A stretch of DNA of 64,000 nt from Clostridia bacterium (GTDB lineage: Bacteria > Bacillota > Clostridia > Oscillospirales > Acutalibacteraceae), in NCBI GenBank assembly GCA_017473435.1, contig JAFULG010000080.1, positions 1-64,000 of the forward strand, given 5' to 3'. Below, piece after piece: positions 1-64,000 of this stretch. Each line of letters starts with the position of its first letter. The stretch's first letter is position 1. Position numbers and translations under genes: made by a program. The notes below the pieces were generated by a model that made no database searches, was not told the DNA's origin, and saw only the letters and a program-made list of their open reading frames with translations.

Positions 1-301
1 AATTAGACCATTACGGAGTTAGGGGTACACCACGGACGGTAGCGGTCTGTTGACGTTGAAAGGTTGTTTTTATTAAAGCGGTGCGTGAGCTGTTCCAGTA
101 GGGCAGACGAGTAGTAATGTGAATTTTTCTGTAGAGCACAAGGTTGTTTCAATAACAATCAAACAGAACTGAACGAAGGATAATTTCAGACAAAGGTAAT
201 AGCAGAAAAATTCACCGCCACTGCGGACCGCCTTGACGGACCAAAGAGCGCTTTGCATCCTTTGCCGCTCTGGGCAAAGGATGTGCCTCCGCGGCATGAG
301 C

Positions 302-470
302 GGGACGGAGTTAGAAGAAACAACCACGGAATAAAAGAAAAGCACAACGTACAAGTTACGGTGGGACGGAGTTGAAAGAAACAACCGCGGTTAAAAATAA
401 AAACCACAACGCACAAGTCAAAGCTGTAGAACGTAAAAGCAACCACCGCGGTTAAAAAGAAAAAAAGATG
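302..470. repeat. Degenerate tandem repeat, period about 61 bp
   Basis: Two clear units begin at 302 and 363, each opening with GGGACGGAGTT and followed by GAAACAACCRCGG, an A-rich stretch and a CACAACGYACAAGT block. A third, decayed unit follows from about 424. A weaker echo of the first motif is seen near 10-35. The short minus-strand reading frames here (73-506) are Phe/Val-rich and look like by-products of the repeat. I see no gene in 1-300. Confidence 0.6.
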
Positions 471-486
471 AGGGGCTCTGCCCCTC
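456..486 (-). terminator. Rho-independent terminator of the metY-ychF operon
   Basis: On the minus strand a 7-bp GC stem (GAGGGGC/GCCCCTC) with a 3-nt loop is followed by ATC and a T-rich run. It is the distal end of the stop-adjacent repeat that follows ychF. Confidence 0.7.
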
Positions 487-630
487 TGCTTTCTTGCGGT
501 TCCCAAAATCGCTTATCGGCTTGGAGCGCCGAGCGATTTTGACCGCTACGCCATCCTCGCCTCGCTGTATCCGCCACCGGCGGCGCTTCGGCGACGATGC
601 CCTGCAAGCTTTTGTAAAAGCTTGACCAAA
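487..630 (-). repeat. Stop-adjacent repeat, family B (variant with insert)
   Basis: Read on the minus strand, this begins just after the ychF stop with TTTTGGTCAAG and the palindrome AAGCTTTTACAAAAGCTT, as do the copies at 6287 and 62680. Between this hairpin and the GAGGGGC hairpin lies about 110 bp of GC-rich sequence that is absent from those two copies. No reading frame of interest is seen in it. Confidence 0.6.
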
Positions 631-644
631 AATTTTATTGTTTT

Positions 645-1739
645 TTACACATTGAACAGGAAGTGTACAATGTCGCCGTCCTTCATCACATATTCCTTTC
701 CCTCACTCTTGACAAGACCCTTTTCCTTCGCCGCCGCAAGAGTTCCGCAAGCCATAAGATTATCAAAGGAAACAACCTCTGCACGGATAAATCCACGCTC
801 AAAGTCGGAGTGAATCTTACCTGCCGCCTGAGGTGCCTTTGTACCCTTTTTGATTGTCCAAGCTCTTACCTCAGGCTGACCTGCAGTAAGATAAGAAATA
901 AGACCGAGAAGATCGTAGCTTCTCTGAATAAGAAGGTCAAGACCGCTGTTTTCTACACCGAGATCAGCAAGGAACATTTCCTTGTCTTCATCGGAAAGAG
1001 AGGAAATTTCAGCCTCAAGTCCGGCACAGATGGGAAGCACCTGTGCGCCCTCTGCCTTTGCAATTTCCTTAACAGCCTGATAGTTTGCGTTTGTATCAAT
1101 GCCCGAAACAAAATCAGCCTCACTCATATTACAAGCATAAATAACAGGCTTTGAAGTAAGAAGAGCAACCTCTGAAAGCATTGCCTTCTCCTCGTCGGAG
1201 CATTCAACACTTCTTGCAGGCTTTTCATTTTCAAGAGCTTCCTTGACTCTCTTGAGGAATTCAACCTCTGCGGCAAGGCTCTTGTCGCCCTTCATAGCCT
1301 TGCTTGTTCTGTCAATTCTTCTGTCAATCATTTCCATATCGGAAAGGATAAGCTCAAGGTTGATGGTTTCGATGTCTCTCTTAGCGTCAACGCTTCCGTC
1401 AACGTGGATAATATCATCATCCTCAAAGCAACGTACAACGTGAATAATTGCGTCAACCTCACGGATGTGTGAAAGGAACTTGTTTCCGAGACCTTCGCCC
1501 TTTGATGCGCCTTTTACAAGACCTGCAATATCAACAAACTCAATTGTTGCAGGCGTAAACTTCACGGGATTATACATCTCACGAAGCTTATCAAGTCTGT
1601 AGTCGGGAACTGCAACAACGCCCACATTGGGCTCGATTGTGCAGAAAGCATAGTTTGCGGACTGTGCACCCGCATTTGTGATTGCATTAAAAAGTGTGCT
1701 CTTGCCTACATTGGGTAAGCCTACTATACCAAGTTTCAT
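645..1739 (-). CDS. ychF: Redox-regulated ATPase YchF (Obg-related P-loop protein)
   Basis: A 364-residue protein of normal length for the family. The P-loop GLPNVGKST lies at residues 7-15 and the C-terminal part fits the TGS domain of YchF/OLA1. The family prefers ATP to GTP, binds ribosomes and is linked to stress responses; this is family knowledge. The ATG has an AGAGG ribosome binding site and lies 12 bases after the metY stop, so the two genes are probably co-transcribed. Transcription ends at the 456-486 hairpin. Confident assignment. Confidence 0.95.
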
Positions 1740-1751
1740 ATTATACCTCTT

Positions 1752-3035
1752 TTACTTTGTAGCTTCAATAAGTGCCTGTTCAATATCAGCAATAATGTCC
1801 TCAGCATCCTCAATACCTACGGAAAGGCGGATAAGGTCACTCTTTACGCCGCAGTCATTAAGCTGCTCTTCCGTAAGCTGACGGTGAGTTGTTGAAGCAG
1901 GATGTAAGCAACAGGTTTTTGCATCAGCAACGTGAGTTACAATAGATGCAAGCTTAAGTGAATCCATAAACTTCGTAGCTGCCTCTCTGCCGCCCTTTAC
2001 GCCAAATGAAACAACGCCGCAGGTACCGTTGGGCATATATTTTTTTGCAATTTCGTACTGCGGATCGCTTTCAAGCCCGGGATAGGATACCCAGGATACA
2101 AGGTCGCTGCTTTCAAGATATTTTGCAACCTTAAGAGCGTTTTCCACGTGTCTCTCCATTCTGAGCGCAAGAGTCTCAAGACCGAGGTTGAGAAGGAATG
2201 CGTTTTGAGGACCGGGAATTGAGCCGAGGTCTCTCATAAGCTGTACAACGCACTTTGTTATATATGCACCCTTACCGAAGCGCTCGGTATATGTAATGCC
2301 GTGGTAGCTGTCATCGGGAGTTGTGAGATCGGGATACTTGTCACTCTTAGTCCAGTCAAAATTACCGCTGTCAACAATTACACCGCCAACCTGGGTAGCA
2401 TGACCGTCCATATACTTTGTTGTAGAATGAGTAATAATATCAACACCAAAATCAAATGCACGGCAGTTTATGGGTGTGGGGAAGGTGTTATCCACAATAA
2501 GGGGTACACCGTGAGCGTGAGCAGCATTTGCAAACTTTTCAATATCAAGCACCTGAAGTGAGGGGTTTGAAAGGGTCTCACCGAAAACAGCCTTGGTGTT
2601 TTCTTTGAAGGCTGCGTTGAGCTCTTCCTCTGAGCAGTCGGGAGTTACAAAGGTGAACTCAATGCCGAGCTTACGGAGAGTAACATTGAAAAGGTTGAAG
2701 GTACCACCGTAGATTGCGCTTGAAGCAACAACGTGGTCACCTGCATTACAGATGTTGAAAATTGCAAAGAAGTTTGCAGCCTGACCCGATGAGGTAAGCA
2801 CAGCGGCAACACCGCCCTCAAGGTCTGCGATTTTTGCAGCAACAGCATCGTTGGTGGGATTCTGAAGACGGGTGTAGAAATAGCCCGAAGCTTCAAGGTC
2901 AAAAAGCTTACCCATCTCAACGCTTGAATCGTATTTATAAGTTGTACTCTGGTAAATCGGGAGCTGTCTGGGCTCTCCGTTTTTAGGAGCGTAGCCCGAA
3001 TGTATGCACTTTGTAGCAAGTTTGTAACCGCTCAT
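1752..3035 (-). CDS. metY: O-acetylhomoserine sulfhydrylase, Cys/Met metabolism PLP enzyme
   Basis: The protein makes homocysteine from O-acetylhomoserine and sulfide in methionine synthesis and belongs to the PLP gamma-family. It has 427 residues from the chosen start. The PLP lysine is in HSTTKYMDG (Lys207). An upstream ATG at 3080 would lie only a few bases past the predicted transcription start (-10 at 3095-3100) and has a poor ribosome binding site. The ATG at 3035 has AAGAGG eight bases upstream, so I prefer it. The gene heads a two-gene operon with ychF. No SAM riboswitch or T-box fits in the short leader. Cystathionine gamma-synthase activity cannot be excluded by sequence alone. Confidence 0.9.
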   Translation of the reverse strand: MSGYKLATKCIHSGYAPKNGEPRQLPIYQSTTYKYDSSVEMGKLFDLEASGYFYTRLQNPTNDAVAAKIADLEGGVAAVLTSSGQAANFFAIFNICNAGDHVVASSAIYGGTFNLFNVTLRKLGIEFTFVTPDCSEEELNAAFKENTKAVFGETLSNPSLQVLDIEKFANAAHAHGVPLIVDNTFPTPINCRAFDFGVDIITHSTTKYMDGHATQVGGVIVDSGNFDWTKSDKYPDLTTPDDSYHGITYTERFGKGAYITKCVVQLMRDLGSIPGPQNAFLLNLGLETLALRMERHVENALKVAKYLESSDLVSWVSYPGLESDPQYEIAKKYMPNGTCGVVSFGVKGGREAATKFMDSLKLASIVTHVADAKTCCLHPASTTHRQLTEEQLNDCGVKSDLIRLSVGIEDAEDIIADIEQALIEATK

Positions 3036-3094
3036 AGTATATGCCTCTTTTCTGTATATTTTATCTGTGCGATTTAGCATCTTTATAGCTTTTA

Positions 3095-3123
3095 ATTATA
3101 TTACAATTACGGGTATAAGTCAA
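3095..3123 (-). promoter_or_regulatory. Sigma-A promoter of metY-ychF
   Basis: On the minus strand TTGACT (3118-3123), a 17-base spacer and TATAAT (3095-3100). It implies a 5' leader of about 50 nt. Confidence 0.75.
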
Positions 3124-3133
3124 GGGGAAATAA

Positions 3134-3222
3134 ATTCGCGTAGGGGATGCCCCGCGTGGCGTCCCAAGGTTAAAAACGGCGTATGAAAGGGCGACTACAA
3201 CGGGGTCGCCCCTACGCGATGT
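3134..3222. repeat. Dispersed GTAGGGGCG-type hairpin repeat, two hairpins
   Basis: Two inverted repeats: GGGATGCC...GGCGTCCC and GGGCGAC...GTCGCCC, each next to a GTAGGGG or CCCCTACG edge. A related pair lies at 58531-58606. The position just after the 3228 gene would let it work as a 3' hairpin. Confidence 0.6.
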
Positions 3223-3227
3223 TTTTT

Positions 3228-3800
3228 CTAACTCCTGATAACCGCATCTGACTTTCCCTCTACGTCAAAGGCTTCAAAATATTTTTCTTCAAGGGGTATC
3301 CATTTGTTAAGAAAATCATCGAGCCTGTCCTCACCGTTGCGCATACATATACGTTCTTTCTGTGTTTTCCTGTCAGTAGTCACAAAAACCGCCATATCGT
3401 AATAACATCTCAGCTCAGGGTGGCAGGAATAACTGCCCTCGATTATGTATATCCCTTTTAATGGCAGAGTCACTTTGTTACCGAAGCTCATTCTTTTACA
3501 GATGAAAGGACAGTATTCTGCTCTCTCGCCCTTTTTCAAAGGTAACAGCACCTCACTTAAAAGTCTTTCCCGGTCAAGGTTTCCACCGGGCTCGGCGTAC
3601 CTTTCGGGAGTCCGCTGAAAAGGCTGCAGGTAAAAGTCGTCGGTGTGCACAAGGCTGCAGTCAAGCATTTCCGAAAGCACCTTTGCAAGGGTAGTCTTAC
3701 CCGAAGCGCATCTGCCGTCAACGGCAACTATAAATATTTTCTTTTTTTCAGCGGCTGTTCTGATCCTTTCCGCAAGAGCAAAAACGGTGTTTTCCGTCAC
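3228..3800 (-). CDS. Uridine kinase-like P-loop NTPase
   Basis: About 190 residues. A Walker A motif (DGRCASGKTT) lies near residues 28-37, followed by HTDDFYLQ, the substrate-side motif seen in uridine kinase, phosphoribulokinase and pantothenate kinase relatives. An R-rich segment (ERICMRNGEDR) fits a lid. It probably phosphorylates a nucleoside or similar small molecule, but the substrate is not readable. I chose the GTG at 3800 because AAAGGAG sits eight bases upstream; a longer GTG start at 3809 would overlap that site. Single gene with its own promoter, divergent from serC. Confidence 0.75.
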   Translation of the reverse strand: MTENTVFALAERIRTAAEKKKIFIVAVDGRCASGKTTLAKVLSEMLDCSLVHTDDFYLQPFQRTPERYAEPGGNLDRERLLSEVLLPLKKGERAEYCPFICKRMSFGNKVTLPLKGIYIIEGSYSCHPELRCYYDMAVFVTTDRKTQKERICMRNGEDRLDDFLNKWIPLEEKYFEAFDVEGKSDAVIRS

Positions 3801-3823
3801 GGCAATCACTCCTTTCAGCTATA

Positions 3824-3852
3824 ATTAAACTATACTTCTTGAAATCTGTCAA
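3824..3852 (-). promoter_or_regulatory. Promoter of the uridine kinase-like gene
   Basis: Minus strand TTGACA (3847-3852), 17-base spacer, TTTAAT (3824-3829), about 25 bases before the start codon. Confidence 0.6.
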
Positions 3853-3933
3853 TACGAGCACTTTATTATTTTAAAATTATACAAAGGTTTCTGTCAGATA
3901 TTCACAAAAAACATCTCTCAACCGTTGTTTTCA

Positions 3934-3962
3934 TTGACATATTTCTTCATTAAACGTATAAT
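3934..3962 (+). promoter_or_regulatory. Sigma-A promoter of serC-serA
   Basis: Perfect consensus: TTGACA (3934-3939), 17-base spacer, TATAAT (3957-3962). The leader to the serC start is about 30 nt, too short for a riboswitch or T-box. Confidence 0.85.
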
Positions 3963-3997
3963 ATTAGGTATATTATTTTTCACGAGGTGAATAAAAA

Positions 3998-5086
3998 ATG
4001 AAACGAGTATTTAACTTTTCAGCAGGACCCTCAATGCTCCCCATTAAGGTCCTTAATAAAGCGGCAGAGGAAATGTGCTGTTACGGCGACAGTGGCATGT
4101 CCGTTATGGAGATGAGCCACCGTTCCCCCGAGTACGATGTAATCATCAAGCAGGCAGAATCGCTCCTTCGCGAAATCATGGAAATCCCCGATAACTATAA
4201 GGTTCTTTTCCTTCAGGGCGGTGCATCAACCCAGTTCGCTGCAGTACCCCTCAACCTTATGAACAAAAACAAAAAGGCAGACTACATCCTTTCAGGTCAG
4301 TTCTCAACAAAGGCCTACAAGGAAGCACAGAAGTACGGTGACGTTGTTGCCGCCGCTTCAGGCAAGGATGTAAACTTCTCCGTTATTCCCGAAACAACAA
4401 GAGCTTCCTTCCGCGAGGATGCAGACTATGTTCATATCTGCTTCAACAATACAATCTACGGCACAAAGTATAACTATATCCCCGACACGGGCGACATTCC
4501 CCTTGTTGCCGATATGTCCTCCTGCATCATTTCAGAGCCCATTGACGTAAGTAAGTTCGGTCTTATCTATGCAGGTGCGCAGAAAAACATGGCTCCTGCA
4601 GGTCTTACCCTTGTAATTGTCCGCGAGGACCTCATCGGTAACGCTGACGAAAAGACCCCTGCAATGCTTGACTACAAGCTTATGGCAGACAACGACTCAA
4701 TGTACAACACTCCCCCCTGCTACTGCATTTATGTTGCAAAGCTTGTTTACGAATGGATCAAGGAGCTCGGTGGACTTAAAGAAATGAAGAAGCTCAATGA
4801 AAAGAAGGCTGCTCTTCTTTACGATTACCTTGACGGCCAGGACTACTACATTGCTCCCGTCAAAAAGGAAAGCCGTTCAATGATGAACGTTACCTTTGTT
4901 ACAGGCGACGCTGACCTTGACAAGAAGTTTGCTGCTGAGGCTTCCGCCGCAGGACTCAAGAATCTTAAGGGTCACCGTAGTGTAGGCGGTATGAGAGCTT
5001 CAATCTACAATGCAATGCCCTATGAAGGTGTTGAGGCACTTGTAGCCTTTATGAAAAAATTCGCCGAGGAAAATCCCAAGGCATAA
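3998..5086 (+). CDS. serC: Phosphoserine aminotransferase
   Basis: Converts 3-phosphohydroxypyruvate and glutamate to phosphoserine in serine synthesis; the same fold serves PLP synthesis in some bacteria. It is 362 residues, the usual length. The N-terminal FNFSAGPSMLP signature and the PLP lysine in GAQKNMAP (Lys196) are present. The ribosome binding site is GAGGTG. Followed by serA after 33 bases in one operon. The phosphatase serB is not in the window. Confidence 0.97.
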   Translation: MKRVFNFSAGPSMLPIKVLNKAAEEMCCYGDSGMSVMEMSHRSPEYDVIIKQAESLLREIMEIPDNYKVLFLQGGASTQFAAVPLNLMNKNKKADYILSGQFSTKAYKEAQKYGDVVAAASGKDVNFSVIPETTRASFREDADYVHICFNNTIYGTKYNYIPDTGDIPLVADMSSCIISEPIDVSKFGLIYAGAQKNMAPAGLTLVIVREDLIGNADEKTPAMLDYKLMADNDSMYNTPPCYCIYVAKLVYEWIKELGGLKEMKKLNEKKAALLYDYLDGQDYYIAPVKKESRSMMNVTFVTGDADLDKKFAAEASAAGLKNLKGHRSVGGMRASIYNAMPYEGVEALVAFMKKFAEENPKA

Positions 5087-5119
5087 CTCAACAAGATTTT
5101 GGATAGAGGAGATACTAAT

Positions 5120-6280
5120 ATGAAAATTATCCAGACAATGAACAAAATTGCTCCCGTCGGTCTTAATGAGCTCGACAGGAATAAATATGCTATTTCCGAC
5201 ACAGCGGAAAATCCCGACGCCATTCTTGTGCGTTCAGCCAACCTCAATGCAATGGATTTCGGCTACAAACTTACAGCCATTGTGCGTTGCGGCGCAGGCG
5301 TAAACAACATTCCAGTTGAGCGCTGTGCAGAGCAGGGTATTGTTGTTTTCAACACACCCGGTGCAAACGCAAACGGCGTTAAGGAGCTCACAATTGCTTC
5401 CCTTCTTCTTGCTTCAAGAAACATCGTAGGTGGTATTGAATGGGCAAAGACCCTCGAAGAGGATATTGCAAAGCAGGTAGAAAAAGGTAAGAGTGCCTTC
5501 GGCGGCTGTGAAATTCTCGGCAAGACCCTTGGCGTTATCGGTCTTGGTGCAATCGGCGGTTTAGTTGCTAACTCTGCAAAGAGCCTCGGTATGAAGGTTA
5601 TCGGCTGCGATCCCTTTATCACAATCGAAGCTGCCTGGCATCTTTCAAGATCAATCAACAAGGCTTCAACCTATGATGAAATCTATGAAAAAGCTGACTA
5701 TATCACCCTTCATATTCCTGCAACGAAGGACACAAAGGGTATGATTAACAAAGAAAGCATTGCAAAAATGAAGGACGGCGTAAAGATTATCAACCTTTCC
5801 CGTGCCGACCTTGTAAACTTTGCCGATCTCAGAGAAGCTCTTGAAAGCGGTAAGGTAAGCGCTTATGTTACCGACTTTCCCAACGAGGAAATCAAGGGTT
5901 GCAAGAATGCTATTGCGATCCCCCATCTCGGTGCATCAACTGCCGAATCCGAGGACAACTGTGCAGTTATGGCAGCTCACGAGCTTGACGACTTCCTTCA
6001 GAACGGTAACATCACAAACAGCGTAAACTATCCTTCAATTTCAATGCCACGTACTGCTGAAGGTGGCAGACTTCTCATTCTCCACAAGAATGTGCCCAAC
6101 ATTTTAAGCTCGATTACTACTCACATTTCTGCAGAGGGCATCAACATTGATAACATGGCTAACCGTTCACGCGGCAATTATGCCTGTACAATTATTGACA
6201 CTCCCGAGCATGCGAGTGACAAGCTGATTGAGAAGATTTCGGAGATTGAGAACATCATCAGAATCATCAAGGTCGATTAA
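5120..6280 (+). CDS. serA: D-3-phosphoglycerate dehydrogenase with C-terminal ACT domain
   Basis: First step of serine synthesis: NAD-dependent oxidation of 3-phosphoglycerate. A 386-residue short-type enzyme: split catalytic domain, Rossmann motif GLGAIGG in the middle, catalytic Arg in LSRADLVN, His in HLGASTAESE, then an ACT domain (last ~75 residues) that in this family senses serine. I start at the ATG at 5120, with GAGGAG eight bases upstream, rather than the in-frame TTG at 5099. Second gene of the serC operon; its 3' end carries a family B repeat and then a terminator. Confidence 0.95.
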   Translation: MKIIQTMNKIAPVGLNELDRNKYAISDTAENPDAILVRSANLNAMDFGYKLTAIVRCGAGVNNIPVERCAEQGIVVFNTPGANANGVKELTIASLLLASRNIVGGIEWAKTLEEDIAKQVEKGKSAFGGCEILGKTLGVIGLGAIGGLVANSAKSLGMKVIGCDPFITIEAAWHLSRSINKASTYDEIYEKADYITLHIPATKDTKGMINKESIAKMKDGVKIINLSRADLVNFADLREALESGKVSAYVTDFPNEEIKGCKNAIAIPHLGASTAESEDNCAVMAAHELDDFLQNGNITNSVNYPSISMPRTAEGGRLLILHKNVPNILSSITTHISAEGINIDNMANRSRGNYACTIIDTPEHASDKLIEKISEIENIIRIIKVD

Positions 6281-6356
6281 ACAAGAAAGTAAAGTTTTGG
6301 TCAAGCTTTTACAAAAGCTTGCGGGAGTCAAGAGGGCAGAGCCCTCTTGCTCTTAA
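6281..6356 (+). repeat. Stop-adjacent repeat, family B
   Basis: Starts right after the serA stop: GTAAAGTTTTGGTC, the palindrome AAGCTTTTACAAAAGCTT, GCGGGAGT, then the hairpin CAAGAGGGC/GCCCTCTTG. Nearly identical to 62669-62737. No T-run follows the second hairpin; the true terminator is at 6384. Confidence 0.75.
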
Positions 6357-6383
6357 CAATTATCATCTAAACACAACAAACAA

Positions 6384-6419
6384 GCCAACACGGAAAAAAT
6401 CTGTGTTGGCTTTAGTTTT
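6384..6419 (+). terminator. Rho-independent terminator of serC-serA
   Basis: Stem GCCAACAC/GTGTTGGC extended by imperfect pairs, A-rich loop, then TTTAGTTTT. On the other strand it could also end ung transcription. Confidence 0.8.
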
Positions 6420-6437
6420 ATATGATTTTATTGTTTT

Positions 6438-6498
6438 ATGACCTCGCCGGTCGGGCATTCTTTTCTTGTAAGAAAAGAATCAAAAGAACTTTACTTGT
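6438..6498 (-). repeat. Stop-adjacent repeat, family A (ung copy)
   Basis: Minus strand, right after the ung stop: GTAAAGTTCTTTTG, hairpin ATTCTTTTCT-TACA-AGAAAAGAAT, then a GC-rich CCGACCGGCGAGGTC box. Followed by the shared 6384-6419 hairpin. Confidence 0.75.
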
Positions 6499-7158
6499 TT
6501 ACCACTCAATCTCTGCAAGTCCGTTTTGCCTTAATATTTCATTCGCCTTTGAAAAGTGCCTGCACCCAAAAAAGCCCCTCGACGCCGAAAGCGGACTCGG
6601 GTGCACCGTCATCAGCTTGTAATGCCTCGGATTAGTGATAATCTCCGCTTTTTTCTGTGCGTGAGCACCCCAAAGAAGAAAAACTATCGGCTCTTCCTTT
6701 CTGTTAAGCTCACTTATCACCCTGTCGGTAAAAATCTCCCAGCCCATTTTCGCGTGGCTCGTCGGCTGACCTTCTCTCACGGTAAGCACGTTATTCAAGA
6801 GAAGCACTCCCTGCTTCGCCCACTCGGTAAGCTCACCGTGAGCAGGTATCGGCTTTCCGATATCGGCATTAAGCTCCTTGAAAATATTCCTGAGTGAGGG
6901 TGGAAACATTACTCCCTGCTTTACCGAAAAGCACAGTCCGTGTGCCTGCCCTGCCCCGTGATAAGGGTCCTGACCGATAATAACTACCTTTGTGTTTTCA
7001 AAGGAGGTATACTTAAGGGCGTTAAAAATGTCGTTCATATGGGGGTATATTCTTTGAGTGGAATACTCCGCCTTTAAAAACTTACGCAAATTCTGATAGT
7101 AGGGCTTTGACCACTCGTCTGCTAAAATTTCGTCCCAGTCGTTACCGATGTGTACCAT
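6499..7158 (-). CDS. ung: Uracil-DNA glycosylase (family 1)
   Basis: Removes uracil from DNA in base excision repair. 219 residues, normal length. The water-activating Asp is in GQDPYHG (residues 62-68), and the His loop is HPSPLSAS in the C-terminal part. Strong AAAGGAGGT before the ATG. Monocistronic, convergent with serA; a family A repeat sits between stop and terminator. Confidence 0.97.
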   Translation of the reverse strand: MVHIGNDWDEILADEWSKPYYQNLRKFLKAEYSTQRIYPHMNDIFNALKYTSFENTKVVIIGQDPYHGAGQAHGLCFSVKQGVMFPPSLRNIFKELNADIGKPIPAHGELTEWAKQGVLLLNNVLTVREGQPTSHAKMGWEIFTDRVISELNRKEEPIVFLLWGAHAQKKAEIITNPRHYKLMTVHPSPLSASRGFFGCRHFSKANEILRQNGLAEIEW

Positions 7159-7187
7159 TGTTTTGTTTGACCTCCTTTGTTTTTTAT

Positions 7188-7215
7188 ATTATAGCATGAA
7201 ATTTTTTAAATGCAA
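7188..7215 (-). promoter_or_regulatory. Promoter of ung
   Basis: Minus strand TTGCAT (7210-7215), 16-base spacer, TATAAT (7188-7193), about 25 bases upstream of the ribosome binding site. Confidence 0.6.
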
Positions 7216-7225
7216 AGTAAATACA

Positions 7226-7254
7226 GAATAAAATACCTCAACACACAAATACTA
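7226..7254 (+). promoter_or_regulatory. SigmaG-like promoter in front of the spoVT remnant
   Basis: GAATA (7226-7230), a 17-base spacer and AATACTA (7248-7254) match the known Bacillus sigmaG pattern (gHATR, CATWMTA) except for the first base of the -10. The same elements at the same spacing precede intact spoVT at 8007-8035. Confidence 0.5.
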
Positions 7255-7289
7255 ACAACACAATTTGTACTTTAAGGAGAAATGTATAT

Positions 7290-7364
7290 ATGAAAGCAAC
7301 AGGTATAGTACGCCGAATAGAGGCTCGTGTTATAATAACACAAAAATGCGAAAAATCCTTATAA
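7290..7364 (+). pseudogene. Truncated duplicate of the spoVT 5' end
   Basis: The first ten codons are identical to spoVT (MKATGIVRRI), after which homology stops and a 24-codon frame ends at 7364. The homology also covers the ribosome binding site (AAGGAG) and the upstream region back to about 7210, so promoter, leader and start are all duplicated. A hairpin with a T-run at 7439-7465 could end a short RNA from this copy. The coding part is better conserved than the upstream part. I read it as a decayed or partial duplication; a leader-like function is possible but unproven. Confidence 0.7.
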
Positions 7365-7438
7365 ATACTGGGATTTCAAGCGATTTTAGAGTATAAGTTT
7401 TTGACAAAAAACAGCACATTTTGACCTATACATAGCAA

Positions 7439-7466
7439 CAGCGGAGTGAAGCTCACTCCGCTTTTT
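7439..7466 (+). terminator. Terminator hairpin after the spoVT remnant
   Basis: AGCGGAGTGA, 3-nt spacer, TCACTCCGCT, then TTTTT on the plus strand. On the minus strand, downstream of the 7470 gene, the hairpin lacks a T-run. Confidence 0.65.
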
Positions 7467-7469
7467 GCA

Positions 7470-7949
7470 TTAAAAATTATCTAAAATATATTGCTTGGTA
7501 GATGGGGTTGTTGGTGGTGTATCAATCATGAAAAATTCTTCGGCAGGAACTGGGTCTTTTTCATAATCCACAAGTTTTGCTCTACGCTTTTCAAGTGGAT
7601 TCCGTTTTTCCCATTCTATAAACGCAAGCAAACGCTCCTTTATTAAAGATTTATTTGTCCATTCCTCGCACCATTGTTCAAATTTTTTCATTATTTCTTC
7701 AGGTGTTGTTTGCTCGATTTGTGTCATATAGTGACCGCGAGCATACATATCAGACGAAATTCCATTAATACGAATACTTGGTCTTATATAATATGTTTCT
7801 TTTGAAAAACAACTGCCTTGCACATAAAAATAAATTGTAAAGTCACCGATGTCTTTTGTCCAAGTTTTATTCTTTTTCTTAAACCCTTTTGCTTTCAAAT
7901 AAGGCTTTACATATTCAATTAATTCTTCTTCGGGTAAAAAGTGTTTCAC
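7470..7949 (-). CDS. Hypothetical protein, possibly DUF4304-like
   Basis: 159 residues, charged and soluble, no membrane segment. The N-terminal pattern VKPYLKAKGFKKKNKTW, followed by a beta-rich stretch (FTIYFYVQGS), resembles DUF4304-type proteins of unknown function; this is from memory and unverified. The gene is more AT-rich than its neighbours, and its codon use (many AAA, ATT, TTT) differs from the flanking housekeeping genes. It lies between the spoVT remnant and intact spoVT, in the opposite orientation, which suggests it arrived with, or caused, that duplication. No partner gene is seen. Confidence 0.6.
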   Translation of the reverse strand: MKHFLPEEELIEYVKPYLKAKGFKKKNKTWTKDIGDFTIYFYVQGSCFSKETYYIRPSIRINGISSDMYARGHYMTQIEQTTPEEIMKKFEQWCEEWTNKSLIKERLLAFIEWEKRNPLEKRRAKLVDYEKDPVPAEEFFMIDTPPTTPSTKQYILDNF

Positions 7950-8006
7950 AAAATCACCGCCTTTAATTTATTATATCACATTTCATTTCAAAAGTAAAAT
8001 CACGCA

Positions 8007-8035
8007 GTATAAATCTCCTCAAAATACAGATACTA
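8007..8035 (+). promoter_or_regulatory. SigmaG-like promoter of spoVT
   Basis: GTATA (8007-8011), 17-base spacer, GATACTA (8029-8035). This fits sigmaG forespore promoters apart from the first -10 base. In Bacillus spoVT is known to be sigmaG-dependent, which supports the reading. Confidence 0.55.
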
Positions 8036-8069
8036 ACATCACAATTTGCAATTCAAGGAGATATGATAT

Positions 8070-8612
8070 ATGAAAGCAACAGGTATAGTACGCCGAATAG
8101 ACGACCTCGGCAGAGTAGTCATCCCAAAAGAAATCCGCCGTACCCTCCGCATCCGCGAAGGCGACCCGCTGGAAATTTTCACCCAGAGTGAGGGTGAGGT
8201 TATTTTCAAAAAGTACTCCCCCATTAGTGAGCTTGGGCCCTACACAAAGCAGTATGTTGACGTACTCTCACGTACAAGCGGAATGACTGTGGCGATATGC
8301 GACCGTGATAAGGTTGTTGCCGTTGCAGGCATGCCTAAAAAGGATGCTGTGGGCAAGCGTATTTCACCGATGCTCGAGAGCTATATGGAAAGGCGGTCAC
8401 CCTTTGTACTTGGCACGGACAAGGACGAGCTTGTGATAAGTGAGGAGATTCCCGCGGGTAAAATTGCGGTGATGAATCCGATTATCGGCGGCGGCGATGT
8501 GATGGGTGCGGTTGCGCTTATTTCCGACAGTAAGAACACTGCTCCGTCACAGACGGATATAAAGCTTACGCAGGTGGCGGCAGGCTTTCTGAGCAAGCAG
8601 ATGGAAGAATAA
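8070..8612 (+). CDS. spoVT: Stage V sporulation transcriptional regulator SpoVT
   Basis: 180 residues, as in Bacillus. The N-terminal AbrB-type swapped-hairpin DNA-binding domain (MKATGIVRRIDDLGRVVIPK) is followed by a C-terminal GAF-like domain. In Bacillus it tunes the sigmaG regulon in the forespore; its presence implies endospore formation. The ribosome binding site is AAGGAG. The promoter looks sigmaG-type. The gene is convergent with apgM, and a family A repeat follows its stop. Confidence 0.95.
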   Translation: MKATGIVRRIDDLGRVVIPKEIRRTLRIREGDPLEIFTQSEGEVIFKKYSPISELGPYTKQYVDVLSRTSGMTVAICDRDKVVAVAGMPKKDAVGKRISPMLESYMERRSPFVLGTDKDELVISEEIPAGKIAVMNPIIGGGDVMGAVALISDSKNTAPSQTDIKLTQVAAGFLSKQMEE

Positions 8613-8677
8613 AACAAGAAAAGTTCTTTGGGTTACCTTTCTTACAAGAAAGGTAACCCCACGCGGCGAGCGACAAT
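8613..8677 (+). repeat. Stop-adjacent repeat, family A (spoVT copy)
   Basis: AAAAGTTCTTTGG, hairpin GTTACCTTTCT-TACA-AGAAAGGTAAC, then CACGCGGCGAGCG. It faces the apgM copy across an 8681-8725 hairpin (CACCGCTT/AAGCGGTG) that probably ends both genes. Confidence 0.75.
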
Positions 8678-8683
8678 TAAATT

Positions 8684-8726
8684 AAGACACCGCTTCGGCA
8701 AAAAACCAAAGCGGTGCAAATTGTTT
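8684..8726. terminator. Shared hairpin between spoVT and apgM
   Basis: CACCGCTT...AAGCGGTG with an A-rich loop, flanked by AATT-rich sequence on both sides. There is no long T-run in either direction, so termination is inferred from position and from its likeness to the purL terminator. Confidence 0.45.
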
Positions 8727-8729
8727 TAT

Positions 8730-8797
8730 TATGACCTCGCCGGTCGGGCTTTCTTTTCTTGTAAGAAAAGAAACAAAAGAACTTTACTTGTTTTTCC
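8730..8797 (-). repeat. Stop-adjacent repeat, family A (apgM copy)
   Basis: Minus strand after the apgM stop: GTAAAGTTCTTTTG, hairpin TTTCTTTTCT-TACA-AGAAAAGAAA, then CCCGACCGGCGAGGTC. The outer stem pairs differ from the ung copy but remain complementary. Confidence 0.75.
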
Positions 8798-10003
8798 TTA
8801 TGCCAGGAACTTTGGCATTAACTCTGCGCCGTTCTCAATAAAGTTACCCGTTGCCTTCGCCGTATCCTCATTGATAGTTTCAACACCGTCAACTGGCTTA
8901 CTCTTATGGTAAATCATATAAGGCACGGCATCCCTTGCGTGAGTCTTGGTCACAATGGGTGTCGGGTGGTCAGGCAAAATCATAAGCTTGTAATCGTCAT
9001 ATTCCTCAAGGCCCTTGAGAAGAGGTGCAAGCACAAGCTCGTCAATGAGCTCAATGGACTTTACCTTGTTTTCAGGCTCGTCACGGTGGCCGCACTCGTC
9101 GGGAGCTTCAATGTGGATGTAAACAAAATCCTTGCCGTCCTTAAGCTCCTGAAGGGCACATTCAGCCTTACCTGTAAAGTTAGTATCAATATAGCCCGTT
9201 GCACCCTCAACCTCGGGAGTGCTCATTCCTGCACTGATACCGATACCCTTAAGCAGGTCAACGGCGGAAATAACGCTGCCCTTTAAGCCGTAAAGGCTTT
9301 CAAAGGTGGGAAGAATGGGCTTATTGCCCTCGCCCCAGAGCCAGATTGAGTTTGCAGGGCGCTTACCCTCGCTTATGCGCTTAAGGTTAACAGGATGATT
9401 TTTGAGAAGCTCATAGCTCTTCTTCATCATACCGACAAGCTCCTTTGCATTTTCACTTGTTGAAAGGTACTCACCTACCACTCTGCCGCTGATATCGTGG
9501 GGAGGTGTCATATTGCCGAGGTCGGTTGTGCCCTCGCTTACAACAAGGCAATGGCGGTAGCTTACGCCGCTGTAGTATTTATACTTCTCGTTACCGAAGG
9601 CTTCCTCAACGGTCTTGATAATCTCAGCCGCTTCCTCGCTGCTGATGTCACCTGCCGAATAGTCAATCATTGTCTTATCCTCGTAGTTTTCCTCGTCGGA
9701 GAGGGTTACAACGTTACAGCGGAGAGTCACGTCGTCATCCTTAAGCTTAACACCGATTGAAACAGCCTCAAGGGGCGACCTACCGGTGTAGTACTTCATA
9801 GGATCAAAGCCCATAACGCTCATATTGGCAACATCGCTGCCGGGCTTAAGGGCGTCGTTTACGGTTTTGACAAGACCAACCTCACCCTTTTGTGCGAGGG
9901 AGTCAAAAAGAGGCTTTTTCGCAAGCATCATCGGTGTTTTTCCGCCGAGAGCAGGCACGGGATAGTCAGCCATACCGTCATAGAGAACAACTATATATTT
10001 CAT
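8798..10003 (-). CDS. apgM: Cofactor-independent phosphoglycerate mutase, archaeal type
   Basis: Interconverts 3- and 2-phosphoglycerate in glycolysis. 401 residues from the chosen start, of the shorter ApgM class (alkaline phosphatase superfamily, two metals). Visible signatures: VLYDGMADYP at the N-terminus, GSDVANMSVMGFDP around the catalytic Ser/Thr region, and HIEAPDECGHR and LPDHPTP metal-binding motifs near the C-terminus. The ATG at 10003 has AAAGGA upstream; the longer frame to 10045 has no such site. Monocistronic. Confidence 0.92.
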   Translation of the reverse strand: MKYIVVLYDGMADYPVPALGGKTPMMLAKKPLFDSLAQKGEVGLVKTVNDALKPGSDVANMSVMGFDPMKYYTGRSPLEAVSIGVKLKDDDVTLRCNVVTLSDEENYEDKTMIDYSAGDISSEEAAEIIKTVEEAFGNEKYKYYSGVSYRHCLVVSEGTTDLGNMTPPHDISGRVVGEYLSTSENAKELVGMMKKSYELLKNHPVNLKRISEGKRPANSIWLWGEGNKPILPTFESLYGLKGSVISAVDLLKGIGISAGMSTPEVEGATGYIDTNFTGKAECALQELKDGKDFVYIHIEAPDECGHRDEPENKVKSIELIDELVLAPLLKGLEEYDDYKLMILPDHPTPIVTKTHARDAVPYMIYHKSKPVDGVETINEDTAKATGNFIENGAELMPKFLA

Positions 10004-10077
10004 ATTTATAATTCCTTTCATTTTGTGTCGGTTATATGATAGCATAATTGAGGGGGAAATGCAAGGTGCTGACCGTA

Positions 10078-10150
10078 AACCCCTCAGTCAAAATCAAAGA
10101 TTTTGCCAGCTCCCCTTTCAGGGGAGCTGGCGGTGAAGCCGTCTGAGGGG
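10078..10150. repeat. Dispersed CCCCTCAGTC hairpin repeat
   Basis: Outer arms CCCCTCAG/CTGAGGGG enclose the hairpin CCAGCTCCCCT...AGGGGAGCTGG. A second, diverged copy lies at 52337-52440. It separates apgM from the tRNA promoter. Confidence 0.7.
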
Positions 10151-10188
10151 TTGTAATTTACAACCTAAAAATAAATTTAAAAAAGGTA

Positions 10189-10217
10189 TTGACATTTTCA
10201 TAATTTTGAGGTAGAAT
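10189..10217 (+). promoter_or_regulatory. Promoter of tRNA-Lys
   Basis: TTGACA (10189-10194), 17-base spacer, TAGAAT (10212-10217), about 19 bases before the mature tRNA. Confidence 0.75.
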
Positions 10218-10235
10218 ATATCAGCTGTCAAAGAT

Positions 10236-10311
10236 GATCCATTAGCTCAGCCGGCAGAGCACTTGACTTTTAATCAAGGTGTCCGGAGTTCGAATCTCCG
10301 ATGGATCACCA
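10236..10311 (+). tRNA. tRNA-Lys (anticodon TTT)
   Basis: Full cloverleaf of 76 bases: acceptor stem GATCCAT/ATGGATC, D arm GCTC/GAGC, anticodon loop CTTTTAA in stem CTTGA/TCAAG, T arm CGGAG-TTCGAAT-CTCCG. The CCA end is encoded. It has its own promoter and terminator. Confidence 0.97.
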
Positions 10312-10316
10312 AAAAA

Positions 10317-10345
10317 TTCCTGTTCTTCGGAACAGGAATTTTTTT
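10317..10345 (+). terminator. Terminator of tRNA-Lys
   Basis: Nine-base-pair stem TTCCTGTTC/GAACAGGAA with a TTCG loop and seven Ts. Confidence 0.9.
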
Positions 10346-10378
10346 ATCCAGGGCTTATCCTTAATTTAACCCGGCAAA

Positions 10379-10408
10379 CAAAAAACAGACCGCTTACACG
10401 GTCTGTTT
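10379..10408 (-). terminator. Terminator of mini-protein unit V
   Basis: Minus strand ACAGACCG/CGGTCTGT with a 6-nt loop, then TTTTTTG. It closes the mini-protein cluster. Confidence 0.85.
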
Positions 10409-10423
10409 CTTTTTTAGCTTTAA

Positions 10424-10555
10424 TTATTCAATACCGAAGATGAACTTAACATCAGCTACGATTGTGTCGAACTTTTCGCTGCCACCGATAAGTGCGATGA
10501 AGTCCTTAAAAAGATCGAAGAGTGATTCGATGAGTGCCTTTGTGTTCTGATCCAT
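10424..10555 (-). CDS. Unit V acidic amphipathic mini-protein (43 aa)
   Basis: Unrecognised. A 43-residue peptide starting MDQNTKALIESLFDLFKDF, with charged and hydrophobic residues alternating as in an amphipathic helix. Net charge is about -4 and there is no Cys. There is no signal peptide; a GG pair at residues 24-25 exists, but its flanks do not convince as a processing site. GGAGGT lies eight bases before the ATG. Own promoter (10589-10617) and terminator (10379-10408), so monocistronic. The frequent codons (AAG, CTT, GGT) resemble those of the window's housekeeping genes, which supports real translation. Confidence 0.8.
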   Translation of the reverse strand: MDQNTKALIESLFDLFKDFIALIGGSEKFDTIVADVKFIFGIE

Positions 10556-10588
10556 TGTTACTACCTCCATTAAATATTTTATGGTCAT

Positions 10589-10617
10589 ATTGTAACTCCA
10601 AAAATTAAAATTGTCAA
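10589..10617 (-). promoter_or_regulatory. Promoter of mini-protein unit V
   Basis: Minus strand TTGACA (10612-10617), exactly 17 bases, TACAAT (10589-10594). Predicted 5' leader about 26 nt. Confidence 0.8.
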
Positions 10618-10652
10618 TAATTTTTTAACAAAATTAAATTTTTTTAGTAAAG

Positions 10653-10681
10653 AAAAAATCCCTCTCCGTAAGGAAAGGGAT
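10653..10681 (-). terminator. Terminator of mini-protein unit IV
   Basis: Minus strand ATCCCTTTCC/GGAGAGGGAT (one G-U type mismatch) with a TTAC loop, then TTTTTTC. Confidence 0.8.
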
Positions 10682-10692
10682 ATAATTATTCA

Positions 10693-10863
10693 TTAGTCTT
10701 CTACAGGCTTCTGAATTGCATCCATCCAACCCTGTACTGATTCAGCCATTTCACCGCTAACCTGAATACCTTCAAGACCGAAAGTTGCAAGCATTACATT
10801 GAACAATGCGATAAAGTAAGCAACGATGTGCTTGGGAGCTACATTTTTGAACATATCTTTCAT
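10693..10863 (-). CDS. Unit IV mini-protein (56 aa), most diverged member
   Basis: Unrecognised. 56 residues, no Cys. Residues 11-30 (KHIVAYFIALFNVMLATFGL) are nearly uncharged and long enough for a membrane segment; the C-terminal half is acidic and polar with one Trp. This makes it the one member that could be truly membrane-spanning, for example a protective or anchoring partner; that is inference. AAAGGAGGAA lies upstream of the ATG. Own promoter (10918-10946) and terminator (10653-10681). Confidence 0.8.
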   Translation of the reverse strand: MKDMFKNVAPKHIVAYFIALFNVMLATFGLEGIQVSGEMAESVQGWMDAIQKPVED

Positions 10864-10917
10864 GATTCTTCCTCCTTTAAATTACTATATAAAATATAAT
10901 TATTAACTGCTGTTAAC

Positions 10918-10946
10918 ATTTTAACCTAAAAGAAGCAAAAAGTCAA
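10918..10946 (-). promoter_or_regulatory. Promoter of mini-protein unit IV
   Basis: Minus strand TTGACT (10941-10946), 17 bases, TAAAAT (10918-10923). Predicted leader about 47 nt. Confidence 0.75.
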
Positions 10947-10975
10947 CCCTTTTTGCTATTTTAATAAATATATAT

Positions 10976-10999
10976 AAAAAACCTACCCTTTCGGGTAGG
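10976..10999 (-). terminator. Terminator of mini-protein unit III
   Basis: Minus strand CCTACCC-GAAA-GGGTAGG followed by TTTTTT. Preceded by the conserved palindrome at 11004-11021. Confidence 0.9.
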
Positions 11000-11003
11000 C
11001 TTT

Positions 11004-11021
11004 ATACGATTCGAATCATAT
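11004..11021 (-). repeat. Palindrome between stop and terminator, unit III
   Basis: Minus strand ATATGATTCGAATCGTAT, ten bases after the unit IIIb stop. The same motif with TAAA in place of CGAA at the centre follows IIb (11480-11497), and a degenerate form follows Ib (11981-11999). Confidence 0.7.
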
Positions 11022-11030
11022 AAAATTAAA

Positions 11031-11171
11031 TTAGAACTTAAAGCCAGCTGTTTCAAACCAGTTAAGGATATCTTCAACCTGCTGGTCAACATTGATACCT
11101 GCGTTTTCAGGATCAAAAACCTTGATAACTGCGTTAACTGCTGTAAAGAAAGCTTTGATGAGTTTTTCCAT
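11031..11171 (-). CDS. Unit IIIb amphipathic mini-protein (46 aa)
   Basis: Unrecognised. 46 residues beginning MEKLIKAFFTAVNAVIKVF, a strongly amphipathic stretch, then a polar middle (DPENAGINVDQQ) and a second helix-like segment with Trp (VEDILNWFETAGFKF). Net charge about -3, no Cys, no leader. GGAGGA lies eight bases before the ATG. Second gene of a bicistron, 45 bases after IIIa, followed by palindrome and terminator. Confidence 0.82.
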   Translation of the reverse strand: MEKLIKAFFTAVNAVIKVFDPENAGINVDQQVEDILNWFETAGFKF

Positions 11172-11216
11172 TGTTGGTTCCTCCTTATATTATTTTAAAG
11201 TTTTTTCACCAAGGGG

Positions 11217-11315
11217 TTATGCATCAACTTTAGCAAGAAGCTTCTTGATGAAATCGATAATAGCTAAAACTGCTGCGTCGATTTCTGCCCATCTTGAAAT
11301 AATCCAATCGTACAT
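11217..11315 (-). CDS. Unit IIIa amphipathic mini-protein (32 aa)
   Basis: Unrecognised and the shortest member, 32 residues. The core LAIIDFIKKLLAK matches the I-I-D-hydrophobic pattern of Ia (AIIDAIVAFLK) and IIa (MIIDFVIAIVK). Two Trp residues lie near the N-terminus. Net charge about -1, no Cys. A near-perfect AAAGGAGGT lies eight bases upstream of the ATG. First gene of a bicistron with IIIb, under the 11359-11387 promoter. Confidence 0.82.
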   Translation of the reverse strand: MYDWIISRWAEIDAAVLAIIDFIKKLLAKVDA

Positions 11316-11358
11316 TGTACATTACCTCCTTTGTTATTTCCTATTATAGGATATTACC

Positions 11359-11387
11359 ATTTTATATTAAAAAATTGAATCTGTCAA
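11359..11387 (-). promoter_or_regulatory. Promoter of mini-protein unit III
   Basis: Minus strand TTGACA (11382-11387), 17 bases, TAAAAT (11359-11364). The leader contains the small inverted repeat CCTATAATAGG, also present in degenerate form in the unit I and II leaders. An inverted repeat (GGTCAAAAT/ATTCTGACC) lies further upstream at 11415-11439. Confidence 0.8.
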
Positions 11388-11450
11388 TAGATAGTTCATA
11401 ATTAGGTAAACTTTGGTCAAAATGTTCAAAATTCTGACCTGAGAGCAAGA

Positions 11451-11475
11451 TAAAAACCCACCCGTGGTGGGTGGG
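11451..11475 (-). terminator. Terminator of mini-protein unit II
   Basis: Minus strand CCCACCC-ACCAC-GGGTGGG followed by TTTTT. Confidence 0.9.
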
Positions 11476-11479
11476 CTTT

Positions 11480-11497
11480 ATACGATTTAAATCATAT
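11480..11497 (-). repeat. Palindrome between stop and terminator, unit II
   Basis: Minus strand ATATGATTTAAATCGTAT, 11 bases after the IIb stop, directly before the terminator stem. Same position and outer sequence as the unit III copy. Confidence 0.7.
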
Positions 11498-11508
11498 AAA
11501 TAGGTTAA

Positions 11509-11649
11509 TTATGCTACGAACTCGTAACCTTCTTCCTTAGCAACGAAGCCAAGGATCTTACCAACTACTGCTTCAATAAGATCGATGAGAGCGTCTACGT
11601 CGAACTTACCGTCAGCGAAAACTTTTCCAAGCATTTCCTTAATATTCAT
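11509..11649 (-). CDS. Unit IIb amphipathic mini-protein (46 aa)
   Basis: Unrecognised. 46 residues, net charge about -4, no Cys. Short helix-like N-terminus (MNIKEMLGKVF), a polar turn (ADGKFDVD), then a longer hydrophobic helix ALIDLIEAVVGKILGFVAK. The end of that helix, KILGFVAKEEG, parallels KAIFGFVEGE of Ib, so Ib and IIb look like homologues in the second position of their bicistrons. The two-segment plan with a central turn recalls staphylococcal PSM-beta peptides in size and charge; identity with them is not claimed. AAAGGAGA ribosome binding site. Confidence 0.83.
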   Translation of the reverse strand: MNIKEMLGKVFADGKFDVDALIDLIEAVVGKILGFVAKEEGYEFVA

Positions 11650-11689
11650 TGTAATATTCTCCTTTCTAAGATTTTAATTAAATGTTAAA

Positions 11690-11827
11690 TTAGCCCTGTG
11701 CTTCAGTGTTAGCATCTTCCTTCTCGCCAAGAACTGCGCCGATTTCGGGGAATTCACCCTTAACAATAGCAATAACGAAATCGATAATCATTGAGAAAAG
11801 GTCTTCAAACTTCTTAAGAAAATCCAT
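11690..11827 (-). CDS. Unit IIa amphipathic mini-protein (45 aa)
   Basis: Unrecognised. 45 residues: amphipathic helix FLKKFEDLFSMIIDFVIAIV, then GEFPEIGAVLG and an acidic tail. The segment EFPEIG parallels EFPAIG of Ia, so Ia and IIa are clear homologues. Net charge about -6, no Cys, no signal peptide. AAGGAGGA before the ATG. First gene of a bicistron; IIb starts 40 bases after its stop. Own promoter at 11872-11900. Confidence 0.85.
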   Translation of the reverse strand: MDFLKKFEDLFSMIIDFVIAIVKGEFPEIGAVLGEKEDANTEAQG

Positions 11828-11871
11828 TGTATAATCCTCCTTCTTATATTTCCCATTACTAGGATAGCTAT

Positions 11872-11900
11872 ATTTTATAACATATTATTTCTTTTGTCAA
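11872..11900 (-). promoter_or_regulatory. Promoter of mini-protein unit II
   Basis: Minus strand TTGACA (11895-11900), 17 bases, TAAAAT (11872-11877); leader about 37 nt. A palindrome ACAAATTTGT (11911-11920) lies just upstream of the -35. Confidence 0.8.
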
Positions 11901-11950
11901 TAGAAAATTCACAAATTTGTTAATAGTATTTTAATATCGTTATAAATTAA

Positions 11951-11980
11951 CAAAAACCTGCCCTGAAAAAAGGCAGGTTT
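11951..11980 (-). terminator. Terminator of mini-protein unit I
   Basis: Minus strand AAACCTGCC/GGCAGGTTT with an 8-9-nt T-rich loop, then TTTTTG. The degenerate palindrome copy lies before it at 11981-11999. Confidence 0.85.
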
Positions 11981-12012
11981 TATGCTATTTAAATTACCTG
12001 AATATCAGTTAA

Positions 12013-12129
12013 TTATACTTCGCCTTCAACAAAACCGAAGATAGCCTTAAGGATAATAGCGAAAGCGTCAAGAAGGCCCTGAAGCTTATTGTCGGCTGCT
12101 TCGAAAGCTGCTTTAATTTCTGCAAACAT
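12013..12129 (-). CDS. Unit Ib amphipathic mini-protein (38 aa)
   Basis: Unrecognised. 38 residues, net charge about -3, no Cys. An Ala-rich N-terminal helix (FAEIKAAFEAADNK) leads into the hydrophobic LLDAFAIILKAIFGFVEGE. The last part parallels IIb. AAGGAGT lies eight bases before the ATG, with ACA just before the start codon as in most members. Starts 40 bases after the Ia stop. Confidence 0.83.
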   Translation of the reverse strand: MFAEIKAAFEAADNKLQGLLDAFAIILKAIFGFVEGEV

Positions 12130-12169
12130 TGTAATTTACTCCTTTCGTGAAGTTTCTACTTAAATCAAA

Positions 12170-12301
12170 TTATACAGTTTCTTCAGGAGCTTCTTCTGCA
12201 TCGCCGAATAATCCGCCGATTGCAGGAAATTCCTTTGTAAGAATTGACTTAAGGAATGCAACGATAGCGTCGATGATTGCTTTGAAGTTGAGGTTTTCCA
12301 T
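12170..12301 (-). CDS. Unit Ia amphipathic mini-protein (43 aa)
   Basis: Unrecognised. 43 residues: helix FKAIIDAIVAFLKSIL, then KEFPAIGGLFG and an acidic tail rich in Glu. Net charge about -5, no Cys, no signal peptide. GG at residues 29-30 is aligned with GA in IIa; cleavage there would leave only a 13-residue acidic tail, so I do not read it as a bacteriocin leader. AAGGAGG ribosome binding site. First gene of the cluster in the direction of transcription. Confidence 0.85.
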   Translation of the reverse strand: MENLNFKAIIDAIVAFLKSILTKEFPAIGGLFGDAEEAPEETV

Positions 12302-12347
12302 TATATTGTCCTCCTTTTAAGATTTCCCTTTTTATAGGGTTAATAAC

Positions 12348-12376
12348 ATTTTACACTATTTTTTTCACGCTGTCAA
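12348..12376 (-). promoter_or_regulatory. Promoter of mini-protein unit I
   Basis: Minus strand TTGACA (12371-12376), 17 bases, TAAAAT (12348-12353). An inverted repeat TTTATTCA/TGAATAAA (12380-12401) lies just upstream. Confidence 0.8.
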
Positions 12377-12412
12377 TATTTTATTCATATTTTTGAATAA
12401 AGATGGGGTTAA

Positions 12413-12446
12413 AAACACCGCCTTGTTCCCAAGACGGTGCAATTTT
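12413..12446 (-). terminator. Terminator of the purine operon
   Basis: Minus strand GCACCGTCTTG/CAAGGCGGTG with a 4-nt loop, then TTTTTAAC. It lies after the purL family A repeat. Confidence 0.75.
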
Positions 12447-12516
12447 ATAATTCGCTCGGCGCGTGCCGTTACTTTTCTTGTAAGAAAAGTAACCAAAAGA
12501 ACTTTACTTGTTGTTC
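12447..12516 (-). repeat. Stop-adjacent repeat, family A (purL copy)
   Basis: Minus strand after the purL stop: GTAAAGTTCTTTTGG, hairpin TTACTTTTCT-TACA-AGAAAAGTAA, then a GC box CGGCACGCGCCGAGC. Confidence 0.75.
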
Positions 12517-15500
12517 TTACTTTTTAAAGTATTCTACCGCTGCCTTGAACATCTGGATGTCATACTCACCGGGAACATTCTTATAAAGTCCGTCGCCGAT
12601 TCTCTCGCTGTGACCCATTTTACCGAACACTCTGCCGTCAGGTGATGTGATACCCTCAATTGCGCAAAGTGAACCGTTGGGGTTAAAGTCGATATCAGCA
12701 GTAGCCTTGCCCTCAAGGTCAACGTACTGTGTTGCAATCTGTCCGTTAGCGGCAAGCTCCTTGATAAGCTCAGCAGAAGCAAGGAATTTACCCTCACCGT
12801 GGGAAATAGGCACATTTACAACGTCGCCTACATTCATAAGCTTAAGCCAGGGTGACTTAACGGATGCAATACGTGTATGTACAATTCTTGACTGATGGCG
12901 GCTGATGTTGTTGAAGGTAAGTGTAGGACAGCTTTCGTCTGTGTCGATAATCTTACCGTAGGGCACAAGACCAAGCTTGATAAGTGCCTGGAAGCCGTTA
13001 CAGATACCGCACATAAGACCGTCACGGTTATCAAGAAGGTCTGTCACAGCCTCTTTAACTGCAGGATTACGGAAGAAAGCAGTAATAAACTTTGCTGAGC
13101 CGTCGGGCTCGTCGCCGCCGGAGAAGCCACCGGGGATAAAGATAATCTGTGCTTCCTTAACCTTCTCAGAGAAGCCTTCAACGCTCTTTGCAACGTCCTC
13201 AGCTGTGAGGTTTCTGATTACGAAAATCTCTGCCTCGCCGCCTGCCTTCTCTACTGCACGAGCTGAATCATATTCGCAGTTTGTGCCGGGGAATACAGGG
13301 ATAAGCACCTTAGGACGGTCTACCTTATTTTCAGCCTTTGCTTCGCACTTGCCCTCAAAGGAGAAGGTAGGAATTTCGCCCTTATCTTCCTTTGCCTTTG
13401 TGGGATATACGTCCTCAAGAGTTGCTGTATGAAGCTTGTAAAGCTCCTCGATTGCTACGCTGTCATTTTCAAGGGTGATTACAGCTTCCTCTGTAGTTTC
13501 ACCTATTTTCATTACGCCGGGAATTTCAACGTCCTCTGTAAGCTCTGCAACAATGAAGCCCCACATACCGAGATGCCAGTTTTCACCGAGCTCGGTGCTT
13601 GACTTAAAGCCGATATTGTTACCGAAGCTCATCTTCATCACAGCTTCACCGATGCCTCTTTCTACTGCCCATGAAGCCTTTACCTTGCCCTCTTTGCAAA
13701 GCTCATGGAAAGCTTCCCATGTAGCCTTAAGGCTGTCAGCGCTTTCATCGGTAGCACCGAAGAGGTAAACGGGACTTCCTGCCTCTTTGAATTCGGGGCT
13801 GATAACGTCCTGCTTTTTAATAGGAGCGATAGCAAATGAAATAAGTGTGGGGGGAACATCCTTGTCAAGGAATGAGCCTGACATTGAGTCCTTACCGCCG
13901 ATAGCAGCTGCACCTAATTCAAGCTGTGCATCAAGTGCACCGAGAAGAGCGGCAAAGGGCTTGCCCCAACGCTCGGGCTCTGTCTTAAGCTTTTCAAAGA
14001 ATTCCTGAAGTGTAAGATATGCCTTCTTATAGTCACAGCCTGCAGCAACAAGCTTTGCAACTGAATTATAAATTGATGCGTGAGCACCTGTATAAGGATC
14101 AACTGAAAGGTGATCAGGATCACAGCCCCAGCTGAATACGCTTGCCATGTCGGTTTCCTGACCGGGAAGCACGGGAAGCACAGCCGCCATTGACTGTGCG
14201 GGCGTAAGCTGACGCTTACCGCCGTAGGGCATAATAACGCTGCCTGCACCGATTGTTGAGTCGAAGCGTTCAACAAGACCTCTCTGGCTTGCTGTACGAA
14301 GGTCGGAAGCCATTTCACGAAGTGAGCCAAACATTGCCTTACTTAAAACGGAAAGATCCTTTTCTGTTACATCAACATCTGTGTGCTTAACTGCACCGTT
14401 AGTATCAAGGAAGGCACGGCTGAGGTCAGCGATGATATTACCCTTCCACTTCATAACCATTCTTTCTTCCTCGGTTACAACGGCAACGCGGTAAGCCTCG
14501 AGGTTTTCCTCCTCTGCATAAGCGATGAACTTATCTGCATCCTTCGCCTCAACAACAACAGCCATTCTCTCCTGAGATTCGGAGATAGCGATTTCTGTAC
14601 CGTCAAGACCCTCGTACTTTTTGCGTACTGCGTCAAGGTCAATCTGAAGACCGGGAGCAAGCTCACCGATAGCAACGGAAACACCGCCTGCGCCAAAGTC
14701 GTTACAGCGCTTGATAAGACGGGTAACTTCCGCGTTACGGAAAAGACGCTGAATCTTTCTTTCCTCGGGGGCATTACCCTTCTGAACCTCGGAAGCCATT
14801 GTGGTAAGTGACTTCATATTGTGGCTCTTTGATGAGCCTGTAGCGCCACCGATACCGTCACGTCCGGTACGTCCGCCGAGAAGAACGATTACGTCACCGG
14901 GAGCAGGACGCTCACGGCGCACATTATAAGCAGGAGCGGCGGCAACAACTGCACCGCACTCAAGTCTTTTTGCAACAAAGCCCTCGTGATAAATTTCTGC
15001 AACGTGACCTGTAGCAAGACCGATCTGATTACCGTAGGAGGAATAGCCTGCAGCAGCGGTCTGACAAATCTTACGCTGAGGAAGCTTGCCTGCCATTGTT
15101 TCGGCAATAGTCTTTCTCGGGTCGCCTGCACCTGTTACGCGCATTGCCTGATGAACATAAGCACGACCTGAAAGGGGGTCACGGATACAACCGCCGATAC
15201 AGGTAGCCGCACCACCGAAGGGCTCGATTTCTGTAGGATGGTTGTGGGTTTCGTTCTTGAACATAAGAAGCCAGTCCTGATCCTCACCGTTAACTGTTGC
15301 AGTCACGTGGATTGAGCAAGCGTTGATTTCTTCACTTTCATCAAGCTCGGGAAGAAGTCCCCTCTTCTTAAGTGTTTTTGTACCGATAGTAGCGATATCC
15401 ATAAGGGTCTGAGGACGTGCGGCTGCCTTTTCTTCGCCGTAAACCTCTACTCTTGCAGCAAGGTAACGCTCATAAGCTGCCTGAACAGCTTCATCGTGAA

Positions 15501-16209
15501 TGCGTACATTGTCAATGTGAGTTGAGAAGGTTGTGTGACGGCAATGGTCAGACCAATATGTATCAACAACACGGATTTCTGTAATTGTGGGATCTCTCTT
15601 TTCAGTATCTCTGAAATAAGCCTGAAGGAACTTGAGGTCATCAAGGTCCATTGCAAGACCCTTTTCGTCAAGAAGTTCGGAGAGTGCCTTTTCATCCATA
15701 GCGATGAAGCCCTCTACAGTGTCAACTGTTTCAGGTGCTGCATAAGTAGCGGCAAGGGTTTCGGGCTTTTCCATTGCAGCCTCACGGCTTTCAACGGCGT
15801 TGATTACGTGGTGCTTGAAAGCTTCAATGTCAGCCTCTGTAAGCTCACCGTAAAGTGCGTAAACCTTTGCAGTACGGATAAGAGGACGCTCGCCCTGGGA
15901 GATAATCTGAATACACTGTGCGGCAGAGTCAGCTCTCTGGTCGAACTGACCGGGAAGCGCCTCAACTGCAAACACATAAGCCTCGGGAATTTCTACGCTG
16001 TCGGAAACATTATCAAGCTGGGGCTCGGAGAAAACCGTTTTAACAGCGTAAGAGAATAATTCTTCTGTGATGTTTTCTGCATCGTAACGGTTGAAAAGAC
16101 GGATATCCGTAAGACCTTCGATGCCGAGAAGATGCTTTGCTTCGCCAAGAAGGCCTTTAGCCTCGTTGTCAAGTCCAGCCTTCTTTTCTACAAATATGCG
16201 ATAAACCAT
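12517..16209 (-). CDS. purL: Phosphoribosylformylglycinamidine synthase, single-chain PurL with glutaminase domain
   Basis: Fourth step of purine synthesis: FGAR plus glutamine and ATP to FGAM. 1230 residues, the large PurL form with the PurQ-like class I glutaminase fused at the C-terminus. The synthase part shows FKNETHNHPTEIEPFGGAATCIGGCIRD and GGKDSMSG-type ATP sites. The glutaminase part shows GGFSGGDEP and the nucleophile in CGICNGFQ near residue 1080. No separate purS or purQ is needed. The ATG follows the purD stop as TAAATG, with AAGGAGG upstream, so coupling is likely. Last gene of the operon. Confidence 0.97.
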   Translation of the reverse strand: MVYRIFVEKKAGLDNEAKGLLGEAKHLLGIEGLTDIRLFNRYDAENITEELFSYAVKTVFSEPQLDNVSDSVEIPEAYVFAVEALPGQFDQRADSAAQCIQIISQGERPLIRTAKVYALYGELTEADIEAFKHHVINAVESREAAMEKPETLAATYAAPETVDTVEGFIAMDEKALSELLDEKGLAMDLDDLKFLQAYFRDTEKRDPTITEIRVVDTYWSDHCRHTTFSTHIDNVRIHDEAVQAAYERYLAARVEVYGEEKAAARPQTLMDIATIGTKTLKKRGLLPELDESEEINACSIHVTATVNGEDQDWLLMFKNETHNHPTEIEPFGGAATCIGGCIRDPLSGRAYVHQAMRVTGAGDPRKTIAETMAGKLPQRKICQTAAAGYSSYGNQIGLATGHVAEIYHEGFVAKRLECGAVVAAAPAYNVRRERPAPGDVIVLLGGRTGRDGIGGATGSSKSHNMKSLTTMASEVQKGNAPEERKIQRLFRNAEVTRLIKRCNDFGAGGVSVAIGELAPGLQIDLDAVRKKYEGLDGTEIAISESQERMAVVVEAKDADKFIAYAEEENLEAYRVAVVTEEERMVMKWKGNIIADLSRAFLDTNGAVKHTDVDVTEKDLSVLSKAMFGSLREMASDLRTASQRGLVERFDSTIGAGSVIMPYGGKRQLTPAQSMAAVLPVLPGQETDMASVFSWGCDPDHLSVDPYTGAHASIYNSVAKLVAAGCDYKKAYLTLQEFFEKLKTEPERWGKPFAALLGALDAQLELGAAAIGGKDSMSGSFLDKDVPPTLISFAIAPIKKQDVISPEFKEAGSPVYLFGATDESADSLKATWEAFHELCKEGKVKASWAVERGIGEAVMKMSFGNNIGFKSSTELGENWHLGMWGFIVAELTEDVEIPGVMKIGETTEEAVITLENDSVAIEELYKLHTATLEDVYPTKAKEDKGEIPTFSFEGKCEAKAENKVDRPKVLIPVFPGTNCEYDSARAVEKAGGEAEIFVIRNLTAEDVAKSVEGFSEKVKEAQIIFIPGGFSGGDEPDGSAKFITAFFRNPAVKEAVTDLLDNRDGLMCGICNGFQALIKLGLVPYGKIIDTDESCPTLTFNNISRHQSRIVHTRIASVKSPWLKLMNVGDVVNVPISHGEGKFLASAELIKELAANGQIATQYVDLEGKATADIDFNPNGSLCAIEGITSPDGRVFGKMGHSERIGDGLYKNVPGEYDIQMFKAAVEYFKK

Positions 16210-17472
16210 TTATTTTGCCTCCTTGGCTTTCTTGCCTATATCTTTTCTGTAAAAAGCATTTGCAAAAGTAACCTTCTGCACTTTTTCGTATGCACTGTCA
16301 ATCGCCTTTTCGAGAGTTTCTTCAACAGCTGTCACGCCGAGAACTCGACCTCCGGCGTTCTTAAGAATACCGTCCTCAAGCTTTGCACCTGCAACGTAAA
16401 CGCTATCCTTCACCTCGTCGGCAATTTTGATTTCGTAGCCGCTTTCGTACTTCTGGGGATAGCCCGCAGAAGCCATAATAACACAGCAGGCATTCTTATC
16501 AGCAAACTTAACCTCGGTTTCAGCGAGGGTGCCGTTTGTTGTTGCCTTCATAACTGTGAGAAGGTCGCTTTCAAGAAGAGGAAGCACAACCTGGGTTTCA
16601 GGATCACCGAAACGGCAGTTATATTCAATTACCTTGGGACCCTTTTCTGTGAGCATAAGTCCGAAGTAAAGGCAACCCTTAAAGCTTCTGTCTTCCTTAT
16701 TCATTGCCTCAATTGTGGGAAGGAATATCTCCTTCATACATCTGTCGGCAATTTCCTTTGTGTAGTAGGGGTTGGGAGCAACTGTACCCATACCGCCCGT
16801 GTTAAGACCCTTATCTCCGTCAAGAGCACGCTTGTGGTCCATTGAGGAAATCATGGGAACAACGGTCTTACCGTCAGTGAATGAAAGCACGGAAACCTCA
16901 GGACCTGTGAGAAATTCCTCAACAACAACCTGACTTCCGCTTTCGCCGAAGATTTTGTCCTCCATCATTGACCTTACGGCAGCCTTAGCCTCGTCACGGG
17001 TCATTGCGATGATAACACCCTTACCCAGAGCAAGTCCGTCAGCCTTGATAACTGTGGGAATGGGAGCAGTTTCAAGGTAATTGAGAGCACTTTCAAGATC
17101 TGTGAAAACCTCATATTCCGCTGTGGGAATGCCGTACTTTTTCATAAGGTTCTTTGAGAAAACCTTACTGCCTTCGATTATAGCCGCCTTCTTCTCGGGG
17201 CCGAAGCAGGGAATGCCGAGCTCACTGAGTGCATCCACGCAGCCGAGAACAAGAGGATCGTCGGGGGCTACAACTGCATAGTCAATAGCGTTTTCCTTAG
17301 CAAAATTGCAGATAACGTCAAGGTCTGTTGCCTTTACGGGAACACAGGTAGCATCTGCGGCAATACCACCGTTACCGGGCAGAGCGTAAATCTCTGTAAT
17401 TTCTTTGTTTTCCTTAAGCTTTTTGATGATGGCGTGTTCACGTCCGCCACCGCCTACAACCATAATTTTCAT
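16210..17472 (-). CDS. purD: Phosphoribosylamine-glycine ligase
   Basis: Second step of purine synthesis: joins glycine to phosphoribosylamine (ATP-grasp enzyme). 420 residues from the ATG at 17472, where MKIMVVGGGGREHA begins; the longer frame to 17565 adds a non-homologous stretch over the glyA end. HKRALDGDKGLNTGGMGT and the metal-binding EYNCRFGDPETQ are present. Lies between glyA, which supplies glycine and one-carbon units, and purL. Confidence 0.96.
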   Translation of the reverse strand: MKIMVVGGGGREHAIIKKLKENKEITEIYALPGNGGIAADATCVPVKATDLDVICNFAKENAIDYAVVAPDDPLVLGCVDALSELGIPCFGPEKKAAIIEGSKVFSKNLMKKYGIPTAEYEVFTDLESALNYLETAPIPTVIKADGLALGKGVIIAMTRDEAKAAVRSMMEDKIFGESGSQVVVEEFLTGPEVSVLSFTDGKTVVPMISSMDHKRALDGDKGLNTGGMGTVAPNPYYTKEIADRCMKEIFLPTIEAMNKEDRSFKGCLYFGLMLTEKGPKVIEYNCRFGDPETQVVLPLLESDLLTVMKATTNGTLAETEVKFADKNACCVIMASAGYPQKYESGYEIKIADEVKDSVYVAGAKLEDGILKNAGGRVLGVTAVEETLEKAIDSAYEKVQKVTFANAFYRKDIGKKAKEAK

Positions 17473-17504
17473 CTGAATTGTATCTCCTTTATAAAACACC
17501 CTAA

Positions 17505-17526
17505 GGAGACGGTATTTCACGTCTCC
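17505..17526 (-). other. Intercistronic hairpin between glyA and purD
   Basis: GGAGACG/CGTCTCC, 8-nt loop. On the minus strand it is followed by TTAGGG, not a T-run, so it may be a processing or stability element and not a terminator. Confidence 0.5.
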
Positions 17527-17542
17527 TTTTATTATACTATAA

Positions 17543-18781
17543 TTAATAGATGGGATACTTCTCACAAAGTGCCATAACCTCAGCCTTTACTGCTTCCTTA
17601 CTGTTTTCAAAGTCAACAATAACAGCCTTGATCCACTTTGCAATCATTCTCATTTCCTCTTCCTTGAAGCCTCTTGAGGTCACTGCAGCAGTACCGATAC
17701 GAAGACCGCTTGTAACAAAGGGACTCTTGGGATCGTTGGGAATTGTGTTTTTATTTGTGGTAAGATGAACCTCGTCAAGACGGGCTTCCAGCTCCTTACC
17801 CGAAATATCAAACTTACGAAGGTCAAGGAGCATAAGATGATTATCCGTGCCCTTTGAAACAATGTCGATACCCTCAGCCTGCAGGCTTTCGCAAAGCACT
17901 GCGGCATTTTTTACAACCTGCTCGGCATAAGCCCTGAAGTCGTCGGAGAGTGCCTCACCGAGAGCAACTGCCTTTGCGGCAATCACGTGCATAAGAGGAC
18001 CGCCCTGTGTGCCGGGGAAAACTGCCTTGTCAATAGCCTTGGAGAGCTCCTCCTTACAGAGAATCATACCGCCTCTGGGACCACGCAGGGTCTTATGAGT
18101 TGTTGTTGTAACAACGTCTGCATAGGGTACGGGTGAGGGATGAACTCCTGCAGCAACAAGACCTGCAATATGAGCCATATCAACCATAAGATAAGCACCT
18201 ACCTCGTCTGCAATTTCTCTGCAACGGGGGAAATCAATGATTCTTGAATATGCGCTTGCGCCTACAACAATGAGTTTGGGCTTACATTCGAGTGCAATCT
18301 CTCTCATTTTATCGTAGTCAATCATTTCGGTCACATCGTCAACGCCGTATGGAACAATATTCCAGTACTTACCTGAAATGTTAACAGGTGAACCGTGGGA
18401 AAGATGTCCGCCCTGGGAAAGATTCATACCCATTACGGTGTCACCGGGCTGAAGAAGTGCAAAGAAAACGGCAAGGTTAGCGTTTGCACCTGAGTGAGGC
18501 TGAACGTTTGCGTGCTCTGCACCGAAGAGCTTTTTTGCTCTTTCGCGAGCAATTTCCTCTACCTCGTCTACGCAATGGCAGCCGCCGTAGTAGCGCTTGC
18601 CGGGATAACCCTCGGCGTACTTATTTGTAAGCACACTTCCCGCAGCAAGCAGAACCGCTTTTGAAACAATGTTTTCTGAAGCAATGAGTTCGATAAAACT
18701 CTGCTGACGGTCGAATTCCTTGTTGCAGAAGGCAAAAACCTCGCTGTCAAATTTTTCAAGCTCGTTAAAATAGTTAAGCAT
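17543..18781 (-). CDS. glyA: Serine hydroxymethyltransferase
   Basis: Converts serine and tetrahydrofolate to glycine and methylene-THF. 412 residues, normal length. The PLP lysine is in [14 protein letters not shown] (Lys230). Its place inside the purine operon is logical: it supplies the glycine used by PurD and the formyl groups used by PurN and the AICAR transformylase. It is preceded by a run of five hairpins at 18817-18924. Confidence 0.97.
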
Positions 18782-18816
18782 ATGTTTCTCCTTTTATAAA
18801 TGCGTCGCAGACCTTC

Positions 18817-18924
18817 AATATTGCCGTCGGCAATATTTCAAATCAGCGAAGCTGATATTTCATACACAAAGTGTATTTCATATGACCGCAGGGTCATATT
18901 TCATTAAAAAGCCACAGGCTTTTT
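18817..18924 (-). repeat. Array of five short hairpins spaced by TTTCA
   Basis: Stems on the plus strand: ATATTGCC/GGCAATAT (18818), ATCAGC/GCTGAT (18842), ATACAC/GTGTAT (18862), ATATGACC/GGTCATAT (18880) and AAAAAGCC/GGCTTTTT (18906). All loops are three or four bases and all hairpins are separated by TTTCA-type spacers. The stems share no sequence, only the layout. The array fills the purH-glyA gap of the purine transcript. Confidence 0.8.
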
Positions 18925-18925
18925 A

Positions 18926-20110
18926 TCAGTGATGGAATAATCTCATTCCGGTGAAAGCCATTGCCATACCGTATTTATCGGCACATTCAATGACTGCATC
19001 ATCTCTGATTGAGCCGCCGGGCTCTGCAATGTATTTTACACCGCTTCTGTAAGCTCTCTCAATGTTATCCGAGAAGGGGAAGAAAGCGTCGGAGCCGAGG
19101 GCAACATCCTTACATGTTGCAAGGTAAGCGTCCATTTCTTCCTTTGTGAAGGGCTCGGGCTGTGAGGTGAAATACTTCTGCCAGTTACCGTCTGCACAAA
19201 CGTCCTCTTCATTTTTATTGATGTAACCGTCGATAACATTATCTCTGTCTGCTCTGCCGAGAGTGGGAAGGAAGGGAAGGTCAAGCACCTTGTCAGCCTG
19301 ACGCAGGAACCAGGTGTCAGCCTTTGTACCTGCAAGACGTGTGCAGTGAATTCTTGACTGCTGACCTGCACCTACGCCGATTGCCTGACCGTCAACTGCA
19401 TAGCATACGGAATTGGACTGTGTATATTTAAGAGTGATAAGAGCGATGATAAGGTCGCGCTTTGCACTTTCGGGAAGCTCCTTGTTCTTTGTAACAATGT
19501 TTTCGAGAAGCTCCTCGTTAATTTTGAAGTTATTTCTGCCCTGAACGAAGGTAATGCCGAAGACCTGCTTGTGCTCAGCTTCGTCGGGAACATAATTTTC
19601 GTCGATTTTTACAATGTTGTAGCTGCCCTTTCTCTTCTGCTTAAGAATTTCAAGAGCCTCATCGGTATAACCGGGAGCAATAACGCCATCGGAAATTTCA
19701 CGCTTGATGAGCTTTGCTGTAAGTGCATCGCAAACATCTGAAAGTGCAACCCAGTCACCGAAGGAGCACATTCTGTCAGTACCTCTTGCTCTTGCATAAG
19801 CGCAGGCAAGGGGGCTTTCATCAAGGCCCTCGATATCGTCAACAAAGCAGGCTCTCTTAAGCTTATCTGAAAGAGGAAGACCTACTGCTGCAGAGGTGGG
19901 GCTTACGTGCTTAAAGGATGCAACACAGGGAAGACCTGTTGCCTCCTTGATTTCTTTTACAAGCTGCCAGGAGTTGAAGGCATCAAGGAAGTTAATGTAG
20001 CCGGGTCTGCCGCAAAGGATTTCAATGGGAAGATCGCTTCCGTCATGCATATAAATCTTTGAAGGCTTCTGATTGGGGTTACAGCCGTATTTGAGTTCAA
20101 ATTCTTTCAT
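18926..20110 (-). CDS. purH: AICAR transformylase, stand-alone (PurH C-terminal domain type)
   Basis: Transfers a formyl group from 10-formyl-THF to AICAR, giving FAICAR. 394 residues, corresponding only to the transformylase half of bifunctional PurH; the MGS-like IMP cyclohydrolase half is absent. ASFKHVSPTSAAVGLPL carries the Lys-His pair expected at the active site, and ELKYGCNPNQKP opens the protein. The cyclohydrolase step is encoded next door by the PurO-like gene, 14 bases upstream. Transformylase identity is clear; the symbol purH is used for the domain. Confidence 0.92.
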   Translation of the reverse strand: MKEFELKYGCNPNQKPSKIYMHDGSDLPIEILCGRPGYINFLDAFNSWQLVKEIKEATGLPCVASFKHVSPTSAAVGLPLSDKLKRACFVDDIEGLDESPLACAYARARGTDRMCSFGDWVALSDVCDALTAKLIKREISDGVIAPGYTDEALEILKQKRKGSYNIVKIDENYVPDEAEHKQVFGITFVQGRNNFKINEELLENIVTKNKELPESAKRDLIIALITLKYTQSNSVCYAVDGQAIGVGAGQQSRIHCTRLAGTKADTWFLRQADKVLDLPFLPTLGRADRDNVIDGYINKNEEDVCADGNWQKYFTSQPEPFTKEEMDAYLATCKDVALGSDAFFPFSDNIERAYRSGVKYIAEPGGSIRDDAVIECADKYGMAMAFTGMRLFHH

Positions 20111-20124
20111 CGTGCTATCTCCTC

Positions 20125-20841
20125 TTATTTATTCTTGTTTACTACTCTTGTTTCGCTTTCGCCTGACTCAATATCAATATATCTTACGAAAAGTGAAACC
20201 TTATTATCCTCATTGAGGTTTGTCCAGATAAGGTCAGTAAGCTCGTCAATGATAACATCGGGAAGCTCAAGAGTTTTGGGCTCACCCTCGAAGGAAGGAA
20301 GAGGATTTCCGTCACAGTTGTAGGTGTGGATGAACTTTGCCTTACCGCAAAGAGGATTTGAGTAAGCGTAGGTGAAGCGCTCACAGGAGCTGTCATCACC
20401 CTCTGCACTCTTGAGGATTGACATTGCGTAGTTCATACCCTCTTTGTCGAGACGGATAATGCCTGAAATTCTCGGTGTGAAGTTTGGAGCATCATCCTCA
20501 AATTCTCTTGTTCTGAGTGCCTGCTCAAAGGTCATCTGCTTATCCATAAGCTCGTAGATTGTATCAGTCTGGTCACCGTTTGTAACAATGGTCTTGTTGC
20601 CGAGCACTCTTACGGGATAGTAGATAATAAGATGAGGGTCAGTCATTTTGCTTTCGTCGAATGCCTTGGTGCGCATTGCATCGCCCTCAAGGACAAATAC
20701 ACGGTTGCGGCTGTTTTCACTTCTGCCCATAATAAAGTAAGCAGTTACAGCCTTTTTGCCGTCGGCACTTTTACCGATGATAATACCTCTGCCGTGATAA
20801 GCAAGTGAGTTAAGCTCGTCTTCGATTGTTGATATCTTCAT
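20125..20841 (-). CDS. purO: IMP cyclohydrolase, archaeal PurO type
   Basis: 238 residues starting with DELNSLAYHGRGIIIGKS and containing AVTAYFIMGRSENSRNR, as in the PurO/IMP cyclohydrolase family first known from methanogens. It would close FAICAR to IMP, the last step of the pathway. The genomic context strongly supports this: it stands directly before a transformylase that lacks its own cyclohydrolase domain. Four bases separate it from purN. Confidence 0.88.
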   Translation of the reverse strand: MKISTIEDELNSLAYHGRGIIIGKSADGKKAVTAYFIMGRSENSRNRVFVLEGDAMRTKAFDESKMTDPHLIIYYPVRVLGNKTIVTNGDQTDTIYELMDKQMTFEQALRTREFEDDAPNFTPRISGIIRLDKEGMNYAMSILKSAEGDDSSCERFTYAYSNPLCGKAKFIHTYNCDGNPLPSFEGEPKTLELPDVIIDELTDLIWTNLNEDNKVSLFVRYIDIESGESETRVVNKNK

Positions 20842-20845
20842 TATA

Positions 20846-21475
20846 TTATTCTCCTATATGTACGATATTATTTGCTACCGTGAGCTTATCCTGACAGAAA
20901 AGACTGACAACCTCGGGAAGAATGTTCCACTCTGCCTCTACCATAACTCTTTTCTGCAGAATTTCGGGGGTGTCCCCTTCCTTGATTTCAACCGCCTTCT
21001 GGAGAATAATTTCTCCTCCGTCGGGAATTTCATTTACAAAATGCACCGTTGCACCTGTAACCTTAACGCCCTTTGCAAGTGCCGCCTCGTGAACGTGAAG
21101 TCCGTAAAAGCCCTTACCGCAGAAGGAGGGAATAAGAGAGGGGTGAACGTTGATAATTCTGTGAGGATATGTTTTTGTAAACTCCTCTGAAAGGATGCTC
21201 ATAAAGCCTGCAAGGACTATAAGATCAATTCCGTTTTCCGTAAGAAGGGAAATGATTTTATCTTCAAAGGCCTGCTGACTGCCAAGCTCCTTTTTAATAA
21301 CCGTTTCGGTTTTAATGCCTGCTTTTTCTGCTCTTTCAAGGGCGTAAGCACCCTTTACATTGGAAATTACAAGGCTGATTCTGCCGTTTTTGATTATACC
21401 GCTTTTTTCAGCATCAATAAGTGCCTGGAGGTTTGTTCCTCCGCCTGACACAAGGACTGCAATTCTCTTTTCCAT
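20846..21475 (-). CDS. purN: Phosphoribosylglycinamide formyltransferase
   Basis: Third step of purine synthesis, folate-dependent GAR transformylase. 209 residues. Signatures: VLVSGGGTNLQALID at the N-terminus, LAGFMSILS, and INVHPSLIPSFCGKGFYG with the catalytic His and Asn region; HFVNEIPDGG follows. The start overlaps the purM stop (TGATG), so translation is probably coupled. Confidence 0.96.
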   Translation of the reverse strand: MEKRIAVLVSGGGTNLQALIDAEKSGIIKNGRISLVISNVKGAYALERAEKAGIKTETVIKKELGSQQAFEDKIISLLTENGIDLIVLAGFMSILSEEFTKTYPHRIINVHPSLIPSFCGKGFYGLHVHEAALAKGVKVTGATVHFVNEIPDGGEIILQKAVEIKEGDTPEILQKRVMVEAEWNILPEVVSLFCQDKLTVANNIVHIGE

Positions 21476-22527
21476 CAGAGAATCACCTTCTCGTCGCCTT
21501 CAATAATCTCACCGATTACATAAGCGTCAATGCCGTTTTCCTTAAGGATTGAGAGTGAAAGCTCAACTTCATCAGCAGGAACTACAATACTCATACCGAC
21601 ACCCATGTTGTAGGTATTGTACATATCGCGCTCGGGAATGTTGCCCCACTTTGCAATAACGTCAAAGATAGGAAGAACCTTAACTGCTGACTTGTCAATC
21701 TTTGCACAAAGTCCGTCAGGAATTGAACGGGGAATATTCTCATAGAAGCCGCCGCCGGTAATGTGGGAGATACCCTTTACCTTAACCTTCTCAATAAGAG
21801 CGAGAACAGGCTTTACATAAATCTTTGTAGGAACGAGCAAGGCCTCAGCAATGCTCTTACCGCCAAGCTCCTCACGTGCAACATAAAGCTCGGGGTTATT
21901 GTTATCAATATCAAACACCTTACGGCAAAGGCTGAAGCCGTTTGAATGGATACCTGTTGAAGGGAGAGCGATAACCACATCTCCTGCTGACATTTTGCTG
22001 TTGTCAATCATCTTGGGCTTATCAACAACACCTACTGCAAAGCCTGCAAGGTCGTAGTCCTCCTCGGGCATAAGACCGGGATGCTCTGCGGTTTCGCCGC
22101 CGATGAGAGCACAGCCTGACTGCACACAGCCCTCTGCAACACCGCCTACGATTTCAGCAATCTTTTCGGGGAAGTTCTTGCCGCAAGCAATATAGTCAAG
22201 GAAGAAAAGAGGCTTTGCACCAACGCAGATAATATCGTTAACACACATCGCAACGGCGTCAATACCGATTGTATCGTGCTTGTCCATGAGGATAGCAAGC
22301 TTAACCTTTGTGCCGCAGCCGTCAGTGCCTGAAACAGAAATGGGATGCTCCATACCTGCGATGGAAGCAAGGTCAAAGCAACCGCCGAAGCCGCCTACAT
22401 CGTCCACCGATCCCTCATTACGGGTTCTTGCAACGTGCTTTTTCATAAGCTCCACAGATTTGTAGCCTGCGGTAATATCAACACCTGCAGCCGCATAGCT
22501 GGCAGAAAAAGAATTTTTGTGATCCAT
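21475..22527 (-). CDS. purM: Phosphoribosylformylglycinamidine cyclo-ligase (AIR synthetase)
   Basis: Fifth step: FGAM to AIR. 350 residues. SYAAAGVDITAGYKSVELMK at the N-terminus, GTDGCGTKVKLA and GGETAEHPG are typical PurM motifs of the PurM/PurL ATPase superfamily. Starts 26 bases after purF and overlaps purN. Confidence 0.96.
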   Translation of the reverse strand: MDHKNSFSASYAAAGVDITAGYKSVELMKKHVARTRNEGSVDDVGGFGGCFDLASIAGMEHPISVSGTDGCGTKVKLAILMDKHDTIGIDAVAMCVNDIICVGAKPLFFLDYIACGKNFPEKIAEIVGGVAEGCVQSGCALIGGETAEHPGLMPEEDYDLAGFAVGVVDKPKMIDNSKMSAGDVVIALPSTGIHSNGFSLCRKVFDIDNNNPELYVAREELGGKSIAEALLVPTKIYVKPVLALIEKVKVKGISHITGGGFYENIPRSIPDGLCAKIDKSAVKVLPIFDVIAKWGNIPERDMYNTYNMGVGMSIVVPADEVELSLSILKENGIDAYVIGEIIEGDEKVIL

Positions 22528-22553
22528 ATTAAACTCTCCTGTATTTTTTCTTA

Positions 22554-23978
22554 TTATTCTTTACCGGTCCAACAATAAGTGCATACCTTGTCAGCCGGAA
22601 GACCTATAGCCTTGACTATTCCGTCAATTGACTGGAATTCAAGAGAAGTAAAGTGCAGTTTTTCGCAAATGCAACTTCTCAATTTTTCACCGCGTTCAGT
22701 TGAAGCATCAATGTATTCATCAATGTGTCTGATACCCTCTTCGCCCTCAAGCTCAACGATGGTGCTTCGTGCGATAAGCTCCATTTCTGAAGTCGCACGG
22801 GAAAAATTAAGGTATTTGCAACTGTACATAATCGGCGGACAAGCCGAGCGGATATGAACTTCTTTCGCTCCGTTTTCATATAAGAACTCAACAGTTTCAC
22901 GAAGCTGTGTGCCACGGACAATACTATCATCAACAAAAAGCAATTTTTTGCCATAAATAAGATCATGAACGGGAATCTGCTTCATTTTGGCGACTCTGTT
23001 TCGTTCATTCTGGTCAGCGGGAGTAAAGCTTCTTGCCCATGTAGGGGTGTACTTTATAAAGGGACGGGCAAACTGTATTCCGCTTTCGTGAGCATAACCG
23101 ATAGCATGAGGCGTACCTGAATCCGGCACACCGCTTACATAGTCGATGTCCTGGGCTACACCGTTTTTGCAATCGGCTTCAGCCATAATTTTACCGTTTC
23201 TGTATCTCATTACCTCAACATTTATGCCTTCATAGCAGGATGTTGAATAGCCGTAATAAGACCAGAGAAAAGCACATATTTTTGTTTCTGTTCCGGCTTG
23301 CTTCAGTACCTTGAAGGAATCTTCAGTAAACTCAACAATTTCACCGGGACCGAGTTCCTTATAGTCAGAATATCCTAATTTTTTGTATGCAAAGTCCTCA
23401 AATGAAACACAATAACCTTCATCGTTAGAACCTATCAGAACAGGGATTCTTCCGAGTCTGTCACGAGCAGCAATAATTCTGCCGTCACCGGTGAGGATAA
23501 GAATTGAGGCAGTGCCGTCAATAAGACTCTGAGCATAGGAGATGCCTTCAGCAAAGCTGTCCTTCTGATTGATAAGCGCTGCAACAAGCTCTGTTGAGTT
23601 GATACCCTCGTTAGTAACTGCACCGAAATGACCGCCATTTGAAAAAAGAAAATCTTCAACCAACTTTTCTCTGTTGTTGACCAAGCCGATAATGCATATA
23701 GCATAAAGTCCGAGTTTTGATCGTACAAGCAAAGGCTGTGCATCAGAATCACTGATGCACCCTATCGCCGCTTTACCTTTCATTATATTTGAAATATTTT
23801 CAAACTTTGTTCTGAAAGGTGAATTTTCAATTTTGTGAATTTTTCGTTGTAAACCTTTTTTCTCATCATAAGCAGCCATACCGCCACGACGAGTTCCAAG
23901 GTGAGAGTGATAATCAGTACCGAAAAATACATCTAAAACTGTATCATTCTTACTGACTGCGCCAAAAAAACCACCCAT
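22554..23978 (-). CDS. purF: PurF-family amidophosphoribosyltransferase lacking the N-terminal Cys nucleophile
   Basis: 474 residues with the layout of glutamine PRPP amidotransferase: Ntn-type N-terminal domain plus a phosphoribosyltransferase domain. The PRPP loop FVDDSIVRG (348-356) is intact, and four cysteines (235, 387, 466, 469) sit where the Bacillus enzyme binds a 4Fe-4S cluster. The protein begins MGGFFGAV, however, where active glutaminases have Cys (CGIFG/CGVFG), and the usual RGQ glutamine-site motif reads TRRGGMA. The start codon is clear, with AAGGAG upstream and no in-frame Cys before it. It may use free ammonia or an outside donor, or be regulatory. It is the only PurF candidate in the operon. 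Confidence 0.85.
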   Translation of the reverse strand: MGGFFGAVSKNDTVLDVFFGTDYHSHLGTRRGGMAAYDEKKGLQRKIHKIENSPFRTKFENISNIMKGKAAIGCISDSDAQPLLVRSKLGLYAICIIGLVNNREKLVEDFLFSNGGHFGAVTNEGINSTELVAALINQKDSFAEGISYAQSLIDGTASILILTGDGRIIAARDRLGRIPVLIGSNDEGYCVSFEDFAYKKLGYSDYKELGPGEIVEFTEDSFKVLKQAGTETKICAFLWSYYGYSTSCYEGINVEVMRYRNGKIMAEADCKNGVAQDIDYVSGVPDSGTPHAIGYAHESGIQFARPFIKYTPTWARSFTPADQNERNRVAKMKQIPVHDLIYGKKLLFVDDSIVRGTQLRETVEFLYENGAKEVHIRSACPPIMYSCKYLNFSRATSEMELIARSTIVELEGEEGIRHIDEYIDASTERGEKLRSCICEKLHFTSLEFQSIDGIVKAIGLPADKVCTYCWTGKE

Positions 23979-24019
23979 TTAAATGCTCCTTAAAATATAT
24001 CGCCGATAATCATTTTAAC

Positions 24020-24700
24020 TTATGCAAAGAAAAGCTCTGAAAGAGTCATAGGATCGATGTACTGACCGTCCTTGTAAACTCGCATATTACCTGATGCGAT
24101 TTCATCAATAAGCATTACGTTGCCTTCGGGATCGTAACCGAACTCAAACTTGATATCATAGAGAACAAGACCCTTTTCCTTGAGATCGTCAGCAACAATC
24201 TGAGTAATCTTCTGAGTCATTTCCTTGATGTCGTCGTACTGCTTCTCTGTCATAACGCCAAGAGCAACAAGGGCATCCTTAATTACAAGGGGATCACCCT
24301 TTGCATCGTTCTTGAAGGTCATTTCAACATATGCGGGAAGGTCTGCGCCTTCTTCAATGTAATCACCGTAACGACGGATAAAGCTGCCTACTGCCTTATG
24401 ACGGCAGATAACCTCAAGACCGTGACCGAATACCTTTGCAGGAAGAACTTCCATTGTTGTATCTTCAAGGTTTGCATTTACATAGTGAGTCTTGATGCCT
24501 GCTGCATTAACTTTTTCAAAGAAATAAATTGACATACGGAGGTTAACATCACCAACACCGTCAATTGTAAGACCTACTGCATTTTCACCGGGATCGAAAA
24601 CGCCGTCTTTACCTGTGCAGTCATCCTTGAATTTAAGAAGGCAGTTGCCGTTCTCAAGCTTGTAAACGTCCTTTGTTTTACCTGTGTAAATCTTTTCCAT
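24020..24700 (-). CDS. purC: SAICAR synthetase
   Basis: Joins aspartate to CAIR. 226 residues, the compact bacterial form. GKTKDVYKL at the N-terminus, SFIRRYG and the [13 protein letters not shown] segment are typical of the family. Lies 40 bases after purE and 41 before purF. The lyase purB, which acts on the product, is not in the window. Confidence 0.96.
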
Positions 24701-24740
24701 GGTTATTGCTCCTTTTTATTTTGATAAATTATTTTTTATT

Positions 24741-25235
24741 TTATACGTTGAATTCGGCTTCAGCCTTAGCGTTCTTTTCAAGAACAGCCTTAGTGTCAGC
24801 CTTTCTCTTAGCCATAAGCTTTTCTGCAAGGTCAGCATCGCTTACAGCGAGTATCTCAATAGACAACAAGGCGGCATTGACTGCACCGTCAATAGCAACT
24901 GTGGCTACGGGAATACCGGAAGGCATCTGTACAGTTGAAAGAAGGGCATCAATACCGTCGAGATATTTTGATTTCATGGGGATGCCGATAACGGGAAGAG
25001 TTGTATTAGCTGCAATCGCACCTGCAAGGTGTGCAGCCATACCTGCGGCGGCAATGATACAGCCGAAGCCGTTTTCTCTTGCACCGGTGGAAAAATCTCT
25101 TGCTTCCTCGGGGGTACGGTGAGCAGAGAAAATATGAAGTTCAAAGGGTACACCGAACTGCTTAAGGGTATCGGCTGCCTTTGAAACAACAGGTAAATCG
25201 CTGTCACTACCCATAATGATTGCTACTTTTTTCAT
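24741..25235 (-). CDS. purE: N5-carboxyaminoimidazole ribonucleotide mutase
   Basis: 164 residues from the ATG at 25235, which has AAGGAGG upstream; an earlier in-frame ATG at 25277 has none. GSDSDLPV, the catalytic His in SAHRTPEEA and [10 protein letters not shown] are conserved. SAHRTP is typical of class I PurE, which works with PurK, but no purK is seen here. First gene of the operon, directly behind the ZTP riboswitch. Confidence 0.94.
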
Positions 25236-25312
25236 TGGTTTGTCCTCCTTACCTGGAATGCAGAATGCAGAACGCAAAATGCATTATTGATTATTCTTTT
25301 ATTTAACAAAAC

Positions 25313-25430
25313 AAAAAAGGCACACCTACAAAAGGGATTCTTTTTCCCCTTGCAAGTTTGCCCAGACGGTCGACCTATATTACTTCCCCGATCCGTGTGG
25401 TGAACTCCACTTAACCGTCAGTTTCAAGGG
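25313..25430 (-). ncRNA. ZTP (pfl) riboswitch with terminator
   Basis: Minus strand: GTGGAGTTCACCAC hairpin, CGGGGAAG, then ACCGTCTGGGCA (25359-25370), the hallmark 3' half of the pfl motif. ACGGT near 25417 pairs with ACCGT to close the aptamer. Downstream, a hairpin that reuses the GGGCA end is followed by TTTTTT (25313-25318). Known members bind ZTP/ZMP (AICAR phosphates) and turn on purine and folate genes by blocking termination. The location in front of purE fits exactly. Confident as a class; aptamer edges are approximate. Confidence 0.88.
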
Positions 25431-25468
25431 AATTAAGCGGTATAAAAACCGCCGAAATTTACGTTGAA

Positions 25469-25498
25469 ATTATAACACAAAAAGGCAATAAATGTCAA
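25469..25498 (-). promoter_or_regulatory. Promoter of the purine operon
   Basis: Minus strand TTGACA (25493-25498), 18-base spacer, TATAAT (25469-25474), about 30 bases before the riboswitch. Confidence 0.8.
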
Positions 25499-25588
25499 CC
25501 TAAAACATAGGTTAAAAGCATTTTCGACAATAAGGACAAATTAACGAAAAAAAGGCTCAATTTAGTTGTGGGTTTTGACTTTCCGTTA

Positions 25589-25625
25589 CAAAAAAAGAGC
25601 CGTAAAACGCAAGGTTTCACAGCTC
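25589..25625 (-). terminator. Terminator of the pyrimidine operon
   Basis: Minus strand 12-bp stem GAGCTGTGAAAC/GTTTTACGGCTC with G-U pairs, then seven or eight Ts. It isolates the pyr operon from the pur promoter just downstream. Confidence 0.85.
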
Positions 25626-25641
25626 CTTCAATGTGTATTTT

Positions 25642-26058
25642 TTATTTAGCCTGCTGTTCGCAGTAAATACAGCGGTAAATCTTTTTTTCGGGATCTGTAA
25701 GCATAAACTCATGGCGGATTTCACGCTCACACGAAGTTATGCAACGCGGATTTTTACACTTGATTACGCCTACCACTCTTTCGGGAAGAGTGAGCTTTTT
25801 TCTTTCCGCTACAACACCGTCCTTGATGATGTTCACGGTGATTCCGGGATCAAGATATCCGAGAACATCGAAGTCGATGTTAAGATCAGTACCGATTTTG
25901 ATAATGTCCTTTTTGCCCATCTTGGAACTGTCTGCATTTTTAATCAGAGCAACGGTGCAATCAAGCTTTCCAAGACCGAGAACATCATAAATGTTCATAG
26001 CATTGCCTGCGGTGATGTGGTCAAGAACAATGCCGTCTTTGATTTGTCCGATAATCAT
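25642..26058 (-). CDS. pyrI: Aspartate carbamoyltransferase regulatory subunit
   Basis: 138 residues. N-terminal allosteric domain, then a zinc domain with Cys101, Cys106, Cys130 and Cys133 in the CX4C...CX2C pattern of PyrI. It binds PyrB and makes the enzyme sensitive to nucleotides. The start overlaps the pyrB stop by four bases. Last gene of the operon. Confidence 0.95.
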
Positions 26059-26972
26059 ACATTTACCTCCAGCATTTTTAAAATCAGGGCCATACGGGCA
26101 TACATACCGTTTTTGGTCTGTGCAAAATAGCAGGCTCTGGGATCATCGTCCACAGCTACGCTTATTTCATTTATACGCGGCAGAGGATGCATAATGGTAA
26201 GGTCCTCTTTTGCAGGAACGAGCTTATCGGGAGTGAGGATATAGGTGTCTCTCAGACGAAGATAATCCGCCTCGTTGAAGAAACGCTCCTGCTGAACGCG
26301 GGTCATATAAAGCACGTCAAGCTCGGGCATAACCTCTTCCATTGTGGAAACCTCTTTGTATTCGATTCCGCGGCTTTCAAGCTCGCCCTCGATAATATAT
26401 CGGGGAAACTTAAGCTCATCGGGAGCAATGAAAACGAACTTAATCCCTGTGTAACGTGCCATAGCAGCTACAAGAGAGTGAACTGTGCGTCCGAACTTGA
26501 GGTCACCGCACATACCGATTGTAAGGTTATTAAGACGCTTCTTTGTACGAAGAATTGTAAGAAGGTCAGCAAGAGTCTGGGTGGGATGGTTATGTGAGCC
26601 GTCACCTGCATTGATAACAGGAATATCTGCATGACGGGCTGCCACTACCGGTGCGCCTTCCTTGGGATGACGCATGGCGATAATATCAACATAACCGCCT
26701 ACAACCTCGATTGTATCAGCAAGACTCTCACCCTTTGATGAGGAGCTTGAATTTGAATCACTGAAGCCTACTACGCTGCCGCCGAGACGGTGCATAGCGG
26801 ATTCAAAGCTGAGACGTGTACGTGTTGAGGGCTCAAAGAACAACGTTGCAAGAAGCTTGTGACGGCAAGCGTCCTGATATTTTTCGGGGTTAGCGATAAT
26901 ATCCTGAGCAACTGCAAGAAGCTCGTCAATTTCTTCGACCGTAAGGTCGGTAATATTCATAAGTTTTTTCAT
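26055..26972 (-). CDS. pyrB: Aspartate carbamoyltransferase catalytic subunit
   Basis: Condenses carbamoyl phosphate with aspartate. 305 residues. The carbamoyl-phosphate motif [13 protein letters not shown], the [13 protein letters not shown] segment and MHPLPR near the C-terminus are present. Presence of pyrI implies the E. coli-like holoenzyme. Adjacent to pyrE without a gap. Confidence 0.97.
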
Positions 26973-27625
26973 TATTTTGCTCCATTCACAGCCAGGTAGT
27001 TCTTGATACGGGTAACATTTTCTTCGTTAGCAGGATCTTCTTCAAGATACTCAATGATGTCATAAACGTCAACAACAGAATAAACAGGGAAGCCGAACTG
27101 TTCTTCAATTTCCTGCATAGCGCCCTTTTCTGTCTGACCCTTTTCCTTACGGTCAACCATAATGAAAGTAGCAATTACCTTTGTGCCGTCAAGATGACCG
27201 AGAATTTCCATTGATTCACGGATAGCAGTACCTGCAGTAATTACGTCCTCGATAATAACGATTTCTTCACCTTCTGCGGGAACATAGCCGACAAATGTAC
27301 CGCCTTCACCATGATCCTTTACCTCTTTACGGTTGAAGAAGAAGGGAACGTTAAGTCCGTTCTTTGAAAGTGCTACGGCTGCTGAAATTGAAAGTGAAAT
27401 ACCCTTGTAAGCAGGTCCGTAAAGAACGGCTTCCTTCTTACCGAGCTTGTCAAAATAAGCCTTAGCGTAGAATTCACCCATCTTTGTTATCTGGTCACCG
27501 GTCTTGATCATACCGGCGTTAACGAAATAGGGAATTTTACGTCCTGACTTTGCAGTAAAGTCGCCGAACTTAAGAACGCCTGCACCCTGCAGAAATTCAA
27601 TAAACTCTCTTTTGTAAGCTTCCAT
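26972..27625 (-). CDS. pyrE: Orotate phosphoribosyltransferase
   Basis: 217 residues. The PRPP-binding motif [13 protein letters not shown] lies in the C-terminal half, and [17 protein letters not shown] opens the enzyme, as in the longer PyrE type. Converts orotate to OMP, which PyrF (upstream neighbour in the operon) decarboxylates. Stop overlaps the pyrB start region. Confidence 0.95.
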
Positions 27626-27662
27626 GTTTTTTACTCCTATCTGAATTTATTTAATTTATTAC

Positions 27663-28367
27663 TTAATCGCAGAATTCTGCTACACAGCGCTCGTAAGCAG
27701 CAACAGGATCAGCTGCAGCTGTAATCGGACGGCCGACAACAATGTAGTCTGAGCCGATTTCCTTTGCAGCAGCAGGAGTCATAACGCGCTTCTGGTCGCC
27801 GATATCACCGTCAGCAAAACGCACACCGGGAGTGATAGTAAGGAATTCCTTACCGCAACGGTCGTGTACCTTGCCTGCTTCAAGAGGTGAGCATACAATA
27901 CCGTCAAGACCTGCGTTCTTTGCTGTTTCAGCGTAGTGCATAACAACCTCATCTATAGGATGATTGATAAGAATATCTCTTTCCATTGTTTCCTGGTCAG
28001 TTGAAGTAAGCTGTGTTACAGCTATAAGAAGAGGACGGGTGCCGTCGGGACGTGTAAGACCCTCGATAGCGCCCTGCATCATAGCGGTAGCACCTGCAGC
28101 GTGAAGATTTGTGATATCAACGTCAAGGTTTGAAAGAACAGCCATAGCCTTCTTTACTGTGTTGGGAATGTCGTGAAGCTTGAGATCAAGAAAAATCTTA
28201 TGACCTCTTGCCTTGATTTCTTTCACGATTGAAGGTCCTTCTGCATAGAAAAGCTCCATACCGATTTTAACGAAAGGTTTACGAGTGCAATCCGCGAACT
28301 TGTCGAGAAATGCAAAGGTTGCTTCAGCAGAAGCAAAGTCACATGCTACAATTACGTCTTTACCCAT
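27663..28367 (-). CDS. pyrF: Orotidine-5'-phosphate decarboxylase
   Basis: 234 residues. The catalytic motif DLKLHDIPNTV is present and the C-terminal IVVGRPITAAADP binds phosphate. It makes UMP. The start touches the pyrD stop, so coupling is likely. A 37-base gap separates it from pyrE. Confidence 0.96.
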   Translation of the reverse strand: MGKDVIVACDFASAEATFAFLDKFADCTRKPFVKIGMELFYAEGPSIVKEIKARGHKIFLDLKLHDIPNTVKKAMAVLSNLDVDITNLHAAGATAMMQGAIEGLTRPDGTRPLLIAVTQLTSTDQETMERDILINHPIDEVVMHYAETAKNAGLDGIVCSPLEAGKVHDRCGKEFLTITPGVRFADGDIGDQKRVMTPAAAKEIGSDYIVVGRPITAAADPVAAYERCVAEFCD

Positions 28368-29278
28368 TATTTTACGCCTCCGATAATTTCATTAAGATTT
28401 TGAATTCCGTATTTTTCCATAACCTCAGGCAGGTCGCGTATAATATCGCGGCACACATAAGGATTTACAAGGTTAGCGGCACCGACTTCAACAGCTGTAG
28501 CGCCTGCCAACATCATTTCGATTACATCCTCAGCAGAGGAAACGCCACCCATACCGACTACGGGAATATTTACTGCATTTGCAACCTGATATACCATTCT
28601 GACAGCTACCGGGAAAATTGCCGGGCCGGAAAAGCCGCCCATTTTATTGGCGATAACAGGCTTACGTGAACGAAGATCAATACGCATACCGAGAAGAGTA
28701 TTGATAAGGCTGATACCGTCTGCGCCTGCTTCTTCACAGGCCTTTGCAATTGAAACAATATCCGTAACATTGGGCGAAAGCTTGATAATTACAGGCTTTT
28801 TGGTTACTGCCTTAACGGCTTTCGTAACCTCTGCCGCCGCTTCAGGCTGAGTGCCAAAGCTCATTCCGCCGCCGTGAACATTGGGGCAGGAAACATTTAC
28901 CTCAAGCCAACCCACCTGCTCTTCTTTGTCAAGTTTTTCGCAGGTATAAGCATAATCCTCGATTGAAAAGCCCGATACATTTGCCATAACAGGCTTATTG
29001 AAGCAAGCCTTGAGCTTAGGAAGCTCCTCGGAAATAACCTTTTCCACGCCGGGATTCTGCAGACCTACAGCATTGATCATGCCGCTGTAGCACTCTGCGA
29101 TTCTGGGAGTAAGATTACCGAAACGAGGATCCCTTGTTGTACCCTTGAAGGAGAATGTGCCAAGCTCGTTTATATCATAAAGCTCTGCAAACTCATAGCC
29201 GAAGCCGAAGGTACCTGAAGCAGGAATTACGGGGTTATCCATCTCAATTCCGCAGAGATTTACATTTAAGCTTCCCAT
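28367..29278 (-). CDS. pyrD: Dihydroorotate dehydrogenase B catalytic subunit
   Basis: 303 residues, class 1B, NAD-linked through PyrK. The catalytic Cys is in NVSCPNVHGGGMSFG. I place the start at 29278 (MGSLNVNLCGIEMDNP), with GGAGG upstream; the longer frame to 29377 overlaps pyrK and lacks homology. The start overlaps the pyrK end by 13 bases, as expected for the two subunits of one complex. Confidence 0.95.
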   Translation of the reverse strand: MGSLNVNLCGIEMDNPVIPASGTFGFGYEFAELYDINELGTFSFKGTTRDPRFGNLTPRIAECYSGMINAVGLQNPGVEKVISEELPKLKACFNKPVMANVSGFSIEDYAYTCEKLDKEEQVGWLEVNVSCPNVHGGGMSFGTQPEAAAEVTKAVKAVTKKPVIIKLSPNVTDIVSIAKACEEAGADGISLINTLLGMRIDLRSRKPVIANKMGGFSGPAIFPVAVRMVYQVANAVNIPVVGMGGVSSAEDVIEMMLAGATAVEVGAANLVNPYVCRDIIRDLPEVMEKYGIQNLNEIIGGVK

Positions 29279-30003
29279 AAAATTTCCTCCTTCTTCATAA
29301 CCGGACCTTCCTTGCAGATACGCTTGTAACCGGTGAGTGTTTTGCAGGAGCAGCCCATACATGCACCGAAGCCGCATCCCATACGCTCCTCAAAGCTCAT
29401 CTGACCTGAGGTAACGGATGTTTTGTGAACAGCCTTGAGCATAGGCTCGGGGCCGCAGGTGTAAAAATATGTATAGTCCGTATTTTCAAGAACAGTAGTT
29501 ACAAAGCCCTTTACACCGTAGCTTCCGTCAACTGTCGTTACCGTTACATCGCATCCGAGAGCCTTAAATTCGTCCTCGTAGAATATTTCATTTTTTGTAT
29601 TAAAGCCGAGGATAACCTTTACTTCTTTTCCCTGTGCTCTTAATTTTTTTGCAAGGTTGTACATCGGAGGTACACCTACACCGCCGCCGAGAAGTACAGG
29701 CTTGTCACCGCCTTCGGCAAGGTCATATCCGTTGCCCAGACCCGTAAGAATATCAAGCTTTGTACCGGGAGCCATGACAGACATAGCCTTTGTTCCCTTT
29801 CCTACAACCTTATAAACAAGGGTGAGGGTTTCTTCGTCATAATCGCAGACGGAGATAGGACGGCGAAGGAACATTCCGTCAATCTGAATATTAACAAACT
29901 GTCCGCAGTTCGTGATGTCGGAGGTATCACCGATAAGTATCATTTTATAAACAGAATCCGTCAGCGCTTCATTACTGCGGATTTCAAAAATACTCTGTTT
30001 CAT
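29266..30003 (-). CDS. pyrK: Dihydroorotate dehydrogenase B electron-transfer subunit
   Basis: 245 residues. Ferredoxin-reductase-like FAD domain (RPISVCDYD), NAD-binding GGGVGVPPMYNLAK, and a C-terminal 2Fe-2S site CGFGACMGCSC with a fourth Cys in KRICKEGP. It passes electrons from PyrD to NAD. A hairpin in the carB-pyrK gap (30027-30048) precedes it. Confidence 0.96.
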   Translation of the reverse strand: MKQSIFEIRSNEALTDSVYKMILIGDTSDITNCGQFVNIQIDGMFLRRPISVCDYDEETLTLVYKVVGKGTKAMSVMAPGTKLDILTGLGNGYDLAEGGDKPVLLGGGVGVPPMYNLAKKLRAQGKEVKVILGFNTKNEIFYEDEFKALGCDVTVTTVDGSYGVKGFVTTVLENTDYTYFYTCGPEPMLKAVHKTSVTSGQMSFEERMGCGFGACMGCSCKTLTGYKRICKEGPVMKKEEILWEA

Positions 30004-30026
30004 TGCTTCTCCTTTACTGTATTTTT

Positions 30027-30048
30027 AGGGGAAGATTTCTCTTCCCCT
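30027..30048 (-). other. Intercistronic hairpin between carB and pyrK
   Basis: AGGGGAAG/CTTCCCCT with a 6-nt loop, no T-run in the reading direction. Perhaps a stability or processing element. Confidence 0.45.
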
Positions 30049-30060
30049 ATGGATTGTTGT

Positions 30061-33000
30061 TTATGCATCAATCGTTGAAATAGTAAGTGTTGTTTCTTCA
30101 AGAACATCAAGAAGAGCATCAACGGTATCAAGTGAAGTAAACATTGTTACGTTGTACTCAGTTGCAACCTGACGAAGCTGTGCGCCGTCTGACTCGCTGT
30201 TTGAAGCGGGATCCTTGGTGTTGATAAAGTAAGCGATATGACCCTGACGTAATGCTTTGGGGATTTCATCGCTGCCTTCGCTGAGCTTTGCAAGAGCATG
30301 GGTACGGATGCCATGAGCCTTGAGGAACTTTGCAGTGCCTGCAGTTGCTTCAATATTGAAGCCGAGCTGATAAAGTCTGCGGATAAGAGGAAGAGCTTCC
30401 TCCTTATCCTTATCGGCAATTGTGCAGAATACGGTGCCGTAGTTCTGAAGGTGCATGCCTGATGCCTGAAGTGCCTTATAAACAGCGCGTGTTCTTGTAC
30501 GGTCGTAACCGATGGCTTCACCGGTGGACTTCATTTCGGGTGAAAGATAAGCGTCAAGACCGCGGATCTTGTTGAAGGAGAACACGGGAGCCTTTACATA
30601 CCAACGTTCTTTTTCTGTGGGATAAATATCGAAGAAGCCCTGCTCCTTGAGGCTCTTGCCGAGAATAACCTCAGTTGCAATGTCAGCAAGTGAATAGCCT
30701 GTTGCCTTTGAAAGGAAGGGAACGGTACGTGATGAACGGGGATTAACCTCGATGATATAAACATCGTTATTGTCATCTACAATGAACTGAATATTGAAAA
30801 GACCTACGATGCCGATACCGAGACCGAGCTTCTTTGCGTACTGAAGAATGATACCCTTAACCTTGTCGGAAATTGAGAAGGGAGGATAAACGGAAATCGA
30901 GTCACCTGAGTGAACGCCTGTACGCTCAACAAGCTCCATAATACCGGGAACAAACACATCTCTGCCGTCACAGATAGCATCAATCTCAACCTCACGGCCC
31001 TGAATGTATTTATCAACAAGAACAGGCTTGTCCTCATCAATTTCAACGGCTGTTCTCAGATAATGGCGAAGCTGCTCTTCATTTGCAACTATCTGCATTG
31101 CGCGTCCGCCGAGCACAAAGGAGGGACGAACAAGCACGGGGTAACCGATTTCAGCAGCTGCTGCAATACCGTCTTCCATATTTGTAACAGCCTTACCCTT
31201 TGCACGGGGAATATTAAGCTCATTGAGAAGGTTTTCGAATGCGTTACGGTCCTCTGCGCGGTCAATGGCAGCGCAATCTGTGCCGATAATCTTTACACCT
31301 CTGTCGTGAAGAGGCTGTGCAAGGTTAATAGCAGTCTGACCGCCGAGCGAAGCAATAACACCCTCGGGCTTTTCGAACTCTACGATGTTCATAACATCTT
31401 CGGGAGTAAGAGGCTCAAAGTAAAGCTTGTCAGCTGTTGTATAGTCAGTTGAAACCGTTTCGGGATTGTTGTTGATGATAATAGCCTCGTAACCGGCATT
31501 TTTGATTGTCATAACAGCGTGAACTGTGGAATAGTCAAATTCAACACCCTGACCGATACGGATAGGACCTGCACCGAGAACAATAATCTTTTTCTTGTCG
31601 GTAAGACGTGAAGTGTTTTCACCGGTGTAGGATGAATAGAAGTAAGGAATGTAAGCATTTGTATGACAGGTATCAACCATTCTGAATGCAGGGAAGAGAC
31701 CGATTTCCTTACGCTTGTTGTAAACGTCAATTTCCTTACAGCCCCAGAGACGTGCAATGTACTTGTCACCGAAGCCCATCTTCTTTGCAGCAATAAGAGT
31801 TTCGTTATCCTGATTATTGCGAAGCTTTTCTTCCATATCAATGATGTTCTTGAAGGCCTGAAGGAAGAAGGGAGTAATCATTGTAACTTCGTGGATCTTT
31901 TCAATTGAAACGCCGTGATAGATAAGCTCTGCAATAGCAAAGATATTATCTGAACGGAACTCGGAGATATACTCAAGGAGCTCCTCAACGCTCATCTTGT
32001 CAAACTTTGAAAGATAGAGGTGATTAGCACCGATTTCAAGTGAACGGATACCCTTGAGAAGAGCCTCTTCAAGGTTTGAACCGATACCCATAATTTCGCC
32101 GGTAGCCTTCATCTGTGTGCCAAGCTTGTTGGTAGCTGAAGCAAACTTATCGAAGGGGAAACGGGGAAGCTTGGCAATAACGTAGTCAAGTCTGGGCTCA
32201 AAAGCAGCATTTGTATTAGCAATCTGAATATCCTCAAGAGCCATACCTACAGCAATCTTTGCAGTAACACGGGCGATGGGATAGCCTGATGCCTTTGAAG
32301 CAAGAGCTGATGAACGTGAAACTCTGGGATTAACCTCGATGAGGTAATATTCTGAAGTGTGAGGATTAAGAGCGAACTGAACGTTACATCCGCCTTCAAT
32401 CTTAAGCTCCTTGATAAGCTTGATAGCTGAATCATTGAGCATTTTTTCGTCTTCCTTGGAAAGAGTCATAATAGGAGCAACAACGCAGGAGTCACCGGTG
32501 TGAACACCTACAGGGTCAATGTTTTCCATACCGCAGATGGTGATAGCGTGGTCATTTGAGTCACGCATAACCTCGAACTCAATTTCCTTATAGCCCTTAA
32601 CGGATTTTTCAATAAGAACCTGATGAACAGGTGAAAGGTTGAAAGCATTTACACCGATTTCCATAAGCTCTTCGTCATTATAAGCGAAGCCGCCGCCTGT
32701 ACCGCCGAGGGTGAAGGCAGGACGGAGAACAACGGGATAGCCGATACGGTTAGCAGCCTCCTTTGCTTCCTCAAGAGAATATGTGATTTCAGAAGGAATA
32801 ACGGGTTCACCGATAGATTCGCAAAGCTCCTTGAACATTTCACGGTCCTCTGCACGCTCAATTGAAGCGCTGGAAGTACCGAGAAGCTTTACGCGACATT
32901 CCTTGAGAATGCCCTTTTTCTCAAGCTGCATAGCAAGGTTAAGACCTGTCTGACCGCCGATACCGGGGATGATAGCATCAGGACGCTCGTGACGGATAAT

Positions 33001-33228
33001 CTTTGCCACATATTCGAGGGTAAGAGGCTCCATATAAACCTTATCAGCGATAATTGTGTCAGTCATAATAGTAGCAGGGTTTGAGTTACAGAGAACAACC
33101 TCATAGCCTTCCTCCTTAAGAGCGAGGCAAGCCTGGGTACCTGCATAGTCGAATTCGGCGGCCTGACCGATAACAATGGGTCCGGAGCCGATAATCAGAA
33201 TCTTTTTGATGTCTGTTCTTTTAGCCAT
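30061..33228 (-). CDS. carB: Carbamoyl-phosphate synthase large subunit
   Basis: 1055 residues with two homologous ATP-grasp halves, each opening with a nucleotide motif ([20 protein letters not shown] and [20 protein letters not shown]), and a C-terminal MGS-type allosteric domain. Makes carbamoyl phosphate for PyrB. The small glutaminase subunit carA, normally its direct neighbour, is not in the operon or the window. Lies between pyrC and pyrK. Confidence 0.97.
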   Translation of the reverse strand: [1055 protein letters not shown]

Positions 33229-33281
33229 TGATTTTTTTCCTCCTGAATTTCTGAAATATATATTGAATCAATCTGATGGAT

Positions 33282-34490
33282 TTACTTTTTATAAACAACC
33301 TTGCCGTCACATACGGTTGCAAGGCAGCGTCCGTTGACCTTCCAGCCCTCGAAGGGAGTTGCCTTACCCAAAGAGATAAACTCTTCCGGATCAACTGTAT
33401 ACTCTTCTTCGAGATCCCATACGCTGTAGTCACAACCAAGCTCAATGCCGAAGCGCTTTCTCGGGTTAATTGAGAGAAGCTCCACGAGGCGCTCCATTGT
33501 AATAATACCTGTTTTTACAAGATAAGTATACATAACGGGGAAGGCTGTTTCTATTCCGACTACACCGAAGGCGCTTTTTTCAAGACCTTTTGATTTTTCC
33601 TCGGCGGAGTGAGGAGCGTGGTCGGTTGCGATCATATCTATTGTGCCGTCAACGATGCCTTCGATAAGAGCATCACGGTCAGCCTTGCTTCTCAAAGGAG
33701 GATTCATTTTGAATCTGCCCTCCTCCTGAAGCATTGAGTCATCCATTACAAGGTAGTGAGGACCGGTTTCGCAGGTAATATCAACCCCCTCCGCCTTGGC
33801 TTTACGGATAATATCAACGCTCTCCTTTGTGGAGATATGACAGACGTGGTATTTTACGCCGGTTTCCTTTACAAGCTCAATGTCTCTTGCTATCTGCTTC
33901 CATTCACTTTCGGAGCAGATACCTCTGTGTCCGTGCTCAGCAGCATAAGCTCCGTCGTGAATATAGCCGCCCCGAAGAAGCTCATTTACTTCACAGTGAG
34001 CAACTATAGGCTTGCCGAGAGCCTTAGCCTTTATCATAGCGCGGCGCATCATTTCGTCAGACTGAACGCCTCTTCCGTCATCGGAAAAGCCTATAACGTC
34101 CTTAGCCATCCCTTCAAGATCAGAGATCTCCTCACCCTTCTGTCCGACGGTAATTGAACCGTAGGGATAAACGTGAATACAGGCAGAGGTCTCAATTATA
34201 TCTCTCTGCATTCTGAGATGCTCTTTACTGTCAGGCACAGGATTAAGGTTAGGCATAGTGCATACCGCCGTATAACCGCCCCTTGCCGAGGCGAGACTTC
34301 CCGAAGCTATTGTTTCTTTATAAGAAAAACCCGGCTCTCTGAAATGCACATGCACGTCACAGAAACCGGGAAAAATAACACAACGGGAAAAATCAACAGC
34401 GGATAAATCGGAAACAGAAGCACGAATGCTGTCAACAAAATCAATACCCAGAGAAGCAGAAATAATGTTGGCTTTGATGTTAGATGTCAT
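33282..34490 (-). CDS. pyrC: Dihydroorotase (class I)
   Basis: 402 residues. Zinc ligands in DVHVHFREPG, further His in AHCEVNE and CHIST, and catalytic Asp in ATDHAPHS. Cyclises carbamoyl aspartate to dihydroorotate. First gene of the operon; ribosome binding site AAAGGAG. The metal-bridging Lys position of many class I enzymes was not verified. Confidence 0.95.
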   Translation of the reverse strand: MTSNIKANIISASLGIDFVDSIRASVSDLSAVDFSRCVIFPGFCDVHVHFREPGFSYKETIASGSLASARGGYTAVCTMPNLNPVPDSKEHLRMQRDIIETSACIHVYPYGSITVGQKGEEISDLEGMAKDVIGFSDDGRGVQSDEMMRRAMIKAKALGKPIVAHCEVNELLRGGYIHDGAYAAEHGHRGICSESEWKQIARDIELVKETGVKYHVCHISTKESVDIIRKAKAEGVDITCETGPHYLVMDDSMLQEEGRFKMNPPLRSKADRDALIEGIVDGTIDMIATDHAPHSAEEKSKGLEKSAFGVVGIETAFPVMYTYLVKTGIITMERLVELLSINPRKRFGIELGCDYSVWDLEEEYTVDPEEFISLGKATPFEGWKVNGRCLATVCDGKVVYKK

Positions 34491-34584
34491 AATGGTTCTC
34501 CTTTCTGCTTAAATCCTGCCGAAAAATCAGCAAGAGGTGTGGGGGCTGTGCATACTGATATAAGCTATTGATCATATTTTTGTA

Positions 34585-34613
34585 ATTATATCACAGAGCA
34601 CTTATATTGTCAA
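34585..34613 (-). promoter_or_regulatory. Promoter of the pyrimidine operon
   Basis: Minus strand TTGACA (34608-34613), 17 bases, TATAAT (34585-34590). The leader of about 85 nt shows no PyrR binding loop or terminator that I can find; control may lie elsewhere. Confidence 0.8.
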
Positions 34614-34702
34614 TTAAAAAGCCGACAAAAAATGCAATTTTTCTCACCGTTATTTTGTGTCAAAGTGAAATTTTTCACCCACAGAATTAAATCGAAAAAC
34701 AG

Positions 34703-34796
34703 CCCGGCTCTTAAGCCGACGGTTTACAGGGCTTTATTTGTTTGCCGAAGAATTTTACCTGTATTATTACCAACCGTCGGCTTGTTAAGAGCCGGG
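34703..34796. repeat. Long inverted repeat between the pyr promoter and the phosphoesterase gene
   Basis: Arm 1 (34703-34724) begins CCCGGCTCTTAAGCCGACGG. Arm 2 (34772-34796) is its reverse complement with a 3-base insertion in the middle. The 47-base centre is AT-rich. On the minus strand the second arm runs into CTGTTTTT, so it may end transcription of the 34816 gene. With the pyr promoter, it accounts for the gene-free 34491-34815 stretch. Confidence 0.75.
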
Positions 34797-34815
34797 ATAA
34801 ATTCATTTGAATTTA

Positions 34816-37800
34816 TTATTTAATCATAGGTGCAATATAAATTTTAAAAACATTGAGTAATATTTTGAGAATCTTAAAGAGAATATCGAGCACTGAACTG
34901 ATTGTTGCGTCACCGTTGTCAACCTCAGGGGTCTCAGGTTCAACATAATCCTTATTTACGTCACCCTGGCTCTTATCCTTCATAATGGCAATGGAATCAA
35001 CCTTTTCGCTGCCATTTTCAGTAATCTCATAGGCATCGAAATAAAGAATACCGTCAACGATTCTTACTGCGGAATACATCGGATAATCGACAGAGAGAAT
35101 CTTGTCGCCTCTGGGGAAGTATTTATCCGTAAGCGTAACATCATTCTGAATATAGGTCTTGACACCTGCCGTACCTGAAATCACATAGGTTATGCCCTCA
35201 GGCTGAAGCTGTGCTCTGTAAATATCGTCTGCATAGTTAAGGTAAACCTTTTCATAAGGTGTAAGAGCGTTATTCACAAGCGAGCCGGTTCTCATATAAA
35301 CGTGGTCGTGTCCCTGGAACACCATATCAACGCCGAGAGTCGGCATAAGAGCGCCGAGCTGTGCACGCATTGCACAAACATCATCGTCGGCATAATGTGA
35401 TCCCTGAGAGTAAAGAGCCTTGTGGAGCATTACAAACTTCCACTGTGCATCACTCTTAAGCATATCATCCGTAAGCCACTCAACCTGGTCGGCTGAAAGG
35501 GATTCGTCCGCTGCAAGATTGTTTGTGTTAAGTACAGCTATATGCACATTGTTGTAATCAAAGGAATAGTACACGCCGCTTGATGTATCCTGCTGAGGAA
35601 CGTTGGGAAGCACAAAGTAGTTGACCGTTGCGTTTGTGCCCATGCCCTCGTGATTACCCGAAGCCGGCATCATATAGGTATCCATAAGATAGTCAGCACC
35701 TGTATTGAACATCCATGCCCACTGCTTCTGATTGTCGCCGTGGTCTACAAGATCACCGCTGTTAATGATAAAGTCGGTATCAGGATATTTTTCAAATGCA
35801 TTCTCAAGCACATTTGCCCAGGCGCGGTTGTACTGTCTTTCATTCTGTGACTGAGGATCCGTAACGTGAAGGAAGGTTACATCCTTACTGCCGTCAGCAA
35901 CTCTGAGCTTACCTGTTTCGCTCCACCAGTCTCTTCCGGCATCGCCCACACGGTAGTAATAGGTTGCACCCTCTTCAAGGCCGGTAAGGGTTACGGTGTG
36001 ACGGTTCATCGGGAATTCATAGGTAATAAAGCCGATAAAGCCAAGGTCAATACCGGGGAAGGAACGTGTAACGGTTTCGGTTACAACCTCAATGCCCTCT
36101 GTTGCCTCGCCCGTAAACTCAGGCTCACTGTCTGCCTTATAAATCTCAATATCACCTTCTACCGTTGACTTTGAGAACCAGCTGATATATGCACTCTCAT
36201 TCTTCTCATCGCCAAGGGTTACGCTGATCATTGTAGGCAGACGGAAATTCTCCTGATTAACAGGAACCTCTACGGGAAGTGAGTTATAAGTAACGTCGTA
36301 GTCACCCTTGAAGCCGGGATTTACATCGGTGTTGAAGTCAGAAAGAATATAGGCAACAAAAATACCGAGGGACTCAAACTGACTTTCGGTAAGATATTTT
36401 TCCATAAGAAGCTTATCAAGTACATCGTAAAGGTCAGTCCATGGAAGAATTTCAAGCTCAAATACGGTATTGACAAGATTCATATAAGTAAAGTCGCCGC
36501 GCAAAACATAATTGAGAAGATAGTTTACACCTTCGCCCAGACGCTTTGAAATTTCATCGTCAGCAAGAAGCTTATCTACGCGGATTTCAAGCTTTGCAAG
36601 GATGCTGTCCTCTATAAGATCGTGAAGAAGCACATCAACGATGAGATCAAAGAAGCCCTTGAAGGCAGTTGCATCCTCATCGAAATATCTGATGGTATCC
36701 TGCATAAATTCATCGTCACTGATATCCTCGTTACCGCCCGTCCAGTAAACAAGAGTTGAAAGCACGGCATCACCGAGAGTGCCGGGCTTATCGGGGTTGC
36801 CGAAGCCGAAGGTATCGATGAACTTTGTGCAGGGAACAGTTGAAACCTGATAATTCACAAGCTTATCAATAATATCCTCAAGCAATTCATAAAGGGCATC
36901 ACTGTCAGCTATATAAAGATCATAAACCTGACCGAGGAGGTCATCTATGAACCACATAAGATTCTCAACGCTGAAAATATTGAAGCCGCCAAGCTTAATA
37001 CCGTCACCGAGAACAGGTGAAAGAAGATCGCTGAGAAGAGCCTCGAGGTCGATACCCATTGTTTTAAGGAATTCGCCGATACTGCCGCTTGCAGCGATAT
37101 CCTCAATATAGCCTCCCAGATAGCTCTTCACAATACCCATAAGGAATTCACCGCAGTCGGGTGCACCGTTTTCACTTGTAAGTCCGCCGAAGCAAAGGGA
37201 AAACGCCTTATATTTAAAGCTGTTTTTGTCATAAGTAACGCCGTCGAAGGTGTATTCCTTTGCATCGTCAAAGTCAACGGAATCAACCTTAATTTCGCTT
37301 TCACCGCTCATATATGAGGTGAGGGTGATTTCACGGTATGTGTTGGGATATCCCGTTATTGAAGAGGTTTCAATATCATAAAGCACTTCACCGTCATCAT
37401 TGATAACACAAGCAGTATCATCGGTATGAAGGTGTCCTGTGAAGGCGTAGTGTATGCCCCAGGAGGCAAACTGCTCTGCCTTCTGCATATAGTCATTGAG
37501 CGGGAACGCAAAGGTAATGGAAGGCTCAACCTCCATATGTGCCGAAAGACTGTGGTGCACCATAATCATAGGAACCTTACCCTCAGCAACCGCCTCGTCA
37601 GCCATTTCCTTGATCCATACCATAAGCTCATCGCTTATCATACCCTCAGTCTTGTATGTCTTTGCCTCATCAAAGCTGTAAATACAGCTGTCAACCACAA
37701 TGAGTCTGTAATCACCGTCAAAATCCGCCGCATAGGAAAGCTGACCGGGTACATTGTCACCCTTCTTTGCATATTCGCTTACGGCAAGATCGTAACCGAG

Positions 37801-38304
37801 ATTTGCATAAACGTCACGGAACTCCTCAGCGGTAATTGATCTGCCGGGCTCCTTGACGCCGTTAACAAAGGTTTCGGCTCTGGGAGAATTGATATCGTGG
37901 TTACCGTTGATTACAAGAAATTCAAGGTTGTACTTTTCCTCATATTCAAGGAAAATTTTTGCAAGCTCCGTATGAGCCTCATACTCGCTGTCCTTTGTAA
38001 GGTCGCCGGGAACCAGAACATATTTAAGCCCGGGATTTCTCGCAACCATAGTATCAAGTGCGGTTCTTACAATAGCGTCGGAATGGCGGTAGAGCTTACT
38101 GCCCATTTTGCAGTAGTCAAGCCATGCCTGGCAGTTATCTCCCGTAAGCGATTCGGGATAGTAATGAGGGTCGGACATAACTGCAAACTGCAGCTCCGAC
38201 TTCTTTTCGCCGAAATCAGCCTGTGCATTTATTGCAACAGAACACACGGAGAAAACCATAATGATGCTTAATAACAGAGCAAGTGTCTTCTTCAGAGTTT
38301 TCAT
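34816..38304 (-). CDS. Secreted protein with two calcineurin-like phosphoesterase domains
   Basis: 1162 residues. A signal peptide (KTLKKTLALLLSIIMVFSV) is followed by a first metallophosphatase domain (about 38-370) with SDPHYYPE, PGDLTKD, INGNHDI, MVHHS and FTGHLHTDD. A helical region of unknown function (about 390-690) follows, then a fibronectin-like segment as in purple acid phosphatases (about 700-810). A second metallophosphatase domain (about 815-1085) has GDLVDHG, GNHEG and GHDHVY, but DPQ where DxH is usual. The last 30 residues form an amphipathic helix (SVLDILFKILKILLNVFK) that may bind membrane or wall. Substrate unknown; probably extracellular phosphate or nucleotide release. 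No neighbour in the same operon. Confidence 0.85.
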   Translation of the reverse strand: MKTLKKTLALLLSIIMVFSVCSVAINAQADFGEKKSELQFAVMSDPHYYPESLTGDNCQAWLDYCKMGSKLYRHSDAIVRTALDTMVARNPGLKYVLVPGDLTKDSEYEAHTELAKIFLEYEEKYNLEFLVINGNHDINSPRAETFVNGVKEPGRSITAEEFRDVYANLGYDLAVSEYAKKGDNVPGQLSYAADFDGDYRLIVVDSCIYSFDEAKTYKTEGMISDELMVWIKEMADEAVAEGKVPMIMVHHSLSAHMEVEPSITFAFPLNDYMQKAEQFASWGIHYAFTGHLHTDDTACVINDDGEVLYDIETSSITGYPNTYREITLTSYMSGESEIKVDSVDFDDAKEYTFDGVTYDKNSFKYKAFSLCFGGLTSENGAPDCGEFLMGIVKSYLGGYIEDIAASGSIGEFLKTMGIDLEALLSDLLSPVLGDGIKLGGFNIFSVENLMWFIDDLLGQVYDLYIADSDALYELLEDIIDKLVNYQVSTVPCTKFIDTFGFGNPDKPGTLGDAVLSTLVYWTGGNEDISDDEFMQDTIRYFDEDATAFKGFFDLIVDVLLHDLIEDSILAKLEIRVDKLLADDEISKRLGEGVNYLLNYVLRGDFTYMNLVNTVFELEILPWTDLYDVLDKLLMEKYLTESQFESLGIFVAYILSDFNTDVNPGFKGDYDVTYNSLPVEVPVNQENFRLPTMISVTLGDEKNESAYISWFSKSTVEGDIEIYKADSEPEFTGEATEGIEVVTETVTRSFPGIDLGFIGFITYEFPMNRHTVTLTGLEEGATYYYRVGDAGRDWWSETGKLRVADGSKDVTFLHVTDPQSQNERQYNRAWANVLENAFEKYPDTDFIINSGDLVDHGDNQKQWAWMFNTGADYLMDTYMMPASGNHEGMGTNATVNYFVLPNVPQQDTSSGVYYSFDYNNVHIAVLNTNNLAADESLSADQVEWLTDDMLKSDAQWKFVMLHKALYSQGSHYADDDVCAMRAQLGALMPTLGVDMVFQGHDHVYMRTGSLVNNALTPYEKVYLNYADDIYRAQLQPEGITYVISGTAGVKTYIQNDVTLTDKYFPRGDKILSVDYPMYSAVRIVDGILYFDAYEITENGSEKVDSIAIMKDKSQGDVNKDYVEPETPEVDNGDATISSVLDILFKILKILLNVFKIYIAPMIK

Positions 38305-38541
38305 ATCTGTACCTCCTTACAGAAATAGTCACAGTAATTATACCATAATTTTATATCAAATCAAAAGAAACACAATTTGTTAAAGATTTTTGTCATCTTG
38401 CACAAAGTCGAAAGATTTAATATAAGCAAATTTAATAAACCTTTTTTTGAAAAATGTGGTATAATAATTTATATTGTGTTATAATATGTCGGCTTCAGAT
38501 ATAAATTTAAGTTATACAGAATAAAGGAGGTAAAAAAACAA

Positions 38542-39897
38542 GTGAAAGAAAATAAAATGGGCGTTATGCCTATAAATAAGCTTGTAATTACAATGAGCCT
38601 TCCCATGATGATATCCATGCTTGTTCAGGCTCTCTACAATGTCGTTGACAGTATTTTCGTTGCCAAGGTATGCGAGGACGCCCTTACGGCAATTTCTCTC
38701 GCTTTCCCCGTACAGAATCTTATGATAGGTGTTGCAACGGGTACGGGTGTCGGTATCAACGCTTTACTTTCCCGTGCACTCGGTGCAAGGGATTTTGAAA
38801 AAGCAAACAAAATTGCTTCAAACGGTCTCACTCTCACAGCTCTGAGCGGATTAATCTTCCTCCTTTTCGGTATTTTCGGTACCCGCATATTCTTTGCAGG
38901 TCAGGTTGATCCCTCCGATCCCATTTACGCCTACGGTGTTGACTATCTTTCAGTTGTATGTATGTTCTCCTTCGGCGTTTTCGGTCAGGTTACCTGCGAA
39001 AGACTTATGCAGGCAACAGGTAAATCTACCCTTTCAATGTTCACTCAGCTTTCGGGTGCAATAGTAAACATAATCCTTGATCCCCTCTTCATCCTCGGCA
39101 TCGGCCCCTTCCCCCGTCTTGAGGCAAAAGGTGCCGCCATTGCAACGGTCATCGGTCAGATTTTCGCCTTCATTATCGGACTCATCCTCAACAGACATTT
39201 CAACAAGGAAATCCGAATCTCCTTCAAGAGCTTCAGACCCGACCTCAGAATCATCGCCGAAATTTACAAAATCGGTGTACCGTCAATCCTCATGGTAGCA
39301 ATAGGCTCCTTTATGACCTTCTTCCTGAATAAGATTCTCCTTTCCTTCAGCTCCACAGCGGCAGCTGTTTTCGGAGTTTACTTCAAGCTTCAGTCCTTCA
39401 TCTTTATGCCCGTATTCGGTCTCAACAACGGCGTAATCCCTATTGTGGCCTTCAACTACGGCGCCAAAAACAGGGAGCGCATTATCAAAACAATACGCTT
39501 CTCCTGTATAATCGCCGTAAGCATTATGGCCTTCGGTACACTGCTTATGTGGCTTATCCCCGAGCAGATGCTTCGACTCTTTGAAGCAAGTGACGATATG
39601 ATGGCAATAGGTATTCCCGCCCTTCGCTTCATAAGCCTTTCCTTTGTTCTTGCAGCAGTAAATATCAATCTCGGCTCCTGCTTCCAGGCACTCGGTAAGA
39701 GCTACTATTCGATGATAGTATCCTTTGCCCGCCAGATTGTTGTGCTTCTTCCCGCGGCTTATCTTCTTTCAAAAACAGGTTCAGTCAATAACGTTTGGCT
39801 TGCCTTCCCCATTGCAGAAATTGCTTCACTTACAGCAACACTTCTTTTCTTTACGAGTATATATAAGAAGCTGATAAACAGAATAGGAACGGTATGA
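38542..39897 (+). CDS. MATE family efflux transporter
   Basis: 451 residues, about 12 membrane segments, opening MPINKLVITMSLPMMISMLV as in the NorM/DinF-type branch. It exports drugs or metabolites in exchange for sodium or protons (family knowledge); substrate unknown. The start is GTG, with AAAGGAGGT eleven bases upstream; an ATG at 38557 is a weaker alternative. Divergent from the phosphoesterase gene, monocistronic. Confidence 0.92.
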   Translation: MKENKMGVMPINKLVITMSLPMMISMLVQALYNVVDSIFVAKVCEDALTAISLAFPVQNLMIGVATGTGVGINALLSRALGARDFEKANKIASNGLTLTALSGLIFLLFGIFGTRIFFAGQVDPSDPIYAYGVDYLSVVCMFSFGVFGQVTCERLMQATGKSTLSMFTQLSGAIVNIILDPLFILGIGPFPRLEAKGAAIATVIGQIFAFIIGLILNRHFNKEIRISFKSFRPDLRIIAEIYKIGVPSILMVAIGSFMTFFLNKILLSFSSTAAAVFGVYFKLQSFIFMPVFGLNNGVIPIVAFNYGAKNRERIIKTIRFSCIIAVSIMAFGTLLMWLIPEQMLRLFEASDDMMAIGIPALRFISLSFVLAAVNINLGSCFQALGKSYYSMIVSFARQIVVLLPAAYLLSKTGSVNNVWLAFPIAEIASLTATLLFFTSIYKKLINRIGTV

Positions 39898-39903
39898 GTA
39901 AAA

Positions 39904-39935
39904 GGAGCTGTTGTGTTTAACAACGGCTCCTTTTT
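39904..39935 (+). terminator. Terminator of the MATE gene
   Basis: GGAGCTGTTGT/ACAACGGCTCC with a short loop and TTTTT. Confidence 0.85.
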
Positions 39936-40207
39936 AATATAATTTTATTTAACCGGCAGCTATATATTCAATCATTATTACGGCATACTGCAAAAACAAA
40001 AGCAAGCTGTTGCACATACTTTTAATATACACCTAACCCCAAAAGCTTTAAGCTTACATTTCAACGCAACAAATCTATTAATAAAAATTAAAATGCAACA
40101 TTTCTCTTTATTTTTGTCTCATTAAGCTGTAATATTATCATACAGAAAAGATGGTTTTGTCCCTTTTCTTTAACCAAAACAACTTCTGATTCTCTGATAT
40201 CTGTAAA

Positions 40208-40245
40208 CCCTCGGCTGCGGATTTTTTCCGTAGCCGAGGGTTTTT
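40208..40245. terminator. Strong terminator in the gene-free 39937-40285 stretch
   Basis: 13-bp stem CCCTCGGCTGCGG/CCGTAGCCGAGGG with a T-rich loop and TTTTT on the plus strand. It can end the minus-strand hydratase transcript less well (GGGTTTACAG). No plus-strand gene precedes it, so either it only shields the hydratase gene, or a small RNA starts somewhere in 39950-40200. Nothing else was recognised in this AT-rich stretch. Confidence 0.7.
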
Positions 40246-40285
40246 GTGTTGCTGTTTAATAATCTGTGTCGCTGTTTCTGTGCCG

Positions 40286-42565
40286 TTATCGGCAGTCGTT
40301 CTGAGCTTTATAATAGTTCATAAGGCAGCCCTCGAGGATGATAGTCTTTTCTTCCTCGGTAAGGCCCTTGACATAAAGGGTGATATCCTCAACGCCATCC
40401 TTGGTGATTACCTTTGCAGGAATTTCCTCAATGCCGTTTCTGATCTTTTCACGGATGCCGGGAACAAAAACATAATCACCGTCAGAATAATTGAACTCTC
40501 TGTCCTTATCAATAGTAAAGGGCAGAATACCCCAGTTGATGCAGTTGCTGCGATAGCGCTTTGTAGCAAACTCATAGCAGATATTTCCGAAGCCGCCAAG
40601 CACCTTCTGACAGGATGCCGCCTGCTCTCTTGCAGAACCGTCACCGGGACGGCAGGCAAACACGCATGAACCGAACTGAGTGTGCTTTGCTGCTTCATCG
40701 GCGTTATCTGTTACCCTTGCAAGAATCTCGTTGACCTCTGCGCTTTCACCTTCTCTTCTCTTCTTTTCCTCAGCTGCAACAGCCTTTGCTCTGCCTACAT
40801 ATTCGGGAATACGGCGAGAAAGAGCAAACTCGGCAAGCCTTAAAGGATTTGAACGGTAGGAAGAGGTTTCACCCGAGGGAATAAGCTCGTCGGTGGTTGT
40901 AACATCATCGTGGATAACCGCGGCTAACTTAAGAAGCAGATTTTCTTCAAGCTCATACATCGCAGGCCAATCGGTAATATTGGGACCGAGCTTAAGCTCA
41001 TAGTCTGCCTGAGCCTTACCGAAGCCCTGATAAACTCTCTTTTCATAAATACCCTTTTCAAAGGTATATTCCTTATCATATTCGGGGATTTCCACATCAG
41101 TTGCAGCAGTGAGCACACCCTTGTTGAGTGCTGTTGCGGCAATGGAGCGTGTATCCATAAGTGCAACGGAGGCAAGCTGACCGTCAGAGGGCTTACTGCC
41201 TTCACGGTTGGGGAAGTTACGGGTTGTGTGTCTTATTGAAATACCGTTATTTGCAGGTACATCACCTGCACCGAAGCAAGGACCGCAGAAGCAAGGCTTG
41301 AATACTGCGCCGGCTTCAAGAAGCTTACCCTGAACACCGTTTTTAATAAGAGCGAGGTTAACAGGTGTGCTTGAAGGATAAACGGAAAGGTTGAAATATC
41401 CGTCTCCTATATCCTTACCCTCAAGGATTGCCGCCGCCTCACAGATATTTTCAAACATACCGCCTGCACAGCCTGCGATAATGCCCTGGTCAACAATAAT
41501 TTTTCCGTCCCTGATTTTATCCTTAAGGCGGAAGTCTACCTTGTCACCAAACTGTGCCTTTGCAGCTTTTTCAACCTCGTAGAGGATTTCAGGATTCTGC
41601 TGAAGCTCGTGAACGGTATAAGCGTTTGAAGGATGGAAGGGAAGAGCAATCATGCTTTCTATTTTACTTAAGTCTACACGGATTGCCATATCATAGTATG
41701 CAACCCTTTCAGGCTTCATTTCCTTATACTCATCGGGTCTTGCATGAGTGATGAAGTATTCCTTAACCTTTTCGTCGGTCTCCCAGATTGAGGAAAGGCA
41801 GGCAGTTTCCGTTGTCATGACATCAATGCCGATACGGAAATCCATAGAAAGATTTTCAACGCCGGGGCCTACAAATTCAAGCACCTTATTTGTAACAAGA
41901 CCCTGCTTGAATACTGCACCGCAAAGTGCAATAGCAACGTCGTGAGGTCCTACACCCGGCTTTGGTGCATTTTCAAGGTATACGAGCACAACCTCAGGAG
42001 GATTTACGTCCCAGGTGTTTTTAAGAAGCTGCTTTACAAGCTCAGGTCCGCCCTCGCCTACCGCCATTGTACCGAGAGCACCGTAACGGGTATGGCTGTC
42101 TGAGCCGAGAATCATCTTGCCGCAGCCTGCCATCATTTCACGGGCATACTGATGAATAACCGCCTGATTTGCAGGCACGTAGATACCACCGTATTTTTTA
42201 GCGGCAGAAAGGCCGAAAACGTGGTCGTCTTCGTTAATTGTTCCGCCTACAGCACAAAGGCTGTTGTGGCAGTTTGTCATTGCATAGGGAATTGGAAATT
42301 CCTTAAGACCGCTTGCTCTTGCTGTCTGGATAATGCCTACATAGGTGATGTCGTGAGAAATAAGAGCATCGAATTTTATTCTCATTTTCTCATCGTCGGG
42401 TTTAGTGTTATGAGCATTGAGGATTGAATAGGCAAGAGTTCCGTTTCTGTCCTTACGGGGACAAAGCCCCATTGCTTCAAGCTGAGCTCTTTGCTCTTGT
42501 TCTGTTCCGTTTATAAGTGTTCTGCCATCTACAAGGTGAACACCGTTTTTTATAATTTCAAGCAT
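40286..42565 (-). CDS. Aconitase-superfamily hydratase
   Basis: 759 residues. The three Fe-S cysteines of the aconitase superfamily are represented by NCHNSLC-like, CFCGPCFGAG and adjacent motifs, and GSDSHTRYGALGTMAVGEGG is the typical substrate-side signature. A swivel-domain segment (TRNFPNREGS, YRSNCINWGILPF) completes the fold. It resembles the YbhJ-type hydratase group more than classical AcnA. Reaction unknown. Last gene of a probable malQ-42590-hydratase operon (24-base gap). Confidence 0.85.
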   Translation of the reverse strand: MLEIIKNGVHLVDGRTLINGTEQEQRAQLEAMGLCPRKDRNGTLAYSILNAHNTKPDDEKMRIKFDALISHDITYVGIIQTARASGLKEFPIPYAMTNCHNSLCAVGGTINEDDHVFGLSAAKKYGGIYVPANQAVIHQYAREMMAGCGKMILGSDSHTRYGALGTMAVGEGGPELVKQLLKNTWDVNPPEVVLVYLENAPKPGVGPHDVAIALCGAVFKQGLVTNKVLEFVGPGVENLSMDFRIGIDVMTTETACLSSIWETDEKVKEYFITHARPDEYKEMKPERVAYYDMAIRVDLSKIESMIALPFHPSNAYTVHELQQNPEILYEVEKAAKAQFGDKVDFRLKDKIRDGKIIVDQGIIAGCAGGMFENICEAAAILEGKDIGDGYFNLSVYPSSTPVNLALIKNGVQGKLLEAGAVFKPCFCGPCFGAGDVPANNGISIRHTTRNFPNREGSKPSDGQLASVALMDTRSIAATALNKGVLTAATDVEIPEYDKEYTFEKGIYEKRVYQGFGKAQADYELKLGPNITDWPAMYELEENLLLKLAAVIHDDVTTTDELIPSGETSSYRSNPLRLAEFALSRRIPEYVGRAKAVAAEEKKRREGESAEVNEILARVTDNADEAAKHTQFGSCVFACRPGDGSAREQAASCQKVLGGFGNICYEFATKRYRSNCINWGILPFTIDKDREFNYSDGDYVFVPGIREKIRNGIEEIPAKVITKDGVEDITLYVKGLTEEEKTIILEGCLMNYYKAQNDCR

Positions 42566-42589
42566 AATTTACATCCTTTCTTAAGGGCT

Positions 42590-42919
42590 TTAATCAAAAA
42601 TTACATCCTTGTATTTACCTTTTTTATTTCTGGGATATTCGCGTATTCTGCTGACATAATCGGGATTGATTATCTGAAGATTTTCCTTTTCTTCTATAAG
42701 TATGCCGTTTTCACCAATCTCTTTAACTGTACCGACAACCTGACTGTTAAAGGTATAAAAAATACATCTTTTACCTATAAACTGTTCAGCTAATTTAAGC
42801 ATATCCTTTCCGCTTCCTTTCCTTTTGCTTATCATTCTTTTTATAATATACTGCTTCTGCTGTCTGAAAATTATAAAAAGAATTGCAAATAAAAATATTA
42901 CACTGAAATAGCTTTCCAT
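42590..42919 (-). CDS. Small protein with one membrane segment and a short beta domain
   Basis: 109 residues. An N-terminal hydrophobic segment (residues 5-18, FSVIFLFAILFIIF) is followed by a basic stretch and a compact domain with GKRCIFYTFNSQVVGTVKEI and VSRIREYP, which looks like a small Sm- or SH3-like beta barrel. Such proteins occur in many Firmicutes (possibly the DUF6897 group, from memory). An internal ATG at about residue 40 (MLKLAEQFIGKR), preceded by a GGAAAGGA-like site, could give a soluble form. Lies between malQ and the hydratase. Confidence 0.6.
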   Translation of the reverse strand: MESYFSVIFLFAILFIIFRQQKQYIIKRMISKRKGSGKDMLKLAEQFIGKRCIFYTFNSQVVGTVKEIGENGILIEEKENLQIINPDYVSRIREYPRNKKGKYKDVIFD

Positions 42920-42965
42920 AATTACTCCTGTTTTACAATTGCTGAAGACAGGCTCTACTGCCTGT

Positions 42966-44474
42966 TCATCTGCGATAAACCCAGTTTATCTCTGCAAAGT
43001 ATCTCTTGTCAATTCCTGCAAGTCCTTCCTCACCGATGCGGAAAGCCCAGTTTTCCTCACTTGTACCGGGGATGTTCATTCTCGCATCCTTACCGTAGCC
43101 GCACATATCCTGAACGGCAACAATAGCAATTTTTGAACTTGAACGCCAGACCGCTTCAATTACTGCACGGCAGGAGGGACTGTAGTGTCCGCCCTCTCCC
43201 CAGTTATTACCGCCGAAGCAGCAGTAACGAAGTGCAAAGGCTCTCTCTCTTTCACTTGCATCCCAGAGCCAACCGAGAATTGTATTGTTATCGTGAGTTC
43301 CTACATAGGCAACACTGTTCAAGGGATAGTTATGAGGCAGGTGCGTACTGTCTCCGTCGGGATCAAAGCCGAACTGAATAACCCTCATTCCCGGGAAGCC
43401 CGTATCGGAAAGCAGCTTTATAACATCCTCTCCGAAGGTACCGAGATCCTCGGCAATAATGGGAAGGTTTACAAATTCATCCCTGAATGCCTCAAAAAGT
43501 CTGATTCCGGGACCGTCAATCCACTCGCCGTTTTTGGCGGTTTTGCTTTCGGCAGGAACTGCCCAATAAGAAGCAAAGGCGCGGAAGTGGTCAATTCTTA
43601 TCCGGTCAAAAAGCTTAAGCGAATGAGCAAGACGGTTTTTCCACCATCTGAAGCCGTTATTCTCCATTTTCTTCCAATCATAAAGAGGATTACCCCAGAG
43701 CTGTCCGTCCTCGGAGAAATAATCGGGAGGAACACCTGCAACAAAGGAGGGCGCAAGACTCTTTTCATTTATCTGAAACTCATCTCTGTTTGCCCACAGG
43801 TCAGCACTGTCACGGCTTACATATATGGGCATATCACCCATAAGCTCTATACCGATGCTGTTAGCATATTCCTTAAGCGCTCTGAACTGGGTAAAGAAAA
43901 TATATTGAGCAAAAATGTAAAAGTCAATTTCACTCTTATATTTATCTTTAAGCTTAAGAGCTTCCTCATACTTAATATATTCTTCCGGCCACTCCCACCA
44001 GGGTTTAAGCTCAAAGCTATCCTTGAGCACCATAAAATAAGCGTAAGGAAGCACCCACTCATTCTGTGAGGCGAAAATATCGACAATCGCCTTTGTGTCG
44101 CTGTCAATACGGCTGAAGGCTCTTCTCAGAGTCAGAAGCCTTTTTTCAAAGGCAAAGCTGTAATTTGCAATATACCTTGATCCGCTGTACTCGTTCTCTT
44201 TAAGCTCAGACTCCGTAATGAATCCGCTTTCAAAAAGCAGGTACGGGTCAATAAGTGCAATATTCCCTGCAAAGGCACTGTTTGAGCAGTAAGGTGAGCC
44301 ACTCATATCAACGGGATTCAGAGGCAAGGTCTGCCAGAGAGAAAAACCCATCTCCCGAAGAGAGTCTGCAAAGGCTTTTGCTTCTTTACCCATTGTACCC
44401 GTGGCATATTTCCCCGGCAAGCTTGAAATGTGCATCAGCACGCCGCCGCATCTTCTGTTGTTCATTGGTTTCAC
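42966..44474 (-). CDS. malQ: 4-alpha-glucanotransferase
   Basis: 502 residues, GH77. GVLMHISSLPGKYATGTMG at the N-terminus, RIDHFRAFASYWAVPA with the nucleophile region, EDLGTFGEDV and GTHDNNT near the C-terminus. It disproportionates malto-oligosaccharides in glycogen or starch use. The start is GTG at 44474 with AAGGA ten bases upstream, or the ATG three codons later. First gene of the operon; promoter at 44516. Confidence 0.96.
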   Translation of the reverse strand: MKPMNNRRCGGVLMHISSLPGKYATGTMGKEAKAFADSLREMGFSLWQTLPLNPVDMSGSPYCSNSAFAGNIALIDPYLLFESGFITESELKENEYSGSRYIANYSFAFEKRLLTLRRAFSRIDSDTKAIVDIFASQNEWVLPYAYFMVLKDSFELKPWWEWPEEYIKYEEALKLKDKYKSEIDFYIFAQYIFFTQFRALKEYANSIGIELMGDMPIYVSRDSADLWANRDEFQINEKSLAPSFVAGVPPDYFSEDGQLWGNPLYDWKKMENNGFRWWKNRLAHSLKLFDRIRIDHFRAFASYWAVPAESKTAKNGEWIDGPGIRLFEAFRDEFVNLPIIAEDLGTFGEDVIKLLSDTGFPGMRVIQFGFDPDGDSTHLPHNYPLNSVAYVGTHDNNTILGWLWDASERERAFALRYCCFGGNNWGEGGHYSPSCRAVIEAVWRSSSKIAIVAVQDMCGYGKDARMNIPGTSEENWAFRIGEEGLAGIDKRYFAEINWVYRR

Positions 44475-44515
44475 ATCCGTTTTGTCCTTAGGGTAATTTT
44501 TTTAAATTAAACTAT

Positions 44516-44544
44516 ATTATACATTTATGTTATTTATGTTTCAA
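44516..44544 (-). promoter_or_regulatory. Promoter of malQ
   Basis: Minus strand TTGAAA (44539-44544), 17 bases, TATAAT (44516-44521). Confidence 0.65.
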
Positions 44545-44659
44545 GAGGTTAAAACGAAAAAATACAAAAAGGTAAATTGTCCTTATGTTACATAATTTAA
44601 ATATTTATTTTAAAATTGTTGTATACTATTGAATTATTTGATAATTATGACTTTTTTCA

Positions 44660-44687
44660 TTGACAAAAATACAACACCGTGTATAAT
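44660..44687 (+). promoter_or_regulatory. Promoter of the 44729 membrane protein gene
   Basis: TTGACA (44660-44665), 16 bases, TATAAT (44682-44687). It makes the upstream ATG at 44690 too close to the transcription start. Confidence 0.75.
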
Positions 44688-44728
44688 TTATGTATTCGTG
44701 TTGCAAAAAAATAATTGGAGGTAAAAAA

Positions 44729-45325
44729 ATGAGTCACGGAACAAATCAGAACGAAACATTTCAGCTTTTTCATAAGCCGTCAAAATCAAAGATGAAGGTA
44801 CTTACTCTGGTATTTATATGGATTGCGATATGGAATGTAATATACCAGTATCTTCATTCCGCACATCTTCTTCATTTTGAAATCGGATCGCTCAGCCTCG
44901 GCGTTGAAAACTGGGCATTCTTTGCGGCAGTAACGCTTTTCTTTATGCAGGAGGAGTTATCCTACAAGGACCGCTTCTGGCACACTCTTTGTGGCGGTAC
45001 GGTAGGTCTTTTACTTGCAGGCGGAGTTGTTGCCACCGTAGGAGCACTTATGAAGCAAGGTCTTGACCACGCAACTGCAGCTTCAATCCCCCTTGTAATC
45101 GTCGTTGCCGCTCTTATTCTTCTACATCCCTGCATTCCCCTTTTCTTTAATAATGTAGGCTTCATTTATCTTATCGTTGCCTTTGTAAAATCTGATGTAA
45201 TGCTTGAAAATCTCCCATCTTACATACTCTCACTTGCACTCGGCTCGATTATTCTCAACCTCGGTTGCAGCTTCGTTATCAATCAGTATACAAAGCTTTT
45301 ACAGAAAAAGACTGCAAAAAAATAA
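44729..45325 (+). CDS. Integral membrane protein, unknown function
   Basis: 198 residues from the ATG at 44729 (GGAGG upstream). A polar N-terminus of about 25 residues is followed by five or so hydrophobic segments with short charged links. The general plan recalls DUF1097-like membrane proteins, but I do not recognise a signature. Conserved-looking features are HTLCGGTVGLLLAG and ILLHPCIPLFFN. Monocistronic, with a terminator at 45343-45376. Confidence 0.75.
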   Translation: MSHGTNQNETFQLFHKPSKSKMKVLTLVFIWIAIWNVIYQYLHSAHLLHFEIGSLSLGVENWAFFAAVTLFFMQEELSYKDRFWHTLCGGTVGLLLAGGVVATVGALMKQGLDHATAASIPLVIVVAALILLHPCIPLFFNNVGFIYLIVAFVKSDVMLENLPSYILSLALGSIILNLGCSFVINQYTKLLQKKTAKK

Positions 45326-45342
45326 ACTTAGCAAAAGCATTT

Positions 45343-45376
45343 TCCTCCTGTCGGGTGCGGGAGGAATTTTTCTTTA
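45343..45376 (+). terminator. Terminator of the 44729 gene
   Basis: TTCCTCC/GGAGGAA with a 10-nt loop and TTTTT. Confidence 0.75.
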
Positions 45377-45395
45377 TAATTTTTTAAAATTTCTA

Positions 45396-45424
45396 TTGAC
45401 AAGGTTGCCTCACCGTGCTATAAT
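45396..45424 (+). promoter_or_regulatory. Promoter of the glycine riboswitch-AGCS unit
   Basis: TTGACA (45396-45401), 17 bases, TATAAT (45419-45424). Confidence 0.85.
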
Positions 45425-45469
45425 CCACAACAATATATAAATACCCCTGCGAAGCTTTCTGAATCGTTC

Positions 45470-45650
45470 GAAACAGGAAGTGAAGGGAACTCTGGAGAAT
45501 CCCGTGGCTTTAAGTTAAACGGGTGCCGAAGGTGTAAGGCGAAAGCTGAATCTCTCAGGCAAAAGGATAGAGTCAATATTAATGCATAAAAGCGTCAGTT
45601 TATGCATATTGATTTTCCGGAGTTGCTGTTTATATAGCAACTTATTTTTA
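45470..45650 (+). ncRNA. Glycine riboswitch, single aptamer, with downstream hairpins
   Basis: The aptamer at about 45485-45575 shows ACTCTGGAGA, GGGTGCCGAAGG and CTCTCAGGCAAAAGGATAGAGT, the classical glycine motif; ACTCT pairs with AGAGT. I see only one full aptamer, with extra pairing sequence before it. Downstream are the inverted repeats ATGCATAAA/TTTATGCAT and GTTGCT/AGCAAC, the latter followed by TTATTTTTATTTT, a likely terminator. Known members usually switch on glycine use or export when glycine is high, which suits the symporter that follows. Confidence 0.88.
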
Positions 45651-45686
45651 TTTTATAGCGGCTAAAAACCGCAAGGAGGACAAAAA

Positions 45687-47051
45687 ATGGACGCATTACT
45701 CAAGATTGTTCAGACAATCAACATGTACCTCTCCGATTACATTCTTATCATTCTCTTAATCGGTGCAGGTCTTTATTTCACCGTAAGAACACGCTTTGTT
45801 CAGGTGCGCTGCTTCGGCGAAGGCTTAAAACAGGTGTTCGGCGGAATTTTCAAAAAAGAGAAAAATTCAGGTATCAACTCTTTCCAGGCTCTTGCAACTG
45901 CAGTTGCTGCTCAGGTTGGTACCGGTAACATAGTAGGTGCCTGCGGCGCTATTCTCGTCGGCGGACCCGGTGCTATCTTCTGGATGTGGATTATCGCATT
46001 CTTCGGTATGGCAACAATCTATGCTGAAGCAGTCCTTGCTCAGGATACAAAGGTAAAGCAGACTGACGGCACATATGCAGGCGGTCCTGTTTACTACATC
46101 AAAAAGGCTTTCCCCAACGGCTTCGGTACATTCCTTGCTAAATTCTTTGCAATTTCAGCATTCCTTGCCCTCGGCTTTATGGGCGCAATGGTTCAGTCAA
46201 ACTCTATCGGCGAATCAATGGCAACCGCATTCTCAATTCCCTCTTGGGTTGTAGGCGTTGTTGTAGCTGCTCTTTCCGCTCTCATCTTCCTCGGTGGTGC
46301 AAAGAGAATTGCTTCCGTAACAGAAAAGATTGTTCCCGTTATGGCAATCCTTTACCTTGTCGGCGGTATCATCATTCTTATTGCAAGAGCAAAGTACCTC
46401 CCCGAGTCTATCGGTATGATTTTCAAATATGCATTCCAGCCTGATGCAATCATCGGTGGCGGTATCGGTTACGCCCTCAAAACAGCTATCAGCCAGGGCG
46501 CAAAGAGAGGTCTTTTCTCCAACGAAGCAGGTATGGGTTCTACTCCCCACGCTCACGCTCTCGCAGAGGTTAAGAAGCCCCATGACCAGGGTGTTGCAGC
46601 TATGATCGGTGTATTCATTGACACCTTTGTTGTTCTTACAATGACAGGTCTTGTTGTTATCTCAACTCTCTACACCTCCGACGGCATCCTTGCTTCCGGC
46701 TCTGCAGACGGTGTTGCAAAAACAAATATGGCAATGCTTGCTTTCGGCAAGGTATTCGGCTCAACAGGCGCAGGAATCTTCGTTGCTATCTGCTTGTTCT
46801 TCTTCGCTTTCTCAACAATCATCAGCTGGAATTACTTCGGTAAAATCAACTTTGAAAATCTCTTCGGCAAGAAGAGCCTTCCCATTTACTACATCATCGC
46901 AACAGTATTTATCTTCCTTGGCTCACTTGCTTCAAACGACCTTGTTTGGGAGCTTACAGATATGTTCAACCAGCTTATGGTTCTTCCCAACGTAATTGCA
47001 ATCGTGGCCCTCGGCGGCATCGTTGCAAAGTCAGCAAAGAAAGACAAATAA
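45687..47051 (+). CDS. Sodium:alanine/glycine symporter (AGCS family)
   Basis: 454 residues, about ten membrane segments. GINSFQALATAVAAQVGTGNIVG and GAKRGLFSNEAGMGSTPHAHA are family signatures. It takes up alanine or glycine with sodium; the glycine riboswitch in its leader points to glycine. In this setting transport may also limit toxic glycine or feed GlyA. Ribosome binding site AAGGAGG. Terminator at 47069. Confidence 0.95.
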   Translation: MDALLKIVQTINMYLSDYILIILLIGAGLYFTVRTRFVQVRCFGEGLKQVFGGIFKKEKNSGINSFQALATAVAAQVGTGNIVGACGAILVGGPGAIFWMWIIAFFGMATIYAEAVLAQDTKVKQTDGTYAGGPVYYIKKAFPNGFGTFLAKFFAISAFLALGFMGAMVQSNSIGESMATAFSIPSWVVGVVVAALSALIFLGGAKRIASVTEKIVPVMAILYLVGGIIILIARAKYLPESIGMIFKYAFQPDAIIGGGIGYALKTAISQGAKRGLFSNEAGMGSTPHAHALAEVKKPHDQGVAAMIGVFIDTFVVLTMTGLVVISTLYTSDGILASGSADGVAKTNMAMLAFGKVFGSTGAGIFVAICLFFFAFSTIISWNYFGKINFENLFGKKSLPIYYIIATVFIFLGSLASNDLVWELTDMFNQLMVLPNVIAIVALGGIVAKSAKKDK

Positions 47052-47068
47052 TCAAATTTAAAACCACC

Positions 47069-47099
47069 TGCGGTCAGGCTTTTGCTCGGCCGCATTTTT
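47069..47099 (+). terminator. Terminator of the AGCS gene
   Basis: TGCGG/CCGCA extended by imperfect pairs, then TTTTT. Confidence 0.7.
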
Positions 47100-47175
47100 C
47101 TTTCTTCTCATATTGACAAAACCCTTGTAATACCTCATAATATAATTGTACAAAATAAAAAAGGAAGAAGATAGT

Positions 47176-47922
47176 ATGAAAAAAATAAAACTCATATCCG
47201 CCGCAACAGTTACAGCAATCTGCTCCGCTTTATGTATTTCTACAGTTGTGAAGGAGACTGTCATCCGCCGCCTGCCCGAGGGCTTTACCGTAACGGCTCA
47301 CACAGGCTGTGAGGGAACAAAGGACAACAGCCTTGAAAGCATCACAAAGGGTGCTGAAGCAGGTGCAGATATAGTTGAAATTGATCTTCATTTCCTTGAT
47401 GACGGCACACCTGTTTTAAGCCACAACAAGCCTGACGGAAAAACCGAACTTCCCACCTTTGAAAGCGCACTTCAGGCTCTTTGCGAACTCGATATCCGAA
47501 TGAACATTGACGTAAAAGCCACGGATAATATGGCAGAGGTTTATTCCCTTATAAAAAATTATAACCTTGTGGAAAAGGTCTTCTTCACCGGAATTGAAGA
47601 AATCAAGGTTCCCGTTATAAATTCCGCTGCACCGGGTATCCCCTATTTTCTTAACGTCGACGTTGACAAAAAGAAAAATACCGATTTCGACTATCTTAAT
47701 TCCCTGGTTGAAAAGGTCAGAGAATGTGGCGCAATCGGTATAAATATGAAGTTTACCGGTTGCTCTGACGAGCTTGTAAGATTTTTCAGAAGCGAAGGTC
47801 TGCTTGTATCCTTGTGGACGGCAAACAAAAAGAAGAATATGCTCAGTTGCATACGCCTTAAGCCTGATAATATCACAACAAGGAAGCCTTCCGTTCTTAA
47901 ATCAATTATCAACGAAAAATAA
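47176..47922 (+). CDS. Glycerophosphodiester phosphodiesterase-like protein
   Basis: 248 residues from the ATG at 47176. An N-terminal hydrophobic segment (LISAATVTAICSALCIS) suggests export or anchoring. The TIM-barrel GDPD motifs are partly kept: TAHTG for the usual AHRG, the metal ligands in IVEIDLH and the second His in VLSHN. The Arg that follows the first catalytic His in most GDPDs is Thr, and ENT is replaced by DNS. It may act on a different phosphodiester or be weakly active. Convergent with the orphan mini-protein gene. Confidence 0.75.
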   Translation: MKKIKLISAATVTAICSALCISTVVKETVIRRLPEGFTVTAHTGCEGTKDNSLESITKGAEAGADIVEIDLHFLDDGTPVLSHNKPDGKTELPTFESALQALCELDIRMNIDVKATDNMAEVYSLIKNYNLVEKVFFTGIEEIKVPVINSAAPGIPYFLNVDVDKKKNTDFDYLNSLVEKVRECGAIGINMKFTGCSDELVRFFRSEGLLVSLWTANKKKNMLSCIRLKPDNITTRKPSVLKSIINEK

Positions 47923-47965
47923 TAAGCACAATCAGTTTGTTTGTTCTGCTTATTTTTTACGCCCT

Positions 47966-48006
47966 ACAAAAAAACAAACCGCAGTTAAACTGCGGTTTTA
48001 TTTTTA
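47966..48006. terminator. Bidirectional terminator
   Basis: AAACCGCAG/CTGCGGTTT with a TTAAA loop and T-runs on both strands. It ends the GDPD-like gene (plus) and the orphan mini-protein gene (minus). Confidence 0.85.
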
Positions 48007-48009
48007 CTG

Positions 48010-48150
48010 TCAGATGCCGAAATCAAGATTAGGTGCATCCTCGGGAGGCCATGTATCGCCTTCGCCAAATACATACATAAGCCACTGAATAAGAGCTTCC
48101 ATAAAATCTATGAAGCTTTCCCAGACTTCTTTAGCAATATCCCAGTTCAT
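48010..48150 (-). CDS. Orphan acidic amphipathic mini-protein (46 aa), relative of the 10.4-12.3 kb cluster
   Basis: Unrecognised. 46 residues: amphipathic, Trp-rich helix EVWESFIDFMEALIQWLMYV, then GEGDTWPPEDAP and a short acidic tail. Net charge about -9, no Cys, no signal peptide. The core SFIDFMEALI follows the I-I-D-hydrophobic pattern of Ia, IIa and IIIa, and the helix-plus-acidic-tail plan is the same. AAGGAGT lies six bases before the ATG. Its promoter has the same -35, spacer and -10 as the cluster promoters. It shares a bidirectional terminator with the GDPD-like gene. Confidence 0.8.
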   Translation of the reverse strand: MNWDIAKEVWESFIDFMEALIQWLMYVFGEGDTWPPEDAPNLDFGI

Positions 48151-48226
48151 AGTACAACTCCTTCACAAAAACTATAATAAAGACCGTCAACGGGGGCTTA
48201 CCAACCCCTAAAATTTATCTGAGATT

Positions 48227-48255
48227 ATTTTACTACCTCTGCTAATATTTGTCAA
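48227..48255 (-). promoter_or_regulatory. Promoter of the orphan mini-protein gene
   Basis: Minus strand TTGACA (48250-48255), 17 bases, TAAAAT (48227-48232), as in units I-III. The leader of about 70 nt holds the hairpin GGGG/CCCC around 48193-48208. Confidence 0.75.
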
Positions 48256-48414
48256 TGATTATTTTTCAAAAAATTTACATTTGTAAGTTTTGCACATAAT
48301 ACAGAAAGAATATATTCGGATTTTACCTTAATAAGAATATATCAAACCGCAGATATTAACACTGAAAACCGCTTTTTCTATATATTTGTACATTCCTTTT
48401 GTTGATTTTTAATA

Positions 48415-48444
48415 TTGCCATTTCACAGCGCATAAATGTATAAT
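48415..48444 (+). promoter_or_regulatory. Promoter of the cytidylate kinase-like gene
   Basis: TTGCCA (48415-48420), 18 bases, TATAAT (48439-48444). The remaining 48256-48414 is AT-rich and holds nothing I recognise. Confidence 0.65.
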
Positions 48445-48475
48445 ATATATGTAATCCGCAAAGGAGGTCAGGTAT

Positions 48476-49078
48476 ATGAAAAAAATAATAACCGTAAGCC
48501 GTCAGTTCGGCTCAGGCGGACGAAGCATTGCAAAGGAGCTTGCGGCAAGGCTCGGATATTCCTACTACGACAGCGAGCTTACCGAAAGAGTTGCCCAGGA
48601 AACAGGCTTTGACCCCTCTTATATAGCAGATGCCGGTGAGTATGCTCCGGGCAGAAGTATACTTTCCTATGCTCTCGGAAGTGTCACTCCTCACGCTTCA
48701 TCGGGACATATGAGCGCAACCGACTATCTCTGGACAACCCAGAGCCGTATTATTACCGAGCTTGCCGAAAAGGGAAACTGTGTAATAGTAGGCAGATGTG
48801 CCGATTATATTCTGCGAAACCGCAACGACTGTCTTAACGTATTTATTCACGCCGACGACGAATACAGAGCAAAAAGAATCGTCGAGCTTTACGGAGTACG
48901 TGATAAGAGCCCTAAGAAACGCCTTGAAGAAAAGGACGGCAAGCGCAGCGTTAACTATAAATATTTTACCGGCCGGGAATGGGGTAAAATTGAAAACTAC
49001 CACCTTGCCCTGGACAGCAGTATTCTCGGCAGCGAGGGCTGTATAAAGCTTATTATTCAAGCTGCCGAAATTGAATAA
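48476..49078 (+). CDS. Cytidylate kinase-like family protein
   Basis: 200 residues. The Walker A region SRQFGSGGRSIAKELA lies at residues 8-23, followed by YYDSELTERVAQETG, as in the cytidylate kinase-like group that is common in Clostridia beside true Cmk. A basic GRCADYIL segment matches the NMP-kinase core. The substrate is unknown and it is unlikely to be the main Cmk. AAAGGAGGT ribosome binding site. Single gene. Confidence 0.85.
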   Translation: MKKIITVSRQFGSGGRSIAKELAARLGYSYYDSELTERVAQETGFDPSYIADAGEYAPGRSILSYALGSVTPHASSGHMSATDYLWTTQSRIITELAEKGNCVIVGRCADYILRNRNDCLNVFIHADDEYRAKRIVELYGVRDKSPKKRLEEKDGKRSVNYKYFTGREWGKIENYHLALDSSILGSEGCIKLIIQAAEIE

Positions 49079-49123
49079 CAGCAGGTGGAGTTTAATTAAT
49101 CACATAACAAAAAGCAAAAATAA

Positions 49124-49180
49124 AACAGATGTATATTCAGGTTGAAAAAGCGCCTGAAAATACATCTGTTTCTTGTTTTT
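49124..49180. terminator. Inverted repeat between convergent genes
   Basis: ACAGATGTATATTCAGG and its near-complement CCTGAAAATACATCTGT flank an 11-nt loop, followed by TTCTTGTTTTT on the plus strand. Probably ends the 48476 gene. Confidence 0.65.
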
Positions 49181-49207
49181 ATTTAAATTATTGAGTTACG
49201 CTAACTT

Positions 49208-49280
49208 TTTTCAGTATGTCCCCGACGGGCAGTCGTCACTTTTTGTGTATAAAAAGTGACACAAAAGAACCTTGCGCTTT
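49208..49280 (-). repeat. Stop-adjacent repeat, family A (diverged copy)
   Basis: Minus strand after the 49281 gene: AAGGTTCTTTTGT, hairpin GTCACTTTTT/AAAAAGTGAC with a different loop, then CTGCCCGTCGGGG. The layout is kept although most bases changed. Confidence 0.6.
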
Positions 49281-49871
49281 TCAGTCTGAAATCATACGGT
49301 CAATAATTGTACTCCAATCACGATAGGTTCTTGAACCGATATATTCACCGATAATTTCGCCCTTTTCATTTATGAAATACGTTGTCGGGAAGGTGCTGAT
49401 ATAATCAAGTCTGGCCTCGTTAAGTGAAGCAGAGGGAAGAATATTCATATAGGTAACACCTGTATCAGCAATAATATCCTCTGCCTTTTTTATTTTATCA
49501 GCATTGTTTTCACTCTTTATATAATCGTAAACGTCTGCAACAATACCGATAACCGAAACACCCTTGTCGGCATAATCCCTGCTTAACTTTTCAAGGTCGG
49601 GCATTTCATTTATACAAGGACCGCAAAAGGTACCCCATATATTAACCATTGTAAGCTTGTTGTTCTTGAAAACCTGTTGATCAACGTCCTTGCCGTCAAT
49701 CGTCTTACTTGTAAAATCAGGAAACGGAGGATTATACACGGGAGCACTTGTAGTCTGCTCGTCGCTTACAGAATCCTGCGCATTACCGTCTGTTGCTTTA
49801 TTTCCGCCACAAGCGGCAAAGCAAGTGAAAACAACTGCAAGAACGAGTAATACTGCGAATAATTTTTTCAT
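49281..49871 (-). CDS. Thioredoxin-like lipoprotein (TlpA/ResA type)
   Basis: 196 residues. Signal peptide with a lipobox at FAAC (Cys21), a Thr/Ser-rich linker, then a thioredoxin fold with the redox pair in WGTFCGPC and the cis-Pro region in STFPTTYF. It is anchored outside the membrane and would reduce or oxidise extracytoplasmic disulfides. No membrane electron donor (CcdA) is seen nearby. Starts 17 bases after the GH3 gene stop, so co-transcribed. Confidence 0.9.
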   Translation of the reverse strand: MKKLFAVLLVLAVVFTCFAACGGNKATDGNAQDSVSDEQTTSAPVYNPPFPDFTSKTIDGKDVDQQVFKNNKLTMVNIWGTFCGPCINEMPDLEKLSRDYADKGVSVIGIVADVYDYIKSENNADKIKKAEDIIADTGVTYMNILPSASLNEARLDYISTFPTTYFINEKGEIIGEYIGSRTYRDWSTIIDRMISD

Positions 49872-49888
49872 TGGCTTTACCTCTTTAA

Positions 49889-52306
49889 TTATTTTTTAAA
49901 GCCTGAAATAAGCTTTTTGAAGCCACCCTTTGTGCCGTTGCAAAGGTCAAGAATACCTTCAACAGTTGTGGGTGAAAGAAGTCCGCCTGTAAATCCGCTG
50001 AAGGAACGCAGGGGCATATCCTTGATTGACTCAGTAATCATATCGGGATTTTCTGCAGTAAGTGCAACAACCTTTGCACCGCCCTTGAGAACTGCACAAA
50101 GAGCCTTACCGAAGGGACTTACAGCCACCTGTGAAACGGAGCTGTTGATTGTAAGATTACCCTTTACAAACTCGCTGTTGTCGGGAATCTCTCTGCCGAG
50201 CACAGCTCTGAACTCTTCATCGGAAACGAAGGTGGTGTTTTCCAAATTATAATAGCAGGAAGCACTTTCGCTGTAATCGGGAACAGGTGCGTCAGCCTTT
50301 GCAGTTACAACGCTTACCTCACCCTCAATGCGGATATCCTTTGAGGATGCACCTACGAGGATGCCGTACTTACCGCTTTCTGCGTGCCAGTCATTGATAA
50401 GCACGTTGTAGAAGCTGAATGCCTTTTCGTCAAGAGTGATTTCAACGGTTTTCTCTTCACCTGCTTCAAGGAATACCTTCTTAAAGCCCTTAAGCTCTTT
50501 TTCAGCCTTATAAATCTTACTTTCGGGATTCACAACGTAAACCTGTGCAACCTCGGCACCGGCAACGTCGCCCGTATTCTTCACCTTGAAGGAAAGGGTG
50601 AGTTCTTCGCCCTCATTGATTTCATTCTTGGCAATTTTAAGGTCGCTGTATTCAAACTTTGTATATGAAAGTCCGTGACCGAAGGGATACTTTACAGCCT
50701 TCTTAGCCTTGTCAAAATAGCGGTAGCCTACATAGATGCTCTCGCGGTATTCAACGGTTCTCGGGCCCATGGGGAAGTAAGCAGCTGCAAGATTATCCTC
50801 ATTTGCAAGGGGGAAGGTTTCAGCAAGCTTACCCGAAGGATTAACCTTACCGTAAACAAGGTCATAAGCAGCCTCGCCGCCTGCCTGTCCGGGAAGATAC
50901 ATATTAAGTATAGCCTTGGTCTTCTTTTCCCAATCACCGATTGTAATAGGTGAACCGCAGGAAAGAACAACAATAATGTTTTCGTTTACCTTTGAAAGCT
51001 CTTCAACAAGAATAGCGTGAGAAGCAGGCATATCCATATGCTTACGGTCAAAGCCTTCACTTTCAAAAGCATCGGTAAGACCGATGAATACAAGAACCGC
51101 ATCCTTGCCCTTTGCAGCTTCACAGGCTTCATCTATAAGCTTTTTATTGTAGCCGTCGCCCTTTAGAGTGTAACCGGGAGCATAGGCAAAATCCTTGCAC
51201 TGATTTTCCATAGCCTTTTTGAAGGAAACAGTTTTCCAGGCGTTGATATGGCTTGAGCCTGCACCCTGATAACGGAGCTTGTCAGCAAGCGCACCGATAA
51301 CGGCAACGCTCTGCTTTTCATTAAGAGGAAGTGCGCCGTCATTCTTAAGAAGAACTGCTGACTGTGCGGCAGCCTTCTTAGCAATCTTGTGATGCTCTGC
51401 AAAGTCGATAGGATAGCCGTCACCCTCGTTTGCCTTACATTCGAAAGCAAACTTGATCATACGGTAAACGATTTTGTCAACATCCTCAATTGTGATTCTG
51501 CCCTCATCAAGAGCCTTTTTGATGTATTTGTTATTCATACCCTTGTTGCCGGGCATTTCAAGATCAAGACCTGCCTTGATTCCCTCAACACGGTCGTTTA
51601 CTGCACCCCAGTCACTTACAACAATGCCCTTGAAGCCCCACTCGTCGCGGAGGATATCTGTAAGCATCTTCTTGTTGTCGGAAAGGTATGTACCGTAAAC
51701 TCTGTTATAGGAGCACATTACTGTTGTGGGCTGTTCCTTTTTAACAATGTGCTCAAAAGCGGAAAGATAAATTTCACGAAGAGCTCTGTCGTCAACAACG
51801 GAGTCAATAGACATACGGATGTGCTCCTCATTATTTACGCAGAAGTGCTTGAGGCTGACACCGATTCCGTTCTTCTGTACGCCGTGAACATAAGCGGCGC
51901 CGAGACGTCCGGTGAGGAAGGGGTCTTCTGAGATATATTCAAAGTTTCTTCCGCAAAGAGGGCTTCTCTTGATGTTTACACCGGGGCCGAGAACAGTTGT
52001 AACCTTGAGAGCCTTTGCCTCGTCAGCAATGGTTGCACCAACCTCCTCAAGAAGATCAACGTCCCAGGATGATGCCGTAGTAACTGCAGTCGGGAAACAG
52101 GTTGAAGTTTCGGATTCCTGCATGATATTTGTACCGCCGGTCTGCTTTTCCTTACGCATACCGTGAGGGCCGTCGCTCATCCATACCGAAGGTACACCGA
52201 GACGGTCGATTTCCTGTGTAAGCCAATAGGTCTTACCAGAAAGTAAAGAAAGCTTCTCATCAAGGGTAAGCTTTGAAAGAATGTCGAGATATTTCTGTTC
52301 GGACAT
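49889..52306 (-). CDS. Glycoside hydrolase family 3 beta-glucosidase
   Basis: 805 residues. GH3 (alpha/beta)8 domain with WMSDGPHGMR and the nucleophile Asp in GIVVSDWGAV, a second alpha/beta sandwich, a fibronectin III-like domain (KNTGDVAGAEVAQVYV) and an extra C-terminal domain of about 120 residues. No signal peptide, so it acts inside the cell on imported beta-glucosides or oligosaccharides. GGAG ribosome binding site. Confidence 0.94.
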   Translation of the reverse strand: MSEQKYLDILSKLTLDEKLSLLSGKTYWLTQEIDRLGVPSVWMSDGPHGMRKEKQTGGTNIMQESETSTCFPTAVTTASSWDVDLLEEVGATIADEAKALKVTTVLGPGVNIKRSPLCGRNFEYISEDPFLTGRLGAAYVHGVQKNGIGVSLKHFCVNNEEHIRMSIDSVVDDRALREIYLSAFEHIVKKEQPTTVMCSYNRVYGTYLSDNKKMLTDILRDEWGFKGIVVSDWGAVNDRVEGIKAGLDLEMPGNKGMNNKYIKKALDEGRITIEDVDKIVYRMIKFAFECKANEGDGYPIDFAEHHKIAKKAAAQSAVLLKNDGALPLNEKQSVAVIGALADKLRYQGAGSSHINAWKTVSFKKAMENQCKDFAYAPGYTLKGDGYNKKLIDEACEAAKGKDAVLVFIGLTDAFESEGFDRKHMDMPASHAILVEELSKVNENIIVVLSCGSPITIGDWEKKTKAILNMYLPGQAGGEAAYDLVYGKVNPSGKLAETFPLANEDNLAAAYFPMGPRTVEYRESIYVGYRYFDKAKKAVKYPFGHGLSYTKFEYSDLKIAKNEINEGEELTLSFKVKNTGDVAGAEVAQVYVVNPESKIYKAEKELKGFKKVFLEAGEEKTVEITLDEKAFSFYNVLINDWHAESGKYGILVGASSKDIRIEGEVSVVTAKADAPVPDYSESASCYYNLENTTFVSDEEFRAVLGREIPDNSEFVKGNLTINSSVSQVAVSPFGKALCAVLKGGAKVVALTAENPDMITESIKDMPLRSFSGFTGGLLSPTTVEGILDLCNGTKGGFKKLISGFKK

Positions 52307-52336
52307 GATTTTTCTCCTTTGATTATATTTATTACC

Positions 52337-52440
52337 CCCCCTCAGTCAATGATTATGCATTGACAGCTCCCCTTTCAGGGGCGCGAAGTCTTACCTCCCC
52401 TGAAAGGGGAGGTGTCAGACCCTTCGGTCTGACGGAGGGG
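52337..52440. repeat. Dispersed CCCCTCAGTC hairpin repeat, second copy
   Basis: Outer arms CCCCTCAGTC/GACGGAGGGG; inside are AGCTCCCCT...AGGGG-type and CCTCCCCT/AGGGGAGG hairpins plus CAGACCCTTCGGTCTG. Longer than the 10078 copy. It lies in the gap between the 52456 gene and GH3. Confidence 0.65.
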
Positions 52441-52455
52441 TTTACTACTGACTGC

Positions 52456-52950
52456 TTATTTCTTATGATATCTGAGGTGGCAGATGTCATCTCCGTTAGC
52501 GATTGTCTTGGGAAGATCAAGCTCTGCACCGTAGCGCTCACCGATACCTCTGTCACCGCACATTGCAACATCACAGAGCATTGCGATTTCCTCATCTGTA
52601 CAGCCTGCCTTCTGCCATGCCTTTACAAGAGGACAGTAGTGGAAATGAATTTCAAGCTCGTCATCGGTGCTGTTTTTGATATCCATTTCAAAAACCCACT
52701 GTGCAGCCTTTGTGAAAAGAGTCTTGCGAAGACCTACAAGTGAATCTGTCTTGCCCTTTTCAACAAGGCCCTTGCCCTGCATAAGACCGCAGCGCTTAAC
52801 AGCAGCTGAACCGAAATCTCTGGGATCAAGCCCTCTCTTCTGAGCCTCATCGCAAAGAAGGTAGAGCCATGTAGCTCTGTGCTCAAGCTGTTCACGTACT
52901 GCTACAATAAGGGGGTTTTTGATTTTTGCTTCATTTTTAACTTTACTCAT
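52456..52950 (-). CDS. L-2-amino-thiazoline-4-carboxylic acid hydrolase family protein
   Basis: 164 residues from the ATG at 52950 (AGGAGG upstream; the in-frame start at 52977 lies before it). The C-terminal part FHYCPLVKAWQKAG...CDVAMCGDRG, with conserved Cys and His residues, matches the ATC hydrolase family, which is common in gut Clostridia. The biochemical role in such bacteria is mostly untested. Single gene. Confidence 0.75.
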   Translation of the reverse strand: MSKVKNEAKIKNPLIVAVREQLEHRATWLYLLCDEAQKRGLDPRDFGSAAVKRCGLMQGKGLVEKGKTDSLVGLRKTLFTKAAQWVFEMDIKNSTDDELEIHFHYCPLVKAWQKAGCTDEEIAMLCDVAMCGDRGIGERYGAELDLPKTIANGDDICHLRYHKK

Positions 52951-53260
52951 TTTATTTTCCTCCTGAAAATTGAACAATTTTTTTAATTATAACACAAACC
53001 AATAAACAATTTAAATAGTTTAACAAAAAAAGATTTGTAAAAAATTCTGTTACAGGGATAAAATAAACATAAAAGACTTGTCAAAGCAGCAAAGCTGACA
53101 CTATCAGCCTGAACCGTATTGCATTATAATCGGAGCGAAGCGACCCTCAATTTTGCATTTTGCTCTTTGCATTTTGCTTTTTACAGCGAAAGCCCCAAAA
53201 AATACGGCGTTTCCGCCTCAAGTTTTTATATTTCCGCCTTAAGTTTTTTATGTTTTGCTC

Positions 53261-53289
53261 TTTACTTTTGGATTTTGCTGTGGTATAAT
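53261..53289 (+). promoter_or_regulatory. Promoter of rpsO
   Basis: TTTACT (53261-53266), 17 bases, TATAAT (53284-53289). The upstream 52980-53260 stretch is low-complexity (repeated TTTTGCATTTTGC) and I see no gene in it. Confidence 0.7.
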
Positions 53290-53297
53290 CTTCAAGC

Positions 53298-53399
53298 ATT
53301 ATGCCGATTACTCGGGTTGCGGGTTTTGCCCAAAGGGTATTTCACCTGCCGCATTCTGGGGGTCAGGCGAATGAAATATTTTTTATGAGGTGAAAAATC
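53298..53399 (+). promoter_or_regulatory. Structured rpsO leader, putative S15 autoregulatory site
   Basis: The roughly 100-nt leader has nested pairing: TGCGG/CCGCA around GCCCAAAGGG and GGGTATTTCACC, then CTGGGGGTCAGG. The ribosome binding site (AGGTGA) follows directly. S15 is known to repress its own mRNA in several bacteria through unrelated structures. The reading is plausible but unproven. Confidence 0.5.
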
Positions 53400-53666
53400 A
53401 TGATGACAAAGGAACAGAAGACAGCTATTATCAACGAATATGCTGCACACGAAGGCGACACAGGTTCACCTGAAGTACAGATCGCTCTTCTCACTTTCAG
53501 AATCAACAGCCTTACAGAGCATCTTAAGGCTAACAAGAAGGACCACCACTCACGTCGCGGTCTTCTTATGATGGTTGGTCAGAGAAGAAACCTTCTTGCT
53601 TACCTTCAGAAGAACGACATCGAAAGATACCGTTCAATCATCGCAAGACTTGGTATTCGTAAGTAA
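53400..53666 (+). CDS. rpsO: 30S ribosomal protein S15
   Basis: 88 residues, typical length. [16 protein letters not shown] and the 16S rRNA-binding DHHSRRGLL motif are present. Two ATG codons stand in tandem; the first, at 53400, is used here. A terminator separates it from pnp, although read-through is common for this pair in other bacteria. Confidence 0.98.
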
Positions 53667-53677
53667 TTGCATTCCTT

Positions 53678-53710
53678 TGGCAGACATAATTTGTTATGTC
53701 TGCCATTTTT
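53678..53710 (+). terminator. Terminator between rpsO and pnp
   Basis: 12-bp stem TGGCAGACATAA/TTATGTCTGCCA with a 4-nt loop and TTTTT. Confidence 0.9.
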
Positions 53711-53739
53711 CCGTTATTTAAAGCGGAAAAACGTAAATT

Positions 53740-53831
53740 AATACGAGGCGGACTTCATTGGGTTAGCACTAAATTGAGCCTTGAAAAACAGCTTCACGGC
53801 TGAATTTATTGCTAAACCATCCCCTCGTATT
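53740..53831 (+). promoter_or_regulatory. Long hairpin in the pnp leader
   Basis: AATACGAGG (53740-53748) pairs with CCTCGTATT (53823-53831). Inside, GGGTTAGCA pairs with TGCTAAACC, AAATT with AATTT, and AGCC with GGCT. In E. coli a leader stem-loop cut by RNase III lets PNPase repress its own mRNA; the present structure could play that part by analogy. No clear promoter lies between the rpsO terminator and this stem. Confidence 0.65.
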
Positions 53832-53869
53832 GAGATAAATAAACAATAAAGAAAAGCGAGGTAGAAAAC

Positions 53870-56050
53870 ATGTTTAACGAATTCAGAAAATTTGAAACTA
53901 CTCTTGCCGGCAGACCCCTTGTTGTTGAAACAGGCAAAATGGCAGGTCTTGCAGGCGGCTCATGTCTTATCCGTTACGGTGAAACAGAGGTTCTCTGTAC
54001 CGCAACAATGGCTGCAAAGCCCCGTGAAGGCGTAGACTTCTTCCCTCTTTCAGTTGACTACGAGGAGAAGCTCTATTCAGTAGGCCGTATCCCCGGATCC
54101 TTCCAGAGAAGAGAAGGTAAGGCTTCAGAAAAGGCTACTCTTTCTTCAAGAGTTATTGACAGACCCATCCGTCCTCTTTTCCCCAAGGATATGAGAAACG
54201 ATGTTGGTGTTGTTGCAACTGTTATGTCAGTTGATCAGGACTGCCTTCCCGAAATCACCGCTATGATCGGTGTTTCCGTTGCAATCTCCATTTCAGAAAT
54301 TCCCTGGGACGGCCCCATCAGCGGTGTTTCAGTAGGTCTTGTTGACGGCAAGTTCGTTATCAACCCCACAGAGGCTGAAAGAGAAAAGAGTGAAATGGCT
54401 GTTACCGTTGCTTCAACAGCAGACCTTGTTGCTATGATCGAAGCAGGCGCTAACGAAATCGACAACGAAACAATGTTCGACGGTATCATGTACGCCCACA
54501 AGGTTAACCAGGAAATCGTTGAATTCATCAAGGGCATCCAGGCTGAAGTAGGCAAGGAAAAGGTTCCCTTTGAATCACAGGATCCCGCTCCCGAAATGTT
54601 CGAGGCTATCAAGGAATTCGCTATTGACGATGTTAAGTTCGCTCTTGACACCGACGACAAGAGAATCCGTGACGAAAGACTCAAGCCCGTATACGAAAAG
54701 GTACACGAGAGATTTGACGAGGAATATGCAGACGTTATCGAAAAGATTGACGAGTGCATGTACAAGCTTCAGAAGTATGTTGTAAGACGTTGGCTCCTTG
54801 ACGAGGGCAAGCGTGTTGACGGCAGAGGAATCAACGATATGCGTCCTCTCGATGCACAGGTTGACCTTCTCTCAAGAGTACACGGCTCAGGTATGTTCAC
54901 AAGAGGTCAGACTCAGGTTCTTACAGTAACAACCCTCGGACCCATGAGCGACGCTCAGCTTCTCGACGGTCTTGACAACGAGACAGAGAAGAGATATCTC
55001 CACCACTACAACTTCCCCTCATATTCAGTTGGCGAAACAAAGCCCTCAAGAGGTCCCGGCCGTCGTGAAATCGGTCACGGTGCTCTCGCTGAAAGAGCTC
55101 TTGTTCCCGTTATCCCCTCAGTTGAGGAATTCCCCTACACAATCAGACTCGTTTCAGAGGTTCTTTCCTCAAACGGTTCAACCTCACAGGCTTCAATCTG
55201 CGGCTCAACCCTTTCACTTATGGCAGCAGGTGTTCCCATCAAGGCTCCCGTTGCAGGTATCTCCTGCGGTCTTATCAGCGAAGGTGACCGCTTCATGACA
55301 ATGGTTGACATTCAGGGCCTTGAAGACTTCTTCGGCGATATGGACTTCAAGGTAGCAGGTACAAAGAAGGGTATCACAGCTATTCAGATGGACCTCAAGG
55401 TACACGGCCTTACACCCGAAATCATTAAGGAAGCTTTCGAAAAAACCTATGACGCAAGATGCAAGATTCTTGACGAGGTTATGCTCCCCTGCATTGCAGA
55501 GCCCAGAGCAGAGCTTTCAAAGTATGCACCCAAGATGCTCACAACAAAGATTGACGTTGAAAAGATCGGTGATGTTATCGGTAAGCAGGGTAAGGTTATT
55601 CAGAAGATCTGTGCTGAATGCGAATGTAAGGTTGACGTTAACGAGGACGGTTCAATCTTCGTTTCAGCAATTGACCTTGACAACGCAAAGCGTGCTATCA
55701 CAATCATCGAGACAATCGCTAACGATCCCGAGGTTGGTGCAATTTTCCGCGGCGTAGTTACAAGACTTATGAGCTTCGGCGCTTTCGTTGAAATTGCTCC
55801 CGGTAAGGAAGGTCTTGTTCACATTTCAAAGCTTGACGTAAAGAGAACCGAAAAGGTTGAAGACTGTGTAACAGTCGGCGACGAGGTTATCGTTAAGGTG
55901 CTTGAAATTGACGATCAGGGCAGAATCAACCTTTCAAGAAGAGATGCTCTTATTGAAATCGAAGGTCTTGTTCCTGAGGATGACGGTGAGGAAGCTCCCA
56001 GACGTCCCCGTGGCGGCAGAAGAGATGACCGCAGAGGCGGCAGAAGATAA
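53870..56050 (+). CDS. pnp: Polyribonucleotide nucleotidyltransferase (PNPase)
   Basis: 726 residues: two RNase PH-like domains, KH domain (IDVEKIGDVIGKQGKVIQK) and S1 domain (GAIFRGVVTRLMSFGAFVEIAPGKEGLVHIS). The tail is rich in Arg and Gly (PRRPRGGRRDD), which may add RNA binding. It degrades RNA from the 3' end with phosphate. Ribosome binding site GCGAGG. Followed by a family A repeat and a terminator. Confidence 0.98.
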   Translation: MFNEFRKFETTLAGRPLVVETGKMAGLAGGSCLIRYGETEVLCTATMAAKPREGVDFFPLSVDYEEKLYSVGRIPGSFQRREGKASEKATLSSRVIDRPIRPLFPKDMRNDVGVVATVMSVDQDCLPEITAMIGVSVAISISEIPWDGPISGVSVGLVDGKFVINPTEAEREKSEMAVTVASTADLVAMIEAGANEIDNETMFDGIMYAHKVNQEIVEFIKGIQAEVGKEKVPFESQDPAPEMFEAIKEFAIDDVKFALDTDDKRIRDERLKPVYEKVHERFDEEYADVIEKIDECMYKLQKYVVRRWLLDEGKRVDGRGINDMRPLDAQVDLLSRVHGSGMFTRGQTQVLTVTTLGPMSDAQLLDGLDNETEKRYLHHYNFPSYSVGETKPSRGPGRREIGHGALAERALVPVIPSVEEFPYTIRLVSEVLSSNGSTSQASICGSTLSLMAAGVPIKAPVAGISCGLISEGDRFMTMVDIQGLEDFFGDMDFKVAGTKKGITAIQMDLKVHGLTPEIIKEAFEKTYDARCKILDEVMLPCIAEPRAELSKYAPKMLTTKIDVEKIGDVIGKQGKVIQKICAECECKVDVNEDGSIFVSAIDLDNAKRAITIIETIANDPEVGAIFRGVVTRLMSFGAFVEIAPGKEGLVHISKLDVKRTEKVEDCVTVGDEVIVKVLEIDDQGRINLSRRDALIEIEGLVPEDDGEEAPRRPRGGRRDDRRGGRR

Positions 56051-56108
56051 AAGTAAAGTTCTTTGATTCTTTCTTACAAGAAAGAATGCCCGACCGGCGA
56101 GGTCATAA
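56051..56108 (+). repeat. Stop-adjacent repeat, family A (pnp copy)
   Basis: GTAAAGTTCTTTG, hairpin ATTCTTTCT-TACA-AGAAAGAAT, then GCCCGACCGGCGAGGTC. Confidence 0.75.
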
Positions 56109-56120
56109 AACAAATAATCA

Positions 56121-56155
56121 GAGGCTGTAAAAAAAATTACAGCCTCTTTTTTTGT
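56121..56155 (+). terminator. Terminator of pnp
   Basis: AGAGGCTGTAA/TTACAGCCTCT with an A-rich loop and seven Ts. Confidence 0.85.
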
Positions 56156-56192
56156 TATTTATTACAACTTTATTTCAATTTGATTACAACAA

Positions 56193-56221
56193 TTGACTAT
56201 ACCCTTTTCTCTTGCTAAAAT
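56193..56221 (+). promoter_or_regulatory. Promoter of the 56253 lipoprotein gene
   Basis: TTGACT (56193-56198), 17 bases, TAAAAT (56216-56221). Confidence 0.7.
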
Positions 56222-56252
56222 GTACTTGCAGAAAAACAAAGGAGCTGATACT

Positions 56253-56744
56253 ATGAAGAAAATGACCGCAATTTTACTTGCCCTTGTGCTTGTTTTCAGC
56301 CTTACCGCCTGTGGCGGTGCAAAAAACAAAAGCAAAACCGCTGTCTATGTTTTCAGCGGCGGCAACGAATATTTTGATGTTGTCAACGGTGTAATAGTCC
56401 TCGGTGAGGATGAGGAGGTTTTCAGCGGCGGCGACCTTAAGCTTAACCGCAACGCTGATTTTGACGGTGTTGACTTCTTCCGTTCGGAGTTTTATATTCT
56501 CAAGGATGACGGGGAAGAGAGAACTGTTCTTGTTTCCGAGATGCACGATAAAACAGAAGGCCCCTCCGTCAACATTTCAGGTGACCTTGGCGCAATTTCA
56601 GGCGGTACTGTTATAACTGAGGGAAGGAAGCTTGAGGAGGCTGAAATTGACCTGCTGAACAATCTTTATTTCAAGCTGACGGTAAGAAAAACTGACGGAA
56701 CGAGTAATAGCTATACCGTACAGATGGATGTTGAAGGAATTTAA
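56253..56744 (+). CDS. Small lipoprotein of unknown function
   Basis: 163 residues from the ATG at 56253 (AAAGGAG eight bases upstream). Signal peptide KKMTAILLALVLVFSLTAC with lipobox Cys, then a beta-rich soluble domain with acidic turns and paired VFSGG motifs. I do not recognise a family. Single gene with its own promoter, family A repeat and terminator. Confidence 0.8.
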   Translation: MKKMTAILLALVLVFSLTACGGAKNKSKTAVYVFSGGNEYFDVVNGVIVLGEDEEVFSGGDLKLNRNADFDGVDFFRSEFYILKDDGEERTVLVSEMHDKTEGPSVNISGDLGAISGGTVITEGRKLEEAEIDLLNNLYFKLTVRKTDGTSNSYTVQMDVEGI

Positions 56745-56794
56745 AGTTCTTTGATTCTTTCTTACAAGAAAGAATGCCCCGCGGCGAGCGGTAA
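56745..56794 (+). repeat. Stop-adjacent repeat, family A (lipoprotein copy)
   Basis: The stop codon itself is part of TAAAGTTCTTTG; hairpin ATTCTTTCT-TACA-AGAAAGAAT, then GCCCCGCGGCGAGCGG. The terminator ATGTCACGG/CCGTGACAT (56809-56848) follows. Confidence 0.75.
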
Positions 56795-56808
56795 AACAAA
56801 TATTGCAA

Positions 56809-56850
56809 AATGTCACGGAAAATAAAATTCCGTGACATTATATTTTTTAC
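56809..56850 (+). terminator. Terminator of the 56253 gene
   Basis: AATGTCACGGAA/TTCCGTGACATT, then ATATTTTTT. Confidence 0.8.
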
Positions 56851-56881
56851 AAACTCTTATCGGTCGTTTAATATTTTCTAT

Positions 56882-56943
56882 CGCTCGCCGCGGGGGCGTT
56901 ACCTTTCTTGTAAGAAAGGTAACCCAAAGAACTTTTCGCTTTT
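56882..56943 (-). repeat. Stop-adjacent repeat, family A (PTS copy)
   Basis: Minus strand: AAAGTTCTTTGG, hairpin GTTACCTTTCT-TACA-AGAAAGGTAAC, then GCCCCCGCGGCGAGCG. It faces the lipoprotein copy across the shared 56809-56850 hairpin. Confidence 0.75.
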
Positions 56944-58371
56944 TTACTTTTTCAGTTGTGTGCGTAATTTCTTCGCATACTCTCTCATTTCAATCACAAG
57001 GTCATCCTTCGGCTCATAATAACAGCCCCTCTTTGAAAGCAGCTTATACTCACCATGACGAAGTGCCATCACCACAAGTCCGCCGACAAAGGCACTTACA
57101 AGAATAATAAGCGCAAGGGGCAGACGGCAGGTAAGAAAATCACCTGAGCGAAGGGGCAGAGTAAAGCTCATGAAAATTTCACCGCTTTCAAAAAGCTCTC
57201 TGTAGGTATATTCAACACCGCCGTAGGTATAAGTGCCTATTGTGTACTTGGGAAGTGAGCCGTCTGTATAGGCTGTGTTCACAATGCCGAAAAGTGCCGT
57301 CAGCGCACCACCAAGGGCAGAGCCGACCATAAAGCCGGGAATCATTGTAAAGGGACTGCGCATTGCAAGGGGCATTGAGGGTGCAACGGTGAGCTTGATG
57401 TTTTCAAAAAATGCATTGATGGGGCCCGTTGTTGCAAGGTTAAAGTCGTTTGTATCGGTTATTCCGCCCTTTTTGAAAAGCTTACAGTTGAGGATACCGA
57501 AGAATGCTGTCCACGCAACGGTGATGAAGCATACAGAATAAATTGTGATAAGCTGTGCATTGCCTGTTGCAAGGTAAGCCGCCGTTGCAACACCGAAGGC
57601 GGAAAGGGAAACGGGGCCGATAAGGTCAAAGCCCACCATAAGACCCATTACAAGTGCGGCGACAACAACATTACTCTCCGAAAGTGCGGCAAGGACACTG
57701 CCCAGACTCTCGCTGAGAGCAGCAAAGGGTACTTCAATGCCGTATTTAATCAGCATAAAGGTTGTTGCACAGGAGGCAACGGGAATAATAAGCACAAGTA
57801 CAATAAGGTCAACGCCGTCAATTATATCAATTCCCTTGATTGTGTCGGGAATTGCTTTGATTTTCTTACGGAGCTTGGCTATAAGGTTATCAAAGCCCTT
57901 GCCGACATGTATTTTTGCTTCCGCCCAGCCGGCATAAAGCAGCTTTATAAGCAGCGAAAGCATTACCGCCATAATAAGGTACCCCATATAACCGATTGCT
58001 GTTGCCCTTGAATAATTGGCAGGGGTTGCAAAAAAGAACTTGTACATGTCCACCGCTTTTTCCGATGCCTCAGTAAAATGGCAGAAATAAACCGAAAGAG
58101 CCAAAGACGGAGCAATTGCCGGAATACCTGCAATAAGATAAGACACTATCACCGCAAGGGCTACAAAGAAAAAGTCCGTTGCCCAGAAAAGAATAAACCA
58201 TAAGGTAGGCTCATTCTCTGCACCTGTAAGGCCTAAAATATGATACTTCTGAAAGATGTTCTGAATTACAAAGAAAAAGCCTGCGCCCAACGCTCCGAAA
58301 AGCTGAACGATAAAAATTATCGAGGTGGCACGGTAGATTTTCTCCTTTGTGTTAAGGTATAATTTTTTCAT
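56944..58371 (-). CDS. PTS EIIC-like permease (fructose-family type)
   Basis: 475 residues, about ten membrane segments. IAGIPAIAPSLALSVYF and MRSPFTMIPGFMVGSALGGALTALFG resemble the substrate-channel domain of fructose-type PTS permeases. No IIA or IIB phosphorylation domain is attached or nearby, and no EI or HPr gene is seen. It may act with subunits encoded elsewhere or as a transporter without phosphorylation. Single gene. Confidence 0.8.
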   Translation of the reverse strand: MKKLYLNTKEKIYRATSIIFIVQLFGALGAGFFFVIQNIFQKYHILGLTGAENEPTLWFILFWATDFFFVALAVIVSYLIAGIPAIAPSLALSVYFCHFTEASEKAVDMYKFFFATPANYSRATAIGYMGYLIMAVMLSLLIKLLYAGWAEAKIHVGKGFDNLIAKLRKKIKAIPDTIKGIDIIDGVDLIVLVLIIPVASCATTFMLIKYGIEVPFAALSESLGSVLAALSESNVVVAALVMGLMVGFDLIGPVSLSAFGVATAAYLATGNAQLITIYSVCFITVAWTAFFGILNCKLFKKGGITDTNDFNLATTGPINAFFENIKLTVAPSMPLAMRSPFTMIPGFMVGSALGGALTALFGIVNTAYTDGSLPKYTIGTYTYGGVEYTYRELFESGEIFMSFTLPLRSGDFLTCRLPLALIILVSAFVGGLVVMALRHGEYKLLSKRGCYYEPKDDLVIEMREYAKKLRTQLKK

Positions 58372-58489
58372 TTTATTCTCTCCTTTATTTTCTCCGATAG
58401 TTACATTATATAGTAATTTAAGAATATTGCAACTGTTTAATATTTAACAGTAATTAAACTTTAAAAACAAAAAACTGCGGATGATCATT

Positions 58490-58606
58490 TTCTTGCTACT
58501 CGGCCCTCTGGCCCTTGGCCCTCGGCCCTTTTCGGGACGCCACATAGGGCGTCCCCTACGCTTACTACTAAAGGGCGGACACACAGGTCCGCCCCTACTC
58601 ATATAT
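58490..58606. repeat. Dispersed repeats between the PTS and aldolase genes
   Basis: A short array of GGCCCTCTGGCCC-like units (58500-58530) is followed by two hairpins, GGGACGCC/GGCGTCCC and GGGCGGAC/GTCCGCCC, each edged by CCCCTAC. They match the family at 3134-3222. Confidence 0.65.
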
Positions 58607-59630
58607 TTTTTATCGCCTCAACAAGCTTTTCAACATCCTTCTCATCCGTTGCCCAGCTTGTACAAAAGCGCACCGCAACCTTCTCCCCTACCCTGCACCA
58701 GGTTGAATAAGCAAACTCCTCTGAAAGCTTATCAGCCTGCTCCACAGTAAGAATCGGGAACTGCTGATTCGTCGGAGAATCGTATAACAGCTCAATCCCC
58801 TTTGCCTCAAGAGCAAGTCTGATTTTCATCGCAAGTCTTACCGCGTGGTCGGATATTCTGTAATAGAGTCCGTCGGTGAAAAGGGCGTCAAACTGCAGAC
58901 CTAAAAGTCTGCCCTTTGCAAGCATTGCACCCTTCTGCTTTTCCATATAGCGGAAATCTTTTTTGCATTCATCATTTATAATTACAAGTGCCTCACCGAA
59001 AAGAGCACCCACCTTTGTTCCGCCGATATAAAAGGCATCGCAGAGAGTGGCAAAATCCTTCATTTCAAGGTCATTTCTGTCTGAGGCAAGTCCGTAACCG
59101 AGCCTTGCACCGTCAATATACAGATACAGGCCGTATTTTTTGCAGACAGTATAAATATCTGTAAGCTCCTTTTTAGAATAAAGAGTTCCGTTTTCCGTAG
59201 GAAAAGAAATATATACCATTCCCGGCTGAACAGAATGCTCACGAATAGGGTCACTGAAATGACCGTAAGCGATCCCCTCAATTTCCTCCGCCTTGATTTT
59301 GCCGTCCGAAGAGGGAATCTGTAAAAGCTTTGTTCCGCAAGCCTCAATGCTTCCGCACTCGTGAACATTTATATGTCCCGTATCGGCACAGATAACCGCC
59401 TGCCATGGTCTTATCACCGAAGCAATAAAGGTGAGATTCGTCTGTGTTCCGCCTACGAGAAAATGTATGTCTGCATTTTCACATTCAAGCTCCGCCTTGA
59501 TTTTTTCAGTTGCTGAAATACAGTATTCATCCGTACCGTAGCCCGGTGTCATTTCCATATTTGTTTTAACAAGGGCGTCAATTATTTCAGGTACTGCACC
59601 CTGAGTGTAGTCACTTTCAAATCTTATCAT
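58599..59630 (-). CDS. Low-specificity L-threonine aldolase family enzyme
   Basis: 343 residues, PLP fold type I. The PLP lysine is in FYIGGTKVGALFGEA, and IDGARLGYGL carries the Asp that binds the cofactor. It splits threonine or allo-threonine to glycine and acetaldehyde. The gene starts 15 bases after rmuC, so the two are probably co-transcribed. Confidence 0.9.
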   Translation of the reverse strand: MIRFESDYTQGAVPEIIDALVKTNMEMTPGYGTDEYCISATEKIKAELECENADIHFLVGGTQTNLTFIASVIRPWQAVICADTGHINVHECGSIEACGTKLLQIPSSDGKIKAEEIEGIAYGHFSDPIREHSVQPGMVYISFPTENGTLYSKKELTDIYTVCKKYGLYLYIDGARLGYGLASDRNDLEMKDFATLCDAFYIGGTKVGALFGEALVIINDECKKDFRYMEKQKGAMLAKGRLLGLQFDALFTDGLYYRISDHAVRLAMKIRLALEAKGIELLYDSPTNQQFPILTVEQADKLSEEFAYSTWCRVGEKVAVRFCTSWATDEKDVEKLVEAIKNI

Positions 59631-59645
59631 ATCTTTTTCTCGTCC

Positions 59646-60926
59646 CTATTCTTCCAATCCTAAAAGCTCCGTTGCGGTGTCGCCGTCAATCGCCTCAACG
59701 CCCTTGAGCTTTTTCTGTATAATGCGGTTTCTGTCCTGGGCTTCCTCAAGGCTTCTGCCCGCCTCGTCGATCTTCTTTCTCGCCTTATCAAGGACAACGC
59801 CGAATTTATCGTACTGAACCTTTGCGGCGGCAAGGAGTGTTCTTACCTCTTTTGCCTTTTCATTTATAGCCATAGCTCTGAATCCTACAGAGAGAGAGTT
59901 AAGCAAGGCGGTAATTGTGCTCGGCCCTGCAATCATAACGCCGAAATCTGTCTGACAGCGTTCTGCAATACCGTTACGGGAAGAAATAATTTCGCTGTAA
60001 AGACCCTCGGTTGCAAGATACATAATCGCAAAGGGAGTTGTGTCAGGCTCATTGATATACTTTTTAACCTCTTTAGCCTGATTAAGCACTGTAGTTTCAA
60101 GACTCTTACGCTCAATTTCAACAGCAGCGTTGTCACCTCTGTCTGCGGCATCGCAAAGACGGATATAAGCCTCAACGGGGAACTTCGAGTCAATAGGAAG
60201 ATAAGTGATAACGTTCTTATCATCACCGGACGGAATACGCACAGCAAACTCAACAATGTTCCTTGAAGCGGGATTTGTCATAACATTCCTGTCAAACATA
60301 CCGGGAATTGTTTCGTTGAGAAGCCCCTCAAGCTGTACCTCTGCCCAGGTGCCTCTTGCCTTTACATTAGTAAGAATACGGTTAAGCGAGGCGACGTTAT
60401 CCGTAACACCGCTTGAAAGAATCTTCATTTCTCCGAGAGACTTATACACGTTTTCAAGCTGTTCGCTTACCGCCTTGAAGGATGAGTCAAGACGCTTTGT
60501 AAGAGTTTCGTTAAGCTTTTCATCAACAGTCATTCTCATCTGTTCAAGCTTCTTTTCGTTGCTTGTCTGCAGATCGGTCAGCTTGGTTGAAATAAGCTCC
60601 GTCACCTTAAGGTTAAACTCATAATTATCCCGTGTCAGCTTGTTAAGCCTTACGTTCATATCGTTCATTGCACTCTGAAGCTCCTGACGCTGAGCACGCT
60701 GAAGCTCAAGGTTTTCCTGCCTTGAGGCGGAAAACTCATTGCGGAAGCTCTGGGACATATTCTGCCACATACGCTCCAGACTCTTTTCAGTTTCCTGCTG
60801 TCTTTGTAAAAGCTCCGTATATTCTTTGTTATTTTTCTTTTTTGTCAAAATAAACAGAGCAGATGCGCTTATAATAATAGATATAAAAATTAAAATAAGT
60901 GTTGTAATAAGTAAAGGTGTTTCCAT
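59646..60926 (-). CDS. rmuC: DNA recombination protein RmuC
   Basis: 426 residues from the ATG at 60926 (AGGAAAGG upstream). An N-terminal membrane segment (LLITTLILIFISIIISASAL), a long coiled coil (about 30-150) and the RmuC nuclease-like domain with VKARGTWAEVQLEGLL and LPIDSKFPVEAY. RmuC limits rearrangements at inverted repeats in E. coli; its exact activity is unknown. Confidence 0.94.
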   Translation of the reverse strand: METPLLITTLILIFISIIISASALFILTKKKNNKEYTELLQRQQETEKSLERMWQNMSQSFRNEFSASRQENLELQRAQRQELQSAMNDMNVRLNKLTRDNYEFNLKVTELISTKLTDLQTSNEKKLEQMRMTVDEKLNETLTKRLDSSFKAVSEQLENVYKSLGEMKILSSGVTDNVASLNRILTNVKARGTWAEVQLEGLLNETIPGMFDRNVMTNPASRNIVEFAVRIPSGDDKNVITYLPIDSKFPVEAYIRLCDAADRGDNAAVEIERKSLETTVLNQAKEVKKYINEPDTTPFAIMYLATEGLYSEIISSRNGIAERCQTDFGVMIAGPSTITALLNSLSVGFRAMAINEKAKEVRTLLAAAKVQYDKFGVVLDKARKKIDEAGRSLEEAQDRNRIIQKKLKGVEAIDGDTATELLGLEE

Positions 60927-61039
60927 ATCCTTTCCTCCATTGAAAGATATATTATACCCTTTCATTATAGCAACAAAGAATAGAACTATTTTTCGTTATA
61001 CGAAATATAATCCAATATTAACAGTAAGGACTGAAAAAA

Positions 61040-62668
61040 ATGATTAAAAGAATCCTCTGCCTTATTATGAGCCTTATGATGCTCTTTCTTTTAAGTGCCT
61101 GCTCCGGAAAAGGCGCAGACGCTAATCTGTACTTCCCTATTGACAACGACCCGGGGTATCTTGATCCGCAGATTATATCCGATCCCGGCGCAAAAAACAT
61201 CATTGCCAACTGCTTTGAAGGTCTTGTAAGGTTGGACAATGACGGTAAAATCGAACCCGGCTATGCTGAAAGCTGGACCGTTTCTCCCGACGGACTTACC
61301 TATACCTTTAAGATAAGAGAGGACGGAAAGTGGGCAATCATGTCCGCTTCGGAGGATTTTCTCGGTGAGGATTTCCGCAAAACCTTCAACGACAGAGTAA
61401 CCGCCCACGATTTTGCCTTCGGTCTTAAAAGAGCGCTTCTGCCTGAGACTATTTCTCCCGGAGCAAAGAACCTGTTCAGTATTGAAAATGCCGCGCTTAT
61501 CAACTCCGGAAAGCTTTCTGCCAACGAGCTCGGGGTAAAAGCAATCGATGACCATACCCTTATAATCACCCTTACACAACCTGACCCTGACTTCCTTTAC
61601 GTTCTTCTTGAACCTGAATGTATGCCCTGCAACGAGGAGTTTTTCGAGGCAACAGGAGGCAGGTACGGACTTTCTACTCGTTTCCTTATGTACAACGGTC
61701 CCTTTTATATGAGCAACTGGGCGGACGATGCGGCAATAACTCTGATGTCAAACGATGACTACTACGACTTCAAACACGTCAAGCCATACTCTGTATACTT
61801 TTCAATCAACAGCGAGCAGGGCTCACGCCTTGAAAAAATCAAGGATAAAATATACGACGTTGCGCCGCTTACAACAGAACAGGCAAATAAGCTTTCAGGT
61901 AAGCTCGGCTATACCGTAAAGGCCTTTGAAAGCGGACTTTACTGCCTTGTTTTCAACTGTCAGGACAGCACTCTTTCAAACCTTAACATAAGAAAAGCTA
62001 TCACCTCGTCCTTTGACCGCAGTCTCCTGTACTCTCACCTCGGAGAAGGTTCGGTTGAAGGTATTATCCCCCCGTCAATGCTTATTTCCGGTTCAAAATA
62101 CCGCGAAGCTGCCGGAACTGTTAACCTTACAGCTAACAACGATCCCAAAAAGCTGCTTGAGGATACCCTTACAAAGCTTGAAGCGGATCACGTGGAGGTT
62201 ACGGTTCTCTGCACGGAAAATGAAGAGAAGGCTGTCAGAAGCGTTATGCAAAAATGGCAGGCAACCCTCGGTGTAAAATTCAACGTTTTTGTTGAAACCG
62301 CAAGTGCTGATCAAATCCGTGAGAGAGTAAAAAACGGTAAAGACTGGCAGATTGCTTTTACGGATATCTCCTTTCCCCACCTTACGGCGTTCAACGGACT
62401 GTTACAGTTCACAACGGGCAACTCGGAAAACATTGCAGGCTTCGAAGACAAAAAATATGACGCTCTTGTAGGCGACATCAAAACTGCTTCCGGTTTTGAT
62501 ACAAGCCTCAGTGCCACCAAACAGGCAGAGCAGTATTTACTTGACAGCTGTGTGCTTATTCCGCTTTACGATTCACCTTCATATTACGGTCTTGGCAAAG
62601 GTGTGGACGGAGTAATATTCAACACTACGGGCGATGTTGTTTATTTCAGAAATACGATAGCTAAGTAA
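61040..62668 (+). CDS. Peptide/oligopeptide ABC transporter substrate-binding lipoprotein
   Basis: 542 residues, SBP family 5 (OppA-like). Signal peptide with lipobox LSAC, then DPGYLDPQIISDPGAKNIIANCFEGLVR and GIIPPSML, typical of the fold. It captures peptides or similar ligands outside the cell. No permease or ATPase genes are adjacent, so it must share a transporter encoded elsewhere. TAAGGAC ribosome binding site. A family B repeat follows the stop. Confidence 0.92.
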   Translation: MIKRILCLIMSLMMLFLLSACSGKGADANLYFPIDNDPGYLDPQIISDPGAKNIIANCFEGLVRLDNDGKIEPGYAESWTVSPDGLTYTFKIREDGKWAIMSASEDFLGEDFRKTFNDRVTAHDFAFGLKRALLPETISPGAKNLFSIENAALINSGKLSANELGVKAIDDHTLIITLTQPDPDFLYVLLEPECMPCNEEFFEATGGRYGLSTRFLMYNGPFYMSNWADDAAITLMSNDDYYDFKHVKPYSVYFSINSEQGSRLEKIKDKIYDVAPLTTEQANKLSGKLGYTVKAFESGLYCLVFNCQDSTLSNLNIRKAITSSFDRSLLYSHLGEGSVEGIIPPSMLISGSKYREAAGTVNLTANNDPKKLLEDTLTKLEADHVEVTVLCTENEEKAVRSVMQKWQATLGVKFNVFVETASADQIRERVKNGKDWQIAFTDISFPHLTAFNGLLQFTTGNSENIAGFEDKKYDALVGDIKTASGFDTSLSATKQAEQYLLDSCVLIPLYDSPSYYGLGKGVDGVIFNTTGDVVYFRNTIAK

Positions 62669-62737
62669 AAAAGAAAAGTTTTGCTCAAGCTTTTACAAAA
62701 GCTTGCGGGAGTCAAGAGGGCAGAGCCCTCTTGGTTT
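62669..62737 (+). repeat. Stop-adjacent repeat, family B
   Basis: AAAAGTTTTGCTCA, palindrome AAGCTTTTACAAAAGCTT, GCGGGAGT, hairpin CAAGAGGGC/GCCCTCTTG. From the palindrome on, identical to the serA copy over about 45 bases. Confidence 0.75.
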
Positions 62738-62753
62738 AAACAAACTACAAACA

Positions 62754-62790
62754 AAGAGCTGTAAAAACTCACGTTTTACAGCTCTTTTAT
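62754..62790 (+). terminator. Terminator of the 61040 gene
   Basis: AAGAGCTGTAAAA/TTTTACAGCTCTT with a 7-nt loop, then TT and AT. Confidence 0.8.
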
Positions 62791-62840
62791 CTTTATTTAA
62801 AATATTCATATATCGCGCCAAGCAATAATATATTGTTCAT

Positions 62841-62891
62841 CGCTCGCCGCGGGGCGTTACTTTTTTTGTAAAAAAAGCAACCAAAAAAACT
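62841..62891 (-). repeat. Stop-adjacent repeat, family A
   Basis: Minus strand: GTAAAGTTTTTTTGG, hairpin TTGCTTTTTTT-TACA-AAAAAAAGTAA (one mismatch), then CGCCCCGCGGCGAGCG. Confidence 0.7.
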
Positions 62892-64000
62892 TTACTTTTT
62901 TATTATCGTATCAATTACTCTTTCAGCACTCTTATCATCAAAAAAGCTGAAATTCATTTCCTTAAAACGCCTGTTCCTCTCAATGTCAAATTCTACCTTG
63001 ACAGCCTCAACACACTCTTCAACGGTGCGTGCAATTCTGCCGGGCACATAATTCTTATAGTCAAAGTAAAAATCTCTCTTTGCGGTGTATTCTTCAAGGT
63101 CATAGGCAAAAAACACCGTCTTTTTGTCCAGAAATGAAAAGTCCATACAGATTGAAGAATAGTCCGTAATCAGCACGTCACAGAAAAGCGCAAGCTTTCT
63201 TACGTCATCATATTCCGTAACATCAACAGCATCGGTAACGGTACAGTTTTCATGCACCTGAGGATGCAGCTTGACAAACAGAGCATATTCCTCCCCAAGA
63301 GTATCGCTGAATTTTTTTGTATCAAAGCGGCGGAGAATTTCAAGGTTTTCCTCCTTGGTGTCACGGAAGGTAGGTGCATAAAGCACAACCTTCTTACCCT
63401 TTACTCCGGGAAAAAGCTTTTCAAGCTCAGAACGCGCGTTTTCACGGTTTTCACCGCTTAAAAGGTAATCGCACCTCGGTGCACCCAAGGCCAGCACCTG
63501 TGCTCTCTCAACGCCGAAAGCGCCGGCGTAAATATCCCTTACGCCCTCACCGGAGCAAACAACCCAAGTGAGCTTTTTATTAGCTTCGCTTTCAGCCCTG
63601 CGTACACTTTCGGGCTGTTTTATATGGAAGCCGAATTTCTTAAAAGCTCCCTCTGCGTGCCACAGCTGGGTTATAACAGCCTCTTTTTTGAAGTTAAGCT
63701 TTCCCATCGGCATAAAGTTATCATTGAGGAATACGTATTGTGACGTTGCGAGAAGCATAGATTTAACAAGAAAAAACGACAGCAATCTGAGGGGATTTTT
63801 TACAGACAAATCCTCTCGCGTAATAAACACCGTTTCCATATCGGGTCTTGTTTCTTTAAGCTTCTGACAGACACTGCCCAACGAATCACAAAAACCCTCA
63901 TTGTGCATAGAAAGGAAGCACACACGGTTTTTTTTCAATCTGAAAAGTCTTACGCTCAGGTTGAAAAAAAACGCATAAAGAGAATAAAAGAACTCTTTCA
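62892..64000 (-). CDS. CDP-glycerol glycerophosphotransferase family protein, 5' end outside the window
   Basis: At least 369 codons; the frame is open to the window edge. A TTG at 63938 could be called a start but has no ribosome binding site, and the preceding codons (FFNLSVRLFRLKKNRVCFLS) look like the normal N-terminal part of TagB/TagF enzymes. So I treat the gene as partial. Motifs: ITQLWHAEGAFKKFG, VVLYAPTFRD, VKLHPQVHENC, and the DVLITDYSSICMDFSFLDKK signature. It adds glycerol phosphate units in teichoic acid or capsule synthesis at the membrane. The neighbouring wall genes are likely beyond the edge. Confidence 0.85.
   Translation of the reverse strand, partial: KEFFYSLYAFFFNLSVRLFRLKKNRVCFLSMHNEGFCDSLGSVCQKLKETRPDMETVFITREDLSVKNPLRLLSFFLVKSMLLATSQYVFLNDNFMPMGKLNFKKEAVITQLWHAEGAFKKFGFHIKQPESVRRAESEANKKLTWVVCSGEGVRDIYAGAFGVERAQVLALGAPRCDYLLSGENRENARSELEKLFPGVKGKKVVLYAPTFRDTKEENLEILRRFDTKKFSDTLGEEYALFVKLHPQVHENCTVTDAVDVTEYDDVRKLALFCDVLITDYSSICMDFSFLDKKTVFFAYDLEEYTAKRDFYFDYKNYVPGRIARTVEECVEAVKVEFDIERNRRFKEMNFSFFDDKSAERVIDTIIKK

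Follow-up and report, generated by a model that had tools for sequence, protein, structure and literature searches.

Eight short open reading frames on the minus strand at 10377..12401 of the window, the 64,000-nucleotide stretch of Clostridia DNA analyzed here, are well supported as real genes for acidic amphipathic mini-proteins without a recognizable leader, because promoter- and terminator-like sites are in place around them, shuffled sequence does not reproduce them and they have relatives in the genus. All eight frames called in the first-pass annotation are present (32–56 aa), and its description of the products as free of Cys and of net charge −1 to −6 was borne out. The cluster lies between tRNA-Lys (10236–10311) and the end of purL (12517), in line with the tRNA and purine operon named as its borders earlier. 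ACA, said usually to precede the ATG, stands immediately 5′ of it in six of the eight frames, P0001 and P0007 being the exceptions. The interval between the flanking genes (10312–12516) was scanned for ATG frames of 30–60 aa with a strong ribosome binding site (SD). The minus strand contains nine, of which eight are acidic and amphipathic, in agreement with the strong sites claimed earlier; the ninth, 30 aa long, overlaps P0005 in a different reading frame, and the plus strand contains none. In 1,000 dinucleotide shuffles of the interval, strong-SD frames averaged 0.04 (maximum 2) and no acidic amphipathic strong-SD frame arose, compared to eight in the real sequence. The window peptides display an amphipathic-helix pattern (hydrophobic moment 0.42–0.61) and are leaderless as judged by reading.

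The eight frames are arranged in five compact units, each with a sigma-70-like promoter (10–11 of 12 matches) on the 5′ side and a terminator-like stem on the 3′ side (Table 1). The promoter-like sites, all on the minus strand with 17-nt spacing, lie directly 5′ of P0001, P0003, P0005, P0007 and P0008. Scanning of the cluster region gave 15 promoter-like sites versus 9.4 (sd 3.2) in shuffles, and it is therefore the placing of the promoters, not their total number, that supports them; terminator-like sites numbered 8 versus 1.3 (sd 1.2). Minus-strand stems follow units 1–4, while the fifth, after P0008, scored on the plus strand. The cluster genes are probably strongly transcribed. Of the family leaders long enough for comparison (59 of 68), 45 folded below −2 kcal/mol, compared to 12 of 37 control leaders. 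The 5′-leader hairpin was rejected as a conserved riboregulator, as z-scores differed little from those of controls (p 0.046), and six leaders folded singly did not clearly beat their shuffles.

Table 1. Mini-protein genes and predicted signals in the window. Promoter hexamers start at 12376, 11900, 11387, 10946 and 10617 for units 1–5.
Feature	Positions	Strand	Details
P0001	12170..12301	-	43 aa, charge -5; first of pair; SD AGGAGG; outside likeness p 0.007
P0002	12013..12129	-	38 aa, charge -3; second of pair; outside likeness not significant, p 0.41
P0003	11690..11827	-	45 aa, charge -6; first of pair; outside match p 0.10
P0004	11509..11649	-	46 aa, charge -4; second of pair; outside likeness p 0.003
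P0005	11217..11315	-	32 aa, charge -1; related to NWA/ETY subfamilies, p 0.003
P0006	11031..11171	-	46 aa, charge -3; outside likeness p 0.043
P0007	10693..10863	-	56 aa, charge -3; outside likeness p 0.003
P0008	10424..10555	-	43 aa, charge -4; relatives in G002 and G005, p 0.037
Ninth family member	48010..48150	-	46 aa, charge -9; NWD subfamily; p 0.003
Unit 1 promoter-like site	12348..12376	-	TTGACA-17-TAAAAT (11/12); promoter scan
Unit 1 leader, short hairpin	12326..12339	-	sequence and folding; no better than shuffles
Unit 1 terminator-like stem	11953..11981	-	terminator scan
Unit 2 promoter-like site	11872..11900	-	TTGACA-17-TAAAAT (11/12); promoter scan
Unit 2 leader, short hairpin	11851..11864	-	sequence and folding; no better than shuffles
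Unit 2 terminator-like stem	11456..11472	-	terminator scan
Unit 3 promoter-like site	11359..11387	-	TTGACA-17-TAAAAT (11/12); promoter scan
Unit 3 leader, short hairpin	11339..11351	-	sequence and folding; no better than shuffles
Unit 3 terminator-like stem	10978..11003	-	terminator scan
Unit 4 promoter-like site	10918..10946	-	TTGACT-17-TAAAAT (10/12); promoter scan
Unit 4 terminator-like stem	10658..10681	-	terminator scan
Unit 5 promoter-like site	10589..10617	-	TTGACA-17-TACAAT (11/12); promoter scan
Unit 5 terminator-like stem	10383..10408	.	plus-strand form listed; T-rich minus-strand tail by reading

A small-protein profile search, as suggested in the first-pass annotation, returned relatives. 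A short-frame match at E ≤ 1e-4 was found in 20 of 34 genomes of the genus (ruminant-gut Clostridia), 8 of these 20 having themselves contributed profile rows, and none of the 393 genomes searched elsewhere in the order matched a three-subfamily profile. On sequence grounds, the window peptides belong to a wider, genus-restricted and fast-diverging set of short amphipathic genes. Six of the eight resemble outside members beyond the shared hydrophobic pattern (p ≤ 0.05, uncorrected), and three do so after correction for eight tests; P0003 is a paralogue of P0001 (p 0.0005). The best outside matches lie mostly in two species, at the equivalent position: relatives in G002 adjoin tRNA-Lys/apgM (that of P0007 adjoins tRNA-Lys), and relatives in G005, including that of P0004, lie after purL. 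The position of the cluster is not generally conserved, as most of the species checked lack a cluster at that place. Such genes were present downstream of purL in 1 of 25 other genomes evaluated (two of the 25 with fewer than 250 bases there, and four further loci left out) and upstream of apgM in 1 of 15.

The window holds a ninth family member outside the cluster, with a promoter-like site (11/12) and, as judged by reading, a stem with a T-run downstream. A sample of 20 stretches chosen from this genome regardless of content, 326,469 bases in total, yielded two short frames that passed the acidic-amphipathic filter, one of which is a clear family member. Across 28 loci, comprising the window and others selected for the presence of family members, strong-SD short frames located outside long ORFs numbered 65, and 56 of them were neutral to acidic and amphipathic. 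Of those 56, 41 had a promoter-like site scoring 11/12 or better within 160 nt; the corresponding figures were 43 of 269 for long ORFs and 3 of 224 for random 160-mers.

The window peptides diverge fast by alignment, as they are ~20–50% identical to aligned relatives in G002, G005 and G018, compared to 93% identity for the PurL end in G002 and G005. Protein-level selection, named earlier as a check, gave a divided outcome. In the ETY subfamily, pN/pS was 0.36 versus 0.54 in the codon-shuffled control, which suggests constraint on protein sequence, whereas the window pairs were the same as their control (0.61 versus 0.60). Although pN was below pS in 22 of 22 pairs, we do not take dN/dS to prove that the window peptides are under selection, as codon-shuffled partners give an equal ratio because the alignment is guided by protein.

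The mini-proteins had been called undescribed, and this held: there was no convincing match in Pfam (best E 0.0086), NCBIfam (E 0.00033) or PHROGs (E 0.0014), and no description was found in the literature searched. The NCBIfam hit, which would make P0007 a NarX-like sensor, scored 19.5 bits where the cut-off is 578, and was taken as a composition match. A PDB search with the A4 profile gave two chance-level matches (E 0.52 and 0.64). The likeness to PSM-beta, a phenol-soluble modulin (PSM) type, stands for size, charge and leaderlessness and fails for sequence. The Pfam matches of 80 members include no PSM model, and the PSM-type matches in NCBIfam were one member at E 0.028 to the alpha-PSM model and one at E 0.45 to the delta-lysin model; by sequence, the mini-proteins are not PSMs. 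They share with the PSMs of Staphylococcus short length, lack of a leader, amphipathicity and the presence of several genes, but are mostly acidic, mostly have their own promoters and have no identified Pmt-type exporter. PSMs belong to another bacterial class, and no agr link is known for the mini-proteins.

Other known small peptides were compared as well. SpoVM-type membrane-shape-sensing mini-proteins also consist of one small amphipathic helix, but exist as one conserved copy with a link to sporulation, whereas those described here come in multiple copies, diverge fast and gave no match to such a family in Pfam or NCBIfam. Type I toxin peptides are hydrophobic, transmembrane and accompanied by antisense RNA; the window peptides show a charged amphipathic pattern. 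AMEP412 of Bacillus is a small protein of 76 aa and pI 10.05 purified from culture supernatant (PMC6661057). Its family (NF040841) matched 4 of the 80 members weakly (best E 0.0009, 19.5 bits versus a cut-off of 45), with the alignment confined to the C-terminal two-fifths of the model. These elicitor peptides are basic and ~76 aa long, in contrast to the window peptides.

The best reading of the cluster, which we favor tentatively, is that of PSM-like, leaderless, surface-active peptides. Such peptides would be made in quantity from strongly transcribed genes, exit the cell without a signal peptide through an unlinked transporter or lysis, become helical on meeting hydrophobic interfaces and serve as surface-active or co-assembling agents at the cell surface or on substrate, where retention of exported enzymes may be one of their roles. 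A precedent is LspU, a small amphipathic PSM-like peptide of S. aureus that retains exported lipases at the cell surface by co-assembling with them (PMC12607899). Also in favor are the five units with their placed signals, the promoter-like sites of the wider set, the likeness of six window peptides (three after correction) to outside members, the relatives in G002, G005 and 20 of 34 genomes together with their fast divergence, and the amphipathic C-terminal tail borne by several exported enzymes. Against it, acidic peptides bind anionic bacterial membranes poorly, no PSM model was matched better than E 0.028, pN/pS of the window pairs equals its control and the place of the cluster is not generally conserved. 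The absence of a nearby exporter, noted previously, also counts against it: among window ORFs of at least 150 aa, none beside the cluster reads as an exporter, and the nearest transporter-like ORF, recognized by reading, is at 38542.

The ETY subfamily directly adjoins a MATE transporter gene (identified by Pfam) in five genomes (G000, G002, G005, G006 and G025), the DYM subfamily adjoins a diacylglycerol kinase gene in two of two and the DAL subfamily follows a gene for a 580-aa protein, read as a Na/Pi cotransporter, in three of three. Neighbors kept between species, together with leaderlessness, are consistent with peptides that stay inside the cell and bind the inner leaflet or membrane-protein partners, each tuning the product of the adjacent gene. 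We regard such intracellular regulators as possible but unlikely: most members have their own promoter and diverge fast, eight different members in the window sit together beside genes without a membrane role, and ETY occurs in other contexts, adjoining a secreted lysin-like gene in five genomes.

Three two-gene units in the window encode unlike first and second peptides, and similar pairs occur in G005, G002 and G018, the second gene in G018 having its own promoter-like site too. Aureocin A70, enterocin L50 and other leaderless bacteriocins are likewise 30–50 aa long, with several encoded side by side and acting as two-peptide pairs. Leaderless bacteriocins or other antagonistic peptides, some working in pairs, would also account for multi-copy, fast-diverging, genus-restricted genes. 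We nevertheless judge this improbable, since the known examples are cationic and come with exporter and immunity genes, whereas the window peptides carry −1 to −6 with no such neighbor recognized in the window, in line with the immunity gene reported missing earlier. ORF clustering over the 28 loci revealed no recurrent immunity or exporter neighbor, apart from an ABC-type ORF found repeatedly, in some loci, at the distal end of the capsid island described below; the promoters look constitutive and no leaderless bacteriocin family was among the Pfam or NCBIfam matches.

Family members lie upstream of terminase genes in 16 of the 27 genomes covered (seven were not), 15 by SD scan and G017 by profile only, with mfd as the next long gene in 10 cases. 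These could be accessory peptides of a gene-transfer-agent-like capsid island, serving lysis, protection or packaging. That account is very doubtful, as a long distance separates the island from the cluster in the window and the peptide genes are equipped with promoters of their own. The capsid gene, moreover, is found in 33 of 34 genus genomes and in other genera, whereas no peptide was found upstream of terminase in 11 of the 27, and the three-subfamily profile detected none outside the genus. Viral origin was also considered and rejected: of 234 pattern matches in viral_contigs, none proved to be a relative by tblastn with the ETY alignment. That the frames are chance or a non-coding RNA feature is scarcely credible: the uninformative window pN/pS and the lack of a significant outside match for P0002 and P0003 would fit, but the shuffles, the placed promoters and terminators, the relatives at equivalent places in two species and the ETY pN/pS all argue against it.

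If translated and exported, the peptides of the PSM-like reading would constitute a lineage-specific surface-active mini-protein set in ruminant-gut bacteria, with eight genes in 2 kb, that escapes the family models and literature searched here. The PSM lifestyle, in which leaderless amphipathic peptides serve as extracellular matter, would then extend beyond staphylococci in an acidic form, and how anaerobic gut bacteria retain exported enzymes at their surface would become testable. In this family of Clostridia, an amphipathic C-terminal helix that is F-rich, mostly basic and similar in pattern to the free peptides terminates a number of exported proteins, phosphatase, phosphodiesterase and alpha/beta-hydrolase-like enzymes among them; the ORF at 34816–38304 of the window is one example of such a tail. 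Conceivably, though with rather little likelihood, the free acidic helices are mobile partners in a new surface-display system, in which they would match the basic tails by charge and hydrophobic face, and enzymes would be held or assembled at the cell surface by this pairing rather than by sortase-type anchors. Under a loose tail rule (the G000 sample, the window, L093 and L094), tails were not clearly enriched, with 5 of 64 ORFs bearing a crudely called signal peptide versus 8 of 223 others. The F-rich rule applied to all loci, many of them fetched via tail hits, gave 19 of 256 versus 2 of 753, with near-duplicates kept and signal peptides called by a crude home-made rule. Outside the loci fetched in this way, the tail was present in nine signal-peptide ORFs and one other.

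The eight minus-strand frames between tRNA-Lys and the end of purL (P0001–P0008), first noticed by eye, were recovered by reading the sequence, by mechanical frame listing and by translation. As the first-pass annotation had stated, their products are free of Cys and carry net charges of −1 to −6; ACA, said to be usual before the ATG, directly adjoins it in six of the eight. For P0008, a longer frame starting at 10588 was rejected and the SD-supported start was placed at 10555. Between 10312 and 12516, the minus strand holds nine frames of 30–60 aa with a strong SD, eight of them acidic and amphipathic, compared to no such SD frames on the plus strand. Across 1,000 dinucleotide-preserving shuffles of this region, SD frames averaged 0.04 (maximum of 2) and acidic amphipathic ones did not occur. 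A background sample of 326,469 bases from the same genome (L113–L132; 20 stretches, six from one contig) contained seven short frames fitting the listing rule. Two also passed the amphipathic filter: the one in L118 clearly belongs to the family, and the second is a Cys-containing frame of 64 aa. Three more members lie in L093 and L094, own-genome loci picked through profile matches. At Rfam gathering scores, the tRNA was the sole match in or beside the cluster. Farther along the window, a Gut-1 RNA scored barely over its gathering score (52.2 versus 50 bits) (see table).

From its sequence, the cluster reads as five transcription units (P0001 + P0002, P0003 + P0004, P0005 + P0006, P0007 and P0008), because promoter-like sites (minus strand, 10–11 of 12 positions, 17-nt spacing) directly precede P0001, P0003, P0005, P0007 and P0008 and terminator-like stems close the units, four found on the minus strand by the scan and a fifth scored on the plus strand. 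Scan totals for the region were 15 promoter-like sites versus 9.4 (s.d. 3.2) in shuffles and eight terminators versus 1.3 (s.d. 1.2). In 28 loci, all but the window picked for containing family members, a site of at least 11/12 accompanied 41 of the 56 short frames that were amphipathic and neutral to acidic. The corresponding counts were 43 among 269 long ORFs and 3 among 224 random 160-mers. A conserved 59-aa protein unlike the peptide family (L056 and L060) also has a promoter-like site (11/12).

Coordinates of features outside the cluster
Feature	Location	Positions	Strand	Description
Gut-1 RNA (Rfam RF01706)	Window	18830-18906	minus	Between two purine-run genes
C-terminal helix on exported proteins	Window; also L194, L203, L216-L218 and others	34816-38304 (window ORF bearing the helix)		F-rich, amphipathic, mostly basic
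Run of 12 consecutive small amphipathic frames	L176 (G018:C13:9000-25892)	1688-4801		Upstream of mfd, terminase side of capsid island
Head-only phage island	L094 (G000:C6:209000-227000)	1806-8313		Terminase, portal, capsid and small genes, beside mfd
59-aa small protein	L056	2790-2969		Conserved, strongly acidic, Cys- and Tyr-rich
59-aa small protein	L060	12158-12337		Conserved, strongly acidic, Cys- and Tyr-rich

Built from the eight peptides, a first profile matched 10 other genomes among 58 at E ≤ 0.01; in five of the 10, the match was a short, SD-preceded gene of the ETY subfamily, whose peptides are 60–74% identical between species. At E ≤ 0.1, a broader profile (A3), built on 15 peptides of eight source genomes, matched 33 of the 34 genus genomes. 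Restricted to open frames of ≤75 aa at E ≤ 1e-4, it placed a member in 20 of the 34, eight of which had given rows to A3 and 12 none; the other 14 had weaker matches, matches within long ORFs or, in G027, none. Subfamilies were named by motif (ETY, NWA, YWE, DAL, NWD and DYM, the last from two species), and a search with the ETY alignment gave named relatives at at least seven loci of 'Clostridia bacterium RGIG' MAGs from the ruminant gut. Filtering for charge ≤ +1, ≤1 Cys and hydrophobic moment >0.40 gave 84 frames with a mean charge of −4.3, 80 of them Cys-free, values shaped by the filter itself; 80 of the 84 were aligned (A6), four being omitted as not family-like. The run of 12 in G018, beside mfd, outnumbers the window cluster and includes one frame of charge +1.

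Four such genes adjoin the same tRNA-Lys and apgM in G002 and three follow purL in G005, purL and apgM being on separate contigs in both; the close species G015 has none after purL or by apgM. The place is common to few species, since such genes occur downstream of purL in 1 of 25 other genomes evaluated (two with <250 bases downstream; four further loci left out) and upstream of apgM in 1 of 15, the upstream sequence being short in some of these. For each window peptide, the best match among 70 peptides of other genomes was judged by a null that shuffled residues and kept the hydrophobic pattern, and uncorrected P values were 0.003 (P0004, P0005 and P0007), 0.007 (P0001), 0.037 (P0008) and 0.043 (P0006); three of the eight stayed significant after correction for eight tests. 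Six peptides thus resemble outside members beyond the hydrophobic pattern (uncorrected P ≤ 0.05); the best matches of P0003 (P = 0.10) and P0002 (P = 0.41) are not significant. Six of the eight best matches, including the nonsignificant one of P0002, fall among the seven peptides of the G002 and G005 clusters. Within the window cluster, P0003 is a paralogue of P0001 (P = 0.0005).

The ETY, NWA and YWE free peptides look genus-restricted by profile search, because matches elsewhere all lie within long ORFs. A profile of 28 such peptides, P0005 among them (A4), matched only the own genome among 394 of the order at E ≤ 1e-4. Among 300 genomes of the family at E ≤ 0.001, it matched nine, five of the same genus (one only within a long ORF) and four of other genera, all within ORFs of 269–613 aa; three of these four are C-terminal tails, the remaining one being in L219. 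The first, eight-peptide profile found no window-type peptides in 25 genomes of other genera.

Protein-level selection is suggested for one subfamily. ETY-type genes (14 motif-picked sequences, 91 pairs) had a median pN/pS of 0.36 versus 0.54 in codon-shuffled partners (one shuffle per pair), but the 22 window-containing pairs equaled their control (0.61 versus 0.60), and the test is therefore uninformative on the window peptides. Scans of 80 members gave best E values of 0.0086 (Pfam), 0.0014 (PHROGs) and 0.00033 (NCBIfam; a NarX model, 19.5 bits versus 578), the most telling near-miss being the AMEP412 elicitor model of NCBIfam (19.5 bits versus 45). No description of the family was found in the open-access literature searched, and small-protein catalogues may contain unnamed clusters of these peptides.

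We tentatively regard the window peptides as putative surface-active, leaderless peptides resembling phenol-soluble modulins (PSMs), a reading to which we give somewhat less than even weight, because their size, lack of a leader, multiple copies, promoter-like sites and rapid divergence would fit a role needing an amphipathic helix in bulk and not an exact sequence. LspU, a PSM-like small protein that retains lipases at the Staphylococcus aureus cell surface, offers a precedent (PMC12607899).

The peptide profiles also match C-terminal tails of exported proteins, often preceded by an acidic or Pro-rich linker. Under a strict rule, tails occurred in 19 of 256 signal-peptide ORFs versus 2 of 753 others, a count in which many loci were picked via tail matches, near-duplicates were kept and signal peptides were called by a crude rule; a looser rule gave no clear enrichment among signal-peptide ORFs in the own-genome sample. 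Over the C-terminal 30 residues, charge averaged +2.0 in 33 tailed ORFs (24 positive, seven zero and two negative). Tail-bearers above Pfam cut-off include a calcineurin-like phosphatase (the window ORF at 34816), a phosphodiesterase and a peptidase-S9-like hydrolase; two more are alpha/beta-hydrolase-like at scores below cut-off. Seven tails had no NCBIfam match at E ≤ 0.01, and the tail is possibly an undescribed surface-anchoring element. Given that the helix patterns are alike and the charges opposite, the acidic free peptides might conceivably pair with the mostly basic tails and hold exported enzymes at the cell surface, which we consider improbable. Other exported-type enzymes open with a long hydrophobic or amphipathic, MFDKIVAFFMAIINFFLGLFGL-like N-terminal helix, in appearance unlike a classical cleavable signal peptide (L005, L008, L009, L012 and L192, esterase-like by reading, and L010, GH16-like by reading).

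Neighborhoods differ by subfamily. ETY directly adjoins a MATE gene in five genomes and a secreted lysin-like gene in five others, DYM adjoins diacylglycerol kinase (2/2), DAL follows a protein identified by reading as a Na/Pi cotransporter (3/3) and NWD, both in the window and in G018, adjoins a gene that reads as cytidylate-kinase-like. Of 27 covered genomes, 16 have NWA/YWE-type peptides upstream of the terminase genes of a head-only phage island; in 10 of the 16, the next long gene is mfd. PHROGs identified the island terminases, portal and capsid as well as one virion protein; a further protein matched only a function-unknown family and three had no match, and the names connector and protease are guesses. 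The island is likely to be a gene-transfer-agent-like element that has become domesticated, comparable to one reported from Faecalibacterium; in gene content it resembles the FpGTA I operon (PMC12946183). Its capsid gene has one match each in 33 of the 34 genus genomes (in one of them truncated at a contig end) and, across the order, is present in 21 of 197 genomes, including its own and those of other genera.
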